Part shown: positions 1 through 64,000 of the stretch, piece after piece | Numbering within the stretch: position 1 is the first letter of the stretch | How the letters are laid out: each line of letters starts with the position of its first letter | Assembly: GCF_005502465.1 (NCBI RefSeq) | Contig: NZ_SCOT01000009.1 | Span: 1 to 64,000, forward strand | Length of the DNA: 64,000 bases | Direction: 5' to 3' | DNA from: Sphingopyxis sp. L1A2A | Lineage (GTDB): Bacteria > Pseudomonadota > Alphaproteobacteria > Sphingomonadales > Sphingomonadaceae | The notes under the pieces: model-generated | What the model was told of the DNA's origin: nothing | The model's database searches: none | Seen by the model: only the letters and a program-made list of their open reading frames with translations | Position numbers and translations under genes: made by a program

Positions 1-2
1 CG

Positions 3-1415
3 CCGACCCCGACCCCGACCGCAGTGACTCCCGCCGCCAATTGCCCGACCATCGCCGGCCCCGACCAGCTGTCGAACCTGGGCACGATCAGCGGCCCCGG
101 CGGCGAATGGCGCAACTGCGGCTTCCCGACGCGCTTCACCGCGACGACCGCGATTCCGAAGGTCGCGGGTGTGCTCTATTCGCTGCCCGGCCGTGTCGAT
201 GTCGGCACCGACCAGGGCGCGGCGACCTCCAACAATGTCGTGACGCTCACGATCGATCCGGGCGTGACCATTTTCGGCGCCACCGGCGTGTCGTTCCTGA
301 CCGTCAATCGCGGTAACCGCATCGACGCGGTCGGCACCCCGACCCAGCCGATCATCTTTACCGGCCGCGGCAATGTCGTCGGTTCGGCCAACGACCAGAC
401 TTCGCAGCTGTGGGGCGGCGTCGTTCTGCTCGGCCGCGCGCCGATCACCGATTGCCTTGCGCCGGGTGCGACGCCGGGCACCGCCGCGTGCGAACGCGAC
501 ACCGAAGGTACGTCGAACGCGCTGTATGGCGGCGCGCAGCCGGGGGACAATTCGGGCCGCCTGTCCTATGTCCAGATCCGTTACTCGGGCTTCGTCCTGG
601 CGTCGAACAGCGAATTGCAGGGCCTGACTCCGTCGGGCGTCGGCAACAACACCCAGATCGACCATATCCAGATCCACAACAGCTCGGACGACGGTGCCGA
701 AGTGTTCGGCGGCCGCGTCAACATGAAGCATCTGGTGATCACCGGCGCCGAAGATGACGGTCTGGATACCGACGTCGGTTATCAGGGCAACATTCAATAT
801 GTCATCGGCGTCCAGCGTGCCGGCGGCGCGGTTGGCGATTCGATGATGGAAATCGACTCGGACGGTAATGAAGACACGACGCCGCGCCAGCGCGTGAACC
901 TGTCGAACTTTACCTATGTTCAGCGCAACAATGCGGCGGGCAATGGTGCGGCGATCCGCATCCGCGGCGGTGCCGATTACACCTTTGCCAACGGCCTGAT
1001 CGTGGCGCCGGGCCTCAGCTGCCTGCGCATCGACAGCGCTACGACGGTTCAGACCACCGGTCCCGACGAGCAGGGTCCGCCGCGCTTCTTCTCGATGTCG
1101 CTGCAGTGCAACGCGACGCCGTTCCGCGGTTCGAACGGCGTGACCGCAGCGCAAGTTCAGGCGATCTTTGAAAGCGGCACGAACAACCGCTCGACCTATA
1201 CCCCCAGCCTGACGAACCTGTTCGTCAACGGGGCGACCGAGACGGCATTCACGCCGTTCGATGCCAAGACGCTGAACGCCTTCTTTGACACCACCGCCTA
1301 TGTCGGCGCCGTCCGCGACGCCAACGACACCTGGTATCGGGGCTGGACCTGCAACTCGGCAACCGCGGATTTCGGCACCGCCAGCGGCAGCTGCACCGCC
1401 ATTCCGACGACCTGA
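3..1415 (+). CDS. Beta-helix-like surface or secreted protein, 5' truncated
   Basis: The frame is open to the left edge, so the true start lies outside; at least 470 residues are present. The first residues are a Pro-Thr run, which looks like a linker behind a missing signal or lipoprotein N-terminus. The body is rich in Gly, Asn, Asp and Val with short alternating hydrophobic strands (motifs such as LWGGVVLLGRAPI and GAEDDGLDTDVGYQGNIQYV), the look of a right-handed parallel beta-helix. I see no catalytic motif. Such proteins often sit beside a TonB-dependent receptor in sphingomonads and Caulobacter, as here, and a type II secretion operon follows. An exported ligand-binding or T2SS substrate protein is the likeliest reading, but this is inference. 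Confidence 0.7.
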   Translation, partial: PTPTPTAVTPAANCPTIAGPDQLSNLGTISGPGGEWRNCGFPTRFTATTAIPKVAGVLYSLPGRVDVGTDQGAATSNNVVTLTIDPGVTIFGATGVSFLTVNRGNRIDAVGTPTQPIIFTGRGNVVGSANDQTSQLWGGVVLLGRAPITDCLAPGATPGTAACERDTEGTSNALYGGAQPGDNSGRLSYVQIRYSGFVLASNSELQGLTPSGVGNNTQIDHIQIHNSSDDGAEVFGGRVNMKHLVITGAEDDGLDTDVGYQGNIQYVIGVQRAGGAVGDSMMEIDSDGNEDTTPRQRVNLSNFTYVQRNNAAGNGAAIRIRGGADYTFANGLIVAPGLSCLRIDSATTVQTTGPDEQGPPRFFSMSLQCNATPFRGSNGVTAAQVQAIFESGTNNRSTYTPSLTNLFVNGATETAFTPFDAKTLNAFFDTTAYVGAVRDANDTWYRGWTCNSATADFGTASGSCTAIPTT

Positions 1416-1434
1416 TCGCTCGCGATCCACTTTG

Positions 1435-1469
1435 GGGAGCGGGCACGCCGAAAGGGCTGGCCCGCTCCC
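1435..1469 (+). terminator. GC-rich hairpin between beta-helix gene and TonB receptor
   Basis: Perfect 10-bp arms at 1435-1444 (GGGAGCGGGC) and 1460-1469 enclose a 15-base loop, 20 bases after the upstream stop codon. The tail is TTCCTAC, not a real U-tract. It may attenuate or process a shared transcript so that the two proteins are made in unequal amounts. Confidence 0.4.
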
Positions 1470-1497
1470 TTCCTACATAATCCTGGGGACATTCCAC

Positions 1498-4221
1498 ATG
1501 ACCAAGCGGCCGATCTTTGCCAGCCTGCTCCTTCTTAGCTCGGCGCTTGTCGCGCCTGCGGCGCTCGCCCAGGCCGTCGGCAGTGAACCCGCTGCCGATG
1601 CACCGCCGGTGGCAACCGACGCTCCAGCCCCCACTGATGCGCCCGCGCCCGACGAAGTGCCCGCAGAGGAAGAGGCCGACATTTCGATCCCGGGCGGCGC
1701 CGATGCCGAAATCGTCGTGACCGGCCGCTACACCCCCAACATTGTCCGCGCGACGCCTGAAGTCGTTTCGGTGCTGTCATCGGCAGATATCGCGCGCACC
1801 GGCGAGGGCGATATTGCCGGATCGTTGCAGCGCGTCACCGGCCTGTCGGTCGTCGGCGGCGGTTTCGTCTATGTCCGCGGTCTTGGCGATCGTTATTCGC
1901 TCGCGCTGCTCAACGGTTCGCCGCTGCCCAGCCCCGAGCCGCTGAAGCGCGTCGTGCCGCTCGACATTTTTCCGTCGAATGTCATCGATTCGACGCTGGT
2001 CCAGAAAAGTTATTCGGCGAACTTTCCCGGCGAATTCGGTGGTGGCGTCATCAACCTGACGACCAAATCGATCCCGCGCGAAAGTTTCCTGACCCTGTCG
2101 GGCGGGATCGGATGGGACAGCGAGACGACCAATCAGCTTGGTTACACCTATTATGGCAGCGACACCGACTGGACCGGCTTTGATGACGGCACCCGCGATG
2201 TCCCGCCGTTGCTGAAGGCCGCCTTTGCCAGTGGCAAGCCGATCCTCGAGGGCGCCGATTTCACGCAAGGTGATCTGGAAGCCATCCAGATGGAACTGGT
2301 GAACGCCGAAACGACGCTGCTCCAGCAGAACAACAATATCCCGGTCAATTGGTCGGCCGGACTGACCGGCGGCCTCAACATCCCGCTCGCCGACGGCGAA
2401 CTGGGCATCATTGCGACCGCCGGGATCAGCAACAAGTGGCGGACCCGCGACACGTTGCAGCAGACCTCGCTCAACCAGGATCTGTCGGGCGATCCGCAGA
2501 CCAGCTATAACCGGGTCATCACCGACAATCGCGTCGTCGTGAACGGCCTGCTCGGTTTTGGTCTGGAACTGGGCGATCACAAATTCCGTTGGACCAACCT
2601 GTACATTCGCGACACGTTGAAGCAATCGCGCCTGGGGCTGGGCACTGACCGCAACCAGTCGGAACGCGATATTCTGAAACAGGACACCGCCTGGTACGAA
2701 CGTCAGCTGATCAACACCCAGCTGGTCGCCGAGCTGGACTTCGACCGGTTGCAGGTTGACCTGCGCGGTGCTTACGCCAATTCGCAGCGCGAGGCGCCTT
2801 ATGAGCGCGGCTTTACCTATGTCCGCACCAACCTGCCAACGACACAGGATCCAACCGGCGACAAATTCGTCAACGATCTGGGCGGCAATCGCGGCGATGC
2901 GACGATTGCCTTTTCGGACCTGAACGAGGATCTGTGGTCGGGCGGCGTCGATCTGTCTTATGAGCTGGCGCCGCAGATCACGGCGACGGTCGGCTATGCC
3001 TATACTGACACCAGCCGTACCGCGGTGCGCCGCGCGTTCCAGTTCCGCGCGCCGGGGCTGCCGGTCGCGGTGCAACAGCTGCGCCCCGACTTTCTCCTCT
3101 CTGACGCCAGCATCCAGCTGTACGATATCGCGCTGGTCGAAACATCGGCGCAGGACGGCACCGCCGCTTTTGATGCCGGACTGACCACCCACGCGGGCTA
3201 TGCGCAGCTGCAGGCCGAAATCGTATCGGGCATGAACGTCAATGTCGGCGTGCGCTATGAAGACGGCAAACAGACGGTTGTCCCGATCGACCTGTTCGGC
3301 ACTGGCGGCAGCGCGATTGCCCAAACCAATCTGAAGAATGATTACTGGCTCCCCGCCGTCACGCTGACCTGGGAAGTCGCACCCGATATGCAGGTGCGCA
3401 TGAATGCGTCGAATACGATCGCGCGTCCGCAGTTTCGCGAATTGATCGCGCAAATCTATCAGGATCCCGAATCGAACCGTCAGTTCCGCGGCAACCCGTC
3501 GCTGACCGACAGCGAGCTGTGGAACGCCGAGCTGCGTTACGAATGGTATTTCGCGAAGGATCAGCGGCTGACCGCGGCGGGTTTCTTCAAGAAGATCGAG
3601 AATCCGATCGAAGCCTATACCTCGCTCAGCACCGATTCGGTCGCCAACACCAGCTTTGCCAACGCGCCCAAGGCGTTGCTCTATGGCGGCGAGATCGAGG
3701 TGCAGAAATATTTCGCGCTCGACACGCTGTCGGACTCGACGTTCTGGGCGAGCCGCCGTCTGGTGCTGATCGGCAACTACACCTTTACCAAGTCGGAGAT
3801 CCAGGTCGGCGCGGGTGACACGACCGTCATCAACGGGGTGGTGCAGGATGCGCGCAACTTCTTCTTCGACGGCGCGCCGCTGACCGGCCAGTCGGATCAT
3901 CTGATCAATTTCCAGATCGGGCTCGAAGATCAGGACAAATTGTCACAGCAGACCATTCTCGTCACCTATGCCAGCCCGCGCGTCACCAGCCGTGGTCCGT
4001 CGGGCCAGCCCGACATTCGCGAAAAGCCGGGCATTTCGGTCGACTTCGTGGCGCGGCAGGGGATCAACCTGCTGAACAAGGAAATCGAGCTGAAGTTCGA
4101 GGCGCGCAACCTGACCGGGCGTAAATATCAGGAAGTGCAGGAAAGCGGCGACAACCGGATATTTCTCAACCGCTACAAGCTCGGCCGCACCTTCTCGCTG
4201 AGCGCGTCGCTGAAGTTTTGA
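1498..4221 (+). CDS. TonB-dependent outer-membrane receptor
   Basis: 907 residues. The start is the ATG preceded by GGGGA and followed by a clear signal peptide (residues 1-24, ending ALA). A Pro/Ala/Asp-rich linker comes next, then a TonB-box-like EIVVTGR at 71-77, a plug domain (LQRVTGLSVVGGGFVYVRGL, GEFGGGVINLTTKS) and a long beta-barrel ending in Phe (LGRTFSLSASLKF). The in-frame upstream extension lacks a signal peptide and overlaps the preceding gene, so it is not used. The family imports large substrates such as siderophores, vitamins or oligosaccharides using TonB energy; the substrate cannot be read from sequence. Pairing with the upstream beta-helix protein suggests joint substrate capture. 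Confidence 0.93.
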   Translation: MTKRPIFASLLLLSSALVAPAALAQAVGSEPAADAPPVATDAPAPTDAPAPDEVPAEEEADISIPGGADAEIVVTGRYTPNIVRATPEVVSVLSSADIARTGEGDIAGSLQRVTGLSVVGGGFVYVRGLGDRYSLALLNGSPLPSPEPLKRVVPLDIFPSNVIDSTLVQKSYSANFPGEFGGGVINLTTKSIPRESFLTLSGGIGWDSETTNQLGYTYYGSDTDWTGFDDGTRDVPPLLKAAFASGKPILEGADFTQGDLEAIQMELVNAETTLLQQNNNIPVNWSAGLTGGLNIPLADGELGIIATAGISNKWRTRDTLQQTSLNQDLSGDPQTSYNRVITDNRVVVNGLLGFGLELGDHKFRWTNLYIRDTLKQSRLGLGTDRNQSERDILKQDTAWYERQLINTQLVAELDFDRLQVDLRGAYANSQREAPYERGFTYVRTNLPTTQDPTGDKFVNDLGGNRGDATIAFSDLNEDLWSGGVDLSYELAPQITATVGYAYTDTSRTAVRRAFQFRAPGLPVAVQQLRPDFLLSDASIQLYDIALVETSAQDGTAAFDAGLTTHAGYAQLQAEIVSGMNVNVGVRYEDGKQTVVPIDLFGTGGSAIAQTNLKNDYWLPAVTLTWEVAPDMQVRMNASNTIARPQFRELIAQIYQDPESNRQFRGNPSLTDSELWNAELRYEWYFAKDQRLTAAGFFKKIENPIEAYTSLSTDSVANTSFANAPKALLYGGEIEVQKYFALDTLSDSTFWASRRLVLIGNYTFTKSEIQVGAGDTTVINGVVQDARNFFFDGAPLTGQSDHLINFQIGLEDQDKLSQQTILVTYASPRVTSRGPSGQPDIREKPGISVDFVARQGINLLNKEIELKFEARNLTGRKYQEVQESGDNRIFLNRYKLGRTFSLSASLKF

Positions 4222-4228
4222 TTGCGTA

Positions 4229-4363
4229 ATCCTCCCTGCCGCGAAGCGGTGGGGAGGGGGACCGCCCGCGTAGCGGGTGGTGGAGGGGCAAAGGCGGTGC
4301 GTCAAAGCCCCTCCGTCAGCGCTTCGCGCTGCCACCTCCCCATCGCTGCGCGACAGGGAGGAT
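4229..4363. repeat. Inverted-repeat element (short form) with two hairpin arms
   Basis: The left arm 4229-4289 and right arm 4307-4363 are related inverted sequences around a 17-base centre. The outer ends are ATCCTCCCTG and CAGGGAGGAT. Each arm folds on itself (CCTCCC...GGGGAGG type) and the inner ends carry GAGGGGC and GCCCCTCC. Related arms flank the DUF559 gene at 40321-40813, and a single hairpin of the family lies at 62164-62194. Lying just after the TonB receptor stop, it may also act as that gene's terminator. Confidence 0.75.
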
Positions 4364-4440
4364 CATCGATGGGCCGCGCCGACCGCCAGACTCGCTCGCC
4401 CGTCAAAAAACTGTAATCTTCCCGTCAACTGATTGTCACC

Positions 4441-4458
4441 AATCGCCCCTAGGCGATT
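4441..4458. promoter_or_regulatory. Palindrome upstream of gspC, possible operator
   Basis: AATCGCC-CCTA-GGCGATT is a perfect 7-bp inverted repeat 40 bases before the gspC start codon, at the head of the T2SS operon. It could bind a dimeric regulator or form a small 5'-UTR stem. I see no convincing -35/-10 pair next to it. Confidence 0.35.
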
Positions 4459-4498
4459 CGCGACGGCAACTTCAGCCTCAGGGGGAAACGACGATTTC

Positions 4499-5383
4499 AT
4501 GGCGACGCTGATGTCCGGATCGGCCTTCAGGCTGTCGCGCGGCTTGCCGACGTGGCTGCGCGGCGGGCGGCGCTCGCCGCGCGAGATCGGGCCGGTGCTG
4601 CTCGCCGGGGTGCTCGGAGCCGTGCTGATCTGGCAGCTGGTTCGCCTGCTGTGGACCGTCATCACCCCGCTGTCGCCGCTCGGCGCGTGGCAGCCGCAGG
4701 CCGCGGTCATCGCCTCGCCCGCCGAACGCCGCGCGCTGTTCGCCAGTTTTGATCCGTTCTTTCGCAGCGCTCCGGAGGGTCCGGCGTCGGCGACCGTGAC
4801 CGCGCTCGGGCTGACTTTGTTCGGCATCAACATCAACGAAGCGACCGGCGGCGGCTCGGCGATCATCGCCGGCGAGGACGGGGTGCAGACCAGCTATGCC
4901 GTCGGCGACGAGATTGCCCCGGGCGTGAAGCTCGTCGGCGTCGCCTTTGACCATGTGCTGCTCGACCGCGGCGGTGCGCGCGAAAGCCTGTTCCTCGACC
5001 AGAGCGGCGAGGCTGCGGTCGCGACCCCGGCGACGCCGCTGCCGTCGCCCACCCCGGAAGTCGGATCGACGGCGACTGCCGGGGTGAGCGCCAGCGGCGA
5101 AATGTCGCCCGCAACGCTCAAGGCCGGGGTCGGCTTTGCGCCGCGCGCCGAAGATGGCCGCGTCACTGGGCTGGTCGTCCAGCCGCAGGGCGACGGCGCG
5201 ATATTCCGCGCCGCGGGCCTGCGCCCGGGCGACGTCATCCGCTCGGTCAACGGGCGCCCGATCGGGTCCGCAGGCGATGCCGCCGCACTCGCCAACCAGA
5301 TCGCGCCCGGCGCACGAATCTCGCTCGAAGTCGAACGCGGCGCCAGCGTCGTTCCCGTCGCCATCTTCCTCTCGAAGCAATAG
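4499..5383 (+). CDS. gspC: Type II secretion protein GspC
   Basis: 294 residues. The start is the ATG behind AGGGGG; an upstream in-frame ATG would add an unrelated N-terminus. It has a short cytoplasmic tail, one membrane helix at about 32-54, an HR domain (ALGLTLFGININEATGGGSAIIAGEDG) and a C-terminal PDZ domain at about 205-292 (GLRPGDVIRSVNGRPIGS). GspC is the inner-membrane clamp that contacts the GspD secretin and helps select substrates. It is the first gene of the gspC-O operon, five bases before gspD. Confidence 0.9.
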   Translation: MATLMSGSAFRLSRGLPTWLRGGRRSPREIGPVLLAGVLGAVLIWQLVRLLWTVITPLSPLGAWQPQAAVIASPAERRALFASFDPFFRSAPEGPASATVTALGLTLFGININEATGGGSAIIAGEDGVQTSYAVGDEIAPGVKLVGVAFDHVLLDRGGARESLFLDQSGEAAVATPATPLPSPTPEVGSTATAGVSASGEMSPATLKAGVGFAPRAEDGRVTGLVVQPQGDGAIFRAAGLRPGDVIRSVNGRPIGSAGDAAALANQIAPGARISLEVERGASVVPVAIFLSKQ

Positions 5384-5388
5384 GTTTT

Positions 5389-7593
5389 ATGCGTTTCAAA
5401 CTGTCCCTGATGCTCGCCGCCGCGCTCGTTTCTGCTACGCCGGCACCCGCGGTCGCCCAATATACGCTCAACGTCCGCGACGCCGACATCCGCGCCTTCA
5501 TCCAGGATGCGGCGCGGATCACCGGGCGGACCTTCGTCATCGACGGGCGCGTCAACGGCAAGGTGTCGGTCGTGACCGACCGGCCGCTGTCGCGCAGCGA
5601 ATATTTTGAGATTTTTCTGTCGACCCTGCGCTCGAATGGCCTTGTCGCGGTCCCCGGCCCCAATGGCAGCTACCGCGTCCAGCCGATCGACGGCGCCGCG
5701 GCGCAACCGGGCCGCATCGGCAGCCGCGGCGCGGCGCAGAACCAGTTCGTCACCGAAATCATCCGCCTGCGCCACATCGACGCCGTCGCTGCGGTCGAAA
5801 CGCTGCGCCCGCTGGTCAGCGCGCAGGGATCGCTGACCGCCAACCGCAACGCCAACAGTCTGGTCGTCGCTGATTTCGCCGACAATATCCGCCGCATCCG
5901 CGCGCTGGCGTCAAGCATCGACCGCGACAGTTCGACCAGCCAGATCGTGACGCTGAAAAATGCCGGGGCGCGCGAAATCGCCGCGGCGCTGACCGCATTG
6001 GTCCCGGCGGCGGGCGAGGGCGCGCGGGCGCCGGTCGCGATCGTGCCGATCGACAGCAGCAACGCGATTGCGCTGCGCGGCGATCAGGCGATGGTCGCGC
6101 GCTTCGTCGCGATGGCGACCGATCTCGATCAGAAAGCCGCAGGCGGGACCGAACTGCGCGTCTATTGGCTGGAACATGCCAATGCCGAAACACTGCTGCC
6201 AACAATCCAGCAGCTGGTCGGCGGCGGCAGCGACCCGGCGCAAAAGGCGGGCTTGCCGCCTGCGACGGCTTCGTCATCGTCTGGCGGGGGCAGCACGCCG
6301 ACGCCGGCACCAGCGGCGGCCGCTACCGTATCGACCGGCGGCGCGGGGGGCAGCATCGCCACCCGCGGCCCCGCGATCGTCACCCGTTACGAGGGCGCCA
6401 ATGCGATTATCGTCGCTGCCAACAGCGACGTGCAGCGGATGCTCGGCGAGCTGATCCGCCAGCTCGACAGCCGGCGCCAGCAGGTGCTGGTCGAGGCGAT
6501 CGTCGTCGAAATCGGCGACGATGCGGCGAAGCGGCTGGGGGTCCAGTTTCTGCTCGGCGGCAAGAATATTCCGTTTGTCGCCACCAGCTACAGCAATGCG
6601 TCGCCCAATATCCTGACCTTGGGCGGCGCCTACGCCGCCAACCGGCTGTCGCAGGAAACGACGACGGTCAACGGTAACACGACGGTGACCCAGACCAACA
6701 GCTCGCTCGGCAACAGCTTGCAGGAAGCGGCGGCGGCGTCGCTGCTCACCGCCACTGGCGGTTTTGCCGGTTTTGCGGGCGATATCGGCAAGAACACGAT
6801 CTTCGGCGCGATCATCAACGCGGTGAAATCGGATACGACATCGAACCTGCTCGCGACCCCGCATATCGTGACGCTCGACAATCAGGCGGCGAAATTCCTC
6901 GTTGGGCAGGACGTGCCGATCACCACCGGTGAACAGCTGGGCGATAATTTCGAAAACGCCTTCCGCACCGTCCAGCGCGAAGAGGTCGGGATCAAGCTGG
7001 AAGTGACGCCGCAGGTTAACGGCGCGGGCGAAGTGAAGATGTTCCTGCGTCAGGAAGTGTCGAGCGTTGCCGGTCCGGTGTCGTCGCGCAACAGCGATCT
7101 CATCCTGAACAAGCGTTCGTTCGAAACGGTGCTGACCGTCGACGATGGCGAAATCCTGGCGATCGGCGGGCTGCTCAACGATGACGAGCGCAAGACGATC
7201 GAGCGCATCCCGCTGCTCAGCGACATTCCTTTGCTCGGCGAATTGTTCAAGTCGCGCAGCCGGACGCGGTCGAAAACCAATCTGATGGTGTTCATCCGCC
7301 CGACGATCCTGCGCAATCGCGAGGATAATGCGGCGCTGACGGCGCGGCGTTACGGCTATATCCGCGACTTTCAGTTGCAGCGGAACCCCGACGAGGAACC
7401 CGCGATCGACACGCTGGTGCGCGACTATCTGGGCGCGGTGCCGCCGGTGCCGACCGAGGCGACCGCCGCCGACATCACCGTCGGCCCGGTCAACCTGCCC
7501 GAACTGCGCGGCCCCGATGGCCGCGTGATTTCGACCGACGTTCCCCCGTCGATTTCGAACGCGCCCGCGCCGCCGCCCGGAGACTATCCGTGA
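5389..7593 (+). CDS. gspD: Type II secretion secretin GspD
   Basis: 734 residues with a signal peptide (1-24, ending AVAQ). The N0 domain follows (YTLNVRDADIRAFIQDAARI), then N1-N3 ring domains to about residue 380, split by a Ser/Gly/Pro/Ala linker (SSSSGGGSTPTPAPAAAATV). The secretin core contains LLATPHIVTLDNQAAKFLVG and VGIKLEVTPQV, and the late core motif GGLLNDDERKTIERIPLLSD. It forms the outer-membrane channel of the T2SS. The C-terminus is Pro-rich. Its last codons overlap the GTG start of gspE. Confidence 0.95.
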   Translation: MRFKLSLMLAAALVSATPAPAVAQYTLNVRDADIRAFIQDAARITGRTFVIDGRVNGKVSVVTDRPLSRSEYFEIFLSTLRSNGLVAVPGPNGSYRVQPIDGAAAQPGRIGSRGAAQNQFVTEIIRLRHIDAVAAVETLRPLVSAQGSLTANRNANSLVVADFADNIRRIRALASSIDRDSSTSQIVTLKNAGAREIAAALTALVPAAGEGARAPVAIVPIDSSNAIALRGDQAMVARFVAMATDLDQKAAGGTELRVYWLEHANAETLLPTIQQLVGGGSDPAQKAGLPPATASSSSGGGSTPTPAPAAAATVSTGGAGGSIATRGPAIVTRYEGANAIIVAANSDVQRMLGELIRQLDSRRQQVLVEAIVVEIGDDAAKRLGVQFLLGGKNIPFVATSYSNASPNILTLGGAYAANRLSQETTTVNGNTTVTQTNSSLGNSLQEAAAASLLTATGGFAGFAGDIGKNTIFGAIINAVKSDTTSNLLATPHIVTLDNQAAKFLVGQDVPITTGEQLGDNFENAFRTVQREEVGIKLEVTPQVNGAGEVKMFLRQEVSSVAGPVSSRNSDLILNKRSFETVLTVDDGEILAIGGLLNDDERKTIERIPLLSDIPLLGELFKSRSRTRSKTNLMVFIRPTILRNREDNAALTARRYGYIRDFQLQRNPDEEPAIDTLVRDYLGAVPPVPTEATAADITVGPVNLPELRGPDGRVISTDVPPSISNAPAPPPGDYP

Positions 7594-9083
7594 CCGATCC
7601 CGAACCGATCGTCGCTCCCGCAGCGCCGGTCGATATTCCCTATGGCTTTGCCCGCGCGCACGGTGTCGTCATCGCGCCGGGCGAAGGCGGCGCGTGGCTC
7701 GCGACCCTGCGCGAGGATGCCGATCCCGCGGTGCTGATCGAAGTGAAGCGTTACCTCGCGCAGCCGCTGCGCGTTGCGACCGCCAGCGTCGCCGATTTCG
7801 ACCGGCTGCTGTCGGACCATTATGCCGTCGACAGCTCGGCGGCGGCGATGGCGGGGTCGGTGGGCGGCAACGATATCGATTTCAGCCTGCCCAGCGCCGA
7901 AGATCTGCTCGACAGCGCCGACGATGCCCCGGCAATCCGCCTGATCAACGCAATCATCGCCGAAGCGGTGCGCCAAGGCGTCAGCGACATCCATATCGAA
8001 CCCTATGAAAGCGGGCTGGTGGTGCGGATGCGAACCGACGGCGTGCTACGCGAACATCTGCGGATGCCGCCGCACGTCGCGCCGGTCGTGGTCAGCCGCA
8101 TCAAGGTGATGGCACGCCTCGACATCGCCGAGCGCCGGGTGCCGCAGGACGGGCGCATCGGGCTGACGCTCGCCGGCAAGGCGGTCGACGTGCGCGTATC
8201 GACCTTGCCCAGCCGCGCCGGCGAGCGGGTGGTGATGCGTATCCTCGACAAGGATGCGGCGGGGATCGATTTCGACGTCCTCGGCCTGTCGGGCACCTCC
8301 GACCAGATTTTGCGCGAGGCGCTGGCCGAACCCAATGGCATCATCCTCGTCACCGGGCCGACCGGGTCGGGCAAGACGACGACGCTCTACGCGGCGCTCA
8401 AGCAGCTCAACGATGGCCAGCGCAACATCCTGACCGTCGAAGACCCGGTCGAATATGCCGTCGATGGGGTCGGCCAGACGCAGGTCAACGCCAAAGTCGG
8501 GCTCGATTTTGCCGCCGGGCTGCGCGCGATCCTGCGCCAGGATCCCGACGTCGTGATGGTCGGCGAAATCCGCGACCGCGAAACCGCCGACATCGCGGTG
8601 CAGGCGTCGTTGACCGGCCACCTTGTGCTGTCGACGGTTCACACCAACGACGCGGTAGGCGCGATCACACGCCTGAAAGATTTGAAGGTCGAACCCTTCC
8701 TGCTCGCCTCGACCCTGCGCGCGGTCATCGCGCAGCGGCTGGTGCGCAAGCTGTGCGACCATTGCCGCGAACCGGTGCAGGCCGATAACAGCGTCGCCGC
8801 GATGCTGGGGCTCGACATCGGCACCGTGATCTGGCGGCCCAAGGGCTGCGAGCAGTGCAGCGGCACCGGCTACAAGGGCCGGATCGGGGTGTTCGAGGCG
8901 ATCAAGGTCGACGAAACGGTGCGCCGCTACATCTACAATGGCGGCGACGAGGCGATGATCACGCGCCATGCCTTCCTGAAATCGCCGACGCTGGCATCGG
9001 CGGCGCGCGCGATGGTCGCGAAGGGGCTGACCACCGCCGAGGAGGCGATCCGCATCGCGCGGCGCGAGGAAATCGATGCCTGA
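7590..9083 (+). CDS. gspE: Type II secretion ATPase GspE
   Basis: 497 residues, GTG start overlapping the gspD stop. The Walker A motif GPTGSGKTT is at 256-264. Asp-box and Walker B follow (ILTVEDPVEY, ILRQDPDVVMVGEIRDRETA) and a His box (LVLSTVHTNDA). The tetracysteine zinc motif has C389, C392, C420 and C423. It is the cytoplasmic hexameric ATPase that powers pseudopilus assembly, docking on GspL and GspF. All catalytic elements look intact. Confidence 0.96.
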   Translation: MTDPEPIVAPAAPVDIPYGFARAHGVVIAPGEGGAWLATLREDADPAVLIEVKRYLAQPLRVATASVADFDRLLSDHYAVDSSAAAMAGSVGGNDIDFSLPSAEDLLDSADDAPAIRLINAIIAEAVRQGVSDIHIEPYESGLVVRMRTDGVLREHLRMPPHVAPVVVSRIKVMARLDIAERRVPQDGRIGLTLAGKAVDVRVSTLPSRAGERVVMRILDKDAAGIDFDVLGLSGTSDQILREALAEPNGIILVTGPTGSGKTTTLYAALKQLNDGQRNILTVEDPVEYAVDGVGQTQVNAKVGLDFAAGLRAILRQDPDVVMVGEIRDRETADIAVQASLTGHLVLSTVHTNDAVGAITRLKDLKVEPFLLASTLRAVIAQRLVRKLCDHCREPVQADNSVAAMLGLDIGTVIWRPKGCEQCSGTGYKGRIGVFEAIKVDETVRRYIYNGGDEAMITRHAFLKSPTLASAARAMVAKGLTTAEEAIRIARREEIDA

Positions 9084-10290
9084 TTATCGCTATGTGGCGA
9101 TCGATCCGCAGGGCCGCGAGCGCAAGGGACGGCTGACCGCCGCCAACGACGATGCGGCGCGCGCCGACCTGGTGCGGCGCAAATTTCATATCGTCGCGGT
9201 CGAGGCGGCGGGGGCGAAGCCCGCCAGCCGGTCGCTGCTCGCGTTCCGGCGGGTGCGGCTGAGTAGCAAAGACCTCGCGCTGTTTACCCGCCAGCTGGCG
9301 ACGCTTGCCGAGGTCGCGCCGCTCGAAGAGGCGCTGCGCACGCTGACCCGCCAGAGCGAGGCCGAAAGCGCCCGCACGATCATCGGCGACGTCCATGCCG
9401 GCCTGCTCGAAGGCCGCCGCCTCGCCGATGCGATGGCGCGCCAGCCGGCCAGCTTTCCGCCGCTGTATCGCGCGATGGTCGCGGCGGGTGAGACGACGGG
9501 CAGCCTGGCGACGATCCTCGCGCGCCTCGCCGACCTGCTCGAACGCCAGGCCGAAGTGCGCGGCAAGCTGATCGCGGCGCTCGCTTATCCGATCGTGCTT
9601 GCGGTCGTCGCGATCGGGGTGGTCGCGGCGTTGATGATCTTTGTCGTTCCGCGCGTCGTCGAACAATTTACCGACGTCGGCCAGCAATTGCCTTTCTTGA
9701 CGCGCACGGTGATCGCAATCTCGGGCTTTGCCGCGAACTGGTGGTGGTTGATCGCGCTGTTGCTCGTCGCGTCGAGTTTTGGCTGGGCCGCCGCGATGCG
9801 CCGTCCGGCGTTCAAGGCGCGGGTCGATGCGCGGCTGCTGCGCCTGCCCCTGCTGGGCCGCCTGCTCCGCGATCTTTATGCGGCGCGCTTTGCCCGCACC
9901 TTGGCGACGATGGTGTCGAGTCGCCTGCCGCTGGTCGACGGGCTGCGGCTGACCCTGCCGACGATCCGCAACGCCGCGCTGGCCAGCGCGACCGCTGCGA
10001 TCGTCGATCAGGTCCGCGCCGGGGGCAGTCTGTCGGCGGCGCTGCGCGATGCCGGGGTGTTCCCGCCGCTGCTGGTGTACATGACCGCCAGCGGCGAAAG
10101 CGCCGGGCGGCTGGAGCAGATGCTGGAACGCGCCGCCGATTATCTGGAGCGCGAATTCGACCGGTTTACGGCGGCGTCGATGGCGTTACTCGAACCTGTC
10201 ATAATAGTCCTTATGGGGTCATGCGTTGCCCTGATCATCCTCGCCATTCTGCTGCCGATCCTTCAGTTGCAGACTCTTGCCGGAATATAA
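9076..10290 (+). CDS. gspF: Type II secretion inner-membrane platform protein GspF
   Basis: 404 residues, the usual family length. It has the duplicated T2SSF domain, with cytoplasmic helices (about 60-170 and 265-380) separated by membrane segments (ALAYPIVLAVVAIGVVAALM, WWWLIALLLVASSF) and a final C-terminal helix (EPVIIVLMGSCVALIILAIL). It is the polytopic platform that couples GspE to pseudopilin addition. It overlaps gspE by 8 bases. Confidence 0.95.
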   Translation: MPDYRYVAIDPQGRERKGRLTAANDDAARADLVRRKFHIVAVEAAGAKPASRSLLAFRRVRLSSKDLALFTRQLATLAEVAPLEEALRTLTRQSEAESARTIIGDVHAGLLEGRRLADAMARQPASFPPLYRAMVAAGETTGSLATILARLADLLERQAEVRGKLIAALAYPIVLAVVAIGVVAALMIFVVPRVVEQFTDVGQQLPFLTRTVIAISGFAANWWWLIALLLVASSFGWAAAMRRPAFKARVDARLLRLPLLGRLLRDLYAARFARTLATMVSSRLPLVDGLRLTLPTIRNAALASATAAIVDQVRAGGSLSAALRDAGVFPPLLVYMTASGESAGRLEQMLERAADYLEREFDRFTAASMALLEPVIIVLMGSCVALIILAILLPILQLQTLAGI

Positions 10291-10293
10291 TAG

Positions 10294-10800
10294 ATGTCGC
10301 TGATGCAGCTTTTCATCCGCCTGATGCTCGACACCTCCTTTTCGGGGGAGGGCCGCCCGGCGGTCCACCGCCGCCGCAAACGCGACGAGCGCGGTTTTAC
10401 CCTGACCGAATTGATGGTGGTGATCTTCATCATCGGGCTGCTCGCCACGGTGGTGCTGATCAATGTGCTGCCCAGCCAGGACCGCGCGATGGTGACCAAG
10501 GCGCAGGCCGATATTGCGACGCTCGAAACCGCGCTCGAGCAATATCGCCTCGACAATCTGACCTATCCGGCATCGACCGACGGGCTGAACGCGCTCAGCA
10601 CACCGCCGCCGTCGCTCGCGCAGCCCGAGCGGTATCGCCGCGGCGGTTACATCAAGAAACTGCCTGCGGATCCGTGGGGCCGTCCCTATAATTATCAGGC
10701 GCCCGGGCCGAACGGGAAGGCGTTCGACGTCTGGTCGCTCGGCGCCGACGGCGCCCCCGGCGGGACCGACGATAATGCGGACATTCGCAGCGAAGGCTAA
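10294..10800 (+). CDS. gspG: Major pseudopilin GspG
   Basis: 168 residues. The prepilin site is G34^FTLTELMVV, with Glu at +5 and a hydrophobic helix behind it. The 34-residue basic leader is longer than usual; an in-frame ATG at 10324 would shorten it by ten residues. The C-terminal globular part has the GspG pattern (LPADPWGRPYNYQAPGPNG, SLGADGAPGGTDDNADI), including the calcium-loop Asp residues. It is cleaved by GspO and forms the pseudopilus shaft. Confidence 0.95.
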   Translation: MSLMQLFIRLMLDTSFSGEGRPAVHRRRKRDERGFTLTELMVVIFIIGLLATVVLINVLPSQDRAMVTKAQADIATLETALEQYRLDNLTYPASTDGLNALSTPPPSLAQPERYRRGGYIKKLPADPWGRPYNYQAPGPNGKAFDVWSLGADGAPGGTDDNADIRSEG

Positions 10801-11257
10801 GGCGCGCGCGGGTCGCGAGGCGAACGGCTTCACGCTGGTCGAGCTGATGGTCGTGCTGGCGATCATGGCGCTCGCCGCGACCGCGGTCGTGCTGACCATT
10901 CCCGGCGAGGAACGCAGCGTGCGCAGCGAGGCCGACCGGCTCGCGGCGCGGCTGGCGGGGGCGCGCGACATTGCGGTGATTGAAGGGCGCAGCGTTGCGG
11001 TCAATTTCGCGCCGTCGGGTTACGGTTTCGAGCGGCGGATCGCGGGCGAATGGCAGCCGCTGCCCGGCCGCGCCTTCGCCCAGCGCAATTGGCCCGGCGA
11101 CGTGCGTTTTGTCGCGGGCGACGGGCAGGGCGCGACACGCATCCTGTTCGACCGCGTCGGCACCAGCCCGACCCCGCAGACGGTGGTGCTGAGCGGCGGC
11201 GAGGCGCGCGAAATTGTGCGGGTGTCGGCGACGGGGGAGGTGAGCCGTGGCGAATGA
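10775..11257 (+). CDS. gspH: Minor pseudopilin GspH
   Basis: 160 residues, overlapping gspG by 26 bases. The prepilin motif is G18^FTLVELMVVLAIMALAAT with Glu at +5. The globular domain contains the GspH-type ADRLAARLAGARDIAVIEGRSV stretch. It is a minor pseudopilin of the T2SS tip complex. Confidence 0.9.
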   Translation: MRTFAAKAKARAGREANGFTLVELMVVLAIMALAATAVVLTIPGEERSVRSEADRLAARLAGARDIAVIEGRSVAVNFAPSGYGFERRIAGEWQPLPGRAFAQRNWPGDVRFVAGDGQGATRILFDRVGTSPTPQTVVLSGGEAREIVRVSATGEVSRGE

Positions 11258-11624
11258 GCGCGTCAATCGCTGCGAGCGCGGCTTCACCCTGCTCGAAATG
11301 CTGGTCGCGCTCAGCGTCATCAGCATCGCGGCGCTCACGCTCGTCCGCCTCGACGCCTTTGCGGTGCGCACGGCGGGCGACCTCGACGAAAGCACGGTTG
11401 CCGGGATCGTGGCGCAGAATCGCGCCGTCGAACTGTGGACCGACCCGGCGCCGCCGACGATCGGCAATAGCGCGATCGGCGTCGCCAATGCCGGGCGCAA
11501 CTGGCGCGTTGAGCAGCGGGTGGCACGCACCGCCGACGACAGCTTGCTGCGCATCGACCTGATCGTCCGCCCCGAAAGCGGTCGCGGGCAGGCGGCGCTG
11601 ACGATTATCCGGCCAAGCCGATGA
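11247..11624 (+). CDS. gspI: Minor pseudopilin GspI
   Basis: 125 residues with a GTG start, overlapping gspH. The prepilin motif is G12^FTLLEMLVALSVIS, Glu at +5. The short C-terminal domain and the position between gspH and gspJ fit GspI, which nucleates the I-J-K pseudopilus tip. Confidence 0.9.
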   Translation: MANERVNRCERGFTLLEMLVALSVISIAALTLVRLDAFAVRTAGDLDESTVAGIVAQNRAVELWTDPAPPTIGNSAIGVANAGRNWRVEQRVARTADDSLLRIDLIVRPESGRGQAALTIIRPSR

Positions 11625-12235
11625 AGGACGAGAGCGGCTTCACCCTCATCGAAATGCTCGTTGCGCTGTCGCTGTTCGCGGCGATCGCGGCGATCGGCGT
11701 GGGCCTGCTGCGCAGCAGTGTCGATACGCAGGATGCGGTGCAGACGCGGTTGAAGGCGATGGGCGGGGTCAACCGGCTGCGCGCGGTGATGGCGAATGAT
11801 CTGGCGCAGGCGGTCCAGCGGTCGACACGCGGCCCGGCGGGCGAGGCGGTGCCTGCCTTCGTCGGGTCATCGACCGGCTTTGCCTTCGTCCATGGCGGGG
11901 CAGCGGCGCTTGACGGGTCGCCGCGACCCGCAGTCGAACGGGTCGCTTATGCCCTCGTCGGCCGCGAATGGCGCCGCGCGACGCAACCGATGCTCGACGG
12001 CACCGCGCTAAACGCTGGCGACCGGCTGCTCGGCGAGGTCGCCGCGGTGGCGGTGCGCTATCGCGACGACACCGGCAATTGGAGCGACAGCTGGAACTCC
12101 GAACCCGGCGACCGCTTGCCGCGTGCGGTCGAGGTGCGGGTATCGCGCAGCGGGCGCGAGGCGTTGACGATGTTGTTTCTCACCGCGCCGACATTGCCGC
12201 CACCACCGCCTGCGGCCGAAAATCCCGCGCCATGA
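11621..12235 (+). CDS. gspJ: Minor pseudopilin GspJ
   Basis: 204 residues, start overlapping the gspI stop (ATGA). The prepilin motif is G6^FTLIEMLVALSLFA with Glu at +5. The body shows GspJ-like features (RLRAVMANDLAQAVQR, LLGEVAAVAVRYRDDTGNW). The C-terminus is Pro/Ala-rich. It partners GspI and GspK at the pseudopilus tip. Confidence 0.92.
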   Translation: MKDESGFTLIEMLVALSLFAAIAAIGVGLLRSSVDTQDAVQTRLKAMGGVNRLRAVMANDLAQAVQRSTRGPAGEAVPAFVGSSTGFAFVHGGAAALDGSPRPAVERVAYALVGREWRRATQPMLDGTALNAGDRLLGEVAAVAVRYRDDTGNWSDSWNSEPGDRLPRAVEVRVSRSGREALTMLFLTAPTLPPPPPAAENPAP

Positions 12236-13239
12236 CCCGCCGCCCCCCCAATGAGCGCGGCGCCGCGCTCCTCACCGTGTTGCTGCTCGTCGCGGTCATG
12301 GCGGTGATCGCGGCGACCGCGCTTGACCGGCTGACGCTGGCGACGCGCATTGCGGGCAGCGCGGCGACGGTCGATCAGGGGCGCGCGTACAGCTTTGCCG
12401 CCGAGCAAATCGCGCTGCGCCGCGTTGCCGATCTGGTCGGGCGCGATCCCGCTAAGCTGACGCTCGCGGGTGGTTGGCTCGGACGCGAATTTACCCTGCC
12501 ACTGCCAAATGGCACCGGCAGTGCACGGCTGACCGATGCGAACAATTGCTTTAACCTCAACAGTTTGGTCGCCGAGACGGTACCGGGACGATTCAGCCAG
12601 CGATCGGGGTCTATGCGCCAGTTCGGCGAACTGATGGTCCTTCTCGGCATCGACGCCGCACAGGCGCAGGCGATCGCCGGCGCCACCGCCGACTGGATCG
12701 ACAGCGACAGCAACGACGGCCCGCTCGGCGCCGAGGACAATGTCTATCGGTCGCTGCCCGGGGCGTATCTGGCGGCGAACCGCAAGATGGCCGATGTCAG
12801 CGAACTGCGCGCCGTGCGCGGGGTCGGTCCCAAAATCTATGCACGGCTCAAACCCTGGATCTGCGTGTTGCCCGTGACCGATCCGGTGCGGCTGAACGTC
12901 AACACGCTGGCGCCCGAACAGGCGCCGCTGGTGGCGATGTTACTGCCCGGCGAAATGACGCTCGCCGATGCGCGGGCGGCGCTGGCGGCGCGGCCCGCGG
13001 GCGGCTATGGCAGCAGCGTGCGATTCTGGGAGGCGGGACCGCTCGAACGGTTCGACCCGCCGACCGAGGTGGCCGAACAGGCAGGGGTGACCAGCCGCTG
13101 GCTGGTGCTGACGACGAATGTGACGATGGGGGACGGGTTTTTGACGGCAGTTTCGCTCATCGATGCCAATGGCGGCGCCCCCTCCGCGGGGCAGGCGCCG
13201 CCGGTGATCGTGCGCCGCGATTGGGGCGAGAGCGACTGA
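12232..13239 (+). CDS. gspK: Pseudopilin-like tip protein GspK
   Basis: 335 residues. The start is the ATG overlapping the gspJ stop; the same frame stays open far upstream inside gspJ, but that part is not GspK-like. The prepilin-like segment G10^AALLTVLLLVAVMAVIAA lacks Glu at +5, as is normal for GspK. Family blocks include GATADWIDSDS and LRAVRGVGPKIYARLKPWI (helix-hairpin-helix-like). GspK caps the pseudopilus. Confidence 0.93.
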   Translation: MTRRPPNERGAALLTVLLLVAVMAVIAATALDRLTLATRIAGSAATVDQGRAYSFAAEQIALRRVADLVGRDPAKLTLAGGWLGREFTLPLPNGTGSARLTDANNCFNLNSLVAETVPGRFSQRSGSMRQFGELMVLLGIDAAQAQAIAGATADWIDSDSNDGPLGAEDNVYRSLPGAYLAANRKMADVSELRAVRGVGPKIYARLKPWICVLPVTDPVRLNVNTLAPEQAPLVAMLLPGEMTLADARAALAARPAGGYGSSVRFWEAGPLERFDPPTEVAEQAGVTSRWLVLTTNVTMGDGFLTAVSLIDANGGAPSAGQAPPVIVRRDWGESD

Positions 13240-13240
13240 G

Positions 13241-14386
13241 ATGAGCCGCACTTTGGTTCTGTGGTTGCCCCCGGTGGCGGCGCTGGGCGATGGCGATGCC
13301 CCCGATCCGGCGTGGCTGCGTATCGACGACGGCGTGATCGTCGATTCGGGGCAGGACGACGGCTGGGTCGATGCGTGGGAAAAACCGCAGGACGACGGCC
13401 CCGACGACCGGCTGATTGCGCTGGCCCCCGCCGCCGACGTGCCGCTGCGCTGGCGGCATTATCCCGATGCGGCCCCGGCGCAGGCGGCATCGGCGGCGCG
13501 GCTCGACACGTTGAAGGACAGTCTGGGCGACGGCGCCTTGCTGCATATCGTCGCGGGCCAGCCGATTGAGGCGGGGCAGGCGGTGCCGGTCGCGGTGACG
13601 ACGCATGCGGCGATGACCGCGTGGACCGGCTGGCTGAAGGCGCGCGATCTGTCGCCGGTCGCGATCATTCCGGCGGCGGCCGCGGTGCCGCCGCCCGAGA
13701 CCGACAGCCTGTGGTCGGCCGAGGTCGGCGGCGAACAGATCGTGCGGGCGGCGGACCATGCCTATCGCTCCGATCCCGCGCTTGACCCGCTGATTGCGGG
13801 GGGCCGCAACATCGCGCCGCTCGATGGCGACCGGATGCGCGAGGCATTGCTCCTGACGCTCGCCGCGCCGCCGCTCGATCTGCTCAGCGGCGGGTGGAAG
13901 CCGAAGCGCAGCTGGTCGCTCGATCCGGCGCTGCTGCGGCTGGCCAAGCGGCTGGCGATCGCGCTGCTTGTCGTCAGCCTGCTGATCCCGATCATCCACG
14001 CTCTGCGCCTGTCGTCCGACAGCGACCGCGCCGATGACGCGGTGGTCGCGATGGCCAAAAAGGCGGGGGTGACCGCGGACGACGCCACCGCGGCAGAGGC
14101 GGAACTCGATCGCCGGCTCGCGGCGGCGGGCGGCGGGCCGCTGGCGTTTTCGGTGCCGGCGTCGGCGCTCTATGATGCGATGGGCGATGCGCCCGGCGTC
14201 GCGCTCAAGACATTGTCGCATCGCACCGACGGGACGCTGACGACGACGCTCGCGGCGCCGCGGGTCGAGGACATCAACGCGGTGCTGCTCGCGTTGCAGG
14301 CGCGCGGTTACCGCGTCACCGCGCAGCCGATGGCGGGCAGCGACGGTCAGCAGATGGCGAACATCACGATCCGGGCGGTGCCATGA
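13241..14386 (+). CDS. gspL: Type II secretion protein GspL
   Basis: 381 residues. The cytoplasmic actin-like domain spans about residues 1-230 (VPLRWRHYPDAAP, LLHIVAGQPIE). One membrane helix follows near 243-260 (LAIALLVVSLLIPIIHAL), then a periplasmic ferredoxin-like domain. GspL recruits GspE to the membrane and pairs with GspM. The sequence is divergent, and the call relies partly on position between gspK and gspM. Confidence 0.88.
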   Translation: MSRTLVLWLPPVAALGDGDAPDPAWLRIDDGVIVDSGQDDGWVDAWEKPQDDGPDDRLIALAPAADVPLRWRHYPDAAPAQAASAARLDTLKDSLGDGALLHIVAGQPIEAGQAVPVAVTTHAAMTAWTGWLKARDLSPVAIIPAAAAVPPPETDSLWSAEVGGEQIVRAADHAYRSDPALDPLIAGGRNIAPLDGDRMREALLLTLAAPPLDLLSGGWKPKRSWSLDPALLRLAKRLAIALLVVSLLIPIIHALRLSSDSDRADDAVVAMAKKAGVTADDATAAEAELDRRLAAAGGGPLAFSVPASALYDAMGDAPGVALKTLSHRTDGTLTTTLAAPRVEDINAVLLALQARGYRVTAQPMAGSDGQQMANITIRAVP

Positions 14387-14865
14387 CCGAGCGATTGAAA
14401 AACTGGTGGCTGGGCTTGTCGCAGCGCGAACGCTGGTTGGTCGGCATCGCGGGCGTGTTGGCGCTCGGGGTCATCCTGTGGGGACTCGGGCGTCCGGCCT
14501 ATGCCGCCTTTGTCGATCTGGAAAACCGGCATCGCGCCGCGATCGAGCGCGAAGGCCGGATCGCCGCGAAAGTGCAGCTGTTGGCGCAGCGTCCGGCGAA
14601 ATCGGTCGCGACAACGGTCGATGCGGTGGCGATCGACCAATTTCTGGCGCAATCGGCGAGCGAAATTGGGCTGACGCTCGACCGCAACGAGGCGCGCGGC
14701 GCGGAGCAGGCGACGATTGCGATCTCCACCGCGCGCGCACCGGTGCTGACCGACTGGCTTGCCTCACTTGAGGGACAGGGTTTTGTCATCGACCAGCTGA
14801 CGATCACCCCCGCCGCCGACGGCACCGTCGGGCTGACCGCCGAACTGCGAAAGGGCGGCCAATGA
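14383..14865 (+). CDS. gspM: Type II secretion protein GspM
   Basis: 160 residues, overlapping gspL by 4 bases (ATGA). It has a short basic N-terminus, a membrane helix at about 17-40 (RWLVGIAGVLALGVILWGLG), then a coiled region and a small periplasmic domain (DWLASLEGQGFVIDQLTITP). It stabilises GspL in the inner-membrane platform. Confidence 0.88.
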   Translation: MTERLKNWWLGLSQRERWLVGIAGVLALGVILWGLGRPAYAAFVDLENRHRAAIEREGRIAAKVQLLAQRPAKSVATTVDAVAIDQFLAQSASEIGLTLDRNEARGAEQATIAISTARAPVLTDWLASLEGQGFVIDQLTITPAADGTVGLTAELRKGGQ

Positions 14866-15578
14866 GCGCGCGCAGACGTTGGGGGATCGCGGCGCTGGGG
14901 CTGGCGCTGATCCTGATCATTGCGACCTTTCCGATGCGGCTGGCGCTGGCATGGTCGGGCGCGACCAACGCCGGGGTGACGGCGCGCGAGGTGCGGGGGT
15001 CGGTGTGGTCGGGCGAGCTGGTCGAAGCGCGGCTGGGGGCGCTGCCGCTCGGCACGGTGCGCGCCAGCTTATCGCCGCTGGCGTTGCTCGGCGGGAACAC
15101 CGAACTCGCCTTTTCGCGCACCGACCAGCGGCTCGGCGCGCTGGCGGGGCGGCTCCACGGCAGCAACCCGCGCGGAGTATCCGAGGTCAACGGCACGACC
15201 GCGCTGGCGGGCGGGCTGGGGATGATACCGGTCGATACGATCCGTTTTGAAGGCGCGACGCTGCGGTTCGACGCCGCCGGGAAATGCGCCAGCGCGAGCG
15301 GGCGCATCCAGTTGGCGGTGACCGCGCCGATCGCCGGGCTCGACCTGTCGCGCGGTCTGTCGGGGCCGCTGCGGTGCGCGAACGGGCGCGCGCAGGCGGT
15401 CCTGGCCAGCCAGTCGGGGATGGAGCGGCTGACCCTGTCGTTCGACGGCAGCGGCGCGTATCGCGCGCAGTTTGCGATCAATGTCGATCGCGACCCGGCG
15501 ATGGCGGCGGCGCTGGCGGCGCTGGGGTTCCGCGCCGGTTCGGGTGGTTTCGTGCTGGCGACCACGGGCCGCTTCTGA
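14862..15578 (+). CDS. gspN: Type II secretion protein GspN
   Basis: 238 residues, ATGA overlap with gspM. It has an N-terminal membrane anchor (WGIAALGLALILIIATFPMRLAL) followed by a beta-rich domain with the GspN pattern (TAREVRGSVWSGELVEARLGALPLGTVRASL). GspN is an accessory protein found in only some T2SS operons, and its role is poorly known. Confidence 0.88.
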   Translation: MSARRRWGIAALGLALILIIATFPMRLALAWSGATNAGVTAREVRGSVWSGELVEARLGALPLGTVRASLSPLALLGGNTELAFSRTDQRLGALAGRLHGSNPRGVSEVNGTTALAGGLGMIPVDTIRFEGATLRFDAAGKCASASGRIQLAVTAPIAGLDLSRGLSGPLRCANGRAQAVLASQSGMERLTLSFDGSGAYRAQFAINVDRDPAMAAALAALGFRAGSGGFVLATTGRF

Positions 15579-15579
15579 C

Positions 15580-16350
15580 GTGGCGATCCTCGATGCCTTG
15601 CCCTTTGGCATGGGCGTCACCTTTGCCGCGCTGATCGGGCTGGTCCTCGGCAGTTTTATCGCGACATTGGTGTTGCGCTGGCCCGCGGGGCGATCGGTGC
15701 TTGGGCGCTCGCGATGCGACGGCTGTCAGCAGCAGCTGGGGCCGTTGGACCTTGTCCCGCTGGTGTCAGCGCTCTGGCTGCAAGGTCGCTGTCGCCGCTG
15801 CGGCGCACCGATTGACCGTTTCCATAGCATTGTCGAGGTCGGCGCCGCGCTGATCGGCGGCCTAGCTCTTGCGGCGATGCCGGGGACACAGGGATGGCTG
15901 TGGGCGCTCTTCGGCTGGCTGTTGCTGCCGCTCGCGCTGCTCGATGCGCGGCATTTTTGGCTTCCCGACCGGTTGAGCGCAGTGCTGGCGGTGGTCGGCC
16001 TACTGCTCGCGGGTCCGCTGCTCGGGGCGCCGCTGCTCGATCGCTGGATCGGCGCGCTCGCTGGAGGGACGGCGCTGGCGCTGATCGCCTGGGCTTATTG
16101 GCGCGCGCGCGGCGGTGACGGCATGGGGGGCGGCGATCCCAAGCTGGTCGCGGCGATCGGGTGTTGGCTCGGCTGGCAGGCGCTGCCGCTGATGCTGTTG
16201 CTCGCCAGCCTGGGGGGCATCGTCTGGGCGCTGCTGATCCAACGAAAAGGGGACCAGCCGCTCGGTGAGCGGCCGGTCCCCTTCGGTGTCTTTGCCTGCA
16301 CCGCCGCTTTCGCCGCGGTGCCGCTGTGGCCGCTGCTTATTGCCCGATAA
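15580..16350 (+). CDS. gspO: Prepilin peptidase GspO/PilD
   Basis: 256 residues from the GTG one base after the gspN stop; an ATG at 15610 is an alternative. It is a polytopic aspartic protease. The N-terminal cytoplasmic domain carries two Cys pairs (CDGC and CRRC) that bind zinc and go with N-methylation. The two catalytic Asp motifs are visible: DARHFWLPDRL and GGGDPKL. It cleaves and methylates the pseudopilins encoded upstream. The last 14 bases overlap the convergent pal gene. Confidence 0.92.
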   Translation: MAILDALPFGMGVTFAALIGLVLGSFIATLVLRWPAGRSVLGRSRCDGCQQQLGPLDLVPLVSALWLQGRCRRCGAPIDRFHSIVEVGAALIGGLALAAMPGTQGWLWALFGWLLLPLALLDARHFWLPDRLSAVLAVVGLLLAGPLLGAPLLDRWIGALAGGTALALIAWAYWRARGGDGMGGGDPKLVAAIGCWLGWQALPLMLLLASLGGIVWALLIQRKGDQPLGERPVPFGVFACTAAFAAVPLWPLLIAR

Positions 16351-16855
16351 CGACGGTCACCGCGCGGCGGTTCTTGGCATAGGCGTCCTCGGTCGACCCG
16401 AGTTCGGCGGGGCGTTCCTTGCCATAGCTGATGACGTTGATCCGCGACGGATCGATGCCGAGCGAGGCGAGGTAATTTTTCGCCGCATTGGCGCGGCGTT
16501 CGCCCAGCGCGATATTGTAGTCGCGCGTGCCGCGTTCGTCGGCATGACCTTCGAGGGTAACGCGGACCGCGGGGTTGCGTTGCATCCATTGCGACTGGCT
16601 TTGCAGCGTCGCCATGTCCGCGCTGTCGACGTTATACTGGTCGAAGTCGAAAAAGATGCGGTCGCCCGAGAGACCGACGCTGGCGAGGAAATCTTCCTGC
16701 GATCCGGGAACGACCCCGGTTCCAGTGCCAGCGCCGGTATCGGTGCCAGTGCCTTCTGGAACGGGGGGCAGCGTGTCAGGGGCCTTTTTCGCGCAGGCGC
16801 CAACAGCAAGCATGGTGATCGCCGCGATCATCGCGGTGCTTTTGCGTATCGTCAT
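16337..16855 (-). CDS. pal: Peptidoglycan-associated lipoprotein Pal
   Basis: 172 residues. The lipobox is LAVGAC, with the lipidated Cys at residue 21. A Pro/Gly/Thr-rich linker with GTGT repeats follows, then an OmpA-like peptidoglycan-binding domain (YNVDSADMATLQSQ, VTLEGHADERGTRDYNIALG, ERRANAAKNYLASLG). It anchors the outer membrane to peptidoglycan and works with TolB. It is the last gene of the tol-pal run; cpoB/ybgF is not behind it, where the convergent gspO ends instead. Confidence 0.96.
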   Translation of the reverse strand: MTIRKSTAMIAAITMLAVGACAKKAPDTLPPVPEGTGTDTGAGTGTGVVPGSQEDFLASVGLSGDRIFFDFDQYNVDSADMATLQSQSQWMQRNPAVRVTLEGHADERGTRDYNIALGERRANAAKNYLASLGIDPSRINVISYGKERPAELGSTEDAYAKNRRAVTVVIGQ

Positions 16856-16961
16856 CTTGTCTGTCCTCTTGTTGTTGCTGGAAAATTCTCTCGTGCGGCC
16901 GATTTGGCGGCGTTAGAACCTGCTATGGGAACCCGAATATCGCTTTTTGGTTCCGTTTTTG

Positions 16962-18329
16962 TCACGGCAGCACCGGCCCCCAGCTGGGGTCCGATCCATC
17001 CTGCGGGGTCGGCAGGCGGCGCAAATTGACGCCGGTCAGGTCGACCTGCCACAGGCTGGACTTGCCCTCGCGCCCCGGGGTGGTGCGGAAAAACTGGATG
17101 ACGCGGCCGTTCGGCGACCAGGTCGGCGCCTCGTCTTGCCAGCTGTTGGTCAGCATCCGCGCGCTGCCGCCCGAGGGGGTCATGACCCCGATGCGGAACT
17201 CGCCGCCGCCCAACCGGGTGAAGGCGATCAGGTCGCCGCGCGGCGACCATTCGGGGGTTGCCGACCGCCCACCGCCAAAGCTGATCCGCTGCTGGTTCGA
17301 CCCGTCGATGTTCATCGTATAGATTTGCTGGCTGCCCGACCGGTCGCTTTCGAACACGATCTTGCGCCCGTCGGGCGAGAAGCTGCCGCCGACGTCGATG
17401 CCGGGGGTGCTTGTCAGCCGCACCGGGGTGCCGCCGCCCGCCGAGATACGATAGATGTCGGTGTTGCCGCCGACCGCCATCGAATAGAGGATCTGGGTGC
17501 CGTCGGGCGACCAGCGCGGCGCAAAGGTCGTGTTGCGGCTTTCGGTGACCAGCTTCTGCGATCCGGCGGCGACGTCATAGATGAAGACGCGAACGCGATC
17601 GTTCAGATAGCTGACATAGACGATCTTTTTGTAATCGGGCGAGAAACGCGGGCTGATGGCCAGTGCCTGGCCGTTGGTGATGAAACGGTGGTTGCCGCCG
17701 TCGCTATCCATGATCGCCAGGCGTTTGATCCGGTTCCCCTTCGGACCGGTTTCGGCGATATAGGCGACGCGGCTGTCAAAGAAGGGCGCTTCGCCGGACA
17801 GGCGCGAATAGATGGCGTCGGCGCATTTGTGCGCGGCGCGGCGCCAGTCGCCGGGCTGGATTTCGAACCCCTTGCGGACCAGCTCGCTGCCGAGCGCGGT
17901 GTCGTAAAGATAGCAGCCGACGACGAGCCCGCCGGTGCCGCTGGCATCGACAAAGCCATGCACGACATTTTCGGCGTTGCGCGCCTGCCAGTCGGCAAAG
18001 CGCGGCGCTTGCACCTCGGCGCGGGTGATCGCGCGCACGCCGCTGGGGCCGACCGGGTCGTAAAGGCCGCTGCGTTCGAGATCGGCCGCGATGACTTCCG
18101 CGATCTGGCGGCCCAGACTGTCAGTGCGCAGTCCCGCGACGGTCTGCACCGACGAGGTTGCGAGCGAGGGGATGGCGATGATCGTGCGGTTGTTGGAAAT
18201 CGTCGCCACGACTTCCGGCGATTCTGCCGAATTTTCCGTCTGCGACGATGCCGTAACGGTTTGCGCTAGTGCTTGACCCGAAGTGAGGGACAGCAACAAG
18301 CCGAACGCAGCAACAACTGAGGTTTTCAC
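16962..18329 (-). CDS. tolB: Tol-Pal periplasmic beta-propeller TolB
   Basis: 455 residues with a signal peptide (about 1-22, ending ALAQ). The N-terminal TolB domain is followed by a six-bladed WD40-like propeller with repeated SPDGxxI motifs (FSPDYKKIVYVS, WSPDGTQILYSM, FSPDGRKIVFESDR, WSPRGDLIAFTR, WSPNGRVIQFFR). TolB shuttles between Pal and TolA during cell constriction. It starts two bases after tolA. Confidence 0.96.
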   Translation of the reverse strand: MKTSVVAAFGLLLSLTSGQALAQTVTASSQTENSAESPEVVATISNNRTIIAIPSLATSSVQTVAGLRTDSLGRQIAEVIAADLERSGLYDPVGPSGVRAITRAEVQAPRFADWQARNAENVVHGFVDASGTGGLVVGCYLYDTALGSELVRKGFEIQPGDWRRAAHKCADAIYSRLSGEAPFFDSRVAYIAETGPKGNRIKRLAIMDSDGGNHRFITNGQALAISPRFSPDYKKIVYVSYLNDRVRVFIYDVAAGSQKLVTESRNTTFAPRWSPDGTQILYSMAVGGNTDIYRISAGGGTPVRLTSTPGIDVGGSFSPDGRKIVFESDRSGSQQIYTMNIDGSNQQRISFGGGRSATPEWSPRGDLIAFTRLGGGEFRIGVMTPSGGSARMLTNSWQDEAPTWSPNGRVIQFFRTTPGREGKSSLWQVDLTGVNLRRLPTPQDGSDPSWGPVLP

Positions 18330-18331
18330 AA

Positions 18332-19165
18332 TTAATTCTCCATGCGAAACGGCTGCGTGATAACTTTCCAGCCGTCATATTGATCGGGCGGCAAATTGAA
18401 CGGCGCTGCTTGACGGATGGAACGAACCGCCAACTCGACGAAGCGCTTTTGCTGAGGCGCGTTGCTTTCTGTCTTTCCAGTCATCGACCCATTCTGGCGG
18501 ATGTCGGCGATAGAGCCATCGCGATTAAGATGAATATCCAGTCTCAACCGCAACTGATCAAGTTCGACGCCGCTGATCGCATTCGCGTTCCGCTGCCAAT
18601 GTGGTCTGATTTCCCCATCGACGGCCGCTGAAAATGCGCGCCGGGTTTCCGCCGATACTGCCGATGCTGGCGCGCCTTTCGCCTGCGTCGATTTAGTTGG
18701 AGATTTGCTCTGGCCTAAATCTATGCCGTCGAGACGGCCCGTCGGTCGAACCGAAGCCTGCTTCTTTGGTGTCGCTTTCGGCGCTGCTTTTGGCTGCGCT
18801 TTGGCTGCGGCGGGCGGGGTCTGTTTGGGCTGCGCCTTCGGGCGTGCAACCTGCTTCGGGGTCGGCGCGGGCGTCGGGCGGACGATCGGTTCGGGCAGCG
18901 GCGGCGCGGGCATCGGTTCGGGCGCGGCGATGTCGACCGCTTCCTCCTCGCCCAGCCGCGCCGCGGGCGGATTTTCGCTGATCACCGGCGCGGTCGATTG
19001 CACCGCGGTTTCTGCGATCAGATCGACCTCCATCGGCGGGTTGTCGAAGCGGCGTTCGCCCGCGGTCCATTGGACGGAGAGGAGGCCGATGATCACGACA
19101 TGCGCCGCCACCGCGATGGCGATGCCGCGTCCTCCTTTCCCCCTCAATGCCCGTGTTGCGGCCAT
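18332..19165 (-). CDS. tolA: TolA-like energy-transducing protein
   Basis: 277 residues. An N-terminal membrane helix (GIAIAVAAHVVIIGLLSVQW) is followed by a long Pro/Ala/Lys-rich periplasm-spanning stretch and a C-terminal TonB/TolA-like domain (FSAAVDGEIRPHWQRNANAI, RLDIHLNRDGSIADIRQNGS). It links the TolQR motor to TolB-Pal. The 3' half has clearly lower GC than the 5' half and neighbouring genes. Confidence 0.92.
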   Translation of the reverse strand: MAATRALRGKGGRGIAIAVAAHVVIIGLLSVQWTAGERRFDNPPMEVDLIAETAVQSTAPVISENPPAARLGEEEAVDIAAPEPMPAPPLPEPIVRPTPAPTPKQVARPKAQPKQTPPAAAKAQPKAAPKATPKKQASVRPTGRLDGIDLGQSKSPTKSTQAKGAPASAVSAETRRAFSAAVDGEIRPHWQRNANAISGVELDQLRLRLDIHLNRDGSIADIRQNGSMTGKTESNAPQQKRFVELAVRSIRQAAPFNLPPDQYDGWKVITQPFRMEN

Positions 19166-19174
19166 GATGTGACC

Positions 19175-19693
19175 CTATTGCCCCGTTTCTGAACCGTCGG
19201 TGACCGCGGCCGCAGCGGTCGGCGCGCTGTCGGCGGCACCTTCGGCGCCCGTGGTGACCAGTGAAATCCGCGTCAGTCCGGCCCGGTTGAGTTCGCCCAT
19301 CACGCGCATCACGCGGCCATAATCGAGCCCCTTGTCGGCGCGCAGCATGATCTGGCGCGGCTTGTCCTCGCCTTGGCGTTCGCGCGCGATGGCGTCGAGC
19401 CGCGCCGGTAGCTCGGCCTCCGGCACCACCTCTTCGCCGATATACAGCGTGTCGTCGGCGTTGATCGACAGCTGCACCGGTTCCTGCTCTTCGGTCTCGA
19501 TCGGTTTGGCGCGGCTTTCGGGCAGATCGATCGGCACGGCGGAGGCGAGCAGCGGCGCGGTGATCATGAAGATGATCAGCAGCACGAGCATGACATCGAC
19601 GAGCGGGGTGACGTTGATGTCGGCGATCGGCGCGCGGCGATGGCCGCGGCCGCGTCGCCCGCCGATGCCGCCCGAGGGACCGGACATCGCCAT
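19175..19693 (-). CDS. tolR: Tol-Pal motor subunit TolR (ExbD family)
   Basis: 172 residues, start overlapping the tolQ stop (TGATG). A Gly/Arg-rich N-terminus leads to one membrane helix bearing the essential Asp (VTPLVDVMLVLLIIFMITAP), followed by a periplasmic domain (LPESRAKPIETEEQEPVQLS). An ATG six bases in is an alternative start. It forms the proton-driven motor with TolQ. The C-terminus is extended by an Ala/Thr-rich tail. Confidence 0.95.
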   Translation of the reverse strand: MAMSGPSGGIGGRRGRGHRRAPIADINVTPLVDVMLVLLIIFMITAPLLASAVPIDLPESRAKPIETEEQEPVQLSINADDTLYIGEEVVPEAELPARLDAIARERQGEDKPRQIMLRADKGLDYGRVMRVMGELNRAGLTRISLVTTGAEGAADSAPTAAAAVTDGSETGQ

Positions 19694-20391
19694 CAGGCTT
19701 CGACCTCAAGCTCGCGGCTGAAGGTCGCGTGCAGCCCGTCGGCGAAGCGGCCGAGGCGCGATTCGAGCCGGTTCAGGCGATGCGAAAAGGCGTTGTAGGC
19801 GATGACCGCGGGGATCGCGGCGAACAGGCCGATCGCGGTCGCGAACAGCGCCTCGGCAATGCCGGGGGCGACGACCGCCAGGCTGCTGTTGTTGCTCGCC
19901 GCAATCGCGGTGAAGCTGCGCATGATCCCCCACACGGTGCCGAACAGGCCGACAAAGGGCGCGACCGAGCCGATGGTGGCGAGTGTGCCGATCTTTTCGG
20001 CGAGCCGATCGACTTCGCCCGCGACCGCGCTGTTCATCGCGATGCCGAGACGCTCGCGCGTCCCGTCGCGGTCGATGATCTTGCTCTTGGTCGATCGGCG
20101 CCATTCGCTGATCCCCGCGGCCAGCACCTTGGCGCTCGGCAATTCCTCGCCACTGTTCTTGTCAAAGAATTTGTCGATATTGTCAGCGCGCCAGAAATCG
20201 CGTTCGAAATTTTCCGACGCGCGCATCAATTTGCTGACGCTGCGGCCGTGCGTGAAGATCACCGCCCAGACATAGATCGACGCCAGCAACAGCCCGATCA
20301 TCACCGCTTTCACGATGATATCGGCCTGCAGAAACAGCGCGACGGGGGAAAGCGTCGCCGCGTCGGCGGCCAGCGAGATATTGTCTAGCAA
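19693..20391 (-). CDS. tolQ: Tol-Pal motor subunit TolQ (ExbB family)
   Basis: 232 residues with three membrane helices: an N-terminal one (IIVKAVMIGLLLASIYVWAV) and a pair around the MotA/ExbB signature (TIGSVAPFVGLFGTVWGIMR; EALFATAIGLFAAIPAVIAY). It forms the ion channel of the Tol motor with TolR. It overlaps the ybgC end by 7 bases. Confidence 0.96.
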   Translation of the reverse strand: MLDNISLAADAATLSPVALFLQADIIVKAVMIGLLLASIYVWAVIFTHGRSVSKLMRASENFERDFWRADNIDKFFDKNSGEELPSAKVLAAGISEWRRSTKSKIIDRDGTRERLGIAMNSAVAGEVDRLAEKIGTLATIGSVAPFVGLFGTVWGIMRSFTAIAASNNSSLAVVAPGIAEALFATAIGLFAAIPAVIAYNAFSHRLNRLESRLGRFADGLHATFSRELEVEA

Positions 20392-20864
20392 GGGATTTTC
20401 TCTCCATTCATGATGGCGGTAAAGCGGTCGGCCCAGCCCGTGGGCTGGCGGCGCGGCCGACCCCCGGGCGACAGGAAGGCGGCGGTGACCCGCCCGTCGG
20501 TGAGTGTCTCGCTGGTTAACGTGTCAGTTCCGCGAAGGATGCGCTGGGCGATGATCACGCTGGCGCCGCGCACCGCTTCGACGGTGCTGACGACGAGCAG
20601 GTCATCGTCGAGCCGCGCGGGGCGGCGGTATTTGATCGTCAGGTCGGTGACCGCCCAGCTGCCGTCGCCCGCGTCCATCGCGGCGCGCTGGTCGATACCC
20701 GCGATCCGCAGCATGTCGGACCGCGCGCGCTCCATATAGCGCAGGTAATTGGCGTGATAGACGATGCCCGACAGGTCGGTATCCTCGAAATAGACACGCG
20801 CCCGGTAATGATGCGCCGCCCCGACGAAGGCGCCGGGGATGAAGGGGGGCGGGGCGTTTACCAT
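20385..20864 (-). CDS. ybgC: Acyl-CoA thioesterase YbgC
   Basis: 159 residues from the ATG reading MVNAPPPF; a longer frame exists but adds an unconserved tail. It is a HotDog-fold 4-hydroxybenzoyl-CoA thioesterase family protein, with signature YFEDTDLSGIVYHANYLRYM containing the catalytic Asp. It is the standard first gene of the tol-pal operon and probably acts on acyl-CoA or phospholipid-linked substrates at the membrane. Confidence 0.93.
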   Translation of the reverse strand: MVNAPPPFIPGAFVGAAHHYRARVYFEDTDLSGIVYHANYLRYMERARSDMLRIAGIDQRAAMDAGDGSWAVTDLTIKYRRPARLDDDLLVVSTVEAVRGASVIIAQRILRGTDTLTSETLTDGRVTAAFLSPGGRPRRQPTGWADRFTAIMNGEKIPC

Positions 20865-20994
20865 GGGGTTGATCGATAGCGGGCCTTCGACTCGTCGCAA
20901 ACCCCTAACCAACGGTTCGTCGCAGATGGGGGCCGTTTGGTGGGAGATGATGGCGGATTTTCGCTACATTCTTCCGAGGCTCGCAGGGGCACAG

Positions 20995-22023
20995 TCACTT
21001 GCCGTTATCGAACAACCCATCCTGCGATCCCGCGGGCGGATTAAGCCCCAGATGCTTCCACGCGCTGGCATTCAGCATCCGCCCGCGCGCCGTCCGCGCG
21101 ATCAGGCCGACTTGCAGCAGATAGGGCTCGATCACATCCTCGATCGTGTCGCGCGGTTCGGACAGGCCCGCCGCCATCGTCTCGACCCCGACCGGGCCGC
21201 CGCGGTAAATATCGGCGATCATCGTCAGGTAGCGCCGGTCCATCGCGTCGAGCCCGAGCGCATCGACTTCGAGCCGGTTGAGCGCGGCGTCGGCGGCCTT
21301 GGCATCGACGATGGCGTGCCCCGCAACGGTCGCGAAATCGCGCACCCGGCGGAGCAGCCGCCCGGCGATGCGCGGCGTCCCGCGCGACCGCTTCGCGATC
21401 TCCAGCGCGCCGTCGGACGCGATGGGGAGCGACAGCAGCCGCGCGGCGCGGGTGATGACCTGCTCAAGCTCGCCGTGGGTGTAGAAATTGAGCCGCACTG
21501 GGATGCCGAAGCGGTCGCGCAGCGGCGTCGTCAGCAGCCCCTGCCGCGTCGTCGCGCCGACGAGGGTGAATTTGGGCAGGTCGATGCGGACGCTGCGCGC
21601 CGACGGCCCCTCGCCGATCATGATGTCGAGCGCGCGGTCCTCCATCGCGGGATAGAGGATTTCTTCGACCGCAGGCGACAGGCGGTGGATTTCGTCGATG
21701 AACAGCACGTCGCCGTCCTCGAGATTGGTCAGCAGCGCGGCAAGGTCGCCCGCTTTCGCGATCACCGGGCCGCTGGTCGAACGGAACCCGACGCCCAGCT
21801 CGCGCGCAACGATCTGCGCCAACGTCGTCTTGCCGAGGCCCGGCGGGCCATAAAAGAGCACATGGTCGAGCGCATCGGACCGCGATTTGGCGGCCTCGAT
21901 AAAGATGCGCAAATTCTCGCGCGCCGCCGCCTGCCCGACGAACTCGCCGAGCGTCTTGGGGCGCAACGCCGCGTCGGCGTCCTCGGGGGTGCGGATTGGG
22001 GTCGTGAGGGCGGGCTCAGTCAT
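20995..22023 (-). CDS. ruvB: Holliday junction helicase RuvB
   Basis: 342 residues from MTEPALTT, whose ATG overlaps the stop of the preceding gene (ATGA). The AAA+ ATPase shows Walker [10 protein letters not shown], Walker [11 protein letters not shown], sensor I/arginine-finger region [18 protein letters not shown] and the C-terminal winged-helix ([20 protein letters not shown]). It drives branch migration with RuvA. Unusually, two unrelated genes separate it from ruvA. Confidence 0.97.
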
Positions 22024-22430
22024 AAACGTTCTATTGCCTTGCCAACGATACAAACCCAAGGTTCCTGACGATCCTCATAGACCGAAAATTGGATTTCGAA
22101 ATCATGGCCCGGTTCGAAATTGCCGATCGGCACTGCGTAACTGTCCATCTCCGGACGGTTCAGGAACCAGAGCGTCGAGCCGCAATTACCGCAAAAATAG
22201 AAATCCGCGAGAGTGCCGCTGCCGCCGACATGTTGGTACAACTTCGCTTCGCCTTCGGTGCGCACATTTGCGGCGGGAAAACGCGCCTGCGCGGCAAAGG
22301 CGCTGCCGCTTCGCGCCTTGCAGTTGCGACAGTGACAAACCGAAACGCGGATCGGCTCGCCAGTGCATGCAATGCGGATCTGGCCGCAGCGGCAGGATGC
22401 GTGGCGGGTGGAGTTGGCGAGGTCTGTCAC
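22020..22430 (-). CDS. GFA-family (CENP-V/GFA domain) zinc protein
   Basis: 136 residues, GTG start overlapping the upstream stop. It has the GFA fold's zinc ligands: CRC near the N-terminus, [14 protein letters not shown] and [10 protein letters not shown]. The family includes a proposed glutathione-dependent formaldehyde-activating enzyme, but most members have no proven activity. It sits inside the ruv cluster, coupled to ruvB by ATGA. No link to recombination is known, so it is probably a passenger. Confidence 0.87.
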
Positions 22431-23038
22431 CGCTCTGGACTCTCAACCTTGGGAAGTGTCGAGATCGCCTTGAAATCCGTTAAGACGCGTTCAATCGCTT
22501 CCTCTCTGGACCGTGGGTCGAGTACCTCTTGGATGCAGCTGACGAAATGTCGCTGGCAGGATACAAGTTGCTCTCTAGCGCCTACAGTATTCTGCTGGTC
22601 GGCGAAGATATCATAAGCGAATACAACCCAGTCCAGACAGGGCTGTCTCACGCCGCGATAGGCGGGTTCCTTGTTCTTGCCCTTCTTGTCGTGATCTCGG
22701 TTAGGGAAGTACCACCGCCCCATGTCAATGCATGCTGAGAGTGTCGACAATACGTCCCTATGCGAATCTGGGTCATTGACGCCTACAAGATGAATTGCTC
22801 GCGAAATGGCCGTGGCCACGTTGCACGACCATGATGTAATTTCGCGAAAATACTCATCGGACCAGCTTTGATGGGCGAGAACGCTTTGTATTCTTGTGAG
22901 TTCGGCATTTTGTATTTCAAGGGCATCCGTTTTCTTGCGCGATTTTTCAGCAGAACGATGTGCCCACACCGAAAACATGATGGCCACAAAAGCTGCGACC
23001 GCTGAAATCCAATTTGGATCGATGGATACGGATGTCAT
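22427..23038 (-). CDS. Membrane-anchored protein of unknown function
   Basis: 203 residues. The start is the ATG that overlaps the ruvA stop (ATGA); the frame stays open upstream inside ruvA, but that part is antisense-like and is not used. One N-terminal membrane helix ([20 protein letters not shown]) is followed by a charged helical segment and a soluble domain with several Trp and Cys ([38 protein letters not shown]). I do not recognise a family. Base composition is visibly lower in GC than ruvA and ruvB, suggesting recent acquisition. Confidence 0.8.
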
Positions 23039-23637
23039 TTTCCGGCCTTCTTCAGCGCCACCCGAACTAGCGCGTCGAGGCTCGCACCCGCGCCGAGTTC
23101 CTCGTTGGCGGCCGCGACCGCAGCGCTCGCTTCGCCGGGTTTGAAGCCGAGGCCGGTGAGGGCGGTGACGGCGTCGGCGAGCGGGCCGGGGGTGGCGCAT
23201 ACATAAGTCGCGCCGCTGCCCGATATGCCGCCCAGTGCGCCCGCCTTGTCCTTCAGTTCGTGCGTGATCCGCTGCGCCAGTTTTGGGCCGACGCCGTTGG
23301 CGCGCGCGATCATCGCGCTGTCGCCGCTCGCCAGCGCGCGTTGCAGGTGGGTGATTTCGAGCGCCGAGAGGATCGCGAGCGCGACCTTGGCGCCGACGCC
23401 CTGGACGCTGGTGAGCAGGCGGAACCAGTCGCGTTCCTCGGCCTTGGCAAAGCCGAGCAGGCGCAGGAAATCTTCGCCGACCAGCATTTCGGTGTGGATG
23501 GTGACCTCGCCGCCGATGGCACCGAGCGCGTCCAATGTGCGTGCCGATGCCTCGACCAGATAACCGACGCCGCAGACGTCGATCACCGCATGGCCTGCGC
23601 CGCTGGAGTCCAGTCGTCCGGTGAGTTTGGCGATCAT
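23035..23637 (-). CDS. ruvA: Holliday junction DNA-binding protein RuvA
   Basis: 200 residues. The N-terminal OB domain ([20 protein letters not shown]) is followed by two helix-hairpin-helix motifs ([37 protein letters not shown]) and a C-terminal RuvB-binding domain ([20 protein letters not shown]). It forms the tetramer that holds the junction open for RuvB. Confidence 0.97.
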
Positions 23638-23704
23638 GGGCCGTGCGTAGCGCGGGGAGAATGAAAAGGGAACAGTTTCCCTGCGCTTGCAAAGCCGCCG
23701 CTCA

Positions 23705-23798
23705 TTTCGTCATGCCGGACTTGATCCGGCATGCCGCTTTTTTCCGGGCGCCGTGCTGGAAGTCTGCGGGACCCCGGATCAAGTCCGGGGTGACGAAA
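23705..23798. repeat. Palindromic intergenic repeat between ruvC and ruvA
   Basis: Arms at 23705-23729 and 23774-23798 are near-perfect inverted copies built on GTCATGCCGGACTTGATCCGG. This is a type of dispersed palindrome common in alphaproteobacterial intergenic regions. It fills most of the 163 bases between ruvC and ruvA and may act as a transcript hairpin. Confidence 0.75.
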
Positions 23799-23800
23799 GG

Positions 23801-24274
23801 TTAGTAGCGCGGGCGATGATTCGCATGACAGATCGCGACCGCCAGCGCATCCGCCGCATCCGCCCCGACGACCTTCGCACCCGGCAGCAGCACGCGCAGC
23901 ATTGCCTGCACCTGTTCCTTCGCCGCGGCACCAGTGCCGACAATCGCCTTCTTGACCAGCCGCGGCGCATATTCGCCGACGGTCAGCCCGGCGCGCGCGC
24001 AGCCGAGCAGGACGACGCCGCGGGCGTGCGCGAGCTTCAGCGTCGATTGCGGATTGTCGTTGACGAACACTTCTTCGACCGCGGCACAGATTGGCGCATG
24101 GTCGGCGATCACCGCCGCGAGCACGGTGTCGAGATGCGCGAGGCGGTCGGGCAGGGGGGCTTTGGCATCGGTCTTGATCTGCCCATTGGCAACATGGCTG
24201 ATCCGGCTGCCCTCGACGCGGATGACACCCCAGCCGGTGCAGCTGAGCGAGGGGTCGAGGCCGAGGATAATCAT
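23801..24274 (-). CDS. ruvC: Holliday junction resolvase RuvC
   Basis: 157 residues. RNase H-like fold with acidic active-site residues: D7 ([10 protein letters not shown]), the EEVFVNDN motif and the C-terminal [16 protein letters not shown]. It cuts Holliday junctions located by RuvAB. It is the first ruv gene, with yebC upstream in the usual arrangement. Confidence 0.97.
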
Positions 24275-24280
24275 TGCGGA

Positions 24281-24497
24281 CCCTCTCCCCTTGGGGGAGA
24301 GGATAGGGAGGCTTGCCAGCTTGTCTGGCTAGCCGGACTTGGTGAGGGACTGTGACCTGGCCATGCCCTCACCCAGCTGCGACTAGCGGGCAGAGCCCGC
24401 AAGTCTGCGCAACCGATGCTGGGTCGTTCGTGCCCCCGGCACGAACTTGAACTGCCCGGGGGGCAGTTCAACCCTGCATCCCCCCAAGGGGAGAGGG
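24281..24497. repeat. Inverted-repeat element between yebC and ruvC
   Basis: Perfect 17-bp arms lie at 24281-24297 and 24481-24497 (CCCTCTCCCCTTGGGGG and its complement). Shorter hairpins lie inside, including GTGAGGG paired with CCCTCAC and AACTGCC paired with GGCAGTT. It fills the whole gap between the genes, and I see no coding sequence in it. Confidence 0.75.
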
Positions 24498-24502
24498 ATA
24501 AA

Positions 24503-25249
24503 TCAACCCAATTTCTCCATCACCGCGTCGGGGATTTCGTAATTGCCCCACACGGTCTGGACATCGTCGTCGTCGTCGAGCGTGTCGATCAGCTTGAACA
24601 GGCTTTGCGCGGTCGCTTCGTCGGCGATTTCGCTTTTCAGCGTCGGGCGCCACGCCAGCTTCACGCCTTCGGCCTCGCCCAGCTTGGTTTCGAGAGCCTT
24701 GGCGACTTCGTGCAGGCTGTCGATGCTGGTCCAGATGTCGTGGCCGTCCTCCGACGATTCGACATCGTCGGCGCCGGCGTCGAGCGCGGCTTCGAACACC
24801 GTGTCGGCGTCGCCGGCCTTGGCGGCGTAGCTGATCATGCCGAGCCGGTCGAAGCCGTGGCTGACGCTGCCGCTGGTGCCGAGGTTGCCACCATTCTTGC
24901 TGAATGCGGTGCGCACGTTCGTCGCCGTCCGGTTGCGGTTGTCGGTCAGTGCCTCGACGATCAGCGACACGCCGCCGGGGCCATAGCCTTCATAGCGGAT
25001 TTCCTCGTAATTATCGCCTTCGCCGCCGGTCGCCTTGTCGATCGCGCGCTGGATATTGTCCTTGGGCATCGACTGCGCCTTGGCGGCGTTGACCGCGGCG
25101 CGCAGGCGCGCGTTGGCGTCGGGATCGGGCAGGCCCATTTTTGCCGCGACGGTAACTTCGCGCGCGAGCTTGGAAAACAGCGTGCTGCGTTTTTTGTCCT
25201 GCGCACCCTTGCGGTGCATGATGTTCTTGAATTTACTATGGCCGGCCAT
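24503..25249 (-). CDS. yebC: YebC/PmpR-family regulatory protein
   Basis: 248 residues from the canonical start [18 protein letters not shown]; an upstream in-frame extension is not used. Family blocks include [21 protein letters not shown] in the N-terminal half and [13 protein letters not shown] later. YebC homologues are described as DNA-binding regulators or as factors helping ribosomes through difficult sequences. It lies upstream of ruvC, as in many bacteria. Confidence 0.95.
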
Positions 25250-25308
25250 GGCTCTCTTCTTTTCGGCTGGAAGGAACTGGAGGCGCGCGCTTACATCAGG
25301 ATCGAATG

Positions 25309-25800
25309 TCAAAGCAACCGCTGCCACCACCCGACATCGCGCCAGGCGCCCATTTTCCAGCCAACCTGACGGTAGATGCCGATCGGCGTGAAGCCCATCG
25401 CCCGGTGCAAGCCGATGCTGGCGTCATTCGGCAAGGCAATCCCGGCAAAGATTGCGTGGACATTGCGATGCTTCAGGATGGGAAACAGCGCCTCATAAAG
25501 CCGCCGCCCAATTCCGGCCCGCGCAAATGCCGCATCAAGGTAGACCGCGACATCTGCCGAGGTCGCATAGGCTTCGCGCGTACGGTGCGGGGAGCCATAG
25601 GCATATCCCGCAGTTTTGCCGTCGACCTCTGCAACCAGCCAGCCGTGACTGGCCCCATAATATTCGATCCGGCGCGCCATTTCCGCCGCATCGGGCGGAT
25701 CAAGTTCAAAACTGACCCAATTGTCCGTGACATAGGGTGCGTAAATCTCGGCACAGCGCGCGGCGTCGGCCGACGTGGCTGGGCGGAGGTCAACCCTCAC
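25309..25800 (-). CDS. GNAT acetyltransferase, phosphinothricin/methionine-sulfone type
   Basis: 163 residues with a GTG start overlapping the ybjQ stop. Family signatures are [20 protein letters not shown], the acetyl-CoA loop [12 protein letters not shown] and the C-terminal [20 protein letters not shown]. Members N-acetylate small toxic amino-acid analogues such as phosphinothricin or methionine sulfone. The true substrate here is unknown. Confidence 0.9.
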
Positions 25801-26117
25801 CCCAGCGTCACCGCCGTCCCCGACGCGCTCACCATCAGCATCGATCCGTTCTGGCCGAGCACTTCATAGTCGAGGTCGACGCCGACCACCGCATTGCCGC
25901 CGAGGCGCACCGCTTCGGCTTCCATCTCGCTGATCGCTTCCTTGCGGGCGCGGGCGAGGACATCTTCATATTTGCCCGAGCGGCCGCCGACGATGTCGGT
26001 GATGCTCGCGAACAGGTCGCGGAACAGGTTCGCACCGACGATCACTTCGCCGGTGACGATGCCCAGATATTCGCGGACCGGACGGCCCTCGACGGCATTG
26101 GTGGTGGTGCTGAACAT
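25797..26117 (-). CDS. YbjQ-family (UPF0145) protein
   Basis: 106 residues. The start is the ATG spaced correctly from AGGAG; a GTG six bases earlier has no spacing. Signatures are [21 protein letters not shown] and [20 protein letters not shown]. YbjQ-like proteins form pentamers with a suggested metal-binding role, but no function is established. Confidence 0.9.
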
Positions 26118-26149
26118 CGTCACTCTCCTGTGCTGAAAATTGCGGGGGC

Positions 26150-26392
26150 TCAGTCGATGCCGAGCGCCGATTTATAAACGTCGAGGATCGCTTCCATTTC
26201 CTTGCGGTCGTTGATCGGCAATTTGCGCAGGCGAACGATCTGGCGCATGATCTTTGGGTCGTAACCCTGCGATTTCGCTTCGTTATAGGTGTCGCGAATG
26301 TCGTCGGCGACGCCCTTTTTCTCTTCTTCCATCCGTTCGATGCGCTCGATGAAAAGGCGCAGTTGTTCGTCGGATACGGTGGCTTCGCTCAT
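26150..26392 (-). CDS. gapR: Nucleoid-associated protein GapR (DUF2312)
   Basis: 80 residues, strongly conserved in alphaproteobacteria ([40 protein letters not shown]). In Caulobacter GapR clamps overtwisted DNA ahead of forks and polymerases and stimulates topoisomerases. The start has GGAG at good spacing. It lies 33 bases upstream of ybjQ on the same strand. Confidence 0.95.
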
Positions 26393-26493
26393 TTTATGCT
26401 CCGGTGATTGGGATGATGCGGCGCGAGAATCGCGGTTGGCGCGTCCCTAAAGCCCCCGAGGATTTTTGGCCATGCTTTCTTGGCCGCGCGGCG

Positions 26494-27816
26494 TCACTCG
26501 GGCGGAAAGGCCTGGCGCTTGCCGTCCAGTTTGTGGACGATGCCGCGCCGCATCACAAAATCGACCTTTTCCAGCACGGTGACATCAGCGAGGGGGTCGC
26601 CGCCCACTGCGATGATGTCGGCTTCGCGCCCCGGCAGGATCGCCCCGATCGGCCGGTCCAGTTCGGCGGCATTGTCGATGGTCGCAGCCTTGATCGCCTG
26701 CGCCGGGGTCATCCCGGCCTTGACCATCAGCGCAAATTCCTTGGCATTATCGCCATGCGGCGCGACGCCCGAATCGGTCCCGAACAGGATGCGGACATTG
26801 CCCTTGATCGCACGCGCCATGCTGGCGGCGTGCGATGCCGCGGCTTCCTCGGCCTTGGCGAGTTGCGGACCCGGCGCATCGCCGCGGCGCGCCTGCGCCA
26901 GCGCGGCGATCGGCGCGACCGCGGTCGGCACCAGCGCCGCATTCGACGCCTTGAACAGCTTGACCGTCTCATCGTCGATAAAGCTGCCATGCTCGATCGA
27001 ATCGACCCCGGCGCGCAGCGCCGCGTCGATGCCCTCCTTGCCATGCGCGTGGGCGGTGACCTTGCGGCCAAAGCTGTGCGCAGTGTCGACGACCGATTTC
27101 ATTTCGGCATCGGACATCTGCTTGCCCAGCCCGCCGGCGACGTTCGAGCGCACCCCGCCGGTGGCGGCGAATTTGATGACTTCGGCGCCCAGCGAAATCT
27201 GCGCACGGACGGCGCTGGCGCAGCCATCCGGTCCGTCGCAGACGTTGGTGCGCTCAGCGGCGACCGCATGGGTCAGGGTGCGGTTGAGACCATTGACCCC
27301 GCCATGGCCGCCGGTGACCGAAATCATCGTTCCGGCGGGGATGACGGTGGGGCCGACGATGACGCCATTGTTGATCGCATCGCGCAGTGTGGTCGTGGTC
27401 CGGCCATCGCCGCCGAGGTCGCGCACGGTGGTGAAGCCGGCTTCGAGGGTGCGGCGTGCGTTCCCCTGGGCGATAACGAAAACATCCTCGACGTCGCGCC
27501 CCGATGACTCGAGGCGGCTGCGCAGCAGATTGTCGTCGCTGGAAATATGGACGTGCATGTCGATCAGGCCGGGCAGGACAAAGGCGGTCTTCAGGTCGAC
27601 AACCTTTGCGCCGTCTTCGGGCGTGGCAAAGCCGTCGCGCACGTCGGCGATCTTGCCGTCGCGGACGATGACCGTCGATGGCCCGCGCGGTTCGCGGCCC
27701 GGCTGGTCGAGCAAACGCCCGGCATGGATATAGGTGGTGGTGGACGGTTGCGCGGCAAGCGGGCCACTGGCCAAAATTCCCGCGCCCAGCACAGCTGCGG
27801 TCCATATCATGCGCAT
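26494..27816 (-). CDS. Secreted metal-dependent amidohydrolase (imidazolonepropionase-like)
   Basis: 440 residues with a signal peptide (MRMIWTAAVLGAGILASGPLAA). The TIM-barrel amidohydrolase shows the HxH metal site (GLIDMHVHISSD), the His ligands in VTAHAHGKEGID and SIEHGSFID, and Asp in LFGTDSGVAPHG. Relatives include periplasmic Xaa-Pro or Xaa-Arg dipeptidases and prolidase-like enzymes of alphaproteobacteria. Peptide turnover is likely, but specificity cannot be read from sequence. Confidence 0.9.
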   Translation of the reverse strand: MRMIWTAAVLGAGILASGPLAAQPSTTTYIHAGRLLDQPGREPRGPSTVIVRDGKIADVRDGFATPEDGAKVVDLKTAFVLPGLIDMHVHISSDDNLLRSRLESSGRDVEDVFVIAQGNARRTLEAGFTTVRDLGGDGRTTTTLRDAINNGVIVGPTVIPAGTMISVTGGHGGVNGLNRTLTHAVAAERTNVCDGPDGCASAVRAQISLGAEVIKFAATGGVRSNVAGGLGKQMSDAEMKSVVDTAHSFGRKVTAHAHGKEGIDAALRAGVDSIEHGSFIDDETVKLFKASNAALVPTAVAPIAALAQARRGDAPGPQLAKAEEAAASHAASMARAIKGNVRILFGTDSGVAPHGDNAKEFALMVKAGMTPAQAIKAATIDNAAELDRPIGAILPGREADIIAVGGDPLADVTVLEKVDFVMRRGIVHKLDGKRQAFPPE

Positions 27817-27892
27817 TGCCCAACTCTCCCCATTTTCCGTGCCTCAGCGGCGGTTGTCATCCTCATGTCCGCAAAGCGCAGTCGGAGCAAGA

Positions 27893-28219
27893 TCAGTGAC
27901 GCGGGTTCTTCGCCATGCTGGCTTCCATCCGTGCGAGCTGTTCGGGCGTGGCGGCGGTGTGATGCAGCGCTTTCCAGTCCGCGGTCGGCATGCCGTGGAC
28001 GATCGCGCGGCCCGCTTCCTTGTCCATGCCGCCCGCCTCGGCGATCCAGTCGCCCAGGCAGTTGCGGCAGAAACCGGCGAGCCCCATCAGATCGAGGTTC
28101 GCCGCGTCGCTGCGATGCTGGAGCAGTCGGACGAGGCGGCGGAAGGCCGCGGCGGCGACCGCATCGTCGAGGGTATCGAGCGCGTCGTTCGGAGCGGCCT
28201 GATCGTCGCTGCAGGACAT
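27893..28219 (-). CDS. DUF1244 protein
   Basis: 108 residues. The conserved core is AFRRLVRLLQHRSDAANLDL and MGLAGFCRNCLGDWI, with a Cys pair (CRNC) and downstream Gly/Met residues. The family is small and soluble, widespread in Proteobacteria, with no assigned function. The start has AAGGA upstream. It is divergent from pyk across 107 bases. Confidence 0.88.
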   Translation of the reverse strand: MSCSDDQAAPNDALDTLDDAVAAAAFRRLVRLLQHRSDAANLDLMGLAGFCRNCLGDWIAEAGGMDKEAGRAIVHGMPTADWKALHHTAATPEQLARMEASMAKNPRH

Positions 28220-28326
28220 GGCGGATTTCCTTCTGCTGATGGCATGAATAGCTATACGTTGCTTGCCTTGCCGGGGGCAACGCGCCTACGCAAGCGGCCC
28301 CAGCTTTTTATCGGTTCGGAGCATTT

Positions 28327-29781
28327 GTGGTCCAGAGTTTTACCCCCCGCCAGCGCAAGGTGCGCATCCTGGCGACGCTTGGTCCTGCGAGCGCGAATCC
28401 CGCGATGATCGCGGCGCTGCACCGCGCCGGCGCCGACGCGTTTCGCGTCAATATGAGCCATGGCGACCATGCCGGCCATGCCAAGGTGATCGCCGCTATC
28501 CGCGCACTGGAAAAGGAAACCGGGCGTCCGACGACGATCCTCGTCGACCTGCAGGGGCCGAAATTGCGCGTCGGCACCTTTGCCGATGGACCGGTCGAAC
28601 TTAGTAAGGGTGCACCCTTTGCGCTCGATGCCGACACCGCGGCGGGCGACGTCGCGCGCGTTCACCTGCCGCATCCCGAATTGTTCGCAGCGCTGGAAGC
28701 GGGCACCCGGTTGCTGATCGACGACGGCAAGTTGGTGCTGCGCGTGCAGGCGGTGTCGCCGACGCGGATCGACACGGTGGTCGAGGTCGGCGGCAAGATT
28801 TCGGATCGCAAGGGGGTCAATGTCCCCGACGTCGTCGTGCCGCTGGCGGCGTTGACCGAAAAGGACCGCAAGGACCTGACCTTCGCGCTCGAACAGCAGG
28901 TCGACTGGATCGCGCTGTCGTTTGTGCAGCGGCCCGAGGATGTCGCCGAGGCACGCACGCTGATCGGCGGCAAGGCGGCGCTGCTGGTGAAGTTTGAAAA
29001 GCCGTCGGGGGTGCAGCGGATCGAGGAAATTCTCGAGCTCGCCGACGCGGCGATGGTCGCGCGCGGCGATTTGGGGGTCGAATTACCGCCCGAAGCGGTG
29101 CCGCCGCTGCAGAAACGGATCGTCGCGACGGCGCGGCGGATGGGCAAGCCGGTGGTGGTCGCGACGCAGATGCTCGAATCGATGATCGTGTCGCCGTCGC
29201 CGACGCGCGCCGAAGTGTCCGACGTGGCGACCGCGATTTACGACGGCGCCGACGCGATCATGCTCTCGGCCGAAACCGCTGCGGGCGCTTGGCCGATCGA
29301 GGCGGTGACGATGATGGACAGCATCGCGCGGTCGGTCGAAAGCGATCCCGATTATTTCCGCCGCCTGCATTTCACCGAAACGCTGCCCGATGCGACCACC
29401 GCCGACGCGCTGGCCGAAGCCGCGGGCGGGATCATATCGACGATCGCCGCCGATGCGATCATTTGCTTCACCGCATCGGGATCGACCGCGCGGCGGGTGG
29501 CGCGCGAGCGGCCGAACGCGCCATTGCTGGTGCTGACCCCGAAAAAGGAAGCGGCGCGGCGGCTCGGGTTGCTGTGGGGCGCGCATGCGGTGCCGACGAA
29601 GGACATCGGCAGTTTTGAAGAGATGATCGCCAAGGGCAAGCGCATGGCGCTGCGCCACGGCATTGGCAAGGCGGGCGCGAAGCTGGTGATGATGGCGGGG
29701 GTGCCATTCGGCACCCCGGGATCGACCAACGTGCTCCACGTCGCGACGCTGACCGGCGACGAACTGCGCGGCTATAGCTGA
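28327..29781 (+). CDS. pyk: Pyruvate kinase
   Basis: 484 residues with a GTG start. It converts phosphoenolpyruvate and ADP to pyruvate and ATP. N-terminal signature is VRILATLGPAS. The active site is VDWIALSFVQRPEDV plus the Lys/metal motif LVKFEKPSGVQRIEEILELA and AMVARGDLGVELP. The C-terminal allosteric-type domain (IICFTASGSTARRVARERPN) is present. Length and motifs are normal for a type II-like enzyme. Confidence 0.96.
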   Translation: MVQSFTPRQRKVRILATLGPASANPAMIAALHRAGADAFRVNMSHGDHAGHAKVIAAIRALEKETGRPTTILVDLQGPKLRVGTFADGPVELSKGAPFALDADTAAGDVARVHLPHPELFAALEAGTRLLIDDGKLVLRVQAVSPTRIDTVVEVGGKISDRKGVNVPDVVVPLAALTEKDRKDLTFALEQQVDWIALSFVQRPEDVAEARTLIGGKAALLVKFEKPSGVQRIEEILELADAAMVARGDLGVELPPEAVPPLQKRIVATARRMGKPVVVATQMLESMIVSPSPTRAEVSDVATAIYDGADAIMLSAETAAGAWPIEAVTMMDSIARSVESDPDYFRRLHFTETLPDATTADALAEAAGGIISTIAADAIICFTASGSTARRVARERPNAPLLVLTPKKEAARRLGLLWGAHAVPTKDIGSFEEMIAKGKRMALRHGIGKAGAKLVMMAGVPFGTPGSTNVLHVATLTGDELRGYS

Positions 29782-29806
29782 GCACGGCTTCCGCGACCCG
29801 TTCTTC

Positions 29807-29834
29807 CGTCATCCCGGCTTTCGCCGGGATGACG
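29807..29834. repeat. Palindromic repeat/hairpin downstream of pyk
   Basis: Perfect 12-bp arms CGTCATCCCGGC / GCCGGGATGACG with a 4-base loop, 25 bases after the pyk stop. No U-tract follows. It resembles dispersed intergenic palindromes and could protect or end the pyk mRNA. Confidence 0.7.
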
Positions 29835-30040
29835 ATTGGGAGATTGCAGTCGGATTGTGATTCAGTCCGGGACAATAGTTACCCCGCGATTCAGAAAATT
29901 TTCGGCCTGATTCAGATCGGGACGACTAAAAATGGTAAACAGACTTTGCACCATTGACGCCGCGCGGCATAGTTGGTGGGTGGTGCGCGTCGGACCCGCG
30001 TCGGGGGGCTCCGCATCGCATAGCTGGAGGTCCAAGCCGC

Positions 30041-30814
30041 GTGTCTGCACCGTTTCGTTTTCCGCGCTTTTTCGTCACCAGCCCGGCGCCTTGCCCGTAT
30101 CTGGCGGGCAAGACCGAGCGCAAGGTATTCACCGAGCTTAGCGGCAATACGGCGAACGAGCTGAACGACGCGCTCGGCCGCATCGGATTTCGGCGCAGCC
30201 AGTCGGTGGCCTATCGCCCCAGCTGCGCCGATTGTGCGGCTTGCGTGTCGGTGCGCGTCTGCGCGAGCGAATTTACCCCGAGCAGCTCCCAAAAGCGCAA
30301 CATGCGCCGCAATGGCGACCTGGTGGCCACCGCGTGCAAGCCGTGGGCGACCGAAGAACAATATGCGCTGCTGCGATCCTATCTGGGGTCGCGCCACCCC
30401 AATGGCGGCATGGCCGACATGGACGAGCAGGATTTCGCCGACATGGTCGAACAGACCCCGGTTGATTCCTACATGATCGAATATCGCGAACCGACGACGG
30501 ACGGCAGCAAGGGCCGCCTGATCGGCTGTTGCCTGACCGACCGGCAGGGCGACGGATTGTCGATGATCTACAGCTTCTTCGACGCCGCGCATCCGTTGCG
30601 CGAGGGGCTGGGCACCTATATCATCGCCGACCATGTCCAGCGCGCGGCGCGCGCCGGGCTGGCCTATGTCTATCTGGGTTACTGGATCGAAGGGTCGGCG
30701 CGCATGGCGTATAAGGCACGCTTCCGCCCGATCGAGCGGCTCGGCCCCGATGGCTGGTCGCGGTTCGAACCGGCCGCGTCGACCGGTCTGGCGGCGATCT
30801 TCGAACTCGCCTGA
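30041..30814 (+). CDS. bpt: Aspartate/glutamate leucyltransferase (Bpt)
   Basis: 257 residues from the GTG preceded by GGAGG. An earlier in-frame ATG would add 29 unconserved residues. ATE-family signatures: [38 protein letters not shown] with a Cys cluster, and [21 protein letters not shown]. The enzyme transfers Leu from tRNA to N-terminal Asp or Glu, feeding the ClpS/ClpAP N-degron pathway. The 259 bases upstream hold the pyk-distal hairpin and three GATTCAG motifs. Confidence 0.93.
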
Positions 30815-30846
30815 CCCGTTGCCGCCCGGCGCGGCGATGTACTGGT

Positions 30847-30862
30847 TGTGATTTTGGTCACA
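30847..30862. promoter_or_regulatory. Perfect CRP-type binding site
   Basis: TGTGA-TTTTGG-TCACA is an exact match to the CRP/cAMP receptor half-sites with 6-bp spacing. It is 33 bases after bpt and 241 bases before the secreted-protein pair that heads the 31-39 kb cluster. The rest of the 273-base gap shows no gene. Confidence 0.55.
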
Positions 30863-31087
30863 GTGGCTGCCTCACGGGCGGCTACGGTCGGTCGCATGGA
30901 CTGCAACCGGACGCCATATCGCACTGGCTTTTCACAACATTTTGCTGTGCCCGGCGCTATTGACCCGGGTCATGTGAACCGATGACCCGCGATCCGGAGG
31001 CCATTAGAGCTATGGCTGGCGAAGTTTCGCTCGCGGCTCGGCAACGGAAGATAAATGGATCGCGGTTGGGATGATTTCGGAGTGACC

Positions 31088-31828
31088 ATGAAATATTGTT
31101 TTCGACCTGCGCTGCTTGGCGTGGCGACCGTTTTGGCACTCCAGCTTACTGCGCCCGCGCAGGCGTGCACCGACTTGCCCAACATCTGTGCCCAGCAGCA
31201 GGCGATGGAGGATATGGCGGGGCCGCCGCCGAAATCGACCGGCGTCGATGGCGAGCCGGCGTCGCCCTATTTCGATCCCGTCGCTTCGCGCCTTTCGGAA
31301 GTCGGCAGCCTTGCCGAGCTCATGAGGACGAAAGGCAAGAAATACGAGGAGAGGATGAAAGACCCCAAATTTGCGGCCGCGGTCGAGCGGTTCGACAAGG
31401 GCGGGTGGGAGATGCTGCCCACACAAGCCGGCGCAAAGCCGGGGGAATATTGCGGCGCTTTTTACATGAAGGGCAATTGGGTCATTTTGATTTCCGGGCC
31501 GGGCGGCGATTACAAAGGTGCCATGCTGATCTTCTGGAAAGACGGCATTCCGACGCCGGGGACGATGAAGAAGGTCAGGGTCACATTGGATCAGGGCGAC
31601 GGGTCGCCGCAGACCGTCCAGGTGTTCAACCAGAAAATGCCCGGCTTTGCTCTGGGCTCCTTCGCTTTTGCGGTTCCGACGATCGGCGATCTGCTGACCG
31701 GGATGGAAGATGAGGCGGTCTTCACCATCGAACAGGAGGGCTATGGCAGCGCGAGGTTCGAATGGCATGACGGCCTGACCGCCCGCAAGGAACTGGAAAA
31801 ATGCATGAGTGCGGGCGCCAAGGGCTAG
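31088..31828 (+). CDS. Secreted protein of unknown function, CxDLxNIC type
   Basis: 246 residues from the ATG with GGAG five bases before. The signal peptide (about 1-25, ending APAQA) leaves a mature N-terminus CTDLPNIC. The next gene's mature N-terminus is CSDLANIC, so the two share a motif. The remainder (GGWEMLPTQAGAKPGEYCGA, NWVILISGPGGDYKGAMLIF) looks like a small soluble beta-rich domain. No catalytic motif seen. Since Cys follows the cleavage site but no lipobox Leu is at -3, lipidation is uncertain. Confidence 0.75.
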   Translation: MKYCFRPALLGVATVLALQLTAPAQACTDLPNICAQQQAMEDMAGPPPKSTGVDGEPASPYFDPVASRLSEVGSLAELMRTKGKKYEERMKDPKFAAAVERFDKGGWEMLPTQAGAKPGEYCGAFYMKGNWVILISGPGGDYKGAMLIFWKDGIPTPGTMKKVRVTLDQGDGSPQTVQVFNQKMPGFALGSFAFAVPTIGDLLTGMEDEAVFTIEQEGYGSARFEWHDGLTARKELEKCMSAGAKG

Positions 31829-31901
31829 TTGCATGACCAGTATATTTGTTCACCCCGACGCGGCTGATCTTTCGGCCGTCCCGATGAAGCGGAGGCTGGA
31901 T

Positions 31902-32924
31902 ATGGCTGTTTCCCATGTTCTGCACGACGGAATTGTTGCACGTTGGAATCGATTTGGTACTGCGCGGCGCGCTCTTGGCATCGGCCTTTTTGCTGCGCTT
32001 GGCAGCATGTCGAGCCCCGCGCTGGCCTGTTCCGATCTGGCCAATATTTGCCAGATGAACCAGCAGCATCACCAGAATATGGTCGATTACGGCCGACAGG
32101 CGGCGGAGTCCTATGGGGGGTGGAGCTCGGACCAATATGACGAGCCGGAATCCCCGCGCGCACCGCCGCCGCCACCATCGTTCACCGCCTTCATGGCCAT
32201 TGCCACGCATGTCGACACGTCGGCGGTCTGGATCACCCGCGCGCATTGGAAGCAAAAGCCGGCCGAGCAGCATGTGCTAAGCGCTTGCAACGCCGCCATG
32301 GGCGGAGGGTGTACGCTCGGAGGGACGGGAGACAGCTGGGCCACGATCGTTGTTGTCTATGATGCGATGGGCATTCCCTGGGTAAAGGGTGTCCCCCAAA
32401 TTAAAGGCGACCTTGCTGACCGCCAGCAAGCCAAGAATGTCGCCTTGCGGCTTTGCAACGCCAACTCCTTTGGCTGTTATCAGTCGTTCCATTTTCCCGG
32501 CACCTTCATCCACTATAGTGCCGACCCGGATGCCGACTATTCGAAAGATATCTTTCCGAACTACACTGTGAGACGTCACCACTGGGTCGTGGTCGCGCGG
32601 CCGGAAAACGCGCCGCCGGCGTTCAAGTCGAAAAGCTGGCTGATCAGCGGCAAGCAGGGGGCCGACGCGGTCCGCAAAGAGGTTCTCGACCGCTGCCGTG
32701 CCGATACGAAAATGCCGTGTGTCATCAGTTCGTTCGCAGCAAACGGCATGCTCGCCCACTATGTCAACGCCAAGGGCGAAAGCCGCTGGATCAGCGCCAG
32801 CGGCGACCGAATGCTGGAGCAGCGCCTCTATCGCGCCTGCCAGGGCGCAGAGAAGCCGTGCCGGGTGGTTGCGAAATATGATGCGGTGACGCCGCGCCTG
32901 CAGACCGTCGATGACGCCGGATGA
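31902..32924 (+). CDS. Secreted protein with four paired-Cys DUF4189-like repeats
   Basis: 340 residues from the ATG behind GGAGG; in-frame ATGs at 31833 and 31884 are alternatives. The signal peptide ends SSPALA, then CSDLANIC, matching the previous gene. The body shows four tandem units, each with a helix ending in Cys and a second Cys 6-7 residues on: ACNAAMGGGCTL, LCNANSFGCYQ, RCRADTKMPCVI and ACQGAEKPCRV. This resembles DUF4189-type repeats. A periplasmic or extracellular role is likely; function unknown. Confidence 0.72.
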   Translation: MAVSHVLHDGIVARWNRFGTARRALGIGLFAALGSMSSPALACSDLANICQMNQQHHQNMVDYGRQAAESYGGWSSDQYDEPESPRAPPPPPSFTAFMAIATHVDTSAVWITRAHWKQKPAEQHVLSACNAAMGGGCTLGGTGDSWATIVVVYDAMGIPWVKGVPQIKGDLADRQQAKNVALRLCNANSFGCYQSFHFPGTFIHYSADPDADYSKDIFPNYTVRRHHWVVVARPENAPPAFKSKSWLISGKQGADAVRKEVLDRCRADTKMPCVISSFAANGMLAHYVNAKGESRWISASGDRMLEQRLYRACQGAEKPCRVVAKYDAVTPRLQTVDDAG

Positions 32925-33034
32925 CGATCACCCGCTGATTGTGATGCGCCGTAATTGAAAACGGGCGCCAAGGCCCGCCGCACCAGTGGCCCTGCCGATG
33001 GACCCGCCGCGCAACGATTGTCCGCGGCTACCGG

Positions 33035-33064
33035 TTGACCTTTCCCCGCTTTCAAGGGCATAGC
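33035..33064 (+). promoter_or_regulatory. Candidate sigma70-type promoter for redox cluster
   Basis: TTGACC (33035-33040), an 18-base spacer, then CATAGC (33059-33064). The -35 matches 5 of 6 consensus bases and the -10 only 3. Transcription would start near 33071, about 66 bases before the leader ORF. The rest of 32925-33136 shows no gene. Confidence 0.38.
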
Positions 33065-33136
33065 TTTGCGTCCAGGACATTAGTCCGGGTCGCATCCGTT
33101 ATGAGTTCGCCGGGGGGCTGGCGAGAGGGGGAAAGG

Positions 33137-33214
33137 ATGCCCGTGCGCGCGTTCGTCAGCATCACGGCCAGCGACTGGGTGAGCGGTTGTCGCCGCGGGT
33201 TTGTGCGCCCATGA
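33137..33214 (+). CDS. 25-residue leader peptide coupled to the oxidoreductase gene
   Basis: The ATG follows a strong Shine-Dalgarno (GAGAGGGGG, 6 bases before the ATG). The 25 codons read MPVRAFVSITASDWVSGC and end in RRGFVRP. The stop overlaps the next gene's start as ATGA at 33211-33214. The oxidoreductase ATG has no good ribosome site of its own, so reading this short ORF probably delivers ribosomes to it. The peptide has no recognised domain. It may be a regulatory leader or only a coupling device. Confidence 0.5.
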   Translation: MPVRAFVSITASDWVSGCRRGFVRP

Positions 33215-35646
33215 GCGAGCCGGTCAAGGTCGCGATCATCGGGTCGGGGCCGGCGGGGCTGAGCGCCGCATCGCGCGCCGCGCAACTGGGCCTCAGCCAC
33301 ATATTGCTCGAAAAGACCGACCATCTGTCGGACACGATTTTCAAATATCAAAAGGGCAAGCGCGTCCTCGCGACGCCCGAGCGGCTCGACCTGCGCTCCG
33401 ACTGCCGATTTGCCGAGGGTGCGCGCGAATATATCCTTGGCAATTGGGACGAGGATGCCGCGAACAACAAGGTGCAGGTGGCCTATCATGCCGAGGTTGC
33501 CGAAGTGACCGGCGAAAAAGGCGCGTTCGCGATTCGGACCGCGAAGGGTGATATCTTTCACGCCGAAAATATCGTGCTGGCGATCGGCACCCAGGGCAAT
33601 CCGAACCGGATGCGCTGCGAAGGCGCTGACCTGCCGCACATCATCTATCAGGTCGACGATCCCGAGGATTTCAAGGACAAGCATATCACCGTCGTCGGAT
33701 CGGGCGACGCGGGGATCGAAAATGCGCTGGGTGTCGCCGAGGAAGCCCTGGAAAATACCGTCACCATCCTCAACCGATCGAAGGATTTTGCGCGCGCCAA
33801 GGCGAAGAATGTCGCTGATATGACCGAGGCGGGCGAGAATGGCTTTATGTCGATCCGCACCGAAACCCAGCCGAAGCTGGTTGAGGCCGGGTGGCTAACG
33901 CTGGAAACCCCGACCGGCGAGGAAAAGATCGAATGCGACGTGATCGTCGCGCGGCTGGGGTCGGTGGCGCCGCGCGGCTTCGTCGAATCAATGGGGATCG
34001 AGTTTACCGGACCCGACCGCGAAGCCTTTCCGAAGCTGTCGCCGACGTTCGAGACGACGGTGCCGGGCCTCTATGTCATCGGCGCGCTTGCGGGCTATCC
34101 GCTGATCAAGCATTGCATGAACCAGGGCTATGACGTCGTCGAGTTCATCAACGGCAACCAGGCGCTGACTCCCGCCGACGAAAAGGATCTGGCGGCGATC
34201 TTTGCGGGGTTGCCGCAGCAGAAATCGGTTAGCGAATGGCTGGACTATCTGCGCACCCGCATCCGCATCTTTGCCGACGTGTCGCCGCTGCAGATGCGCG
34301 AGTTCATGCTCGATTCGAAGGTCGCCTTTTACGGCAAGGGCGATGTCGTGTTCGAGAAGGGCGAGCCGGGGTCATCGCTGTTCGCGATCGCCGACGGCCA
34401 TGCGGTGGTCGAGGTCGGTCCCGATGTGACCGTGCCGATCGAGCAGGGATCGATCTTTGGCGAGGTCGGATTGATTTCGGGCCGCAAGCGCGGCGCGACG
34501 ATCCGGGCGGGTGAGGATGCGATCTTTGTCGAAGTGTCGCGCACCGCGGCGCTGAAGCTGATGGCGGCAGTGCCGGGCGCCAAGCGGGTGATCAACCGCA
34601 TCTCGCTCGAACGGCAATTGCTCCAGATTTTCAAGGGCGGGCTGACGGTCGAGGATCTGCAGCCGATCGTCGAGGATCCGGCGATCGAACGGTTTCCGGC
34701 GGGGAAAGTCGTGCTCGCCGAGGGCGATGCGGGCGACGATGTTTATGTGATCAGGTCGGGCTCGATGGTGGTCGAGAAGGACATCGGCGGCAAACCGATC
34801 TTCCTGCGCTACCTGCCCGCGGGCAGCTTTTTCGGCGAAATGGCGGTGCTGAGCGGCGCGCCGCGCAACGCCACCGTCAAGGCCGCGGTCGCCAGCGAAG
34901 TGATCCGGCTGAAGGGCGAGCAGTTCAAGGACATGCTCGCCAAACGGCCGCAGGTGCGCGCCGCGACCGAGGCGGCGGTCGCCGAACGCGCGGCGATGAA
35001 CGACTTCATCGAATCGCGCAAGGCGAGCTATTCGAGCGCGGTCGACCTGTATTCGGACACCGCGACCTTCATCATGAAGGAGGGGCTAGGCGAGGCGACC
35101 GACGCGCTGCTGATCGACGAGAATCTCTGCGTCGGCTGCGACAATTGCGAAAAGGCGTGCGCCGACAGCCACGAAGGGCTGTCGCGGCTCGACCGCGAGG
35201 CGGGCAAGACCTTTGCCCATCTGCATGTGCCGACGAGCTGCCGCCACTGCGAGCATCCGCATTGCATGGCCGATTGCCCACCCAACGTGATCCACCGCGG
35301 TCCCGACGGCGAGGTGTTCATGGAGCCGGGCTGCATCGGGTGCGGCAACTGCATGCGTAACTGCCCCTATGGCGTGATCCGCATGGAGGCGGCACCGCCC
35401 GAGAAGCCCAGCCTGCTGCGCTGGCTGCTCACCGGTTTTGGTCCCGGTCCAGGCGAGCCGTCGCCAAAATGGACCAAGAAGCAATTGGGTGACGAGAAGC
35501 CCAAGAAGATCGCGGTCAAATGCGACATGTGCAAAGGCATTTCGGGCGGCCCGGCATGCGTGCGGGCGTGCCCGACCGGCGCCGCGATCCGCGTGTCGCC
35601 CGAGGAGTTTCTGTCGATCGCGCGGCTCGAAGAGGACGCCGGTTGA
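33211..35646 (+). CDS. FAD/NAD(P) oxidoreductase - double cNMP-binding - ferredoxin fusion
   Basis: 811 residues, four parts. (1) About 1-330: thioredoxin-reductase-like flavoprotein, FAD GxGxxG at 11-16, NAD(P) GxGxxG at 163-168, no CxxC redox pair. (2) About 351-470: cNMP-binding domain, cassette GEVGLISGRKRGAT (E418, R427). (3) About 485-590: second cNMP domain, GEMAVLSGAPRNAT (E543, R552). (4) About 633-800: four-cluster ferredoxin of the DmsB/NrfC type; cysteines run from C640-C643-C646-C650 to C771-C774-C783-C787. It should pass electrons from NAD(P)H through FAD to Fe-S under cyclic-nucleotide control. No signal peptide, so cytoplasmic. It overlaps the membrane cytochrome gene (TGATG), a likely partner. 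Confidence 0.9.
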   Translation: MSEPVKVAIIGSGPAGLSAASRAAQLGLSHILLEKTDHLSDTIFKYQKGKRVLATPERLDLRSDCRFAEGAREYILGNWDEDAANNKVQVAYHAEVAEVTGEKGAFAIRTAKGDIFHAENIVLAIGTQGNPNRMRCEGADLPHIIYQVDDPEDFKDKHITVVGSGDAGIENALGVAEEALENTVTILNRSKDFARAKAKNVADMTEAGENGFMSIRTETQPKLVEAGWLTLETPTGEEKIECDVIVARLGSVAPRGFVESMGIEFTGPDREAFPKLSPTFETTVPGLYVIGALAGYPLIKHCMNQGYDVVEFINGNQALTPADEKDLAAIFAGLPQQKSVSEWLDYLRTRIRIFADVSPLQMREFMLDSKVAFYGKGDVVFEKGEPGSSLFAIADGHAVVEVGPDVTVPIEQGSIFGEVGLISGRKRGATIRAGEDAIFVEVSRTAALKLMAAVPGAKRVINRISLERQLLQIFKGGLTVEDLQPIVEDPAIERFPAGKVVLAEGDAGDDVYVIRSGSMVVEKDIGGKPIFLRYLPAGSFFGEMAVLSGAPRNATVKAAVASEVIRLKGEQFKDMLAKRPQVRAATEAAVAERAAMNDFIESRKASYSSAVDLYSDTATFIMKEGLGEATDALLIDENLCVGCDNCEKACADSHEGLSRLDREAGKTFAHLHVPTSCRHCEHPHCMADCPPNVIHRGPDGEVFMEPGCIGCGNCMRNCPYGVIRMEAAPPEKPSLLRWLLTGFGPGPGEPSPKWTKKQLGDEKPKKIAVKCDMCKGISGGPACVRACPTGAAIRVSPEEFLSIARLEEDAG

Positions 35647-36527
35647 TGGCGAGCCTGTTTAAACGGGGTCGCACAAAGGCCACCCAGACCGAGCGCGTCC
35701 GCGAGCGCAAGCATGAGGGGTTCCTGCGCTACGCAGGCTTTCGCTGGGCGAAGATTTCGGGCGGGCTGTGCCTGCTGATTATCGTCAGCTATGCCATGGT
35801 CGACGTGACGCCACGGCACAATGGCGGCAGCTGGTACGGCTATACGCTCGGCACGATCGGCGCCGCGCTGATCCTGTGGCTCACCGCGCTCGGCTATCGC
35901 AAGCGCAAGATGACGAGCACCGCCTGGTCGCTGAAGGCGTGGACGTCGGCGCATGTCTATCTGGGGCTCAGCCTGATCGTCATTGGCACCTGGCACACCG
36001 GGTTCCAGCTGGGCTGGAATGTCCATACGCTGGCGTGGGCGCTGATGCTGCTGGTCATCCTGTCGGGGCTGTACGGCGTGATCGTCTATGCGACGCTGCC
36101 CGCGGCGCTGTCGAACAACCGCGACGAAATGACGCAGATGCAGATGCTCGAGGCGATCCGCGCCTTTGACCGCCAGCTGCATAGCGCCGCGCAGCCGCTG
36201 ACCCCCGCCGATACCGCGCCGGTATTGGCGGCGCTCGATGAAGACCCGTTCGCGGGCGGCATCGTGGCGCGCCTGGGCGGACGCTATCCCAATTGCGCGA
36301 CCGCGGCGGCGCTGCGCACGCTGGCGGCGTCGCTCAGCAGCGATGCGGCGGCGCGCGAGAAGGTGGTCGGACTGCTGAAGCAGAAGGTCGCGGCACTGGC
36401 GCGACTGCGCGCGCATCTGCGGCTGCGCGCGCTGCTTGAAATCTGGCTTTATGTGCATGTGCCGCTGACCTTTGCGTTGATCGCGGCGCTGTCGGCGCAC
36501 ATCATCAGCGTGTTCTTTTACTGGTGA
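35646..36527 (+). CDS. Five-helix membrane cytochrome b-like protein
   Basis: 293 residues. The ATG overlaps the previous stop. About five membrane helices: GLCLLIIVSYAMVDV, TLGTIGAALILWLTALGY, AHVYLGLSLIVIGTWHTGF, ALMLLVILSGLYGVIVYATL and VPLTFALIAALSAHIISVFF. Histidines sit in or near helices (SAHVYL, TWHTGF, NVHTLAW, YVHVPL, SAHIIS), suitable for two b-type hemes. An insert between the fourth and fifth helix is helical and charged. It probably carries electrons from the ferredoxin module to the decaheme protein downstream. Confidence 0.83.
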   Translation: MASLFKRGRTKATQTERVRERKHEGFLRYAGFRWAKISGGLCLLIIVSYAMVDVTPRHNGGSWYGYTLGTIGAALILWLTALGYRKRKMTSTAWSLKAWTSAHVYLGLSLIVIGTWHTGFQLGWNVHTLAWALMLLVILSGLYGVIVYATLPAALSNNRDEMTQMQMLEAIRAFDRQLHSAAQPLTPADTAPVLAALDEDPFAGGIVARLGGRYPNCATAAALRTLAASLSSDAAAREKVVGLLKQKVAALARLRAHLRLRALLEIWLYVHVPLTFALIAALSAHIISVFFYW

Positions 36528-36537
36528 GGCGGGGACG

Positions 36538-38472
36538 ATGAGCTTCATCCTGCGCCGCATTTCGACGACCAAGACGGGCAAGCAGATCATCCGCGATCAG
36601 CCGCTGCCGGGCGACATGATCACGCTGGGCCGCGAGGGCAGCAACATCATCCACATCGCCGATCTGGCGGTGAACCCGCAGCATGCGACGATCGGCAGCA
36701 CCGATGGCCGCCACGTCCGCGTCACCGCGAGTGAGGGACTGGGTTTCGACCTGAACGGCCGCAGCGAGGCCGTCGCTGACATCGACAGCGCCGCGGGCGG
36801 CGAGCTGCGTTTCGGCGGCCACCGGCTGACGATCGCGCGCGAGGGGGAGAATATCATCCTGCTCGTCGAGCGGATCGACGAGCTGTCACAATCGTCGAAG
36901 GATGTCGACGAGGCGAAGGCGTTCTCGCTGCAAGGTGTCATGCTCGGCAAACGCGTGGGGGCCTGGGCGTTCGGACTGTTGATGCTGGCGGCGTTCCTGA
37001 TCGGGCCGATCTGGGCCTGGTATAGTTACAGGCAGGTCGACGAGCGCCCCGATGGCTTCCACGCCGACAGCAGCTGGTCTTCGGGACCGCTGTCGAGCGC
37101 GCACGCCAGCCTGAAGGACGATTGCCAGTCGTGCCACGTCGAGCCGTTCGTGGCGGTGACCGACAAGGCCTGCGTCAGCTGTCACACCGGCGAGCATGAG
37201 GCGATGAGCGCCGCGCACGCCGGGGCGCCGACCGCGATGCTGCTCGCCGCGCGCGCGCGCGACGGCGGGTTCGACAAATTGCTGGCGAATGTCGGCGAGG
37301 CGTTCAACCGGCCGCAGGGGCGCTGTGTCGATTGCCATACCGAGCATGAAGGCGCCGGGCCGATGCCCGCGACGCCGCAAAAATTCTGCGCCGATTGCCA
37401 CGACGGGATGCAGGGCAGGCTCAAGGCCGCGGGGCATCCGACGACGCTGGCCGATGCCGCCGACTTCGGCACCGGCCACCCCGAATTCCGCCCGCTGGTC
37501 CGCGCCGTACCGGGCGCGAAGCTGGCGCGTGCGGCGCCGGGCAAGGGGACCGTCGATTACAACGGGCTGAAATTCCCGCACGACATGCATTTGCAGGCGA
37601 CGGGCGGGGTCGCGCGGATGGCGGCGAGTTTTCGCGGGCGTTATGATTTCGGGCAAAAGCTGGCGTGCGAAAACTGCCACCGGGTCGAGGCCGACGGGGT
37701 GCGCGTCAAGCCGGTCGAGATGGAGCGCGATTGCGCGATGTGTCACAGCCTGGCGTTCGAGACCGTCGGCGGCACGACGCGGACGCTGCGCCACGGCGAA
37801 CCCGATCAGGTCGTCGCCGACCTTACCGCCTATTACCGCGCGACCCCGCCCGCGCGTCCGCTCCAGCTGGGCGGGATGCAGCGGCGGCGGCCCGGCGCCT
37901 ATGCCGAGGGGCAGGTGTACAACATCTATTTCCGCGAGGTCGCGGTGCGGCCGGGCCGCGCCGAGGATGCGGTGCGCGCGGTCTTTTCAAAAGGCGGCGC
38001 CTGTTACGACTGCCACACGATCTTTGCGCCGCAGGCGGGCAACAGCTGGCGGGTCGCGGCGGTCAGCCAGACGCCGCGCTACCTGCAAAAGGGCTGGTTC
38101 GACCATGACGCCCACCGCGAGACCGACTGCGCCGACTGCCACACCGCCGCGCCCGCGTCGAAAGCATCGAGCGACCTGCTCGTCCCCGGTCTGCGCCAAT
38201 GCCGCGATTGTCATGTCGGTGAGGGCGGGGCGCGGATCGTCAAGGTCGAAACCGCAACCGAATCGCCCTGCGCGATGTGCCACGAATATCATTCGGACGG
38301 CGGCCAGCCGTGGGTTCCGAACCGTCAGCGGAAGGGCAATGCCGCGGCAATCACAAATAAACCCCTGCGTGCTACCTATGGTGTGAGTGGGATCACAGGC
38401 ATCGGGACACGGGGTCTTTACAATGTGACGTGGCGCACATCTGCCTTGCACGGGGCAAGGCGGGGCGGATAG
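36538..38472 (+). CDS. FHA domain - TM - decaheme cytochrome c fusion
   Basis: 644 residues. A cytoplasmic FHA domain (about 25-105) keeps the phosphopeptide-site signatures GR (31-32), PQHATI (48-53) and DLNGRS. One membrane helix spans about 138-162. The periplasmic part holds ten CxxCH heme-c motifs: CQSCH, CVSCH, CVDCH, CADCH, CENCH, CAMCH, CYDCH, CADCH, CRDCH, CAMCH. Extra His residues (FPHDMH, FDHDAH) may be distal ligands. Topology (N-in) suits FHA sensing of a phosphorylated cytoplasmic partner while the hemes face the periplasm. It is the likely electron outlet of the preceding two genes. The 3' end contains two CRP-type sites. Confidence 0.92.
   Translation: MSFILRRISTTKTGKQIIRDQPLPGDMITLGREGSNIIHIADLAVNPQHATIGSTDGRHVRVTASEGLGFDLNGRSEAVADIDSAAGGELRFGGHRLTIAREGENIILLVERIDELSQSSKDVDEAKAFSLQGVMLGKRVGAWAFGLLMLAAFLIGPIWAWYSYRQVDERPDGFHADSSWSSGPLSSAHASLKDDCQSCHVEPFVAVTDKACVSCHTGEHEAMSAAHAGAPTAMLLAARARDGGFDKLLANVGEAFNRPQGRCVDCHTEHEGAGPMPATPQKFCADCHDGMQGRLKAAGHPTTLADAADFGTGHPEFRPLVRAVPGAKLARAAPGKGTVDYNGLKFPHDMHLQATGGVARMAASFRGRYDFGQKLACENCHRVEADGVRVKPVEMERDCAMCHSLAFETVGGTTRTLRHGEPDQVVADLTAYYRATPPARPLQLGGMQRRRPGAYAEGQVYNIYFREVAVRPGRAEDAVRAVFSKGGACYDCHTIFAPQAGNSWRVAAVSQTPRYLQKGWFDHDAHRETDCADCHTAAPASKASSDLLVPGLRQCRDCHVGEGGARIVKVETATESPCAMCHEYHSDGGQPWVPNRQRKGNAAAITNKPLRATYGVSGITGIGTRGLYNVTWRTSALHGARRGG
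38382..38397. promoter_or_regulatory. Perfect CRP-type binding site (distal of tandem pair)
   Basis: TGTGA-GTGGGA-TCACA matches both CRP half-sites exactly with 6-bp spacing. It lies in the last codons of the decaheme gene, 119 bases before the phosphodiesterase start. Confidence 0.55.
38424..38439. promoter_or_regulatory. Near-perfect CRP-type binding site (proximal of tandem pair)
   Basis: TGTGA-CGTGGC-GCACA has one mismatch to the consensus. It starts exactly 42 bases after the distal site, four helical turns, so two dimers would bind on the same DNA face. I found no convincing -10 element downstream. Confidence 0.45.
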
Positions 38473-38515
38473 GTTTAGAACCGGGGCCGATAACGGGCCG
38501 GAGCAGGGGACGGAT

Positions 38516-39364
38516 GTGCTGGTCGCGCAGATCACCGATATCCATTTGGGGTTCGATCCGGACAATCCGGCCGAGTATAACCGCAAGCGCCTCGACGAGG
38601 TGCTGGACCTGCTGATCGAGGGGCCTAACCGCCCTGACCTGTTGCTCGCCACCGGCGACATCACCGATCGCGGCGACGAGGACAGCTATCGCCGTCTGGC
38701 CAACGCCTTTTCGCGCTGCCCGTTCCCGGTGTGGCCCAGCGTCGGCAATCATGATTTGCGCGATAATTTCCACGCCCAGTTTCCGGGCTTCGACGATGGC
38801 AACGGCTTTGTCCAATACACGATCGAACTGCCCGAAATGCGGCTGGTGACGATCGACACACTGGAGGAAGGGCGCCACGGCGGGGCGTTTTGCGAGGCGC
38901 GGGCGGCGTGGCTCGACGCCGAACTGGCGAAGGACGCCGCCAAGCCGACCTATATCGTGATGCACCATCCGCCGGTCGAAAGCGGCATCGAATGGATGAA
39001 CACCCATCCCGACGAGCCGTGGGTCACGACCTTCACCGATGTGATGAGCCGTCACCCCCAAGTGCGCGGGTTGATCTGCGGCCACCTTCACCGCAGCGTC
39101 ACCGTGGCGTGGGAGGGGCGCACCGTCGCGATCTGTTCATCGACCGCGCCGCAAGTCTCGCTCGACCTGCGCCCGATCGATGCGGACCGCCCCGACGACC
39201 GGCCGATGATCGTCGCCGAAGACCCGGCCTATGCGCTCCACCGCTGGAACGGCCGCGAACTGGTGAGCTTTTACGATTTTGCCGGGGCGCATACGATGCT
39301 GGCGAAATATGACGCGCATCTGCAGCCGCTGGTGCGCGAGTTGAAGGCCGAGCGGCCGGGCTAA
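38516..39364 (+). CDS. CpdA-like metallophosphoesterase (cyclic-nucleotide phosphodiesterase)
   Basis: 282 residues with a GTG start behind AGGGGAC. Class III calcineurin-like fold with all metal motifs: QITDIHLG, LATGDITDRG, VGNHDLR, VMHHPP and GHLHRS. Class III members such as CpdA hydrolyse 3',5'-cAMP; others act on other phosphodiesters. Its place after the double cNMP-binding redox protein, with CRP-type sites in front, favours a cyclic-nucleotide substrate. It ends convergently, overlapping the dehydrogenase stop by four bases. Confidence 0.88.
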   Translation: MLVAQITDIHLGFDPDNPAEYNRKRLDEVLDLLIEGPNRPDLLLATGDITDRGDEDSYRRLANAFSRCPFPVWPSVGNHDLRDNFHAQFPGFDDGNGFVQYTIELPEMRLVTIDTLEEGRHGGAFCEARAAWLDAELAKDAAKPTYIVMHHPPVESGIEWMNTHPDEPWVTTFTDVMSRHPQVRGLICGHLHRSVTVAWEGRTVAICSSTAPQVSLDLRPIDADRPDDRPMIVAEDPAYALHRWNGRELVSFYDFAGAHTMLAKYDAHLQPLVRELKAERPG

Positions 39365-40305
39365 TACCCCAGCGTCAAATCGACCCGCGGCTCGACCGCC
39401 TCGCCCTGCTTCCAGCGCGCCAGATTTTCCAGGAACCGCTGCGCCGACCGCACGAACATCTTGTCCTGCGCGCGGCCCGACAGGTGCATGGTGATGTGGG
39501 CATTGTCGAGGCTCCACAGCGGGTCATCGGCGGGCAGCGGTTCGGGGGTGGTGACGTCGAGGAACGCCGCCGCGATCTGCTTTTCGTTTAGCGCCGCGAC
39601 CAGCGCGTCCTGATCGACGACGCTGCCGCGCGCGATATTGATCAGCGTCGCGGTCGGCTTCATCGCCGCGAGCTCAGCGGCGCCGATCATGCCATCGGTC
39701 TCGGCGGTTGCGGGGACCGCCAGGATCACCCAGTCGAAATCGCCAAGCCGCGCGCGCCACTGATCGGGGGTTAGCGTGTTCTCACCCGGCGAACGGCGCA
39801 CCACGGTAACGTCGACCGCGAACGCCTTCAGCCGTTCCTCGATCAGCTTGCCAATCGCGCCATAGCCGAGCAGCAGCGCCTTCGATCCGAACAGCTCGAC
39901 CTTGCCCGGCGAATCCATCAGCCATTCGCGGCGTTCCTGCGCGCGGACGACGTCGCGATAGCCCTTGGCGACGGTGAGCATCCCCATCACGACATATTCG
40001 GCGATGGTGATCGCGTTGATCCCGGCGCCGTTGGTGACGACGGTGCCGCGCTGCCCGAGCAGGTCGAGCGGCATGCCGTCGACCCCGGCGTAGATCGAGT
40101 TCAGCCATTTCAGCTTCGTCGCGGCGGTGATGACCGCGGCCATATCCTTCTTGTCGTACATGTCGAACCAGCCGATCTCGGCCGACGGCGCGAGTGCGAG
40201 CGCGTCGTCCTTCGACTGGAAAAAGCGCGGTTCGACCCAGTCGGGCAGGCGGTTTTCGACAAGCGGCCGGATGAGGCCCGACAGGACGGTAACGGTTTTG
40301 GTCAT
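39361..40305 (-). CDS. D-isomer-specific 2-hydroxyacid dehydrogenase
   Basis: 314 residues with AAGGA before the ATG. The NAD(P) motif is LLGYGAIGKLIEERL. Catalytic Arg in LINIARGSVVD, Glu in TTPEPLPADDPLW and His in AHITMHLSG are all present. The family reduces 2-keto acids such as glyoxylate, hydroxypyruvate or phenylpyruvate; the substrate is not predictable. It may share a transcript with the DUF559 gene, which ends one base before its start. Confidence 0.92.
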   Translation of the reverse strand: MTKTVTVLSGLIRPLVENRLPDWVEPRFFQSKDDALALAPSAEIGWFDMYDKKDMAAVITAATKLKWLNSIYAGVDGMPLDLLGQRGTVVTNGAGINAITIAEYVVMGMLTVAKGYRDVVRAQERREWLMDSPGKVELFGSKALLLGYGAIGKLIEERLKAFAVDVTVVRRSPGENTLTPDQWRARLGDFDWVILAVPATAETDGMIGAAELAAMKPTATLINIARGSVVDQDALVAALNEKQIAAAFLDVTTPEPLPADDPLWSLDNAHITMHLSGRAQDKMFVRSAQRFLENLARWKQGEAVEPRVDLTLGY

Positions 40306-40749
40306 TCAGATTCCTTCTTGATCCTCCCTATCGACTTGCGATGGGGAGGTGGCATCGCGAAGCGATGACGGAGGGGCTTTTCCGAACGCCGCCAAGCGGC
40401 TCTCGATGATTTCCACGATAGATTGGGCTACGGTTTCCACGCTGTCCAGCACATCTCTTGCCGGAATGCGAAGCGTGTCGACGCGATGTTCGCGCAGGAA
40501 GTGATCGCGACGTTCATCGCGAGTGGGGCGGTCGCCCATGTCGTGCGAGATACCGTCGATCTCGATCGCGAGATTGGCGCGCGCGCAGAAGAAATCGAGG
40601 ACATACGGGCCAGCTGGGTGTTGTTTGCGGAACTTATGCCCATCTGGCGACGTGCGCAGAATTCGCCAGAGCATCGCTTCGGGAAGGCTGAGGTCGCGGC
40701 GGAAGCGTTTTGCGCGGTGAACGGATTTCGCCGGTTTGTCTGGCCGCAT
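40306..40749 (-). CDS. DUF559 (Vsr-like endonuclease fold) protein
   Basis: 147 residues from MRPDKPAKSVHRAKRF; a longer frame would run through the flanking repeat. Core motifs LWRILR, HKFRKQHPAGPYVLDFFC and LAIEIDGISHD keep the Asp and Glu of the PD-(D/E)xK/Vsr-like nuclease core. Function is unproven. The last 27 or so residues are encoded by one arm of the inverted repeat, and the other arm sits just upstream of its start. The gene is thus bracketed by the repeat family. Confidence 0.85.
   Translation of the reverse strand: MRPDKPAKSVHRAKRFRRDLSLPEAMLWRILRTSPDGHKFRKQHPAGPYVLDFFCARANLAIEIDGISHDMGDRPTRDERRDHFLREHRVDTLRIPARDVLDSVETVAQSIVEIIESRLAAFGKAPPSSLRDATSPSQVDREDQEGI
40321..40377. repeat. 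Left arm of inverted repeat flanking the DUF559 gene
   Basis: 57 bases starting ATCCTCCCTATCG and ending GAGGGGC, containing the hairpin CCTCCCTATCG...CGATGGGGAGG and a second hairpin GGCATCGCGAAGCGATG. It is the inverted relative of 40757-40813 and of the arms at 4229-4363. It overlaps the 3' end of the DUF559 coding region. Confidence 0.8.
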
Positions 40750-40756
40750 CGTCGTT

Positions 40757-40813
40757 GCCCCTCCGTCAGCCCTGCGGGCTGCCACCTCCCCATCGCAAGT
40801 CGATGGGGAGGAT
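40757..40813. repeat. Right arm of inverted repeat flanking the DUF559 gene
   Basis: 57 bases starting GCCCCTCCGTCAGC and ending GATGGGGAGGAT. Aligned inverted to 40321-40377 it differs mainly in the inner hairpin. Its last 29 bases are identical to part of the hairpin at 62164-62194. It lies between the DUF559 start and the cysS stop. Confidence 0.8.
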
Positions 40814-40816
40814 ATT

Positions 40817-42301
40817 CTATGCCTCCAGCCGCCAGTCCCAGCCGAGCGGGTCGCCATCCATCACCTCGACGCCCGCGGCGATGAGCTCGTCGCGGAGCTG
40901 GTCGGAGGTTGCGAAGTCCTTGGCCGCGCGCGCTTCCTTGCGACGGGTAAGGGCGGCTTCGATTTCGGCTTCGGTGATGGTGGCGGATTTGGGGCGGATG
41001 CGGAGAACACGCTGAGCCGAACCCCAGAAGAGCTCCAGCCCAAGAACCTCGTCCATCTTGTGGGCAGCGCGAACAACCTGACGAGGGTCGAGCTTCTTAT
41101 TGCTGAGAAGCTCTTCGAGAGTAACGAGCGCAGTTGCAGTGTTTAGATCGTTACTGACGGAGGCATCGAAGCGTGCAAGGAACTGTTGGACTTCAGGGCC
41201 AATCACCACTTGCTCATCGGATATTGGCCCGCCGTTCGGCGCCTGAACGTGCATTTGTATTTGCGCATTTTTCACGGCCAAATTTAATCGCTTTAGACGC
41301 GTGAATGCCGCGCCCAAGCCCTCCCACGAAAACTCCAGCTCGCTGCGATAATGCGCCTGCAGGCACATTAGGCGGTAGGCGAGGGGGTGGTAGCCTTTGT
41401 CGATCAGCAACTGCACGCGCAGGAATTCGCCGCTTGATTTCGACATCTTGCCGCTGCGTTCGATCAGGAAATTATTGTGCATCCAGACGCGCGCGCCGCT
41501 GGCGTCGCTGCAGCTGTGCGCCTGGTTCTGCGCGATTTCGTTCGGGTGGTGGATCTCGCGGTGGTCGATGCCGCCGGTGTGGATGTCGAACGGAAAGCCG
41601 AGCAGGGCTTCGGACATCACCGAGCATTCGAGGTGCCAGCCCGGCGCGCCGCGGCCCCAGGGCGAGTCCCATTCCATCTGGCGTGTCTCGCCCGCAGGCG
41701 TCTTGCGCCAGATCGCGAAGTCGGCGGCGTGGCGCTTGCCTTCGACTTCGCCGATGCGACCTTCGCCATCCTCGGTTTTCGCGCGTGCGAGGGCGCCGTA
41801 GTGGGCGACGGTCGAGGTGTCGAAATAGAGGCCGCCGTCGAGTTCGTAGCAATGCTTGTCGGCAATCGCCTTCGCAAACTCGATCATCTGCGGCACGTAA
41901 TCGGTGGCGATCGACCAGTGCGCCGGCTGGCGGATGTTGAGCGCCTTTACATCCGCCCAATAGGCCTCGGTATAATGGCGCGCGATGTCCCAGATCGACT
42001 GCGCTTTCTCCGCGGCCATCTTTTCCATCTTGTCCTCGCCCGCATCGGCGTCGTCGGTCAGATGGCCGACGTCGGTGATGTTGATGACGTGGGTGAGCTG
42101 ATAACCCTTGAACGACAGCGTACGGCCCAGCGTGTCGGCAAAGACATAGGCGCGCATATTGCCGATGTGCGGATAGTTATAGACCGTCGGTCCGCAGCTA
42201 TAGACGCGCGCCTCACCGGGGTGGACGGGCTGGAACTCTTCCAGCTGGCGCGTCAGGCTGTTGAACAGCTTGAGCGGGGTTGGGGCAGGGGCGTCGGTCA
42301 T
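40817..42301 (-). CDS. cysS: Cysteinyl-tRNA synthetase
   Basis: 494 residues from MTDAPAPTP; an ATG four codons earlier is possible. Class I synthetase with the HIGH-type motif YNYPHIGNMRAY, zinc ligands including CGPTVY, TGGIDHREIHHPNEIAQ and the KMSKS loop. It charges tRNA-Cys. The stretch around 41080-41300 (residues about 330-410) has markedly lower GC than the rest of the gene, suggesting a recombined segment. Confidence 0.96.
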   Translation of the reverse strand: MTDAPAPTPLKLFNSLTRQLEEFQPVHPGEARVYSCGPTVYNYPHIGNMRAYVFADTLGRTLSFKGYQLTHVINITDVGHLTDDADAGEDKMEKMAAEKAQSIWDIARHYTEAYWADVKALNIRQPAHWSIATDYVPQMIEFAKAIADKHCYELDGGLYFDTSTVAHYGALARAKTEDGEGRIGEVEGKRHAADFAIWRKTPAGETRQMEWDSPWGRGAPGWHLECSVMSEALLGFPFDIHTGGIDHREIHHPNEIAQNQAHSCSDASGARVWMHNNFLIERSGKMSKSSGEFLRVQLLIDKGYHPLAYRLMCLQAHYRSELEFSWEGLGAAFTRLKRLNLAVKNAQIQMHVQAPNGGPISDEQVVIGPEVQQFLARFDASVSNDLNTATALVTLEELLSNKKLDPRQVVRAAHKMDEVLGLELFWGSAQRVLRIRPKSATITEAEIEAALTRRKEARAAKDFATSDQLRDELIAAGVEVMDGDPLGWDWRLEA

Positions 42302-42350
42302 GTTGCCGCCCATGCCTTGCGGCTGGGTGAGGCGTCAACCCGCTTGAAGG

Positions 42351-42419
42351 ACCGTAGCCCTGAGCCTGTCGAAGGGCGCTTCTCGGATAGGCGCCCTTCG
42401 ACAGGCTCAGGGCTACGGT
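42351..42419. terminator. Long perfect hairpin downstream of the TPS exoprotein gene
   Basis: Perfect 29-bp arms at 42351-42379 and 42391-42419 with an 11-base loop. The arm contains CCTGAGCCTGTCGAAGGGC, a sequence seen as a dispersed repeat in many bacteria. It lies between the exoprotein stop and cysS on the same strand and probably isolates their transcripts. Confidence 0.7.
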
Positions 42420-42435
42420 TTTGTTGCAAAGCCCG

Positions 42436-45400
42436 CTACGGCCCCTCGGTCGGCGTCCACAGGTCGTCGTTGCCGGCGCCGGTCACCGGATCGTCGAGCA
42501 AAGGTTCGCCGCTCAGCGGATCGAGGCCGCGCATCGTGATCAGCGGCACCGGCAGGCTCTGGCCGCTGCCGTCTTCATCCTCGGCATCGGCCTCTTCCTC
42601 GATGACGTCCTGGACCGGGAAGCTGTTTTCCAGACCCACGAAGGCGCAGCTTGCGGCACTGGCGATGACGCAGCCGTTGAAGGTCGAGCGCGGGTCAAAG
42701 CTGCCCGCCGATGGTGCCGACCCACCGATGGTGAGCAGCGGGATGGTGTCGAGCCCGGTCACCTGGCCGGTCGCCCCGATCTGGACCCCGTTGATAACGA
42801 TCCGTGAGCCGCTTCCTTCGGTGAGGACGTCGATCCCGCCTGCGCCAAAGGTCAGCCCGCGGCGGCTGGCGAAATCGGTCCCGGCGCCGCTGTTCTGGAC
42901 ATAGAAGCCGCCGATGACCTCGGCGCGGATGCCGCGCGCGAACAGCGATCCTTCATCGATGACGATCCCGTCGTTCTGCGCGAGGCGCGTTTCGATTGCG
43001 TCGGTCGTCGTCGCGGCGCCGACATCGCCGATCGCCGCGGTGGTGGCGACGATGATGTCGTCGGACACCATGTTGAGCTGTCCGGCCGCGTTTGTGCCGT
43101 TGACCAGCCGCACTGTACCCTGGCCCAAAATGACCTCGAGCGCGTCGTCGGCGAACAGGTTGAGCGCATTGGTGTCGGACAGGCCGGTCAGCTGGACATT
43201 GCCGATCACCCGCATCTTGCCGGGGGTGCGAATGGTCAGTGCGCCATTGGCACCAAGGTTCGACCCCGCGGCGCCGCCAGCAAGCGTGAAGCTGTCGACG
43301 ATGATGTCGGGCGGCGCGCTGCTGCCGACCGAAGCGTCGTTGACGGCCTCGACCTCGGGCGCGAAAACTTCGATGTCGGTGCCGAACAGGCGTGTCAGTT
43401 CGCTGGCATCGAGATGGAAGCCGCTGCGCGTCCCGGTGCCGCCGACGAAGGTCTGGCTGAACACGTCGTTGTTCTCGATCGACAGCCTCTCGGTGCTGCC
43501 CGCGGTGCCGACGCGGGCGCCGCTGGCGATGATGATGTCGTTCGATCGCAAGGATATATTCTGCGCCGTCAGCACGCCGTTGACGACGATATCGCCCTCG
43601 GCCGAAATGTTCGCGGCGTTCGCGGCTAGCTGCGAAATGATGATGTCATTGCCGTTTTCAGAGGTCAGCGTGGTCCGGCCCGCGACAATGCTGGAGGTGA
43701 TCGTCAGCGTCCCCGACCCGTTGGTCACCACCGCGTCGCCGACATCGGCGTCGAGGACGGCAAAGACGATATCGCCTCCGGTGCCCAGGTCGATGCTGTC
43801 GCCGGCAACGGTAACCGGGCCGGTGGAAATCACGCCGTTGGAGGTCACCGCGCCGTTGCTGGCATTGAGCAACGTCGCGCCGCCTGCCTGAATGTTGGTG
43901 GCGTTGACGCCGTTCGTGCCGGTCAGCGTCAACGGACCCGTACCGGTGGTCTGGGCGCGGACGATGTCGATGCGCCCGCCGGTCAGGATCAGGTCACCCC
44001 CGGCGCGAAAGCGGCCGCCGACGATGGCGCCCACGGTGACGAGTGACAGATTGCCACCCGCATCGAGGGTGTCGATGACCGCGCCGCCGGGGCTGGCGAG
44101 CGGCGCCAGATTGGCCGCCGCCGCGGTGATCGCGATATGGCGGCCCGCCGTCACCGGTCCGGTCGCGTCGAGGGTGCCGGTTGCCGTGACGAGGACGTCG
44201 GTGAAACTATTGATCCCCGCCAGCATAGTGTCGCCGCCCTGGGTGCGAATGTCGCTGCTGCCGCCCGTTACCCCCTGGCCCAGCGTCGTCGCGCCGTTGA
44301 TCGCGAGGGCGCCGGTTGTGGTGACCAGAATGTCGTCGGCGGCCGACAAGGTCGATGCGGTGATTGCGCCGCCCGCGGTGAGGAAGACGTCGGCGCCATT
44401 GGTCGCCGAGACACCCTCGCCCTGGCTGATCGTGAAGCCGTTACCGGCCATATAGCCGAGGGTGGCGGTGTCGGCGCCGGTTCCGGTGGCGCTGACGCCG
44501 GTGGCGGTCAGGGCGCCCGCCGCGCGCACCTCGACATCGTCGCCCGCGGTCACGCCGCTGAGTGCGGCGTTGGTGCCGGCGAGGACGAGCATATCCTCAC
44601 CCGCGCTGGCCCCGGTCAGCGTCGCCGAGCCGCCGGCATTGACCCCGAACATGCGCGCCGCGCCGCTGTTGGTCAGCGCGGCGTTGCCCGCCGCCTCGAC
44701 GAACACATTGCCCTGCGCGATGCCGCCGTTGAAATCGACATAGCCGCCATTCGCCGTCGCCGATGCGGTAATGTTGGCGTTCGAATTCAACCTGACGTCG
44801 CCGCCCGCGACAAAGGCGCCGGTCAGGTCGCCATCGGCGAAAATCGAGATCGTCCCCGCCACGTTTGTCTGGTTCACGGCCACCGGGCCGCCAAGGCCAA
44901 AGGCGAAGAAGGACGCATCGCCGGTAACGGCGCCAGTCAGCCCAATGCTGTCACCGAAGACGGTGATGTCGCCGCCAGCCGCGATGTTGATTCCGCTGAT
45001 CGCGTTGGTGGCGGACAGGTTGACCGTACTGCCTGCATCGATTGCGGCGAAGGCGATGCTGTCGCCATTGATGCTGGTCGCCTGCCCCGACCGCAGGGTA
45101 CCGGTGGTCGTCACCGCGCCCGAAGCGGTCAGCGTCAGATTGTCGAAGGCATTGATATTGCCGCCGCCGATATTGCCCGCCGATGCGGTCAGCACGATGT
45201 TCGACAGGTCGGGGGAGGATGCGTTGATCTGGAAGCCCCCCGGTGCCACGGGGCTGGGCAGCCGATAGGTCAGCGTCGCGGTGTCGGGTCCGGCCCCGGT
45301 GGTGGTCAGGCCATTGGCAATGATCCCGCCCGCGGCGATCGCCGTCAGGTCATCGCCCGCGGTGAGATCGGTCAGCGTCGCGGTCGTCGCCGCCAGCACC

Positions 45401-48400
45401 AATATGTCTTCGCCGGCGTTGATTCCGCTGAGTGATGCCGATCCGCCGGCGTTGACTCCAAACATGCCCGTGGCGCTGCTGTTGGCGAGGGTGACGTTGC
45501 CGACAGCATCGGCGAAAACGCTGGCGGCGATCGGTGGGCCGCTGCTCGAACTTTCAAAGCCGGTGGCGTTGGCCGACGCATTGATGTTGGCGCTCGACCG
45601 CAGCCGGATATTGCCGACTGCATTATAGGTGCCGGTGACGTCGCCGCGGGCCGAGACCGCGATATCATCGCCGATGTTTGCCAGGTTGATCGCCACCGGC
45701 CCAGCGCTGCCGATCGCGAACAGCGACGCGGCGCCGGTGACCGTGCCGGTGATCGCGATGCGCGTCGCGGTCAGGTTGACGTTGCCGTCGGCATTGATCG
45801 ATCCGCCGCTGATCCCCTCGGCACCCGCGACATTGCCGCTCGCGGTCAGCGATACCGACGCGCCGGCGTCGATGTTGTTGAACAGGATCGACTGGCCATC
45901 GACCTGGACAAAGCCGCCTGCGCTCGAATTGCCCAGATCGACGGCGCCGGGCGAGGTGACGATGATGTTGCCGCCGGTGATGATCGAATTCAGCCCGGTG
46001 CGGAAACTGGCGGCGCTGGCGATGAAATCATTCGCGGCTTCGGCATGTTCGACCGATGCCGCGCCCGCGGCGGTGATCAGGATGTCATTGCCATTGAGGC
46101 GATCGACCCCGATCGCGCCGAGCGTCGAGGTGAGCGCCAGCGTGGCGCCCGCGTTCAGCAGGCTGCCCGGCGCGCCGCTGATGCTGCCCGCGCTCGCGGT
46201 CAAATTGCCGCCCGCCGCCATCGTCGGGGCGATGCCTTCGCGATTATCGTGGCGGATGTCGATCTGGTCACCCGCATCGATAGCCAGGTTGCTGCCGGCG
46301 TTGACGGTGCCGTTCGACTGGGCATAGGCGCCGAACGAGCTGTCGGTGGTCAGCGTCATGGTGCCGGTGGTTGCGATCGTGCCGCCGTTTGCGGTAAAGA
46401 AAATGCCCGCGGGCGCTTCGTCGGTGTCGTTGTTGGTCGGCGGTGCGTCACCCAGGGCTTCGGCGGCGAGGCTGGTCATCCGGACCGCGCCGTCGCCCGA
46501 GGTGCGGATTTCTATCCGCCCGGCGAGATTGCCATTGGCGGCAACCGTCGTCACCCCCAGGTTGACCAGAGCGGCGGTTTCCCCGCCGGTCGCCTCGATC
46601 AGCGCCCGCCCGCCGGTGGTTTGCAGCGCGGCGCCCGCCGCGCCGTTGCCGCTGGTTCCGGTGCCGCCCGCGCCGCCGGTGCCCGCGATGCCGCCCGCCG
46701 CGATGCTGACCGGACTGCCGCTGGAACTGATCGTGCCGCCATTGGAGAACAGGCGCACCGTGCCGCCGGTCGCGGCGCCGCCATCACCGCCGTCGCCGCC
46801 AATGAATCCGGCGCCAAAGCCGTTGAACGCGCCATCACCGCCGATGCCGCCGGCCCCATCGCTGCCGAGCGAGACGAGCCCCCCGGCGTCCGAATCGAGG
46901 AAGATGGTGGCGCCGCCGCTGGCCAAAATTTCCAGCGTGCCGCCGCTGCCCGATCCACCGCTGCCGCCTGCGGCGCCGACGGTTTCTGCGCCGAAAAAGG
47001 ACGATCCCGCGCTGCCGCCGTTGCCGCCGGTGCCGCCGGTCTGGAAATTGGCCTGGCTGAGCGTGGCGCGCCCGCCGCCGCCGGTCGCTTGGATCCGGCC
47101 GGTGCCGCCGGTTCCGTCGCCGCCGTCGCCGCCCGCGCCATTGTTGCCGAACGCGCCATCGCCGCCGCGCGCCGAGGCATCGACATTCACGAACAGCGGA
47201 TCGGCGCTGAAATCGGTGACGATGATCTGCGCCAGCCCGCCGGTCGCGTTGCCGCCGCTGCCGCCGATCAGGCCAAAGCCACCATTGCCGCCTTGGGCCG
47301 CGGCGGTGCTGATTACCGTTCCCGTCGCGTTCACCGGCGCGGCAAGGTCGAGCGTTGCGGTGCCGCCCTGGCCGTTGCCGCCGTTACCGCCGATGCCGAT
47401 GCCGGTGACCGATCCCGAGCTGCTGGAGGCAAACACATTGCCGCCGGTGCCGCCAAAGCCGCCCGCGCCGGCGATCAGGTCGCCGGTGTTGAGCGTTCCC
47501 GAGACCATTTCGATGGCCGCGGTGCCGCCTTGACCGTTGCCGCCCAGGCCGCCGGCGTCGGCAATGCCGCCAAAGGCGCTGAAATCGCCGCCGGCGCCGC
47601 CCTGACCCTCGGCATAAGCGGCGACGGCGCCGGTCGCGGTGACCGTCGCCCCGTCGATCACGATCGTCGCGCTGCCACCGACGCCGGTGCCGCCGGTGCC
47701 GCCGGGAATTATATTCGCCGCATTGTCGTCGCTGCCGTTGGGGCCGCGGCCGCCGGTGCCGGTCGCCGACACCGTCACCGAGCTGCTGTTCAGCACCCCG
47801 CCGAGCAGGTTGATTGTCGCCGTCCCCCCGGTGCCGGTGCCCGCGGTTCCGTCGGTCCCGACGCCCGCTTCGGCATCGGCGGCGACCGACAGATCGCCAA
47901 GCTGTACGGCGCCGCCGGTCATCGTGAAGGATGCGGTCCCTGCGGTGCTGCTGCCCGTCGTCGCGTCGATCTGGCCCCCGGCAAGCACTGCCAGCATGCC
48001 GCCGGTCAGCAACTGGCCCCCGTTGACGTTCATCGCAGCGTTGCCGCCTGCGCCATTGGCGCCGCCCGACGCCAAAGTCAGATTGCCGGTCGCGCCAATG
48101 ACCTGCCCAGCGCCAAGGTTGAACGTCGCGCTGGCGTCGCCGATGAACAGGCCGTCACCCTGGACGACCACGCGCCCCAGGTGCGGCGGCGGCACGAAGC
48201 TCGACGGCCCGCCCGACGGCACCTGGAGCAAGGGCTGGCCGAGCAGCGCGCCGCTGGCGCGCGCGACGGTGTTGCTGCGAAACAACGTGTCGTTGATGGT
48301 GATATTGGCGGCCAAAGCGTTCGCCGGGGCGCCGTCGAGTTCGCCATTGAAGATATTATACCCCGCCGACAGGCGCACCGCGCCATCGGGGTCGGTTGAT

Positions 48401-49377
48401 GCCGATACGGCATCGTCATAACCGATCGAACCCGAAACCAGCATCGTGACCGCGTCATTTTTGGGGATGGCGACCATATACATGCGGCTCTGATCGACGT
48501 CGCCATCGACATGCGCCGGACCGGTCGTGCTACCCGTGTGGGTGATGACGTTGCCGCCCTCGGCCCCGACCAGCACATTGATGTCGAACAGTCCGCTGTT
48601 GATGCGGATGTCGGTCTGTTCCGCGGCGACATAGGCCGCCGAGCCATCGACGCGCACGGCGCCCGCCTGGACAATGCGCGGCGCGACGATCGCGACATAG
48701 CTGCTGCCCGGATTGAACGCATTGTCGGCGTTGAGCGCCGCACCGTTCGCGATGGTGACTGGCGCGATATTGCCCGACGCGCCGCGAAAGCGGATTTCGC
48801 CTGCCGGGCCCAGCAGGCCGCCGGTCGTGATGACATCGTTGGTGGTCAGTACCAGGCTGCCGACGTTGATCGCGGCGCCATTGCCGATCAGGATGCCGCC
48901 GGCGTTATAGAACCAGATATGGCCATTTTGCAGCGTCGGCAGGCCCGCGATCGACACGACGCTGTTCACCGTCCCGTTCAGCGCGATCTGGTCTGCAATC
49001 GGGGTGCCCGACGCCGCGATAAAGCGGTTGAGCACGATATAGTCGACCGTGTTGCCGACAAAATTGAGGGTGTTTCCCGTCGGCAGAAAATCGATGATGC
49101 CGCCGACGGGCGCATTGGACGGCGTCCAGTCGATGATGCTTTGCGGTCCGTTCACATTGACCGTCGAAGGGTTCACGCCGGTACCGGTCGTCGTCCCGGC
49201 GGGCAGGGTGGTGATCGTCCCCGACCCCGCCACCTGCGCCAGCGCCGGTCCGCCATGGGCCAGCGCCATCATGCCCGCGCCGATCGCGCAGCTGGTCAGC
49301 AGGCGCCGTTTGCCGTGGTGGTCGGGCGCGGAGGTGGCGGTGGCACGCATGGCGTTGGTCCTCGATACGAAAAGCAT
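42436..49377 (-). CDS. Two-partner-secretion exoprotein, filamentous-haemagglutinin-like (TpsA)
   Basis: 2313 residues from the ATG overlapping the transporter stop (ATGA). A long signal peptide (about 1-48, ending ALAQ) is followed by a TPS domain with the NAGGILIGNGA variant of the NPNGI motif. Residues about 490-930 are PGRS-like, built from GGxGGxG units (GGTGGNGGSAGSSFFG). The rest is repetitive beta-helix with many short Asn/Gly/Ala/Thr repeats (such as SASLSGINAGEDILVL). The C-terminus has a Cys pair, C2236-x7-C2244, and an acidic tail. It should be exported by the adjacent TpsB and act as an adhesin or matrix protein. Confidence 0.9.
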   Translation of the reverse strand: MLFVSRTNAMRATATSAPDHHGKRRLLTSCAIGAGMMALAHGGPALAQVAGSGTITTLPAGTTTGTGVNPSTVNVNGPQSIIDWTPSNAPVGGIIDFLPTGNTLNFVGNTVDYIVLNRFIAASGTPIADQIALNGTVNSVVSIAGLPTLQNGHIWFYNAGGILIGNGAAINVGSLVLTTNDVITTGGLLGPAGEIRFRGASGNIAPVTIANGAALNADNAFNPGSSYVAIVAPRIVQAGAVRVDGSAAYVAAEQTDIRINSGLFDINVLVGAEGGNVITHTGSTTGPAHVDGDVDQSRMYMVAIPKNDAVTMLVSGSIGYDDAVSASTDPDGAVRLSAGYNIFNGELDGAPANALAANITINDTLFRSNTVARASGALLGQPLLQVPSGGPSSFVPPPHLGRVVVQGDGLFIGDASATFNLGAGQVIGATGNLTLASGGANGAGGNAAMNVNGGQLLTGGMLAVLAGGQIDATTGSSTAGTASFTMTGGAVQLGDLSVAADAEAGVGTDGTAGTGTGGTATINLLGGVLNSSSVTVSATGTGGRGPNGSDDNAANIIPGGTGGTGVGGSATIVIDGATVTATGAVAAYAEGQGGAGGDFSAFGGIADAGGLGGNGQGGTAAIEMVSGTLNTGDLIAGAGGFGGTGGNVFASSSSGSVTGIGIGGNGGNGQGGTATLDLAAPVNATGTVISTAAAQGGNGGFGLIGGSGGNATGGLAQIIVTDFSADPLFVNVDASARGGDGAFGNNGAGGDGGDGTGGTGRIQATGGGGRATLSQANFQTGGTGGNGGSAGSSFFGAETVGAAGGSGGSGSGGTLEILASGGATIFLDSDAGGLVSLGSDGAGGIGGDGAFNGFGAGFIGGDGGDGGAATGGTVRLFSNGGTISSSGSPVSIAAGGIAGTGGAGGTGTSGNGAAGAALQTTGGRALIEATGGETAALVNLGVTTVAANGNLAGRIEIRTSGDGAVRMTSLAAEALGDAPPTNNDTDEAPAGIFFTANGGTIATTGTMTLTTDSSFGAYAQSNGTVNAGSNLAIDAGDQIDIRHDNREGIAPTMAAGGNLTASAGSISGAPGSLLNAGATLALTSTLGAIGVDRLNGNDILITAAGAASVEHAEAANDFIASAASFRTGLNSIITGGNIIVTSPGAVDLGNSSAGGFVQVDGQSILFNNIDAGASVSLTASGNVAGAEGISGGSINADGNVNLTATRIAITGTVTGAASLFAIGSAGPVAINLANIGDDIAVSARGDVTGTYNAVGNIRLRSSANINASANATGFESSSSGPPIAASVFADAVGNVTLANSSATGMFGVNAGGSASLSGINAGEDILVLAATTATLTDLTAGDDLTAIAAGGIIANGLTTTGAGPDTATLTYRLPSPVAPGGFQINASSPDLSNIVLTASAGNIGGGNINAFDNLTLTASGAVTTTGTLRSGQATSINGDSIAFAAIDAGSTVNLSATNAISGINIAAGGDITVFGDSIGLTGAVTGDASFFAFGLGGPVAVNQTNVAGTISIFADGDLTGAFVAGGDVRLNSNANITASATANGGYVDFNGGIAQGNVFVEAAGNAALTNSGAARMFGVNAGGSATLTGASAGEDMLVLAGTNAALSGVTAGDDVEVRAAGALTATGVSATGTGADTATLGYMAGNGFTISQGEGVSATNGADVFLTAGGAITASTLSAADDILVTTTGALAINGATTLGQGVTGGSSDIRTQGGDTMLAGINSFTDVLVTATGTLDATGPVTAGRHIAITAAAANLAPLASPGGAVIDTLDAGGNLSLVTVGAIVGGRFRAGGDLILTGGRIDIVRAQTTGTGPLTLTGTNGVNATNIQAGGATLLNASNGAVTSNGVISTGPVTVAGDSIDLGTGGDIVFAVLDADVGDAVVTNGSGTLTITSSIVAGRTTLTSENGNDIIISQLAANAANISAEGDIVVNGVLTAQNISLRSNDIIIASGARVGTAGSTERLSIENNDVFSQTFVGGTGTRSGFHLDASELTRLFGTDIEVFAPEVEAVNDASVGSSAPPDIIVDSFTLAGGAAGSNLGANGALTIRTPGKMRVIGNVQLTGLSDTNALNLFADDALEVILGQGTVRLVNGTNAAGQLNMVSDDIIVATTAAIGDVGAATTTDAIETRLAQNDGIVIDEGSLFARGIRAEVIGGFYVQNSGAGTDFASRRGLTFGAGGIDVLTEGSGSRIVINGVQIGATGQVTGLDTIPLLTIGGSAPSAGSFDPRSTFNGCVIASAASCAFVGLENSFPVQDVIEEEADAEDEDGSGQSLPVPLITMRGLDPLSGEPLLDDPVTGAGNDDLWTPTEGP

Positions 49378-51197
49378 CAGCGCGCCTTCACGCCGAATTG
49401 GGTGGTCAGCGACACCAGCAGTCGCGGGTCGGGCTTTTGGGTCAGGAAGCCGCCGCGGTTGAGCGGCACCGCCATCGTCACGTCGAGCCGCGCGACATCG
49501 CCATATGCGACGCGCATCCCGCCGCCCGCCGAATAGAGTTTCTGGGGGTTCAGGCCGTCGAACGCACTGTCCTTGTTCCACACCCATGCCGCGTCGAAAA
49601 AGGCAAAGGGCTGGAGCGCGAACGCTTTGGTATTGGCGGGGACGAACGAGCCGTAGCGCGCCTCGAGTGCGACGCCGACGCCGCTGTCGCCGATGATGGT
49701 GCCGGGATCGAAACCGCGCCCGACGGTAAAATTGCCGCCCGAAAATTCTTCATAAGCGAGCAGCGGATCGCTCGCCCATTGCGCGCGCGGCGCGGCGGAC
49801 AGGGTGAACAGCTTGTGCGGCCGCCATTCGGCGAGCGCGTTGGCGCGCAGCAGGAACGCATCGGGTTTGCCCTCGACGCGGGTCAGCGGCACCGCGCCGG
49901 GCAGGAAACAGGTCGCCCCGGTGGGGCCGCAATCGTCGCTGGCCCCCAGGAAGCTGGCACCCTGCCGCGCTTCGAGCGAGGTCGATAGCGCCCAGCGCGG
50001 TTCGCTGGGGCTGAACCCACCGCGGCCGGCGACCGACGCGGGATCGATCCAGCTCGCATCGGCGCGCAGGTTGAACACCCGCAACCGGTCGCGGTTGATC
50101 GGCACCCCGCCCAGGCCGATGTCCTGATCGATCAGGTCGAGCCCGCCGCCGATCGTCAGACGGCGCGCCTGCGTCAGCGTTACCGGATAGGACGCAAACA
50201 GGCTGGCGATCTGGGTTTTCGACTTGATCGGAAACGCCGCGATGTCGGGGCGCGTCCAAGCGTAGGTGTAGCTGGCGCCGAAGCGCAGCCCTTCGCCGCC
50301 GACGCGGAACTCGTGCGCCAGCTGGACGACCTGTTGCTCGTCGAAATCGGGGGTCGAGTAAAAGCTGGCGGTGGTGAGGTCGCCCATGCCGGTCAGCCCG
50401 GCAAAGCGGACGCGCGCGACGCCGCCCCAGCGCCCGACGTCGCGCGATCCGAAATTCTGCGCGTTGAAATCGAACAGCACCGGGGTGCGCGCCACCACCA
50501 CTTCGCCGACAACTTCGCCCGGCGCGGCGCCCGGGCGCAGGGTCAGCCGCGCGTCGAGCCCGGGGATATCGCGCGCGAGCAGCAGATAGCGTTCGGCATC
50601 GACGATGTTGAACACCGGCTGGTCGTCGAGCCGCGACAGATAGCGTTGCAGCAGCGGTTCGTTGGCGCCGGCATCGCCGCGCACCTCGATCCGCGCCATC
50701 CGCGCCGCCAATATGTCGAGCCGCACGACGCCGTCGGCGATCGTTTGCGGGGGCACCCGGACCGCCGCCAGATAGCCTTTCGATCGCAGCATCGTCGCGG
50801 CGCGATCGCGGATGTCGCAGACGACCGAAATCGGCAGATCCTGTCCGACCTTGTCCGACCAGCTCGGCATCAGCATCGCGGCATCGATGCCCTCGACGCG
50901 CGAAAATTCGACCCCGCGCAGCGTGATGCGGACGGTCGCAAATTCGGGATTAGCGAGCGGGCAGGGCGCGCGCTCGATGGCATCGTCGGCCGACACGACC
51001 CGCTCACTGGGTGGGGTCACCGGGGCCAGCGTCGGTTGCTGAATTTCCTCACGCGTGGGGATCTGCGGGGTCGCCTGGGCCAGTGCCGCCGCGGGTAAAG
51101 CGGCAGCGATCAGCGCCGCCGAACCGCACAACCTGTCCCGAAGGACGGCGCGTTTCGGCCGAACGCCCGCATAAATTCCCTGAACCCCCGTGACCAT
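49377..51197 (-). CDS. Two-partner-secretion outer-membrane transporter (FhaC/ShlB family)
   Basis: 606 residues from the ATG spaced from AAGGGG; two GTG codons lie just before. The signal peptide runs to about ALAQATPQ. POTRA-2-like domain (RITLRGVEFSRVEGIDAAML) and a second POTRA (ARIEVRGDAGANEPLLQRYL) lead to a 16-strand barrel with the conserved VGRGFDPG (VRGY/F-like lid motif) and a C-terminal strand ending FGVKAR. It secretes the large exoprotein encoded downstream, with overlapping stop/start. Confidence 0.93.
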   Translation of the reverse strand: MVTGVQGIYAGVRPKRAVLRDRLCGSAALIAAALPAAALAQATPQIPTREEIQQPTLAPVTPPSERVVSADDAIERAPCPLANPEFATVRITLRGVEFSRVEGIDAAMLMPSWSDKVGQDLPISVVCDIRDRAATMLRSKGYLAAVRVPPQTIADGVVRLDILAARMARIEVRGDAGANEPLLQRYLSRLDDQPVFNIVDAERYLLLARDIPGLDARLTLRPGAAPGEVVGEVVVARTPVLFDFNAQNFGSRDVGRWGGVARVRFAGLTGMGDLTTASFYSTPDFDEQQVVQLAHEFRVGGEGLRFGASYTYAWTRPDIAAFPIKSKTQIASLFASYPVTLTQARRLTIGGGLDLIDQDIGLGGVPINRDRLRVFNLRADASWIDPASVAGRGGFSPSEPRWALSTSLEARQGASFLGASDDCGPTGATCFLPGAVPLTRVEGKPDAFLLRANALAEWRPHKLFTLSAAPRAQWASDPLLAYEEFSGGNFTVGRGFDPGTIIGDSGVGVALEARYGSFVPANTKAFALQPFAFFDAAWVWNKDSAFDGLNPQKLYSAGGGMRVAYGDVARLDVTMAVPLNRGGFLTQKPDPRLLVSLTTQFGVKAR

Positions 51198-51299
51198 CAC
51201 CACCCCTTGTGTACGAACGCAGCCGCGAAATCGCGGTGCGGCAATTCATCAGGCTCTGCCAAACACCGGCAGCGCGAATTTTTCGACCCAAGGAAAGGT

Positions 51300-51319
51300 T
51301 CTGCCGACGGATCGGCAGA
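51300..51319. terminator. Hairpin between FecR-like gene and TPS transporter
   Basis: TCTGCCGA-CGGA-TCGGCAGA is a perfect 8-bp inverted repeat in the 184-base gap. TTTTCTTCTT follows on the plus strand, while genes here are on the minus strand. It could be an attenuator or a mere palindrome. Confidence 0.3.
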
Positions 51320-51381
51320 TTTTCTTCTTATCGTTATCAGATGGTCCCGAACGGTTCAATATTTCCCCGTTTCGGTTAACC

Positions 51382-52140
51382 TTATCCCGCCTCGCCTTCC
51401 GACATCGCATCGACCAGGCGATTGAGCTGCGGTGTGCAGCCCTTGGCCATCAGCATATCGACCGATCCCTCGATGGTATCGGGGGCATTCCCCAGCGGCG
51501 TGAAGCGCACCTTGACCGGCGCGGGCAAGCCGCCGCCGGACAGGCGATAGTCGACGCCATATTGGACCGGCAATGTATCGGTCGGCCATTTACGGAAATT
51601 GGCGCCATCGACAATCGCGACGGTCGTTTTTTTGCCGGTGCTTTCGATTTCCAGCGCGGTGTCGCCTTCCATGTTGGGGCGCCACAGCATCAGCGTTGCC
51701 GGATCAGCGACGCAGAAGGTGCCGGTTTCGCGATAGTCGAGCAGCCACAAATTGGGCGCGCGGGCCTCGGCGGGCGCCGGGTCATTGGGACCGCGCGAAA
51801 ATCCGCCGCGTGACCGCATCGTCGGCCCCTTGGCGAGCATCCGCGTCACCGTGCCGCTCATCGACTGGCTGGCCTGAATCGTGCCGCTGGCGCCAAAGGT
51901 GCCGGGGCCGGACAGGGTGCGAGTCTTGCCCGCCTGCATCAGCACGACCTTGTCGCCCGCGACCAGGGTCAGCTTGTCGGCCGACTTCAGCTTGGCGCCG
52001 GTCGGATATTTGCTCGCCGACGGTCCGGTCGAGCGGACGACCATCGATTGCGCGGCGGCGGTGCCGGCGACGGCCACCGCCATGACGGCAGCGGCGGCGG
52101 CAAGGCTCAGGCGGCGCTTCGGCAGATCAGGAAAGAACAT
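51382..52140 (-). CDS. FecR-like periplasmic protein
   Basis: 252 residues with a signal peptide (RLSLAAAAAVMAVAVAGTAAA). The section SADKLTLVAGDKVVLMQAGKTRTLSGPGTF resembles a FecR-type beta domain. The second half carries two Cys (GTFCVADPATLMLW, MLMAKGCTPQLNRL) that may pair. No enzyme motif is visible. It overlaps the cyclase gene by 14 bases, so they are co-transcribed. It could be a periplasmic ligand or partner for the CHASE2 domain, which is speculative. Confidence 0.7.
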   Translation of the reverse strand: MFFPDLPKRRLSLAAAAAVMAVAVAGTAAAQSMVVRSTGPSASKYPTGAKLKSADKLTLVAGDKVVLMQAGKTRTLSGPGTFGASGTIQASQSMSGTVTRMLAKGPTMRSRGGFSRGPNDPAPAEARAPNLWLLDYRETGTFCVADPATLMLWRPNMEGDTALEIESTGKKTTVAIVDGANFRKWPTDTLPVQYGVDYRLSGGGLPAPVKVRFTPLGNAPDTIEGSVDMLMAKGCTPQLNRLVDAMSEGEAG

Positions 52141-54214
52141 AGCTTTCTCCTTTTTCGGTATTGTTCAGACGGTCTATCAGAAACATGATGGCTGGATCCT
52201 GACCGAATTCGCGCGCCAATGCTGTGGCGCCCGTCACATAGGTGCCGGTATCGCCCGCGGCGTGCGCGGCGACAAGCGCCGCGATGCGGGCGCGTCGTTC
52301 TGGGTCAAGGTCGGGGCGCGGCGTAAACACGTCGACCGGCTGGGCGCGACCACGCAATGTCACCCGCCCCATCGGCATCAGGTCGTCGCGACCCGATCGC
52401 GCCGCGGCCTCGGCCGAGATCAGTACGCCGGTTTTCAGGCTCTTGTTCGCCGCTTCAAGCCGCGAGGCGGTGTTCATGCTGTCGCCCAGCGCGGTATATT
52501 GGATGCGGCCTTCGCCGCCGAAATTGCCGACGATCGCGTCACCGACGTGCAGCCCGACGCGGGTCATGCCCAGTGGCGGAACGCCCTCGGCCAGGTCGAC
52601 GCGGAATTTCTCGCCCGCCTCATACATCGCCAGCGCCGCCGCGGCGGCGCGCGGGCCATCGTCGGGGCGGTGGAGCGGCGCGCCCCAAAAGGCCACGATC
52701 GCGTCGCCGACGAATTTGTCGATCGTCCCGCCATGGTCGAGCACGATGTCGGACAAGCGATCGAGATAGGCGTTGAGCAGGCGCGCGACGGTTTCCGGGG
52801 TCACCGCATGGCTGAGCTTGGTAAAGCCTTCGAGGTCGGTGAAGACGCAGAAGATGTTCCGCCGTTCGCCGTGCAGCGACAGCTGGTCGGGATCGCGCAT
52901 GATCTGTTCCGCGACGTCGGCGGGCAGATATTTGCCTAGCGCCGATTGGGCAAAGGCGCGCTGACGCGACCCGATGGTGCGCGCCGCGGTGCCGACCGCC
53001 GCATAGCCGAACAGCCAGCCGATCGCCCAGCCAAAGGTGGGCAGGGTGGTGGTGTCGACGCCGCGGCCTTGTAACCAAAAGGGGAAGGCGATGAAAAACG
53101 CCATCTGCCCGAGAAACGCGAGCGCCACCCAGCGGGCGCGCAGGTCGATCAGGCTGGTCAGCCCCCCCGCGAGCACGATCAGGACGGCGAGTATCCACAG
53201 CACGGGCGCCGACAGCGGGCGCGACCAGCCATTGTCGAGCTGTTGCGCCAGCATATGGGCGTGAACCTCCAGCCCGATCATCGTTTCATGCTGGCCGGTG
53301 ATCGGATCGGTAAAGCGGCTCAATGGTGTGTTGAACTGGTCGTTGTCGATGATATCGCCGCCGATCAGGACGTAGCGATCCTTCACCAGCTCCGAAAAGC
53401 CAGCGCGCATATCGGCGTCCATCGGCATGGCAAAGGTGTCGATCGGAATATTGGCAAAGACCGGTTCTTCCTGGCCGGCGGCGGCGCGCGCTGGCACGAG
53501 GAAGCGGATATTACCCTGGAAATCCGCATGCGCCGGATCGACCGGCGCCATGGCGTTGGACATCAGCGGCGGCAGGTTTTTCGGCCGGTCGGGCCAGTTG
53601 CGGATCACGCTGTCGTCGTCGGTGCGGAACAGCACGCTGGTGGGTTTCGTCTTGTCGGTCGCGACCGCGGCGATGAAGGCTTCGAGAAACTTCTGCTGTT
53701 CGTAAAAGATCGTGTTCGGATTGCTCGCCTGCTCGGCATAGGCGAGCCAGGTCGGCGTCGTCATCGCGCGCAGCTGGGTTTTCAGCGCCTCGTCGTCGGG
53801 GCGCGGCGAATCAAAGGCAATATCGATGCCGATCGCCTTCGCCCCCATCTGGTCGATATTGCCGAGCGCATTGGCGAGCAGGGTGCGGTCGAGCGGCGAG
53901 CGGATGCCGGTGTTGAACAAGGTTTCGTCATTATAAGTGATCAGGACGATGCGTTTGTCCTGTTCGACGTGCGGCGCCATCAGCGTCGCGCGTGCGTCGT
54001 ACAGCGCGCGTTCGGCGGCATCGATCAACGGCATCTGCCAGCTGAAGCGTGCGATCAGGACCGCGACGATCAGGAACAGGATTGTCGCCGCCATCCGCGA
54101 CGGGCCAAGCTGCATGACCAGTCGGCGCACCTGCTTGCGCAGCGGCACCGCGGGCCGCTGACCGTCCGGCGCGGACGTTTCGGCCGCGGGCGTACTGGTG
54201 TCAGGGTCGGTCAT
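52127..54214 (-). CDS. CHASE2-sensor adenylate/guanylate cyclase
   Basis: 695 residues from MTDPDTSTPA. One helix (41-59), an extracytoplasmic CHASE2 domain (about 65-340; DAAERALYDARATLMAP, GAKAIGIDIAFDSPRPDD), then three helices and a class III cyclase domain (about 475-640). Metal Asp residues are in FCVFTDLEGFT and KFVGDAIVAFWG; the transition-state Asn/Arg are in LGDSMNTASRLE; a Lys before FVGD favours ATP. It should make cAMP in response to a periplasmic signal. It starts 4 bases after the CHAT gene stop. Confidence 0.93.
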   Translation of the reverse strand: MTDPDTSTPAAETSAPDGQRPAVPLRKQVRRLVMQLGPSRMAATILFLIVAVLIARFSWQMPLIDAAERALYDARATLMAPHVEQDKRIVLITYNDETLFNTGIRSPLDRTLLANALGNIDQMGAKAIGIDIAFDSPRPDDEALKTQLRAMTTPTWLAYAEQASNPNTIFYEQQKFLEAFIAAVATDKTKPTSVLFRTDDDSVIRNWPDRPKNLPPLMSNAMAPVDPAHADFQGNIRFLVPARAAAGQEEPVFANIPIDTFAMPMDADMRAGFSELVKDRYVLIGGDIIDNDQFNTPLSRFTDPITGQHETMIGLEVHAHMLAQQLDNGWSRPLSAPVLWILAVLIVLAGGLTSLIDLRARWVALAFLGQMAFFIAFPFWLQGRGVDTTTLPTFGWAIGWLFGYAAVGTAARTIGSRQRAFAQSALGKYLPADVAEQIMRDPDQLSLHGERRNIFCVFTDLEGFTKLSHAVTPETVARLLNAYLDRLSDIVLDHGGTIDKFVGDAIVAFWGAPLHRPDDGPRAAAAALAMYEAGEKFRVDLAEGVPPLGMTRVGLHVGDAIVGNFGGEGRIQYTALGDSMNTASRLEAANKSLKTGVLISAEAAARSGRDDLMPMGRVTLRGRAQPVDVFTPRPDLDPERRARIAALVAAHAAGDTGTYVTGATALAREFGQDPAIMFLIDRLNNTEKGESYVLS

Positions 54215-54218
54215 CGGA

Positions 54219-57200
54219 TCAGCGGGCAGCGCGGCCGGCACCTTCCAGGGCGGGTGTGACCGGTGCGGGCGCCGCATCGGCGGTGGCCGCGCCGCTGTGC
54301 AGCAGGGCCTGACCGCCGTCGCCGATGATCGCGAACCCGGCCCAATAATAGGGATGCGACGTCTGCTGATCATCCATCAGCCGCATTTGCGTTCCCCACA
54401 TTGCATCGGCGACGCTGGTGCCCCGCCCGGCGGTGAAGAGGCCGCCGATCAGCCGCTTGGTCGCGTCGAAATCGTCGGGGGCGGGCCAATGGCTGGCGAT
54501 CACCGAGCGGCCGCCGGCGCCGATGAAGCTGCGCACCAGCCCGTCGAGCGCGTTGCCGCCGCCTGACAATCCCGCTTCGCGCGTCGCCGCGACCGACGCC
54601 GCGCCGGCCGTGTCGCACGCCGACAGGATGACGAGGTCGGCGTTGATCTTGAGGTCGAAGATTTCCTGAAAGGTCAAAAGCCCGTCCGAATCGCCGCCCC
54701 CGAACGAGGTGACCAGCGCCGGCCGCGCCGGGCAGGCGGGGCGCGGCGCGGTGACGAGCCCGTGGGTCGCAAAATGAATGATGCGATAGTCGTAGAGGTC
54801 GGTGCGGGTCTTGACCGCGCTGTCGGTAAAGGCGCCGCCGGTGAGCAGCGTCCCGGCGTCGTCGCCCATCGCATTGCGTGCCGTCACCAACTCGTCGGCG
54901 GAAATCGGCCGCGCCCATTGCGACACGTCCCACTGGCAGTCGCCGTCGATGGTGCTGGCTGCGCCGCCGCGGGTGCCGAGCGACGGCAAAGTCGTGCCAT
55001 TGATCGGCAGGTTCTGGCCCAGCCCGAAATATTGGTTCGCTGCTTTCGACGGCGCCGCCTGCCGTGCGTTGCGGAAGGCGAGGGTCGAGACCGCGGTGCT
55101 GGGCCGCGTCGTGCGCCCCAGCCAGGCGACCTGGCGCATGTCGAACGGATCGGCGTCGGGGTCGAGCAGCCGCTGTTCATAGGCCGCAAGGCCGGTGTCG
55201 GCGGTGACGAGCAGGTTGATCGGCAGGCGCAGCATCGCGCCGTCGGGTTCGAAAATCAGATGCGCGACCGACGGCAGCTTGGCCGCAACCGGGCCGAACA
55301 GCTGGCCATAGAGTTTGTAAGCGGTCGCGGCATCGAAGGGATAAGTGACGCGGCGGCCGTTTTCGACGATCGAGATCGTCGAGCGCAGCGTATCGACCGC
55401 GGTGTCGAGCGCCGCGGCGCCAATGTCCGATTTCCACAGCTGCGCGCCGCCCGGCTCGATCAGCATTGCATAGACGGCATCGCCGACAACGAGCATCTTC
55501 AGATAGGCTTCGTCGGGGCGCAGCACCTGTTGCAGTTCGGCAAGGTCGAGCTTGCCCGGCGCGACGACGCGATATTGCGGGAAGGCCGACAGCAGGGCGA
55601 TCGATTCGGCCTGCTGGAACGCCAGATTGTCGAGTTGCGTCTTCAGATCGGCGCGCAGTGCGCCCACTTCGGGCGACACCGGCAGCTGCGCGAGCCGCGC
55701 ATCCTCGATCCGCGCCCGTTCGATGTCGCGGTTCAGCGTCGTCGCCTGACGGAACAAGCGCGCGCCGTCGTCGCTGCCGCTCGACAATTCGCGCGCCAGC
55801 ACCGCCTGGGTGTCGGCGACGCCGGGGCGGACCTGCAGCTGGCTGGCGACAAAGAAATCGCTGACCGCGGCCGGGTCGGTCGCGGCGCGGCTGGCAAGCA
55901 GCCGGTAATAGGGCGCCATCATGTTCGCCATCCCGGTGGTCGAGCGCTGCGAATTCGCCAGCGCGGTGACCACCTCGCGATAGATGGTGAGCGCCTTGTC
56001 GTCCTGACCATGACGGGTCAGAAAGGCGGCGTAGCGCGCGCGCGCCGAGGCGAGCGCGTTGGTTTCGGGATATTCGATCGCGAGCGCGTTCATCGATTCC
56101 AGAAAGCGCGCGTCGGCGGCGGCGGTGTCGCCCAGCGCCTCTTCGGCCAGCGCGAGTTCGCCCAGCATCTGCGAGCGCAGCCGCACGATCGAGGTAACGC
56201 GGCCCTCGCGCACCGCGACCGCATCGGCGAGGCCTTTGAGCTGCGCCGCCCTGGCCGCGGCGCCGTTGCCGCGCAGCCGTTCGACGGTGCCGAGCAGGTG
56301 GACCGCCTGGGCATCGATGATCTGGCCGCGCTCGATCGGGGTCAGCCGTTCACGGTCCGACCCTTGCTGGACGGCGCGGGCATTGCTGCCGCTGTTCACC
56401 CCGGCGACGATCGTCGGGGTTAATGTGACGCTGGCCCCATCGACGGTGACCGCGCTGGTCAACGGCGGGATCGCCCGCTGCAATAGTTCGGCGGCGGCGT
56501 CGTAATCGCGCTGGTTCAGCGCATGGATGGCGCGGAAGTTGCGGCGCAGGCGCAGTTGGACGGGGTCGCTGGTCGGCACCGCCTCGGCCTCGGCAAACAG
56601 CCGTGCGGCCTCGCCGAACTCGCCCAGGTTCGAGCGTTGCAGCGCACGGTTCAGGGTGAATTCGGTCGGATCGATGTCGGCCGCCGCCTGGTCGCCCTGG
56701 GTGCGCCGCGACAGGGTTTCGAAAAATTCGGCGGCTTCGGCATAGTCGCCGCTGTGGTTGCGCCGGTATCCTTCGGCCAGCGCCTTGTCGACGTCGATGG
56801 CCCCGGCGAGCGTCCGGGCGAAACCGTCGTTGCCGCCGACCGATGTCGTGGCGACCTTGATCACCCCGGGGACGACCTTGCGCTCGCGGATCGAATCGAG
56901 CGCGATGTTCAATGCATCCCCATAAGCGGCGAAACCCTCGACGACATAAGCGGTGTCGCCATCGGTCTCGATCCGCGTCTGCCAGACGACGCTGCTGTCC
57001 TTGACCGTGCAAGTTCCATCGGCGGTGCAGGTGACGGTCCCGGCGCGGCCGCGCTCGACCCGGGCTTTCGCTGCGTCGGGGCCGGCGCGGAGCATGCGAA
57101 CATAGCCGACCGGTTGGCTGGTATCGCGGCACAGGATCACCCAGGCGCGGTCGAACATCCCGTCGATGACAGCGTCGCGCACCGTCGCCTGCACAGCGCA

Positions 57201-57335
57201 GAGCGAACCGCCCTGATCGCCGATCGAGAAGCTGTCACGAAGCGTGGGGTCGGTGCCCTGCGCCTGCGCGGTTCCGGGCGTCGCGAAAGCGAGCGCCGCC
57301 AGAATCGGCAGGCAAAACGGACGTCGTAAGGTCAT
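54219..57335 (-). CDS. Exported CHAT-domain (caspase-like) protein
   Basis: 1038 residues from MTLRRPFCLPI, giving a signal peptide (ending GTAQA). The middle is helical and TPR-like (GDYAEAAEFFETLSRR, ANLGEF-type units). The C-terminal CHAT domain has the catalytic His in IIHFATHGLV and Cys in LVILSACDTAG, plus GRSVIASHWPAPDD and a final YYWAGFAIIG. CHAT proteins are clan CD peptidases. First gene of the minus-strand run leading to the cyclase and TPS genes. A periplasmic peptidase acting on a partner is plausible. Confidence 0.9.
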   Translation of the reverse strand: MTLRRPFCLPILAALAFATPGTAQAQGTDPTLRDSFSIGDQGGSLCAVQATVRDAVIDGMFDRAWVILCRDTSQPVGYVRMLRAGPDAAKARVERGRAGTVTCTADGTCTVKDSSVVWQTRIETDGDTAYVVEGFAAYGDALNIALDSIRERKVVPGVIKVATTSVGGNDGFARTLAGAIDVDKALAEGYRRNHSGDYAEAAEFFETLSRRTQGDQAAADIDPTEFTLNRALQRSNLGEFGEAARLFAEAEAVPTSDPVQLRLRRNFRAIHALNQRDYDAAAELLQRAIPPLTSAVTVDGASVTLTPTIVAGVNSGSNARAVQQGSDRERLTPIERGQIIDAQAVHLLGTVERLRGNGAAARAAQLKGLADAVAVREGRVTSIVRLRSQMLGELALAEEALGDTAAADARFLESMNALAIEYPETNALASARARYAAFLTRHGQDDKALTIYREVVTALANSQRSTTGMANMMAPYYRLLASRAATDPAAVSDFFVASQLQVRPGVADTQAVLARELSSGSDDGARLFRQATTLNRDIERARIEDARLAQLPVSPEVGALRADLKTQLDNLAFQQAESIALLSAFPQYRVVAPGKLDLAELQQVLRPDEAYLKMLVVGDAVYAMLIEPGGAQLWKSDIGAAALDTAVDTLRSTISIVENGRRVTYPFDAATAYKLYGQLFGPVAAKLPSVAHLIFEPDGAMLRLPINLLVTADTGLAAYEQRLLDPDADPFDMRQVAWLGRTTRPSTAVSTLAFRNARQAAPSKAANQYFGLGQNLPINGTTLPSLGTRGGAASTIDGDCQWDVSQWARPISADELVTARNAMGDDAGTLLTGGAFTDSAVKTRTDLYDYRIIHFATHGLVTAPRPACPARPALVTSFGGGDSDGLLTFQEIFDLKINADLVILSACDTAGAASVAATREAGLSGGGNALDGLVRSFIGAGGRSVIASHWPAPDDFDATKRLIGGLFTAGRGTSVADAMWGTQMRLMDDQQTSHPYYWAGFAIIGDGGQALLHSGAATADAAPAPVTPALEGAGRAAR

Positions 57336-57544
57336 CACCAATCCCCCAAACACAAGCCCAGAGGCGCCGTGCCGACGATATTGCGGCAAGGCGCAGTCTT
57401 CATTGCTGCGGTACGACCCATTCCCTGACCCGAACCCTAACCCCTTCGCCCGTAAAAGGGAAGTGATCAGCGGCACAGGCCGCTTGCACCCGTGGGACGC
57501 GCAACCTATCTGCAAGGCGACAGTTTCAAACCCATGAGGACAAT

Positions 57545-57871
57545 ATGAGCGGATTCGACGACCGAGAACGCGCCTTCGAGGCCCAGTTCGCCCGCGATCA
57601 GGAAATGCAGTTCCGGATCACCGCGCGCCGCAACCGGCTGGTCGGTGAATGGGCCGCCGAACGCATGGGGCTGACCCCCGAGGAAACCGATGCCTATGCC
57701 AAGGCGGTGGTGCAGGCCGATTTCGAGGAAGCGGGCGACGAAGACGTCATCCGCAAGCTCGCGGGCGACCTGACCGCGGCGCAGGTCGAGATCAGCGACG
57801 CCGAGATCCGTGCGGCGCTGAACGACAAGTCGGTCGAGGCGCGACGCCAGTTCATGGACAGCCAGAGCTAA
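57545..57871 (+). CDS. ATPase inhibitor subunit zeta (DUF1476)
   Basis: 108 residues with GAGGAC before the ATG. Signatures are MSGFDDRERAFEAQFARDQE and RRNRLVGEWAAERMGL. In Paracoccus the zeta subunit binds the F1 sector and blocks ATP hydrolysis; sphingomonad homologues may be weaker inhibitors. It is first in the small zeta-bolA-grxD run. Confidence 0.93.
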   Translation: MSGFDDRERAFEAQFARDQEMQFRITARRNRLVGEWAAERMGLTPEETDAYAKAVVQADFEEAGDEDVIRKLAGDLTAAQVEISDAEIRAALNDKSVEARRQFMDSQS

Positions 57872-57874
57872 GCC

Positions 57875-58108
57875 ATGGGCATGCGCGAGGATGATTTGCG
57901 GGCGATGATCGTCGCGGCCTTTCCCGATGCCGATGTCGCGATCACCGATCTGGCGGGCGACAATGACCATTATGCCGCGCATGTGATCAGCGAGTCCTTT
58001 CGCGGGATGACGCGCGTCGCGCAGCACAAGGCGGTCTATGCCGCGCTCGGCGGGCGCATGGGCGGCGAACTTCATGCCTTGCAATTGACCACGGCCGTCC
58101 CTTCATAG
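57875..58108 (+). CDS. BolA-family protein
   Basis: 77 residues. BolA/IbaG fold with the conserved His (DNDHYAAHVIS) and FRGMTRVAQHKAVYAAL. BolA proteins bind a shared [2Fe-2S] cluster with monothiol glutaredoxins, and the next gene encodes one. An ATG two codons in is an alternative start. Confidence 0.93.
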   Translation: MGMREDDLRAMIVAAFPDADVAITDLAGDNDHYAAHVISESFRGMTRVAQHKAVYAALGGRMGGELHALQLTTAVPS

Positions 58109-58153
58109 GGGGATCACCCAATTTATGGCGCAATGGCGCCGCCGGAGACGATT

Positions 58154-58483
58154 ATGACCGAACCCACGCATGACCGCATCGCCAAGCTGGTCGCCGACAA
58201 CCCCGTGCTGCTGTTCATGAAGGGCACACCGCTGTTCCCGCAATGCGGCTTTTCGTCGCGTGCGATCGCGATGCTCGACCGCCTCGGGGTCGAATATGAC
58301 ACCGTCGACGTCCTGCAGGATATGGAAGTCCGCCAGGGCATCAAGGAATTTTCCGACTGGCCGACGATCCCCCAGCTGTATGTGAAGGGCGAATTTGTCG
58401 GCGGCAGCGACATCATGATGGAAATGTGGGAAGCGGGCGAGCTCCACACGCTGATGACGGGGATTCCGGCGCGGGCCGAGTAA
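58154..58483 (+). CDS. grxD: Monothiol glutaredoxin, Grx4 family
   Basis: 109 residues from [10 protein letters not shown], with GGAG upstream. Active-site CGFS in [13 protein letters not shown], and [20 protein letters not shown]. It carries and transfers [2Fe-2S] clusters, typically with BolA. Confidence 0.96.
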
Positions 58484-58520
58484 GTCCTCGGGCGAATGAT
58501 CGCTAGTGATGGATATTTAA

Positions 58521-58548
58521 AGGGTGGCTTAGTGCCGCCCTTTTTGTC
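58521..58548 (+). terminator. Rho-independent terminator after grxD
   Basis: AAAGGGTGGC-TTAGT-GCCGCCCTTT forms a 10-bp stem with one G-U pair, followed directly by a T run (TTTTTG). It is 38 bases after the stop. Confidence 0.75.
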
Positions 58549-58637
58549 GATGCGGATCGGCGTTTTGGGGTGGTGGACGGAGGCTATGATCCTCGGCATT
58601 CACCTGGGAACGGCTGGTTTCGTTCGCAAACCATCGC

Positions 58638-59717
58638 TTAGCCTAACCACTCGACCCACGCGCCATGGGCGTGGGCGTGGCCCAGTTTCACCGGTTCGGC
58701 GCCGCCGGGCCAGTGGCGCACCACCAGTTCGTGATGATGCACGGTGCGATTGGCCTCGAGCGCGATCCAGGCCAGCGGCCGTTCTGCGGTGGCGCGTGCG
58801 CCCGCGGCTTCCATCGCCGCGGTGATCCGCGCCTGCTGGTCAGCGGGGACATATTGCCAGACGATCGAATGCATCAGCACCCGCGTCGTCGCATCGGCCT
58901 GTGGGCGCGCCAGTTCGGCTTCGACGAAATCGGCGGCGTTGGCATGGATCAGCTGCGGCGGCGCTTCGGTCGCTGCGGCAATCGCCGCCGCCATGCGCTG
59001 GAAACGGATATGATGTTCGGGCCAGATATAGGCTTTCAGCCGCAGCGCCTGCGCCGGGTCGCTGAGGTCGACCGGCGCAACGTCGCAGCCCTTCAGGCTC
59101 GCAAACTCGATAGCGTGCTGCGGCGGATGGTTGCCGCGCCAGTCGGGGGTGAAGGCCATGGCGCCGGGCCGCGGCCCGACATGGACCCCGCCAAGATCAT
59201 AATGATAGCGATCGATCATCAGGTTGATCCCGGCGCTCGACCCGATTTCGCGGCAGTCGAAGCGCGGCGGCAACCCCTTGTCGGCGAGCCACAGCATCGC
59301 GGCGATGAAATTTGACGAGCGCCCCGCCTCGTTGGTCTGCGGCGGGCCGTCGAGCCAGGGGAGAAGCGCCGCTTCGTGGCGCGACACCACCCCGGCGACG
59401 ATCGCGGCGTCGTTGATGTCGTCGGCGTCGGCATAGATCGGCGCCAGTTCATGCGCGCTGCCCGCCAGATGCAGTGCGTGAATGCCGCCCGCCGCCCGCA
59501 GCGGCAGCGCATCGGCGAGCGGGGCGCCTTTCCAGTCGGCGATCCGGCGGGCAAAGTCGCTTGAGGGCTTGTTGAGCAAGGCGCCGAGCGCGGCGACGAT
59601 GCGCGCGGTGATCGGCGCATCATTGGCGCGGCAATAGGCGACCTGATTGGCAAAAGCGGTGCGGACCGCCGCGGGTCCGGTTTCGGCCATGTCAACGAAG
59701 TCGTAGCGCTCGCTCAT
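58638..59717 (-). CDS. DUF2332 family protein
   Basis: 359 residues. Typical features: [60 protein letters not shown] and a C-terminal [13 protein letters not shown]. The [11 protein letters not shown] motif looks like a nucleotide- or SAM-binding loop, and some of the family resemble methyltransferases. No function is established. It is divergent from hisG with only 38 bases between the starts. Confidence 0.85.
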
Positions 59718-59755
59718 TGCCCTTTTTCCCTCCGCCGCCTATGTGCGCGACGCTT

Positions 59756-60418
59756 ATGCCCGAACCGATCATCTTTGCCATCCCCAAGGGACGCATCCTC
59801 GACGAGGCGCTGCCGCTGCTCGCGCGCGTCGGGATCGAGCCCGCGGCGGATTTCTTTGACAAGAACAGCCGCGCGCTGGTGTTCGCGACGAACCAGCCGC
59901 ATATTTCGCTGATCCGCGTGCGCGCGTTCGACGTGGCGACCTTTGTGGCGCATGGCGCGGCGCAGCTGGGCATCGTCGGGTCCGATGTCGTCGACGAGTT
60001 TGACTATAGCGAGCTGTATGCGCCGGTCGATCTGGGCATCGGCCATTGCCGCCTGTCGCTCGCCGGGCCTGCCGACGCACCGCCGCCGGGGCTGGGTGAA
60101 AGCCATATCCGCGTCGCGACCAAATATCCCGCGACGACGCGCCGCTGGTTCGCCGCCCAGGGCATCCAGGCCGAGTGCATCAAGCTGAACGGGGCGATGG
60201 AGATCGCGCCGAAGCTGGGGCTCGCTTCGCATATCGTCGACCTGGTTTCGACGGGGCGGACGCTGGTCGAGAACGCACTCGCCGAGCAGGTGATCATCAG
60301 CGACGTGTCGGCGCGGCTGATCGTCAATCGCGCCGCGTTCAAGCTGCGCTCGGCCGAGGTTCCGGCGCTGGTCGAGCGGTTCCGCATGGCGGTGGGGCAG
60401 GGTGATGCGGCGGTTTGA
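59756..60418 (+). CDS. hisG: ATP phosphoribosyltransferase, short form HisG
   Basis: 220 residues from [18 protein letters not shown]. It catalyses the first step of histidine synthesis. Signatures are [20 protein letters not shown] and the PRPP-binding [13 protein letters not shown]. It lacks the C-terminal regulatory domain, so it should need a HisZ partner, which is not next to it. It overlaps hisD. Confidence 0.94.
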
Positions 60419-61697
60419 TGCCTCCGAACCCGGCTTTGCGGCGGCGTTCGACGCGCTGGTCAATGATCGGCGCGAAAGCGATTCGGATGTGTCGAGCGAC
60501 GTCGCGGCGATCATCGCGCGGGTAAAGGCCGACGGCGACGCCGCGCTGGCCGATTTTACCGCCAGGTTCGACCGCTTCGATCTCGACGCGAGCGGGTGGA
60601 GTATTTCTAAGGAAGACTGCGCCGCGGCCTATGAGGCGCTGGCGCCCGAATTGCGTGACGCGCTCAATCTCGCCGCGGACCGCATCCGTGCCTATCACGC
60701 TGCGCAGCTGCCCGAAGACCGCGACTATCGCGATGCGACGGGAGCGCGCCTCGGCGCGCGCTGGAACGCGGTCGATGCGGCGGGGGTCTATGTTCCCGGC
60801 GGCCGCGCCGCTTACCCCTCGTCGGTGCTGATGAACATCCTGCCGGCGAAGGTCGCGGGGGTCGGCCGCATCGTGATGATGACCCCGACGCCGGGCGGCG
60901 AAATCAACCCAGTGGTCATGGCCGCGGCGCATATCGGCGGGGTCGATGAAATCTGGCGGATCGGCGGGGCGCAGGCGGTTGCGGCGTTGGCCTATGGCAC
61001 CGACCGTATCGCCCCGGTCGACGTCGTAACCGGCCCCGGCAACGCGTGGGTCGCCGAGGCGAAGCGGCAAGTCTATGGCGTCGTCGGCATCGACATGGTC
61101 GCGGGGCCGAGCGAGATCGTCGTCGTCGCTGACGGGCAGAACGAACCACATATCATCGCCGCCGATCTGCTCAGCCAGGCCGAGCATGATCCGACGAGCC
61201 AGTCGATCCTGTTCACCGACGATGCGGATTTTGCCGACGCCGTGGTGGCAGCAATAGAGCATCAGATTCCTAATCTGACGACCGCCGCGACGATGCGCGC
61301 CAGCTGGGACACCAATGGCGCCATCGTCATCGTGCCGACGCTTGCCGACGCGATCCCGCTCTGCGACCGGCTCGCGCCCGAACATCTCGAACTCGCGGTC
61401 GATGCCGCCGAGGCCGACGCGCTGTTTGCCAAAGTGCGCCACGCCGGGTCGGTCTTTCTGGGCCGTCAGACCCCCGAAGCGATCGGCGATTATGTCGCGG
61501 GTCCGAACCATGTCCTGCCCACCGGCCGCCGCGCCCGTTTTTCGAGCGGGCTGTCGGTCAGCGATTTCATGAAGCGCACCAGCTTCCTCGCGCTCGACGA
61601 AGCCAGCCTTGCCGCGATCGGTCCGGCCGCGGTCGCGCTCGCGGGGGCCGAGGGGCTTCCCGCCCACGCGCTTTCGGTCCGCCAGCGTCTCAGCTAA
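60405..61697 (+). CDS. hisD: Histidinol dehydrogenase
   Basis: 430 residues. The ATG lies inside the end of hisG; a GTG just before is possible. Signatures: [47 protein letters not shown], the metal/catalytic LLSQAEHDP and [11 protein letters not shown]. It oxidises histidinol to histidine. Confidence 0.96.
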
Positions 61698-61707
61698 GAA
61701 AAGAACC

Positions 61708-62157
61708 ATGAACAAACGCTCTCAGTCTCGCTCTGCCGCCCGTCTCGCCGCCGTCCAGGCGCTTTATCAGCATGAGATGGAAGCGACCCCGGTCGCCAAG
61801 CTGATCCACGAATTTCACCAGCACCGCATCGGCGCGACGATCGAGGACGCCGAATATGCCGGCGCCGACACCGAATTTTTCGACGATATCGTGAAAGGCA
61901 CGCTGGCGCGGTCCGAAGAGATTGACGCGGCGATCATCACGCGGCTGGCGAGCGGCTGGTCGATGGAGCGGCTCGACCGCACGATGAAGGCGATCCTGCG
62001 CGCCGGCGCCTATGAACTGATGGCGCGCGGCGACGTGCCGGTCGGCGCGGTGGTCAGCGAATATGTCGATGTCGCGAAAGCGTTCTTCGACGCGCGCGAG
62101 GCGGGGTTTGCCAATGGCCTGCTCGATGCGATCGGCAAGGATGTGCGGGCGAAATAG
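61708..62157 (+). CDS. nusB: Transcription antitermination factor NusB
   Basis: 149 residues from MNKRSQSRSAARLAAVQALY. NusB helical-bundle motifs: the Arg-rich start, MERLDRTMKAILRAGAYEL and VVSEYVDVAKAFFDAREAGF with a final NGLLDAIGK. It acts with NusE in rRNA antitermination. Eleven bases after hisD. Confidence 0.95.
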   Translation: MNKRSQSRSAARLAAVQALYQHEMEATPVAKLIHEFHQHRIGATIEDAEYAGADTEFFDDIVKGTLARSEEIDAAIITRLASGWSMERLDRTMKAILRAGAYELMARGDVPVGAVVSEYVDVAKAFFDAREAGFANGLLDAIGKDVRAK

Positions 62158-62163
62158 TGAAAT

Positions 62164-62194
62164 ATCCTCCCCATCGCAAGTCGATGGGGAGGAT
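62164..62194. repeat. Single hairpin of the CCTCCCC repeat family
   Basis: Perfect 13-bp arms ATCCTCCCCATCG / CGATGGGGAGGAT with loop CAAGT, seven bases after nusB. It is identical in core to the end of the arm at 40757-40813. It may end or punctuate the his-nusB transcript before thiL. Confidence 0.78.
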
Positions 62195-62240
62195 CGCACG
62201 GTGTCTATTATACCGCTGCGGTATCCCCTAAGCTCAGCCC

Positions 62241-63170
62241 ATGTCCGAAGCCGATTTCATCGCCCGCCTCCGCGCCATAGCGACCGACCCCGCCGCGCGC
62301 GGGCTCGCCGATGACGCTGCCGAGTGGGAGGGGCTGGTGCTGACGCACGACATGATCGTCGAGGGCATCCATTTTCTGCCCGACGACACGCCGCAGGACG
62401 TCGCGTGGAAACTCGTGGCGGTGAATCTGTCGGATATGGCCGCCAAGGGCGCGGCGCCGATCGGCGTCCTCGTCGGTTACACCCTGGGCGACGATGCGTG
62501 GGACGCGGCGTTTGTCGACGGGCTCGATCTGGTGCTGCGCCGCTTTGGTATCATCCTGCTCGGCGGCGATACGGTGCGGGTGCCAGCGGGGGCGCCGCGC
62601 AGTTTCGGCCTGACCGCGATCGGCCGGGCGCCGCCGGGCGGCGCGCCCTCGCGCAGCGGCGCGCGGCCGGGCGATCAGCTGTGGGTCACCGGTTCGATCG
62701 GCAACGCTGGGCTGGGGCTGGCGATGCGGCTGGGGCAGATCGACCCGAACGAAACCTGCCTGGCCGCCTACAGCCGCCCGCAGCCGCAGCTGACGTTCGG
62801 ACAGGCGCTGGTGCCGCACGTCCATGCGATGATGGATGTGTCCGACGGCCTGTTGATCGACGCGCAGCGGATGGCGGTCGCCAGCGGATGCGAGTTTGTG
62901 TTGATGCTCGAGGCGATGCCGCTGTCGGCGGCGCTGCTCGCGGTGCGGCCCGATGTGGTCGACACCCGGCTCGCCGCCGCGAGTGCGGGCGACGATTATC
63001 AGCTGCTGTTCGCGGCAGACCCCGGCGCCGCGGCGGCGATCCGCGAGATCGCAACCGGGTTGAACGTGGCGGCAACGCCGATCGGTCATGCCGGGGTGGG
63101 CGAGGGAATCACGCTGACACACCGGGCTCAGCGGCTTGCGCTGCCCGAGCGTCTTGGTTTCACGCACTGA
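62241..63170 (+). CDS. thiL: Thiamine-monophosphate kinase ThiL
   Basis: 309 residues. AIR-synthase-like ATP enzyme: MIVEGIHFLPDDTPQDVAWK, VNLSDMAAKGAAPIG, LGGDTVRV, MMDVSDGLLIDAQRMA and ASAGDDYQLLFA. It phosphorylates thiamine monophosphate to the diphosphate cofactor. The N-terminal DDAAEWEG variant of the DDAA motif is present. Confidence 0.95.
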   Translation: MSEADFIARLRAIATDPAARGLADDAAEWEGLVLTHDMIVEGIHFLPDDTPQDVAWKLVAVNLSDMAAKGAAPIGVLVGYTLGDDAWDAAFVDGLDLVLRRFGIILLGGDTVRVPAGAPRSFGLTAIGRAPPGGAPSRSGARPGDQLWVTGSIGNAGLGLAMRLGQIDPNETCLAAYSRPQPQLTFGQALVPHVHAMMDVSDGLLIDAQRMAVASGCEFVLMLEAMPLSAALLAVRPDVVDTRLAAASAGDDYQLLFAADPGAAAAIREIATGLNVAATPIGHAGVGEGITLTHRAQRLALPERLGFTH

Positions 63171-63205
63171 CGCGAAATCGTTACAAAAGTGCCGAAAAAC
63201 CGGGG

Positions 63206-63234
63206 TTGCCCTTGGCTTTCTTTCTTCCCATAAC
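63206..63234 (+). promoter_or_regulatory. Candidate sigma70-type promoter for hppA
   Basis: TTGCCC (63206-63211), 17-base spacer, CATAAC (63229-63234); each hexamer matches 4 of 6 consensus bases at optimal spacing. Transcription near 63241 leaves an about 108-base leader before hppA. Confidence 0.45.
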
Positions 63235-63348
63235 GCGGCGTCCAAATTTAGGGGCGGTCGCATCAGGGGAGAGGGCGAACCGGCAATATAAGTCGGACGT
63301 GCTCGACTGTTCACCTGACTCCGCCCCGCTCAATGGGGAAGGAAATTC

Positions 63349-64000
63349 ATGATTGATCCGGTTATGATCGCGATAGCGTGCGGCCTTATCGCCGTGCTCT
63401 ATGGCTTCATTACCTCCCGCCAGGTGCTCAGCGCCTCGCCGGGTAATGAAAAGATGCAGGAAATTGCCGCCGCCATCCAGGAAGGCGCCAAAGCCTATCT
63501 GGGCCGCCAATATCGCACCATCGCCATCGTCGGCGTCGTCGTCGCCATTCTCGTCGGAATTTTCCTCGGCGCGATTTCGGCGACGGGCTTTGTCATCGGC
63601 GCCGTCCTGTCGGGGGTTGCCGGTTTCGTCGGCATGAACATTTCGGTGAAAGCCAACGTCCGCACCGCGGCCGCGGCGCAGACCGGGCTGCAGGCCGGTC
63701 TGACCATGGCGTTCCGCGCCGGGGCGATAACCGGCATGCTGGTGGCGGGGCTTGCTCTGCTCGCGATCTCGGTCTTTTTCTGGTATCTGATCGGTCCCGG
63801 CGGCTTCACCGTTGGTGGTGAGGATCGCACTGTCGTCGACGCGCTCGTTGCGCTCGCGTTCGGCGCCTCGCTGATCTCGATCTTTGCGCGTCTGGGCGGC
63901 GGTATCTTTACCAAGGCCGCCGACGTCGGCGCCGATCTGGTCGGCAAGGTCGAGGCGGGCATCCCCGAGGATGACCCACGCAACCCCGCGGTGATCGCCG
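63349..64000 (+). CDS. hppA: Membrane-bound pyrophosphatase HppA, 3' truncated
   Basis: The ATG has AAGGAA upstream, and the frame is open to the right edge (217 residues seen). N-terminal helices ([38 protein letters not shown]) and family motifs [18 protein letters not shown] and [20 protein letters not shown] are clear. The substrate motif begins at [14 protein letters not shown]. It pumps protons (or Na+) using pyrophosphate. Ion and K+ class cannot be decided from this part. Confidence 0.95.

Follow-up and report, generated by a model that had tools for sequence, protein, structure and literature searches.

Does a single gene run in a sphingomonad carry electrons from NAD(P)H across the inner membrane, where would these electrons go, and does a cyclic nucleotide control their flow? 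These questions are raised by a 64,000-nucleotide stretch of Sphingopyxis sp. L1A2A (positions 1 to 64,000 of contig NZ_SCOT01000009.1, assembly GCF_005502465.1; hereafter the window), which belongs to a genome of 3.7 Mb in 71 contigs. An earlier note on this DNA had read three adjacent genes at 33211..38472 as a complete path on paper from NAD(P)H to the periplasm. The three genes, named P1, P2 and P3, are open frames with the domain content described there, and their domains and motifs agree with such a path. The reading that we favor, with moderate confidence and on the basis of sequence, is that they form the inner part of an NAD(P)H-driven, outward trans-envelope conduit related to the putative PCC4 clusters, with control by cyclic nucleotide left partly open.

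Gene arrangement of the operon

P1 (33211..35646, 811 aa), P2 (35646..36527, 293 aa) and P3 (36538..38472, 644 aa) follow one another in this order on the plus strand. They are followed, 43 bp 3' of P3, by gene 4, which encodes a calcineurin-like phosphodiesterase (38516..39364, plus strand) with Rv0805 as its nearest solved relative. All four genes are open frames. The start/stop overlap said to join the first two genes is a single base (35646), common to the P1 stop and the P2 ATG. That three genes make up the whole system was ruled out by the fourth operon gene and by a likely outer half elsewhere in the genome. Beyond gene 4, features that the earlier note did not contain were an FHA-fold domain and a single membrane anchor in P3, and a CHASE2 cyclase-like gene 14 kb away.

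Two secreted-looking ORFs, one with DUF4189, occupy window positions 31055-32924, and relatives of both were found at the same place only in L004 and L024, i.e., in two of the best 80 of at least 587 loci. In at least 43 of 58 loci (L026-L081), P1 is preceded by a divergently oriented gene whose product of about 320 aa has TPR-like sequence and by eye resembles CcmI/CycH.

Conservation of the gene set

A P1-based genome scan confirmed at least 587 relatives, and the best 80 loci were kept. The 23 nearest loci, of which 19 are from Sphingopyxis, have P1 proteins with 86-97% identity to that of the window. Among these best 80 loci, P2 was present in 78, P2 together with P3 in 74, which answers the co-occurrence check proposed for the three genes in the affirmative. 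The full set of four was present in 69. Of the 11 loci without the full set, nine stop at an edge, of either the contig or the locus; in the remaining two, L063 and L069, the phosphodiesterase was not nearby. The one-base P1/P2 overlap was kept in 58 of the 77 scorable loci of this set.

Outside the family, a strong P2 match was found in 27 of the 289 genomes sampled from the class (at least 200 bits) and in 15 of the 398 sampled from the phylum (at least 170 bits); within the family, the threshold was 350 bits. P1 and P3 pieces adjoin P2 in 30 of 31 loci of L082-L113, the window's own left out, with L098 as the exception. In the genomes G314 and G423, P1 and P2 form a single frame of about 1120 aa, which supports one conduit. 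P1, P2 and P3 are a conserved operon.

P1 fuses a flavin domain, two cNMP domains and a ferredoxin

The N-terminal part of P1 (33226..34128) is a TrxR-type FAD/NAD(P) domain that matched Pyr_redox_3/2 of Pfam at 107/94 bits. Among solved structures, its fold is nearest to YpdA/Bdr, with TrxR-type ferredoxin-NADP reductases lower on the list. The fold and the glycine motifs are shared with these enzymes, which stand alone, whereas the P1 domain is fused to cNMP domains and a ferredoxin. The match to the YpdA bacillithiol disulfide reductase model TIGR04018 reached 127.4 bits, below its cut-off of 339.9.

The two cNMP-binding domains (34330..34566, with cassette residues Glu418 and Arg427, and 34687..34944, with Glu543 and Arg552) matched cNMP_binding PF00027 in two stretches at 113.4 bits (cut-off 27.5). 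The best profile match of P1 was an apicomplexan tandem cNMP protein (2e-38), followed by PKG and PKA regulatory subunits (about 1e-25) and then CRP. P1 shares the Glu/Arg cassette with PKA/PKG regulatory subunits and CRP; unlike them, it has no kinase or DNA-binding part, and its output would be electron flow.

The cassettes were followed through an alignment of 99 rows, comprising 80 close rows (window included; the best 80 of at least 587 relatives) and 19 distant rows. E418, R427 and R552 are present in 99/99 rows and E543 in 97/99, so the Glu and Arg that the earlier note had seen in both cassettes are kept almost throughout. Agreement of at least 97% was reached in 26 of 171 columns of the cNMP domains, and the domain means were 73% and 69%. 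Because the columns average only 69-73%, the cassette ligand residues stand out.

The C-terminal ferredoxin part (35128..35571) carries 16 cysteines at residues 640-787, fits four clusters, and matched Fer4_11 PF13247 at 39.7 bits (cut-off 26.2). All 16 cysteines are kept in 99/99 rows.

P1 was also considered as the only cNMP protein of this genome. This was ruled out, since five cNMP domains were found, two in P1 and three elsewhere, namely in a CRP-like factor, in a CNB-TrxR fusion and at C10:15079. The cNMP/thioredoxin-reductase fusion (559 aa; L161:4544-6223; G000 contig C33) is a second flavoprotein of this genome with a cNMP domain.

P2 resembles a diheme b cytochrome

Hydropathy indicated four clear membrane segments in P2, and the AlphaFold model (pLDDT 70.8) adds a helix at 96-117. 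The predicted total of five helices, together with invariant His pairs, is consistent with the five-helix b-type cytochrome proposed previously. His103, His117, His271 and His285 are invariant in 103/103 rows, and these pairs would be fitting for two b hemes, one at each membrane face. The motif WX3HX13H occurs at 99-117 and 267-285, and SGLYG at 140. Two WX3HX13H motifs were found in 102/103 rows and SGXXG in 99/103.

The sole Pfam match of P2 was PF01292 (Cytochrome b561 / Ni-hydrogenase CYTB), at 20.8 bits and below the gathering cut-off of 30.1. Profile comparison gave no PDB relative of P2 at E <= 1, and the fold search with its AlphaFold model gave no match with E <= 0.001.

P3 is a decaheme cytochrome with an FHA-fold domain

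P3 contains exactly 10 CXXCH motifs in its heme part (37123..38283, residues 196-582); ten are present in 97 of 98 aligned rows and nine in one. A single membrane anchor lies at 36952..37026 (residues 139-163), so that the count and the anchor agree with the periplasmic decaheme c cytochrome expected here, anchored in the inner membrane. The conserved cassettes, the 16 cysteines of P1, the four His of P2 and the ten hemes of P3 in distant homologues support the conduit.

The N-terminal domain of P3 (36544..36873), which would lie in the cytoplasm, matched GarA/OdhI FHA by profile at 3e-4. Its best Foldseek match was an FHA domain (E 4.1e-4), and nearly all 50 listed matches were FHA proteins; the AlphaFold model of P3 is poor beyond residue 110, with a mean pLDDT of 56.9. 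FHA-type matches in Pfam were sub-threshold. Canonical FHA domains bind phosphothreonine through Arg, Ser and His residues. In P3, Arg32 was found in 74/74 close and 21/24 distant rows, and His49 in 74/74 close and 13/24 distant rows. The canonical Ser was present in 3/74 close and 2/24 distant rows and was otherwise mostly replaced. Phosphopeptide input through this domain is unlikely.

A putative outer half co-occurs with P2

In many relatives, a putative outer half lies beside the operon. It consists of a tetraheme cytochrome gene, a barrel-like protein (c3), an HbpS-like protein (c4) and S5, a decaheme cytochrome of ~1340 aa in which ten CXXCH motifs are joined by an LVIVD repeat that scored 43 bits (cut-off 20.2). 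We infer that S5 is located outside the cell. The neighborhood counts are lower bounds, because the gene picker took antisense frames (for c3 in L166, L174 and L176, and for S5 in L130). c3 follows in at least 12 of 19 distant long-P1 loci, mostly with c4 and c5 (decaheme); in L132 and L138, 4-heme, 5-heme and c6 genes stand in place of the c3 set. The ~1340-aa decaheme gene was found 3' of the operon in at least 31 of 58 Sphingomonadales loci, many of them cut short, and on the opposite strand in 30 of these 31. The tetraheme, c4, c3 and S5 genes form one run in at least 7 of 12 fetched regions (L167-L171, L173 and L175), and L172 and L177 are alike. The window's genome has S5, c3 and a cut c4 on contig C34, and a tetraheme gene on contig C17.

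The barrel assignment of c3 comes from one weak NCBIfam match (18.6 bits against a cut-off of 250) and the look of the sequence; the Pfam scan of c3 gave no match. c4, with PF03928 above its cut-off, sits between the tetraheme and barrel-like genes (L171:14719-16704 and L129:4497-6803), and one c4 member has a lipobox-like N-terminus.

Co-occurrence was counted with strong matches (at least 290 bits for S5) in three samples that overlap in some genomes. The family sample of 249 genomes had both P2 and S5 in 93, P2 only in 0, S5 only in 1 (G694, 67% complete) and neither in 155. The class sample (289 genomes) gave 20, 7, 0 and 262, respectively, and the phylum sample (398 genomes) 11, 4, 0 and 383. 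Weak matches were left out of these counts (8 P2 and 5 S5 in the class, 7 P2 and 12 S5 in the phylum, and one P2, in G736, in the family). Fisher values, with kinship ignored, were 6e-69 for the family, 2.6e-25 for the class and 1.6e-18 for the phylum. S5 was also found in 19 of 20 genomes reached through sphingomonad loci.

The 93 family genomes with both genes had them within 15 kb in 44 cases, on one contig but 17.7 kb to 2.2 Mb apart in 20 and on different contigs in 29, which may include assembly breaks. Since P2 and S5 co-occur even without linkage, one pathway is argued for. A candidate route for leaving the periplasm is now available, as a putative outer-membrane half co-occurs almost perfectly with P2, and coupling of the inner module to this outer half is quite likely. 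Several results count against the conduit reading: the P2-bearing genomes that lack a strong S5 match (7 in the class and 4 in the phylum sample), the weak barrel assignment of c3 and the empty fold search of P2.

S5 also bears on what the electrons are for. Its best NCBIfam match was ExtM of a selenite/tellurite reduction operon (67.7-69.6 bits), as would be expected if the system served detoxification or stress reduction (e.g., of selenite, tellurite or oxidants outside the cell) and not respiration or general electron export. However, this match is local and far under the cut-off of 800 bits, and we consider such a role quite improbable.

Relationship to PCC4 and other known conduits

PCC4 was proposed from genome comparison and is putative (He et al. 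2017; PMC5566968). In the main text of that paper, it comprises a porin, 4-, 5- and 10-heme cytochromes, an inner-membrane protein and other redox genes. The inner-membrane protein has five helices, with two WX3HX13H motifs on helices 3 and 5 and SGXXG on helix 4, and subgroup II has a pfam13247 Fe-S gene 5' of it. The cluster contains a porin gene and lacks an extracellular multiheme cytochrome (PMC5566968). Our comparison relied on this published description, so the loci discussed below are loci that fit it, and not PCC4 sequences.

P2 carries the same two WX3HX13H motifs and SGXXG on five helices, a PF13247 Fe-S protein lies upstream of it (in P1, 39.7 bits), the decaheme P3 adjoins it and a 4-heme gene is present elsewhere in the genome. 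As P2 bears the PCC4 signature given in the main text, the inner module belongs with PCC4. In contrast to that description, the window system has a fused flavin domain, two cNMP domains, an FHA-fold domain, a phosphodiesterase and the S5 outer half. The 5-heme gene expected from the PCC4 description was not among the ORFs listed at 29000-43000 of the window. The counterpart of the described porin would be the barrel-like gene of predicted fold, which lies on another contig with the presumably extracellular S5. In clustering, c3 stayed separate from the c6 genes of PCC4-like loci.

Ten loci fit the PCC4 description from the main text wholly or partly (L145-L147, L151-L156 and L160); nine of them have a shorter P1 relative and L160 does not. 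Seven short relatives were scanned (L145, L146, L147, L151, L152, L153 and L156), and each had 2-3 cNMP stretches at 74-97 bits; no flavin family was found in these seven. A separate reductase-type gene, c7, is present in at least 9 of 10 loci whose P1 relative lacks the flavin domain, and one scanned c7 member has NAD-binding, FAD-binding and 2Fe-2S domains. This replacement supports NAD(P)H as the donor.

The published PCC4 scheme has electrons enter from a donor outside the cell and end in the quinone pool, and iron-oxidizer habitats were mentioned (PMC5566968, main text). This speaks for a reversed flow, in which electrons from an extracellular donor such as Fe(II) or Mn(II) would enter by way of the conduit and reach quinone or NAD(P)+ via P2. 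However, in P1 an NAD(P)H-type flavoprotein is joined to a ferredoxin, and a reductase-type gene for NAD(P)H likewise occurs in the alternative branch. In addition, NAD(P)+ reduction by Fe(II) requires an input of outside energy. Reversed flow is thus improbable, and outward flow is likely.

Other conduits were more distant. The putative PCC3 is alike in its inner-membrane protein, whose helices and motifs are arranged in this way, and in having an extracellular multiheme cytochrome, but the main text gives heme medians of 34 and 21 for its cytochromes (PMC5566968) versus 10 in the window system. MtrCAB, MtoAB and PioAB resemble the window system in overall layout, with multiheme cytochromes and a barrel that spans the outer membrane; unlike it, they are quinol-linked or inward (in part after PMC6344600). 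No Pfam or NCBIfam match to Mtr models above cut-off was obtained among the window-system proteins scanned.

The earlier note had called the system apparently undescribed. This holds in part: the inner module fits the putative PCC4, and a word search of the PCC4 main text gave no 'cyclic nucleotide', 'cNMP', 'FHA' or 'forkhead', although domain drawings in its supplement may show such domains (PMC5566968). No paper describing the gene set with cNMP or FHA domains was found among openly licensed (CC0, CC BY, CC BY-SA) PMC papers. To the PCC4 description, the present analysis adds the layer of cNMP and FHA domains, the flavoprotein fusion, the phosphodiesterase and an outer half with S5.

Possible control by cyclic nucleotide

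The phosphodiesterase of gene 4 strengthens the cyclic-nucleotide link by its place in the operon. Its NCBIfam scores were 138.7 bits for SpdA, a 2',3'-cNMP enzyme (cut-off 400), and 82.7 for CpdA (cut-off 225); that it is nearer to SpdA than to CpdA counts against the favored reading. The candidate source of the nucleotide is a CHASE2 class III cyclase on the minus strand (52127..54373). It is the genome's only PF00211 match, and a search confined to class III cyclases gave no other. It has adenylate-cyclase relatives and motifs, which we take to be of adenylate-cyclase type. The PKA/PKG/CRP-type domains, the operon phosphodiesterase and the one cyclase support control by cyclic nucleotide.

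A cyclase dedicated to the operon was rejected. A cyclase lies within the locus in 7 of 80 relatives (the best 80 of at least 587), and the window copy stands among TPS/ShlB-type and CHAT genes. This setting, the low count and the other cNMP proteins of the genome count against the favored reading. At 42436-57515 of the window, a 2383-aa repetitive exoprotein-like ORF (no Pfam match), an ShlB/POTRA transporter, a 252-aa ORF, the CHASE2 cyclase and a CHAT-domain protein share the minus-strand direction, and the cyclase may belong with this exoprotein/ShlB/CHAT set. In Glacieibacterium frigidum (L175:5299-8513), a CHASE2 cyclase and the phosphodiesterase are side by side next to S5 and away from P1.

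The cNMP and FHA-fold domains could instead have a structural role in docking and bind neither ligand nor phosphopeptide, which would make the conduit constitutive. The FHA Ser is not kept, and by a simple motif, the ten short P1 relatives have one canonical cNMP cassette in seven and none in L145, L146 and L148, as this would predict. However, the cassettes of long P1 keep Glu/Arg in 97-99 of 99 rows against a column mean of 69-73%, and the phosphodiesterase sits in the same operon; purely structural docking is rather unlikely. Control by cyclic nucleotide itself is evenly poised, and direct gating of electron flow is plausible from the sequence. As cNMP domains on the Fe-S subunit also occur in the PCC4-like branch, such control would be a general trait of this kind of system.

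Proposed mechanism and significance

Judging from the folds, the P1 flavin domain would oxidize NAD(P)H and pass electrons to the fused four-cluster ferredoxin. From the invariant His pairs, P2 would move them over the inner membrane through two b hemes, with His103/271 towards the cytoplasmic face and His117/285 towards the periplasmic face, and they would then reach the ten periplasmic hemes of P3. Co-occurrence and neighborhood suggest that P3 hands them to the outer half (tetraheme cytochrome, barrel-like protein and S5), encoded on other contigs. A cyclic nucleotide, probably cAMP, would bind the two cNMP domains, which lie between the flavin and ferredoxin parts, and alter either flavin-ferredoxin coupling or the docking of P1 on P2. 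The phosphodiesterase of the operon would reset the signal, and the P3 FHA-fold domain could be a second docking or control point in the cytoplasm.

Confidence in the sequence-based path from NAD(P)H to P3 is high. Such grades for path, coupling, direction, control and phosphopeptide input are estimates and depend on one another. The full scheme, second-messenger-controlled extracellular electron transfer in which cAMP or another cNMP, produced by a membrane cyclase and removed by the operon phosphodiesterase, acts allosterically through the two PKA-like domains to open or close an NAD(P)H-to-surface wire with an FHA-type input on P3, is tentative and somewhat short of even.

The best-known trans-envelope conduits take electrons from quinol and are not known to have a nucleotide switch of their own. 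The window conduit seems to take NAD(P)H directly and has sensor domains on its entry subunit. If the gating is true, cAMP could switch electron export on and off without new transcription. The family, in which 93 of 249 genomes have P2 and S5, is not usually regarded as electroactive. The putative PCC4 clusters thereby gain a likely electron donor, a regulator and a testable direction.
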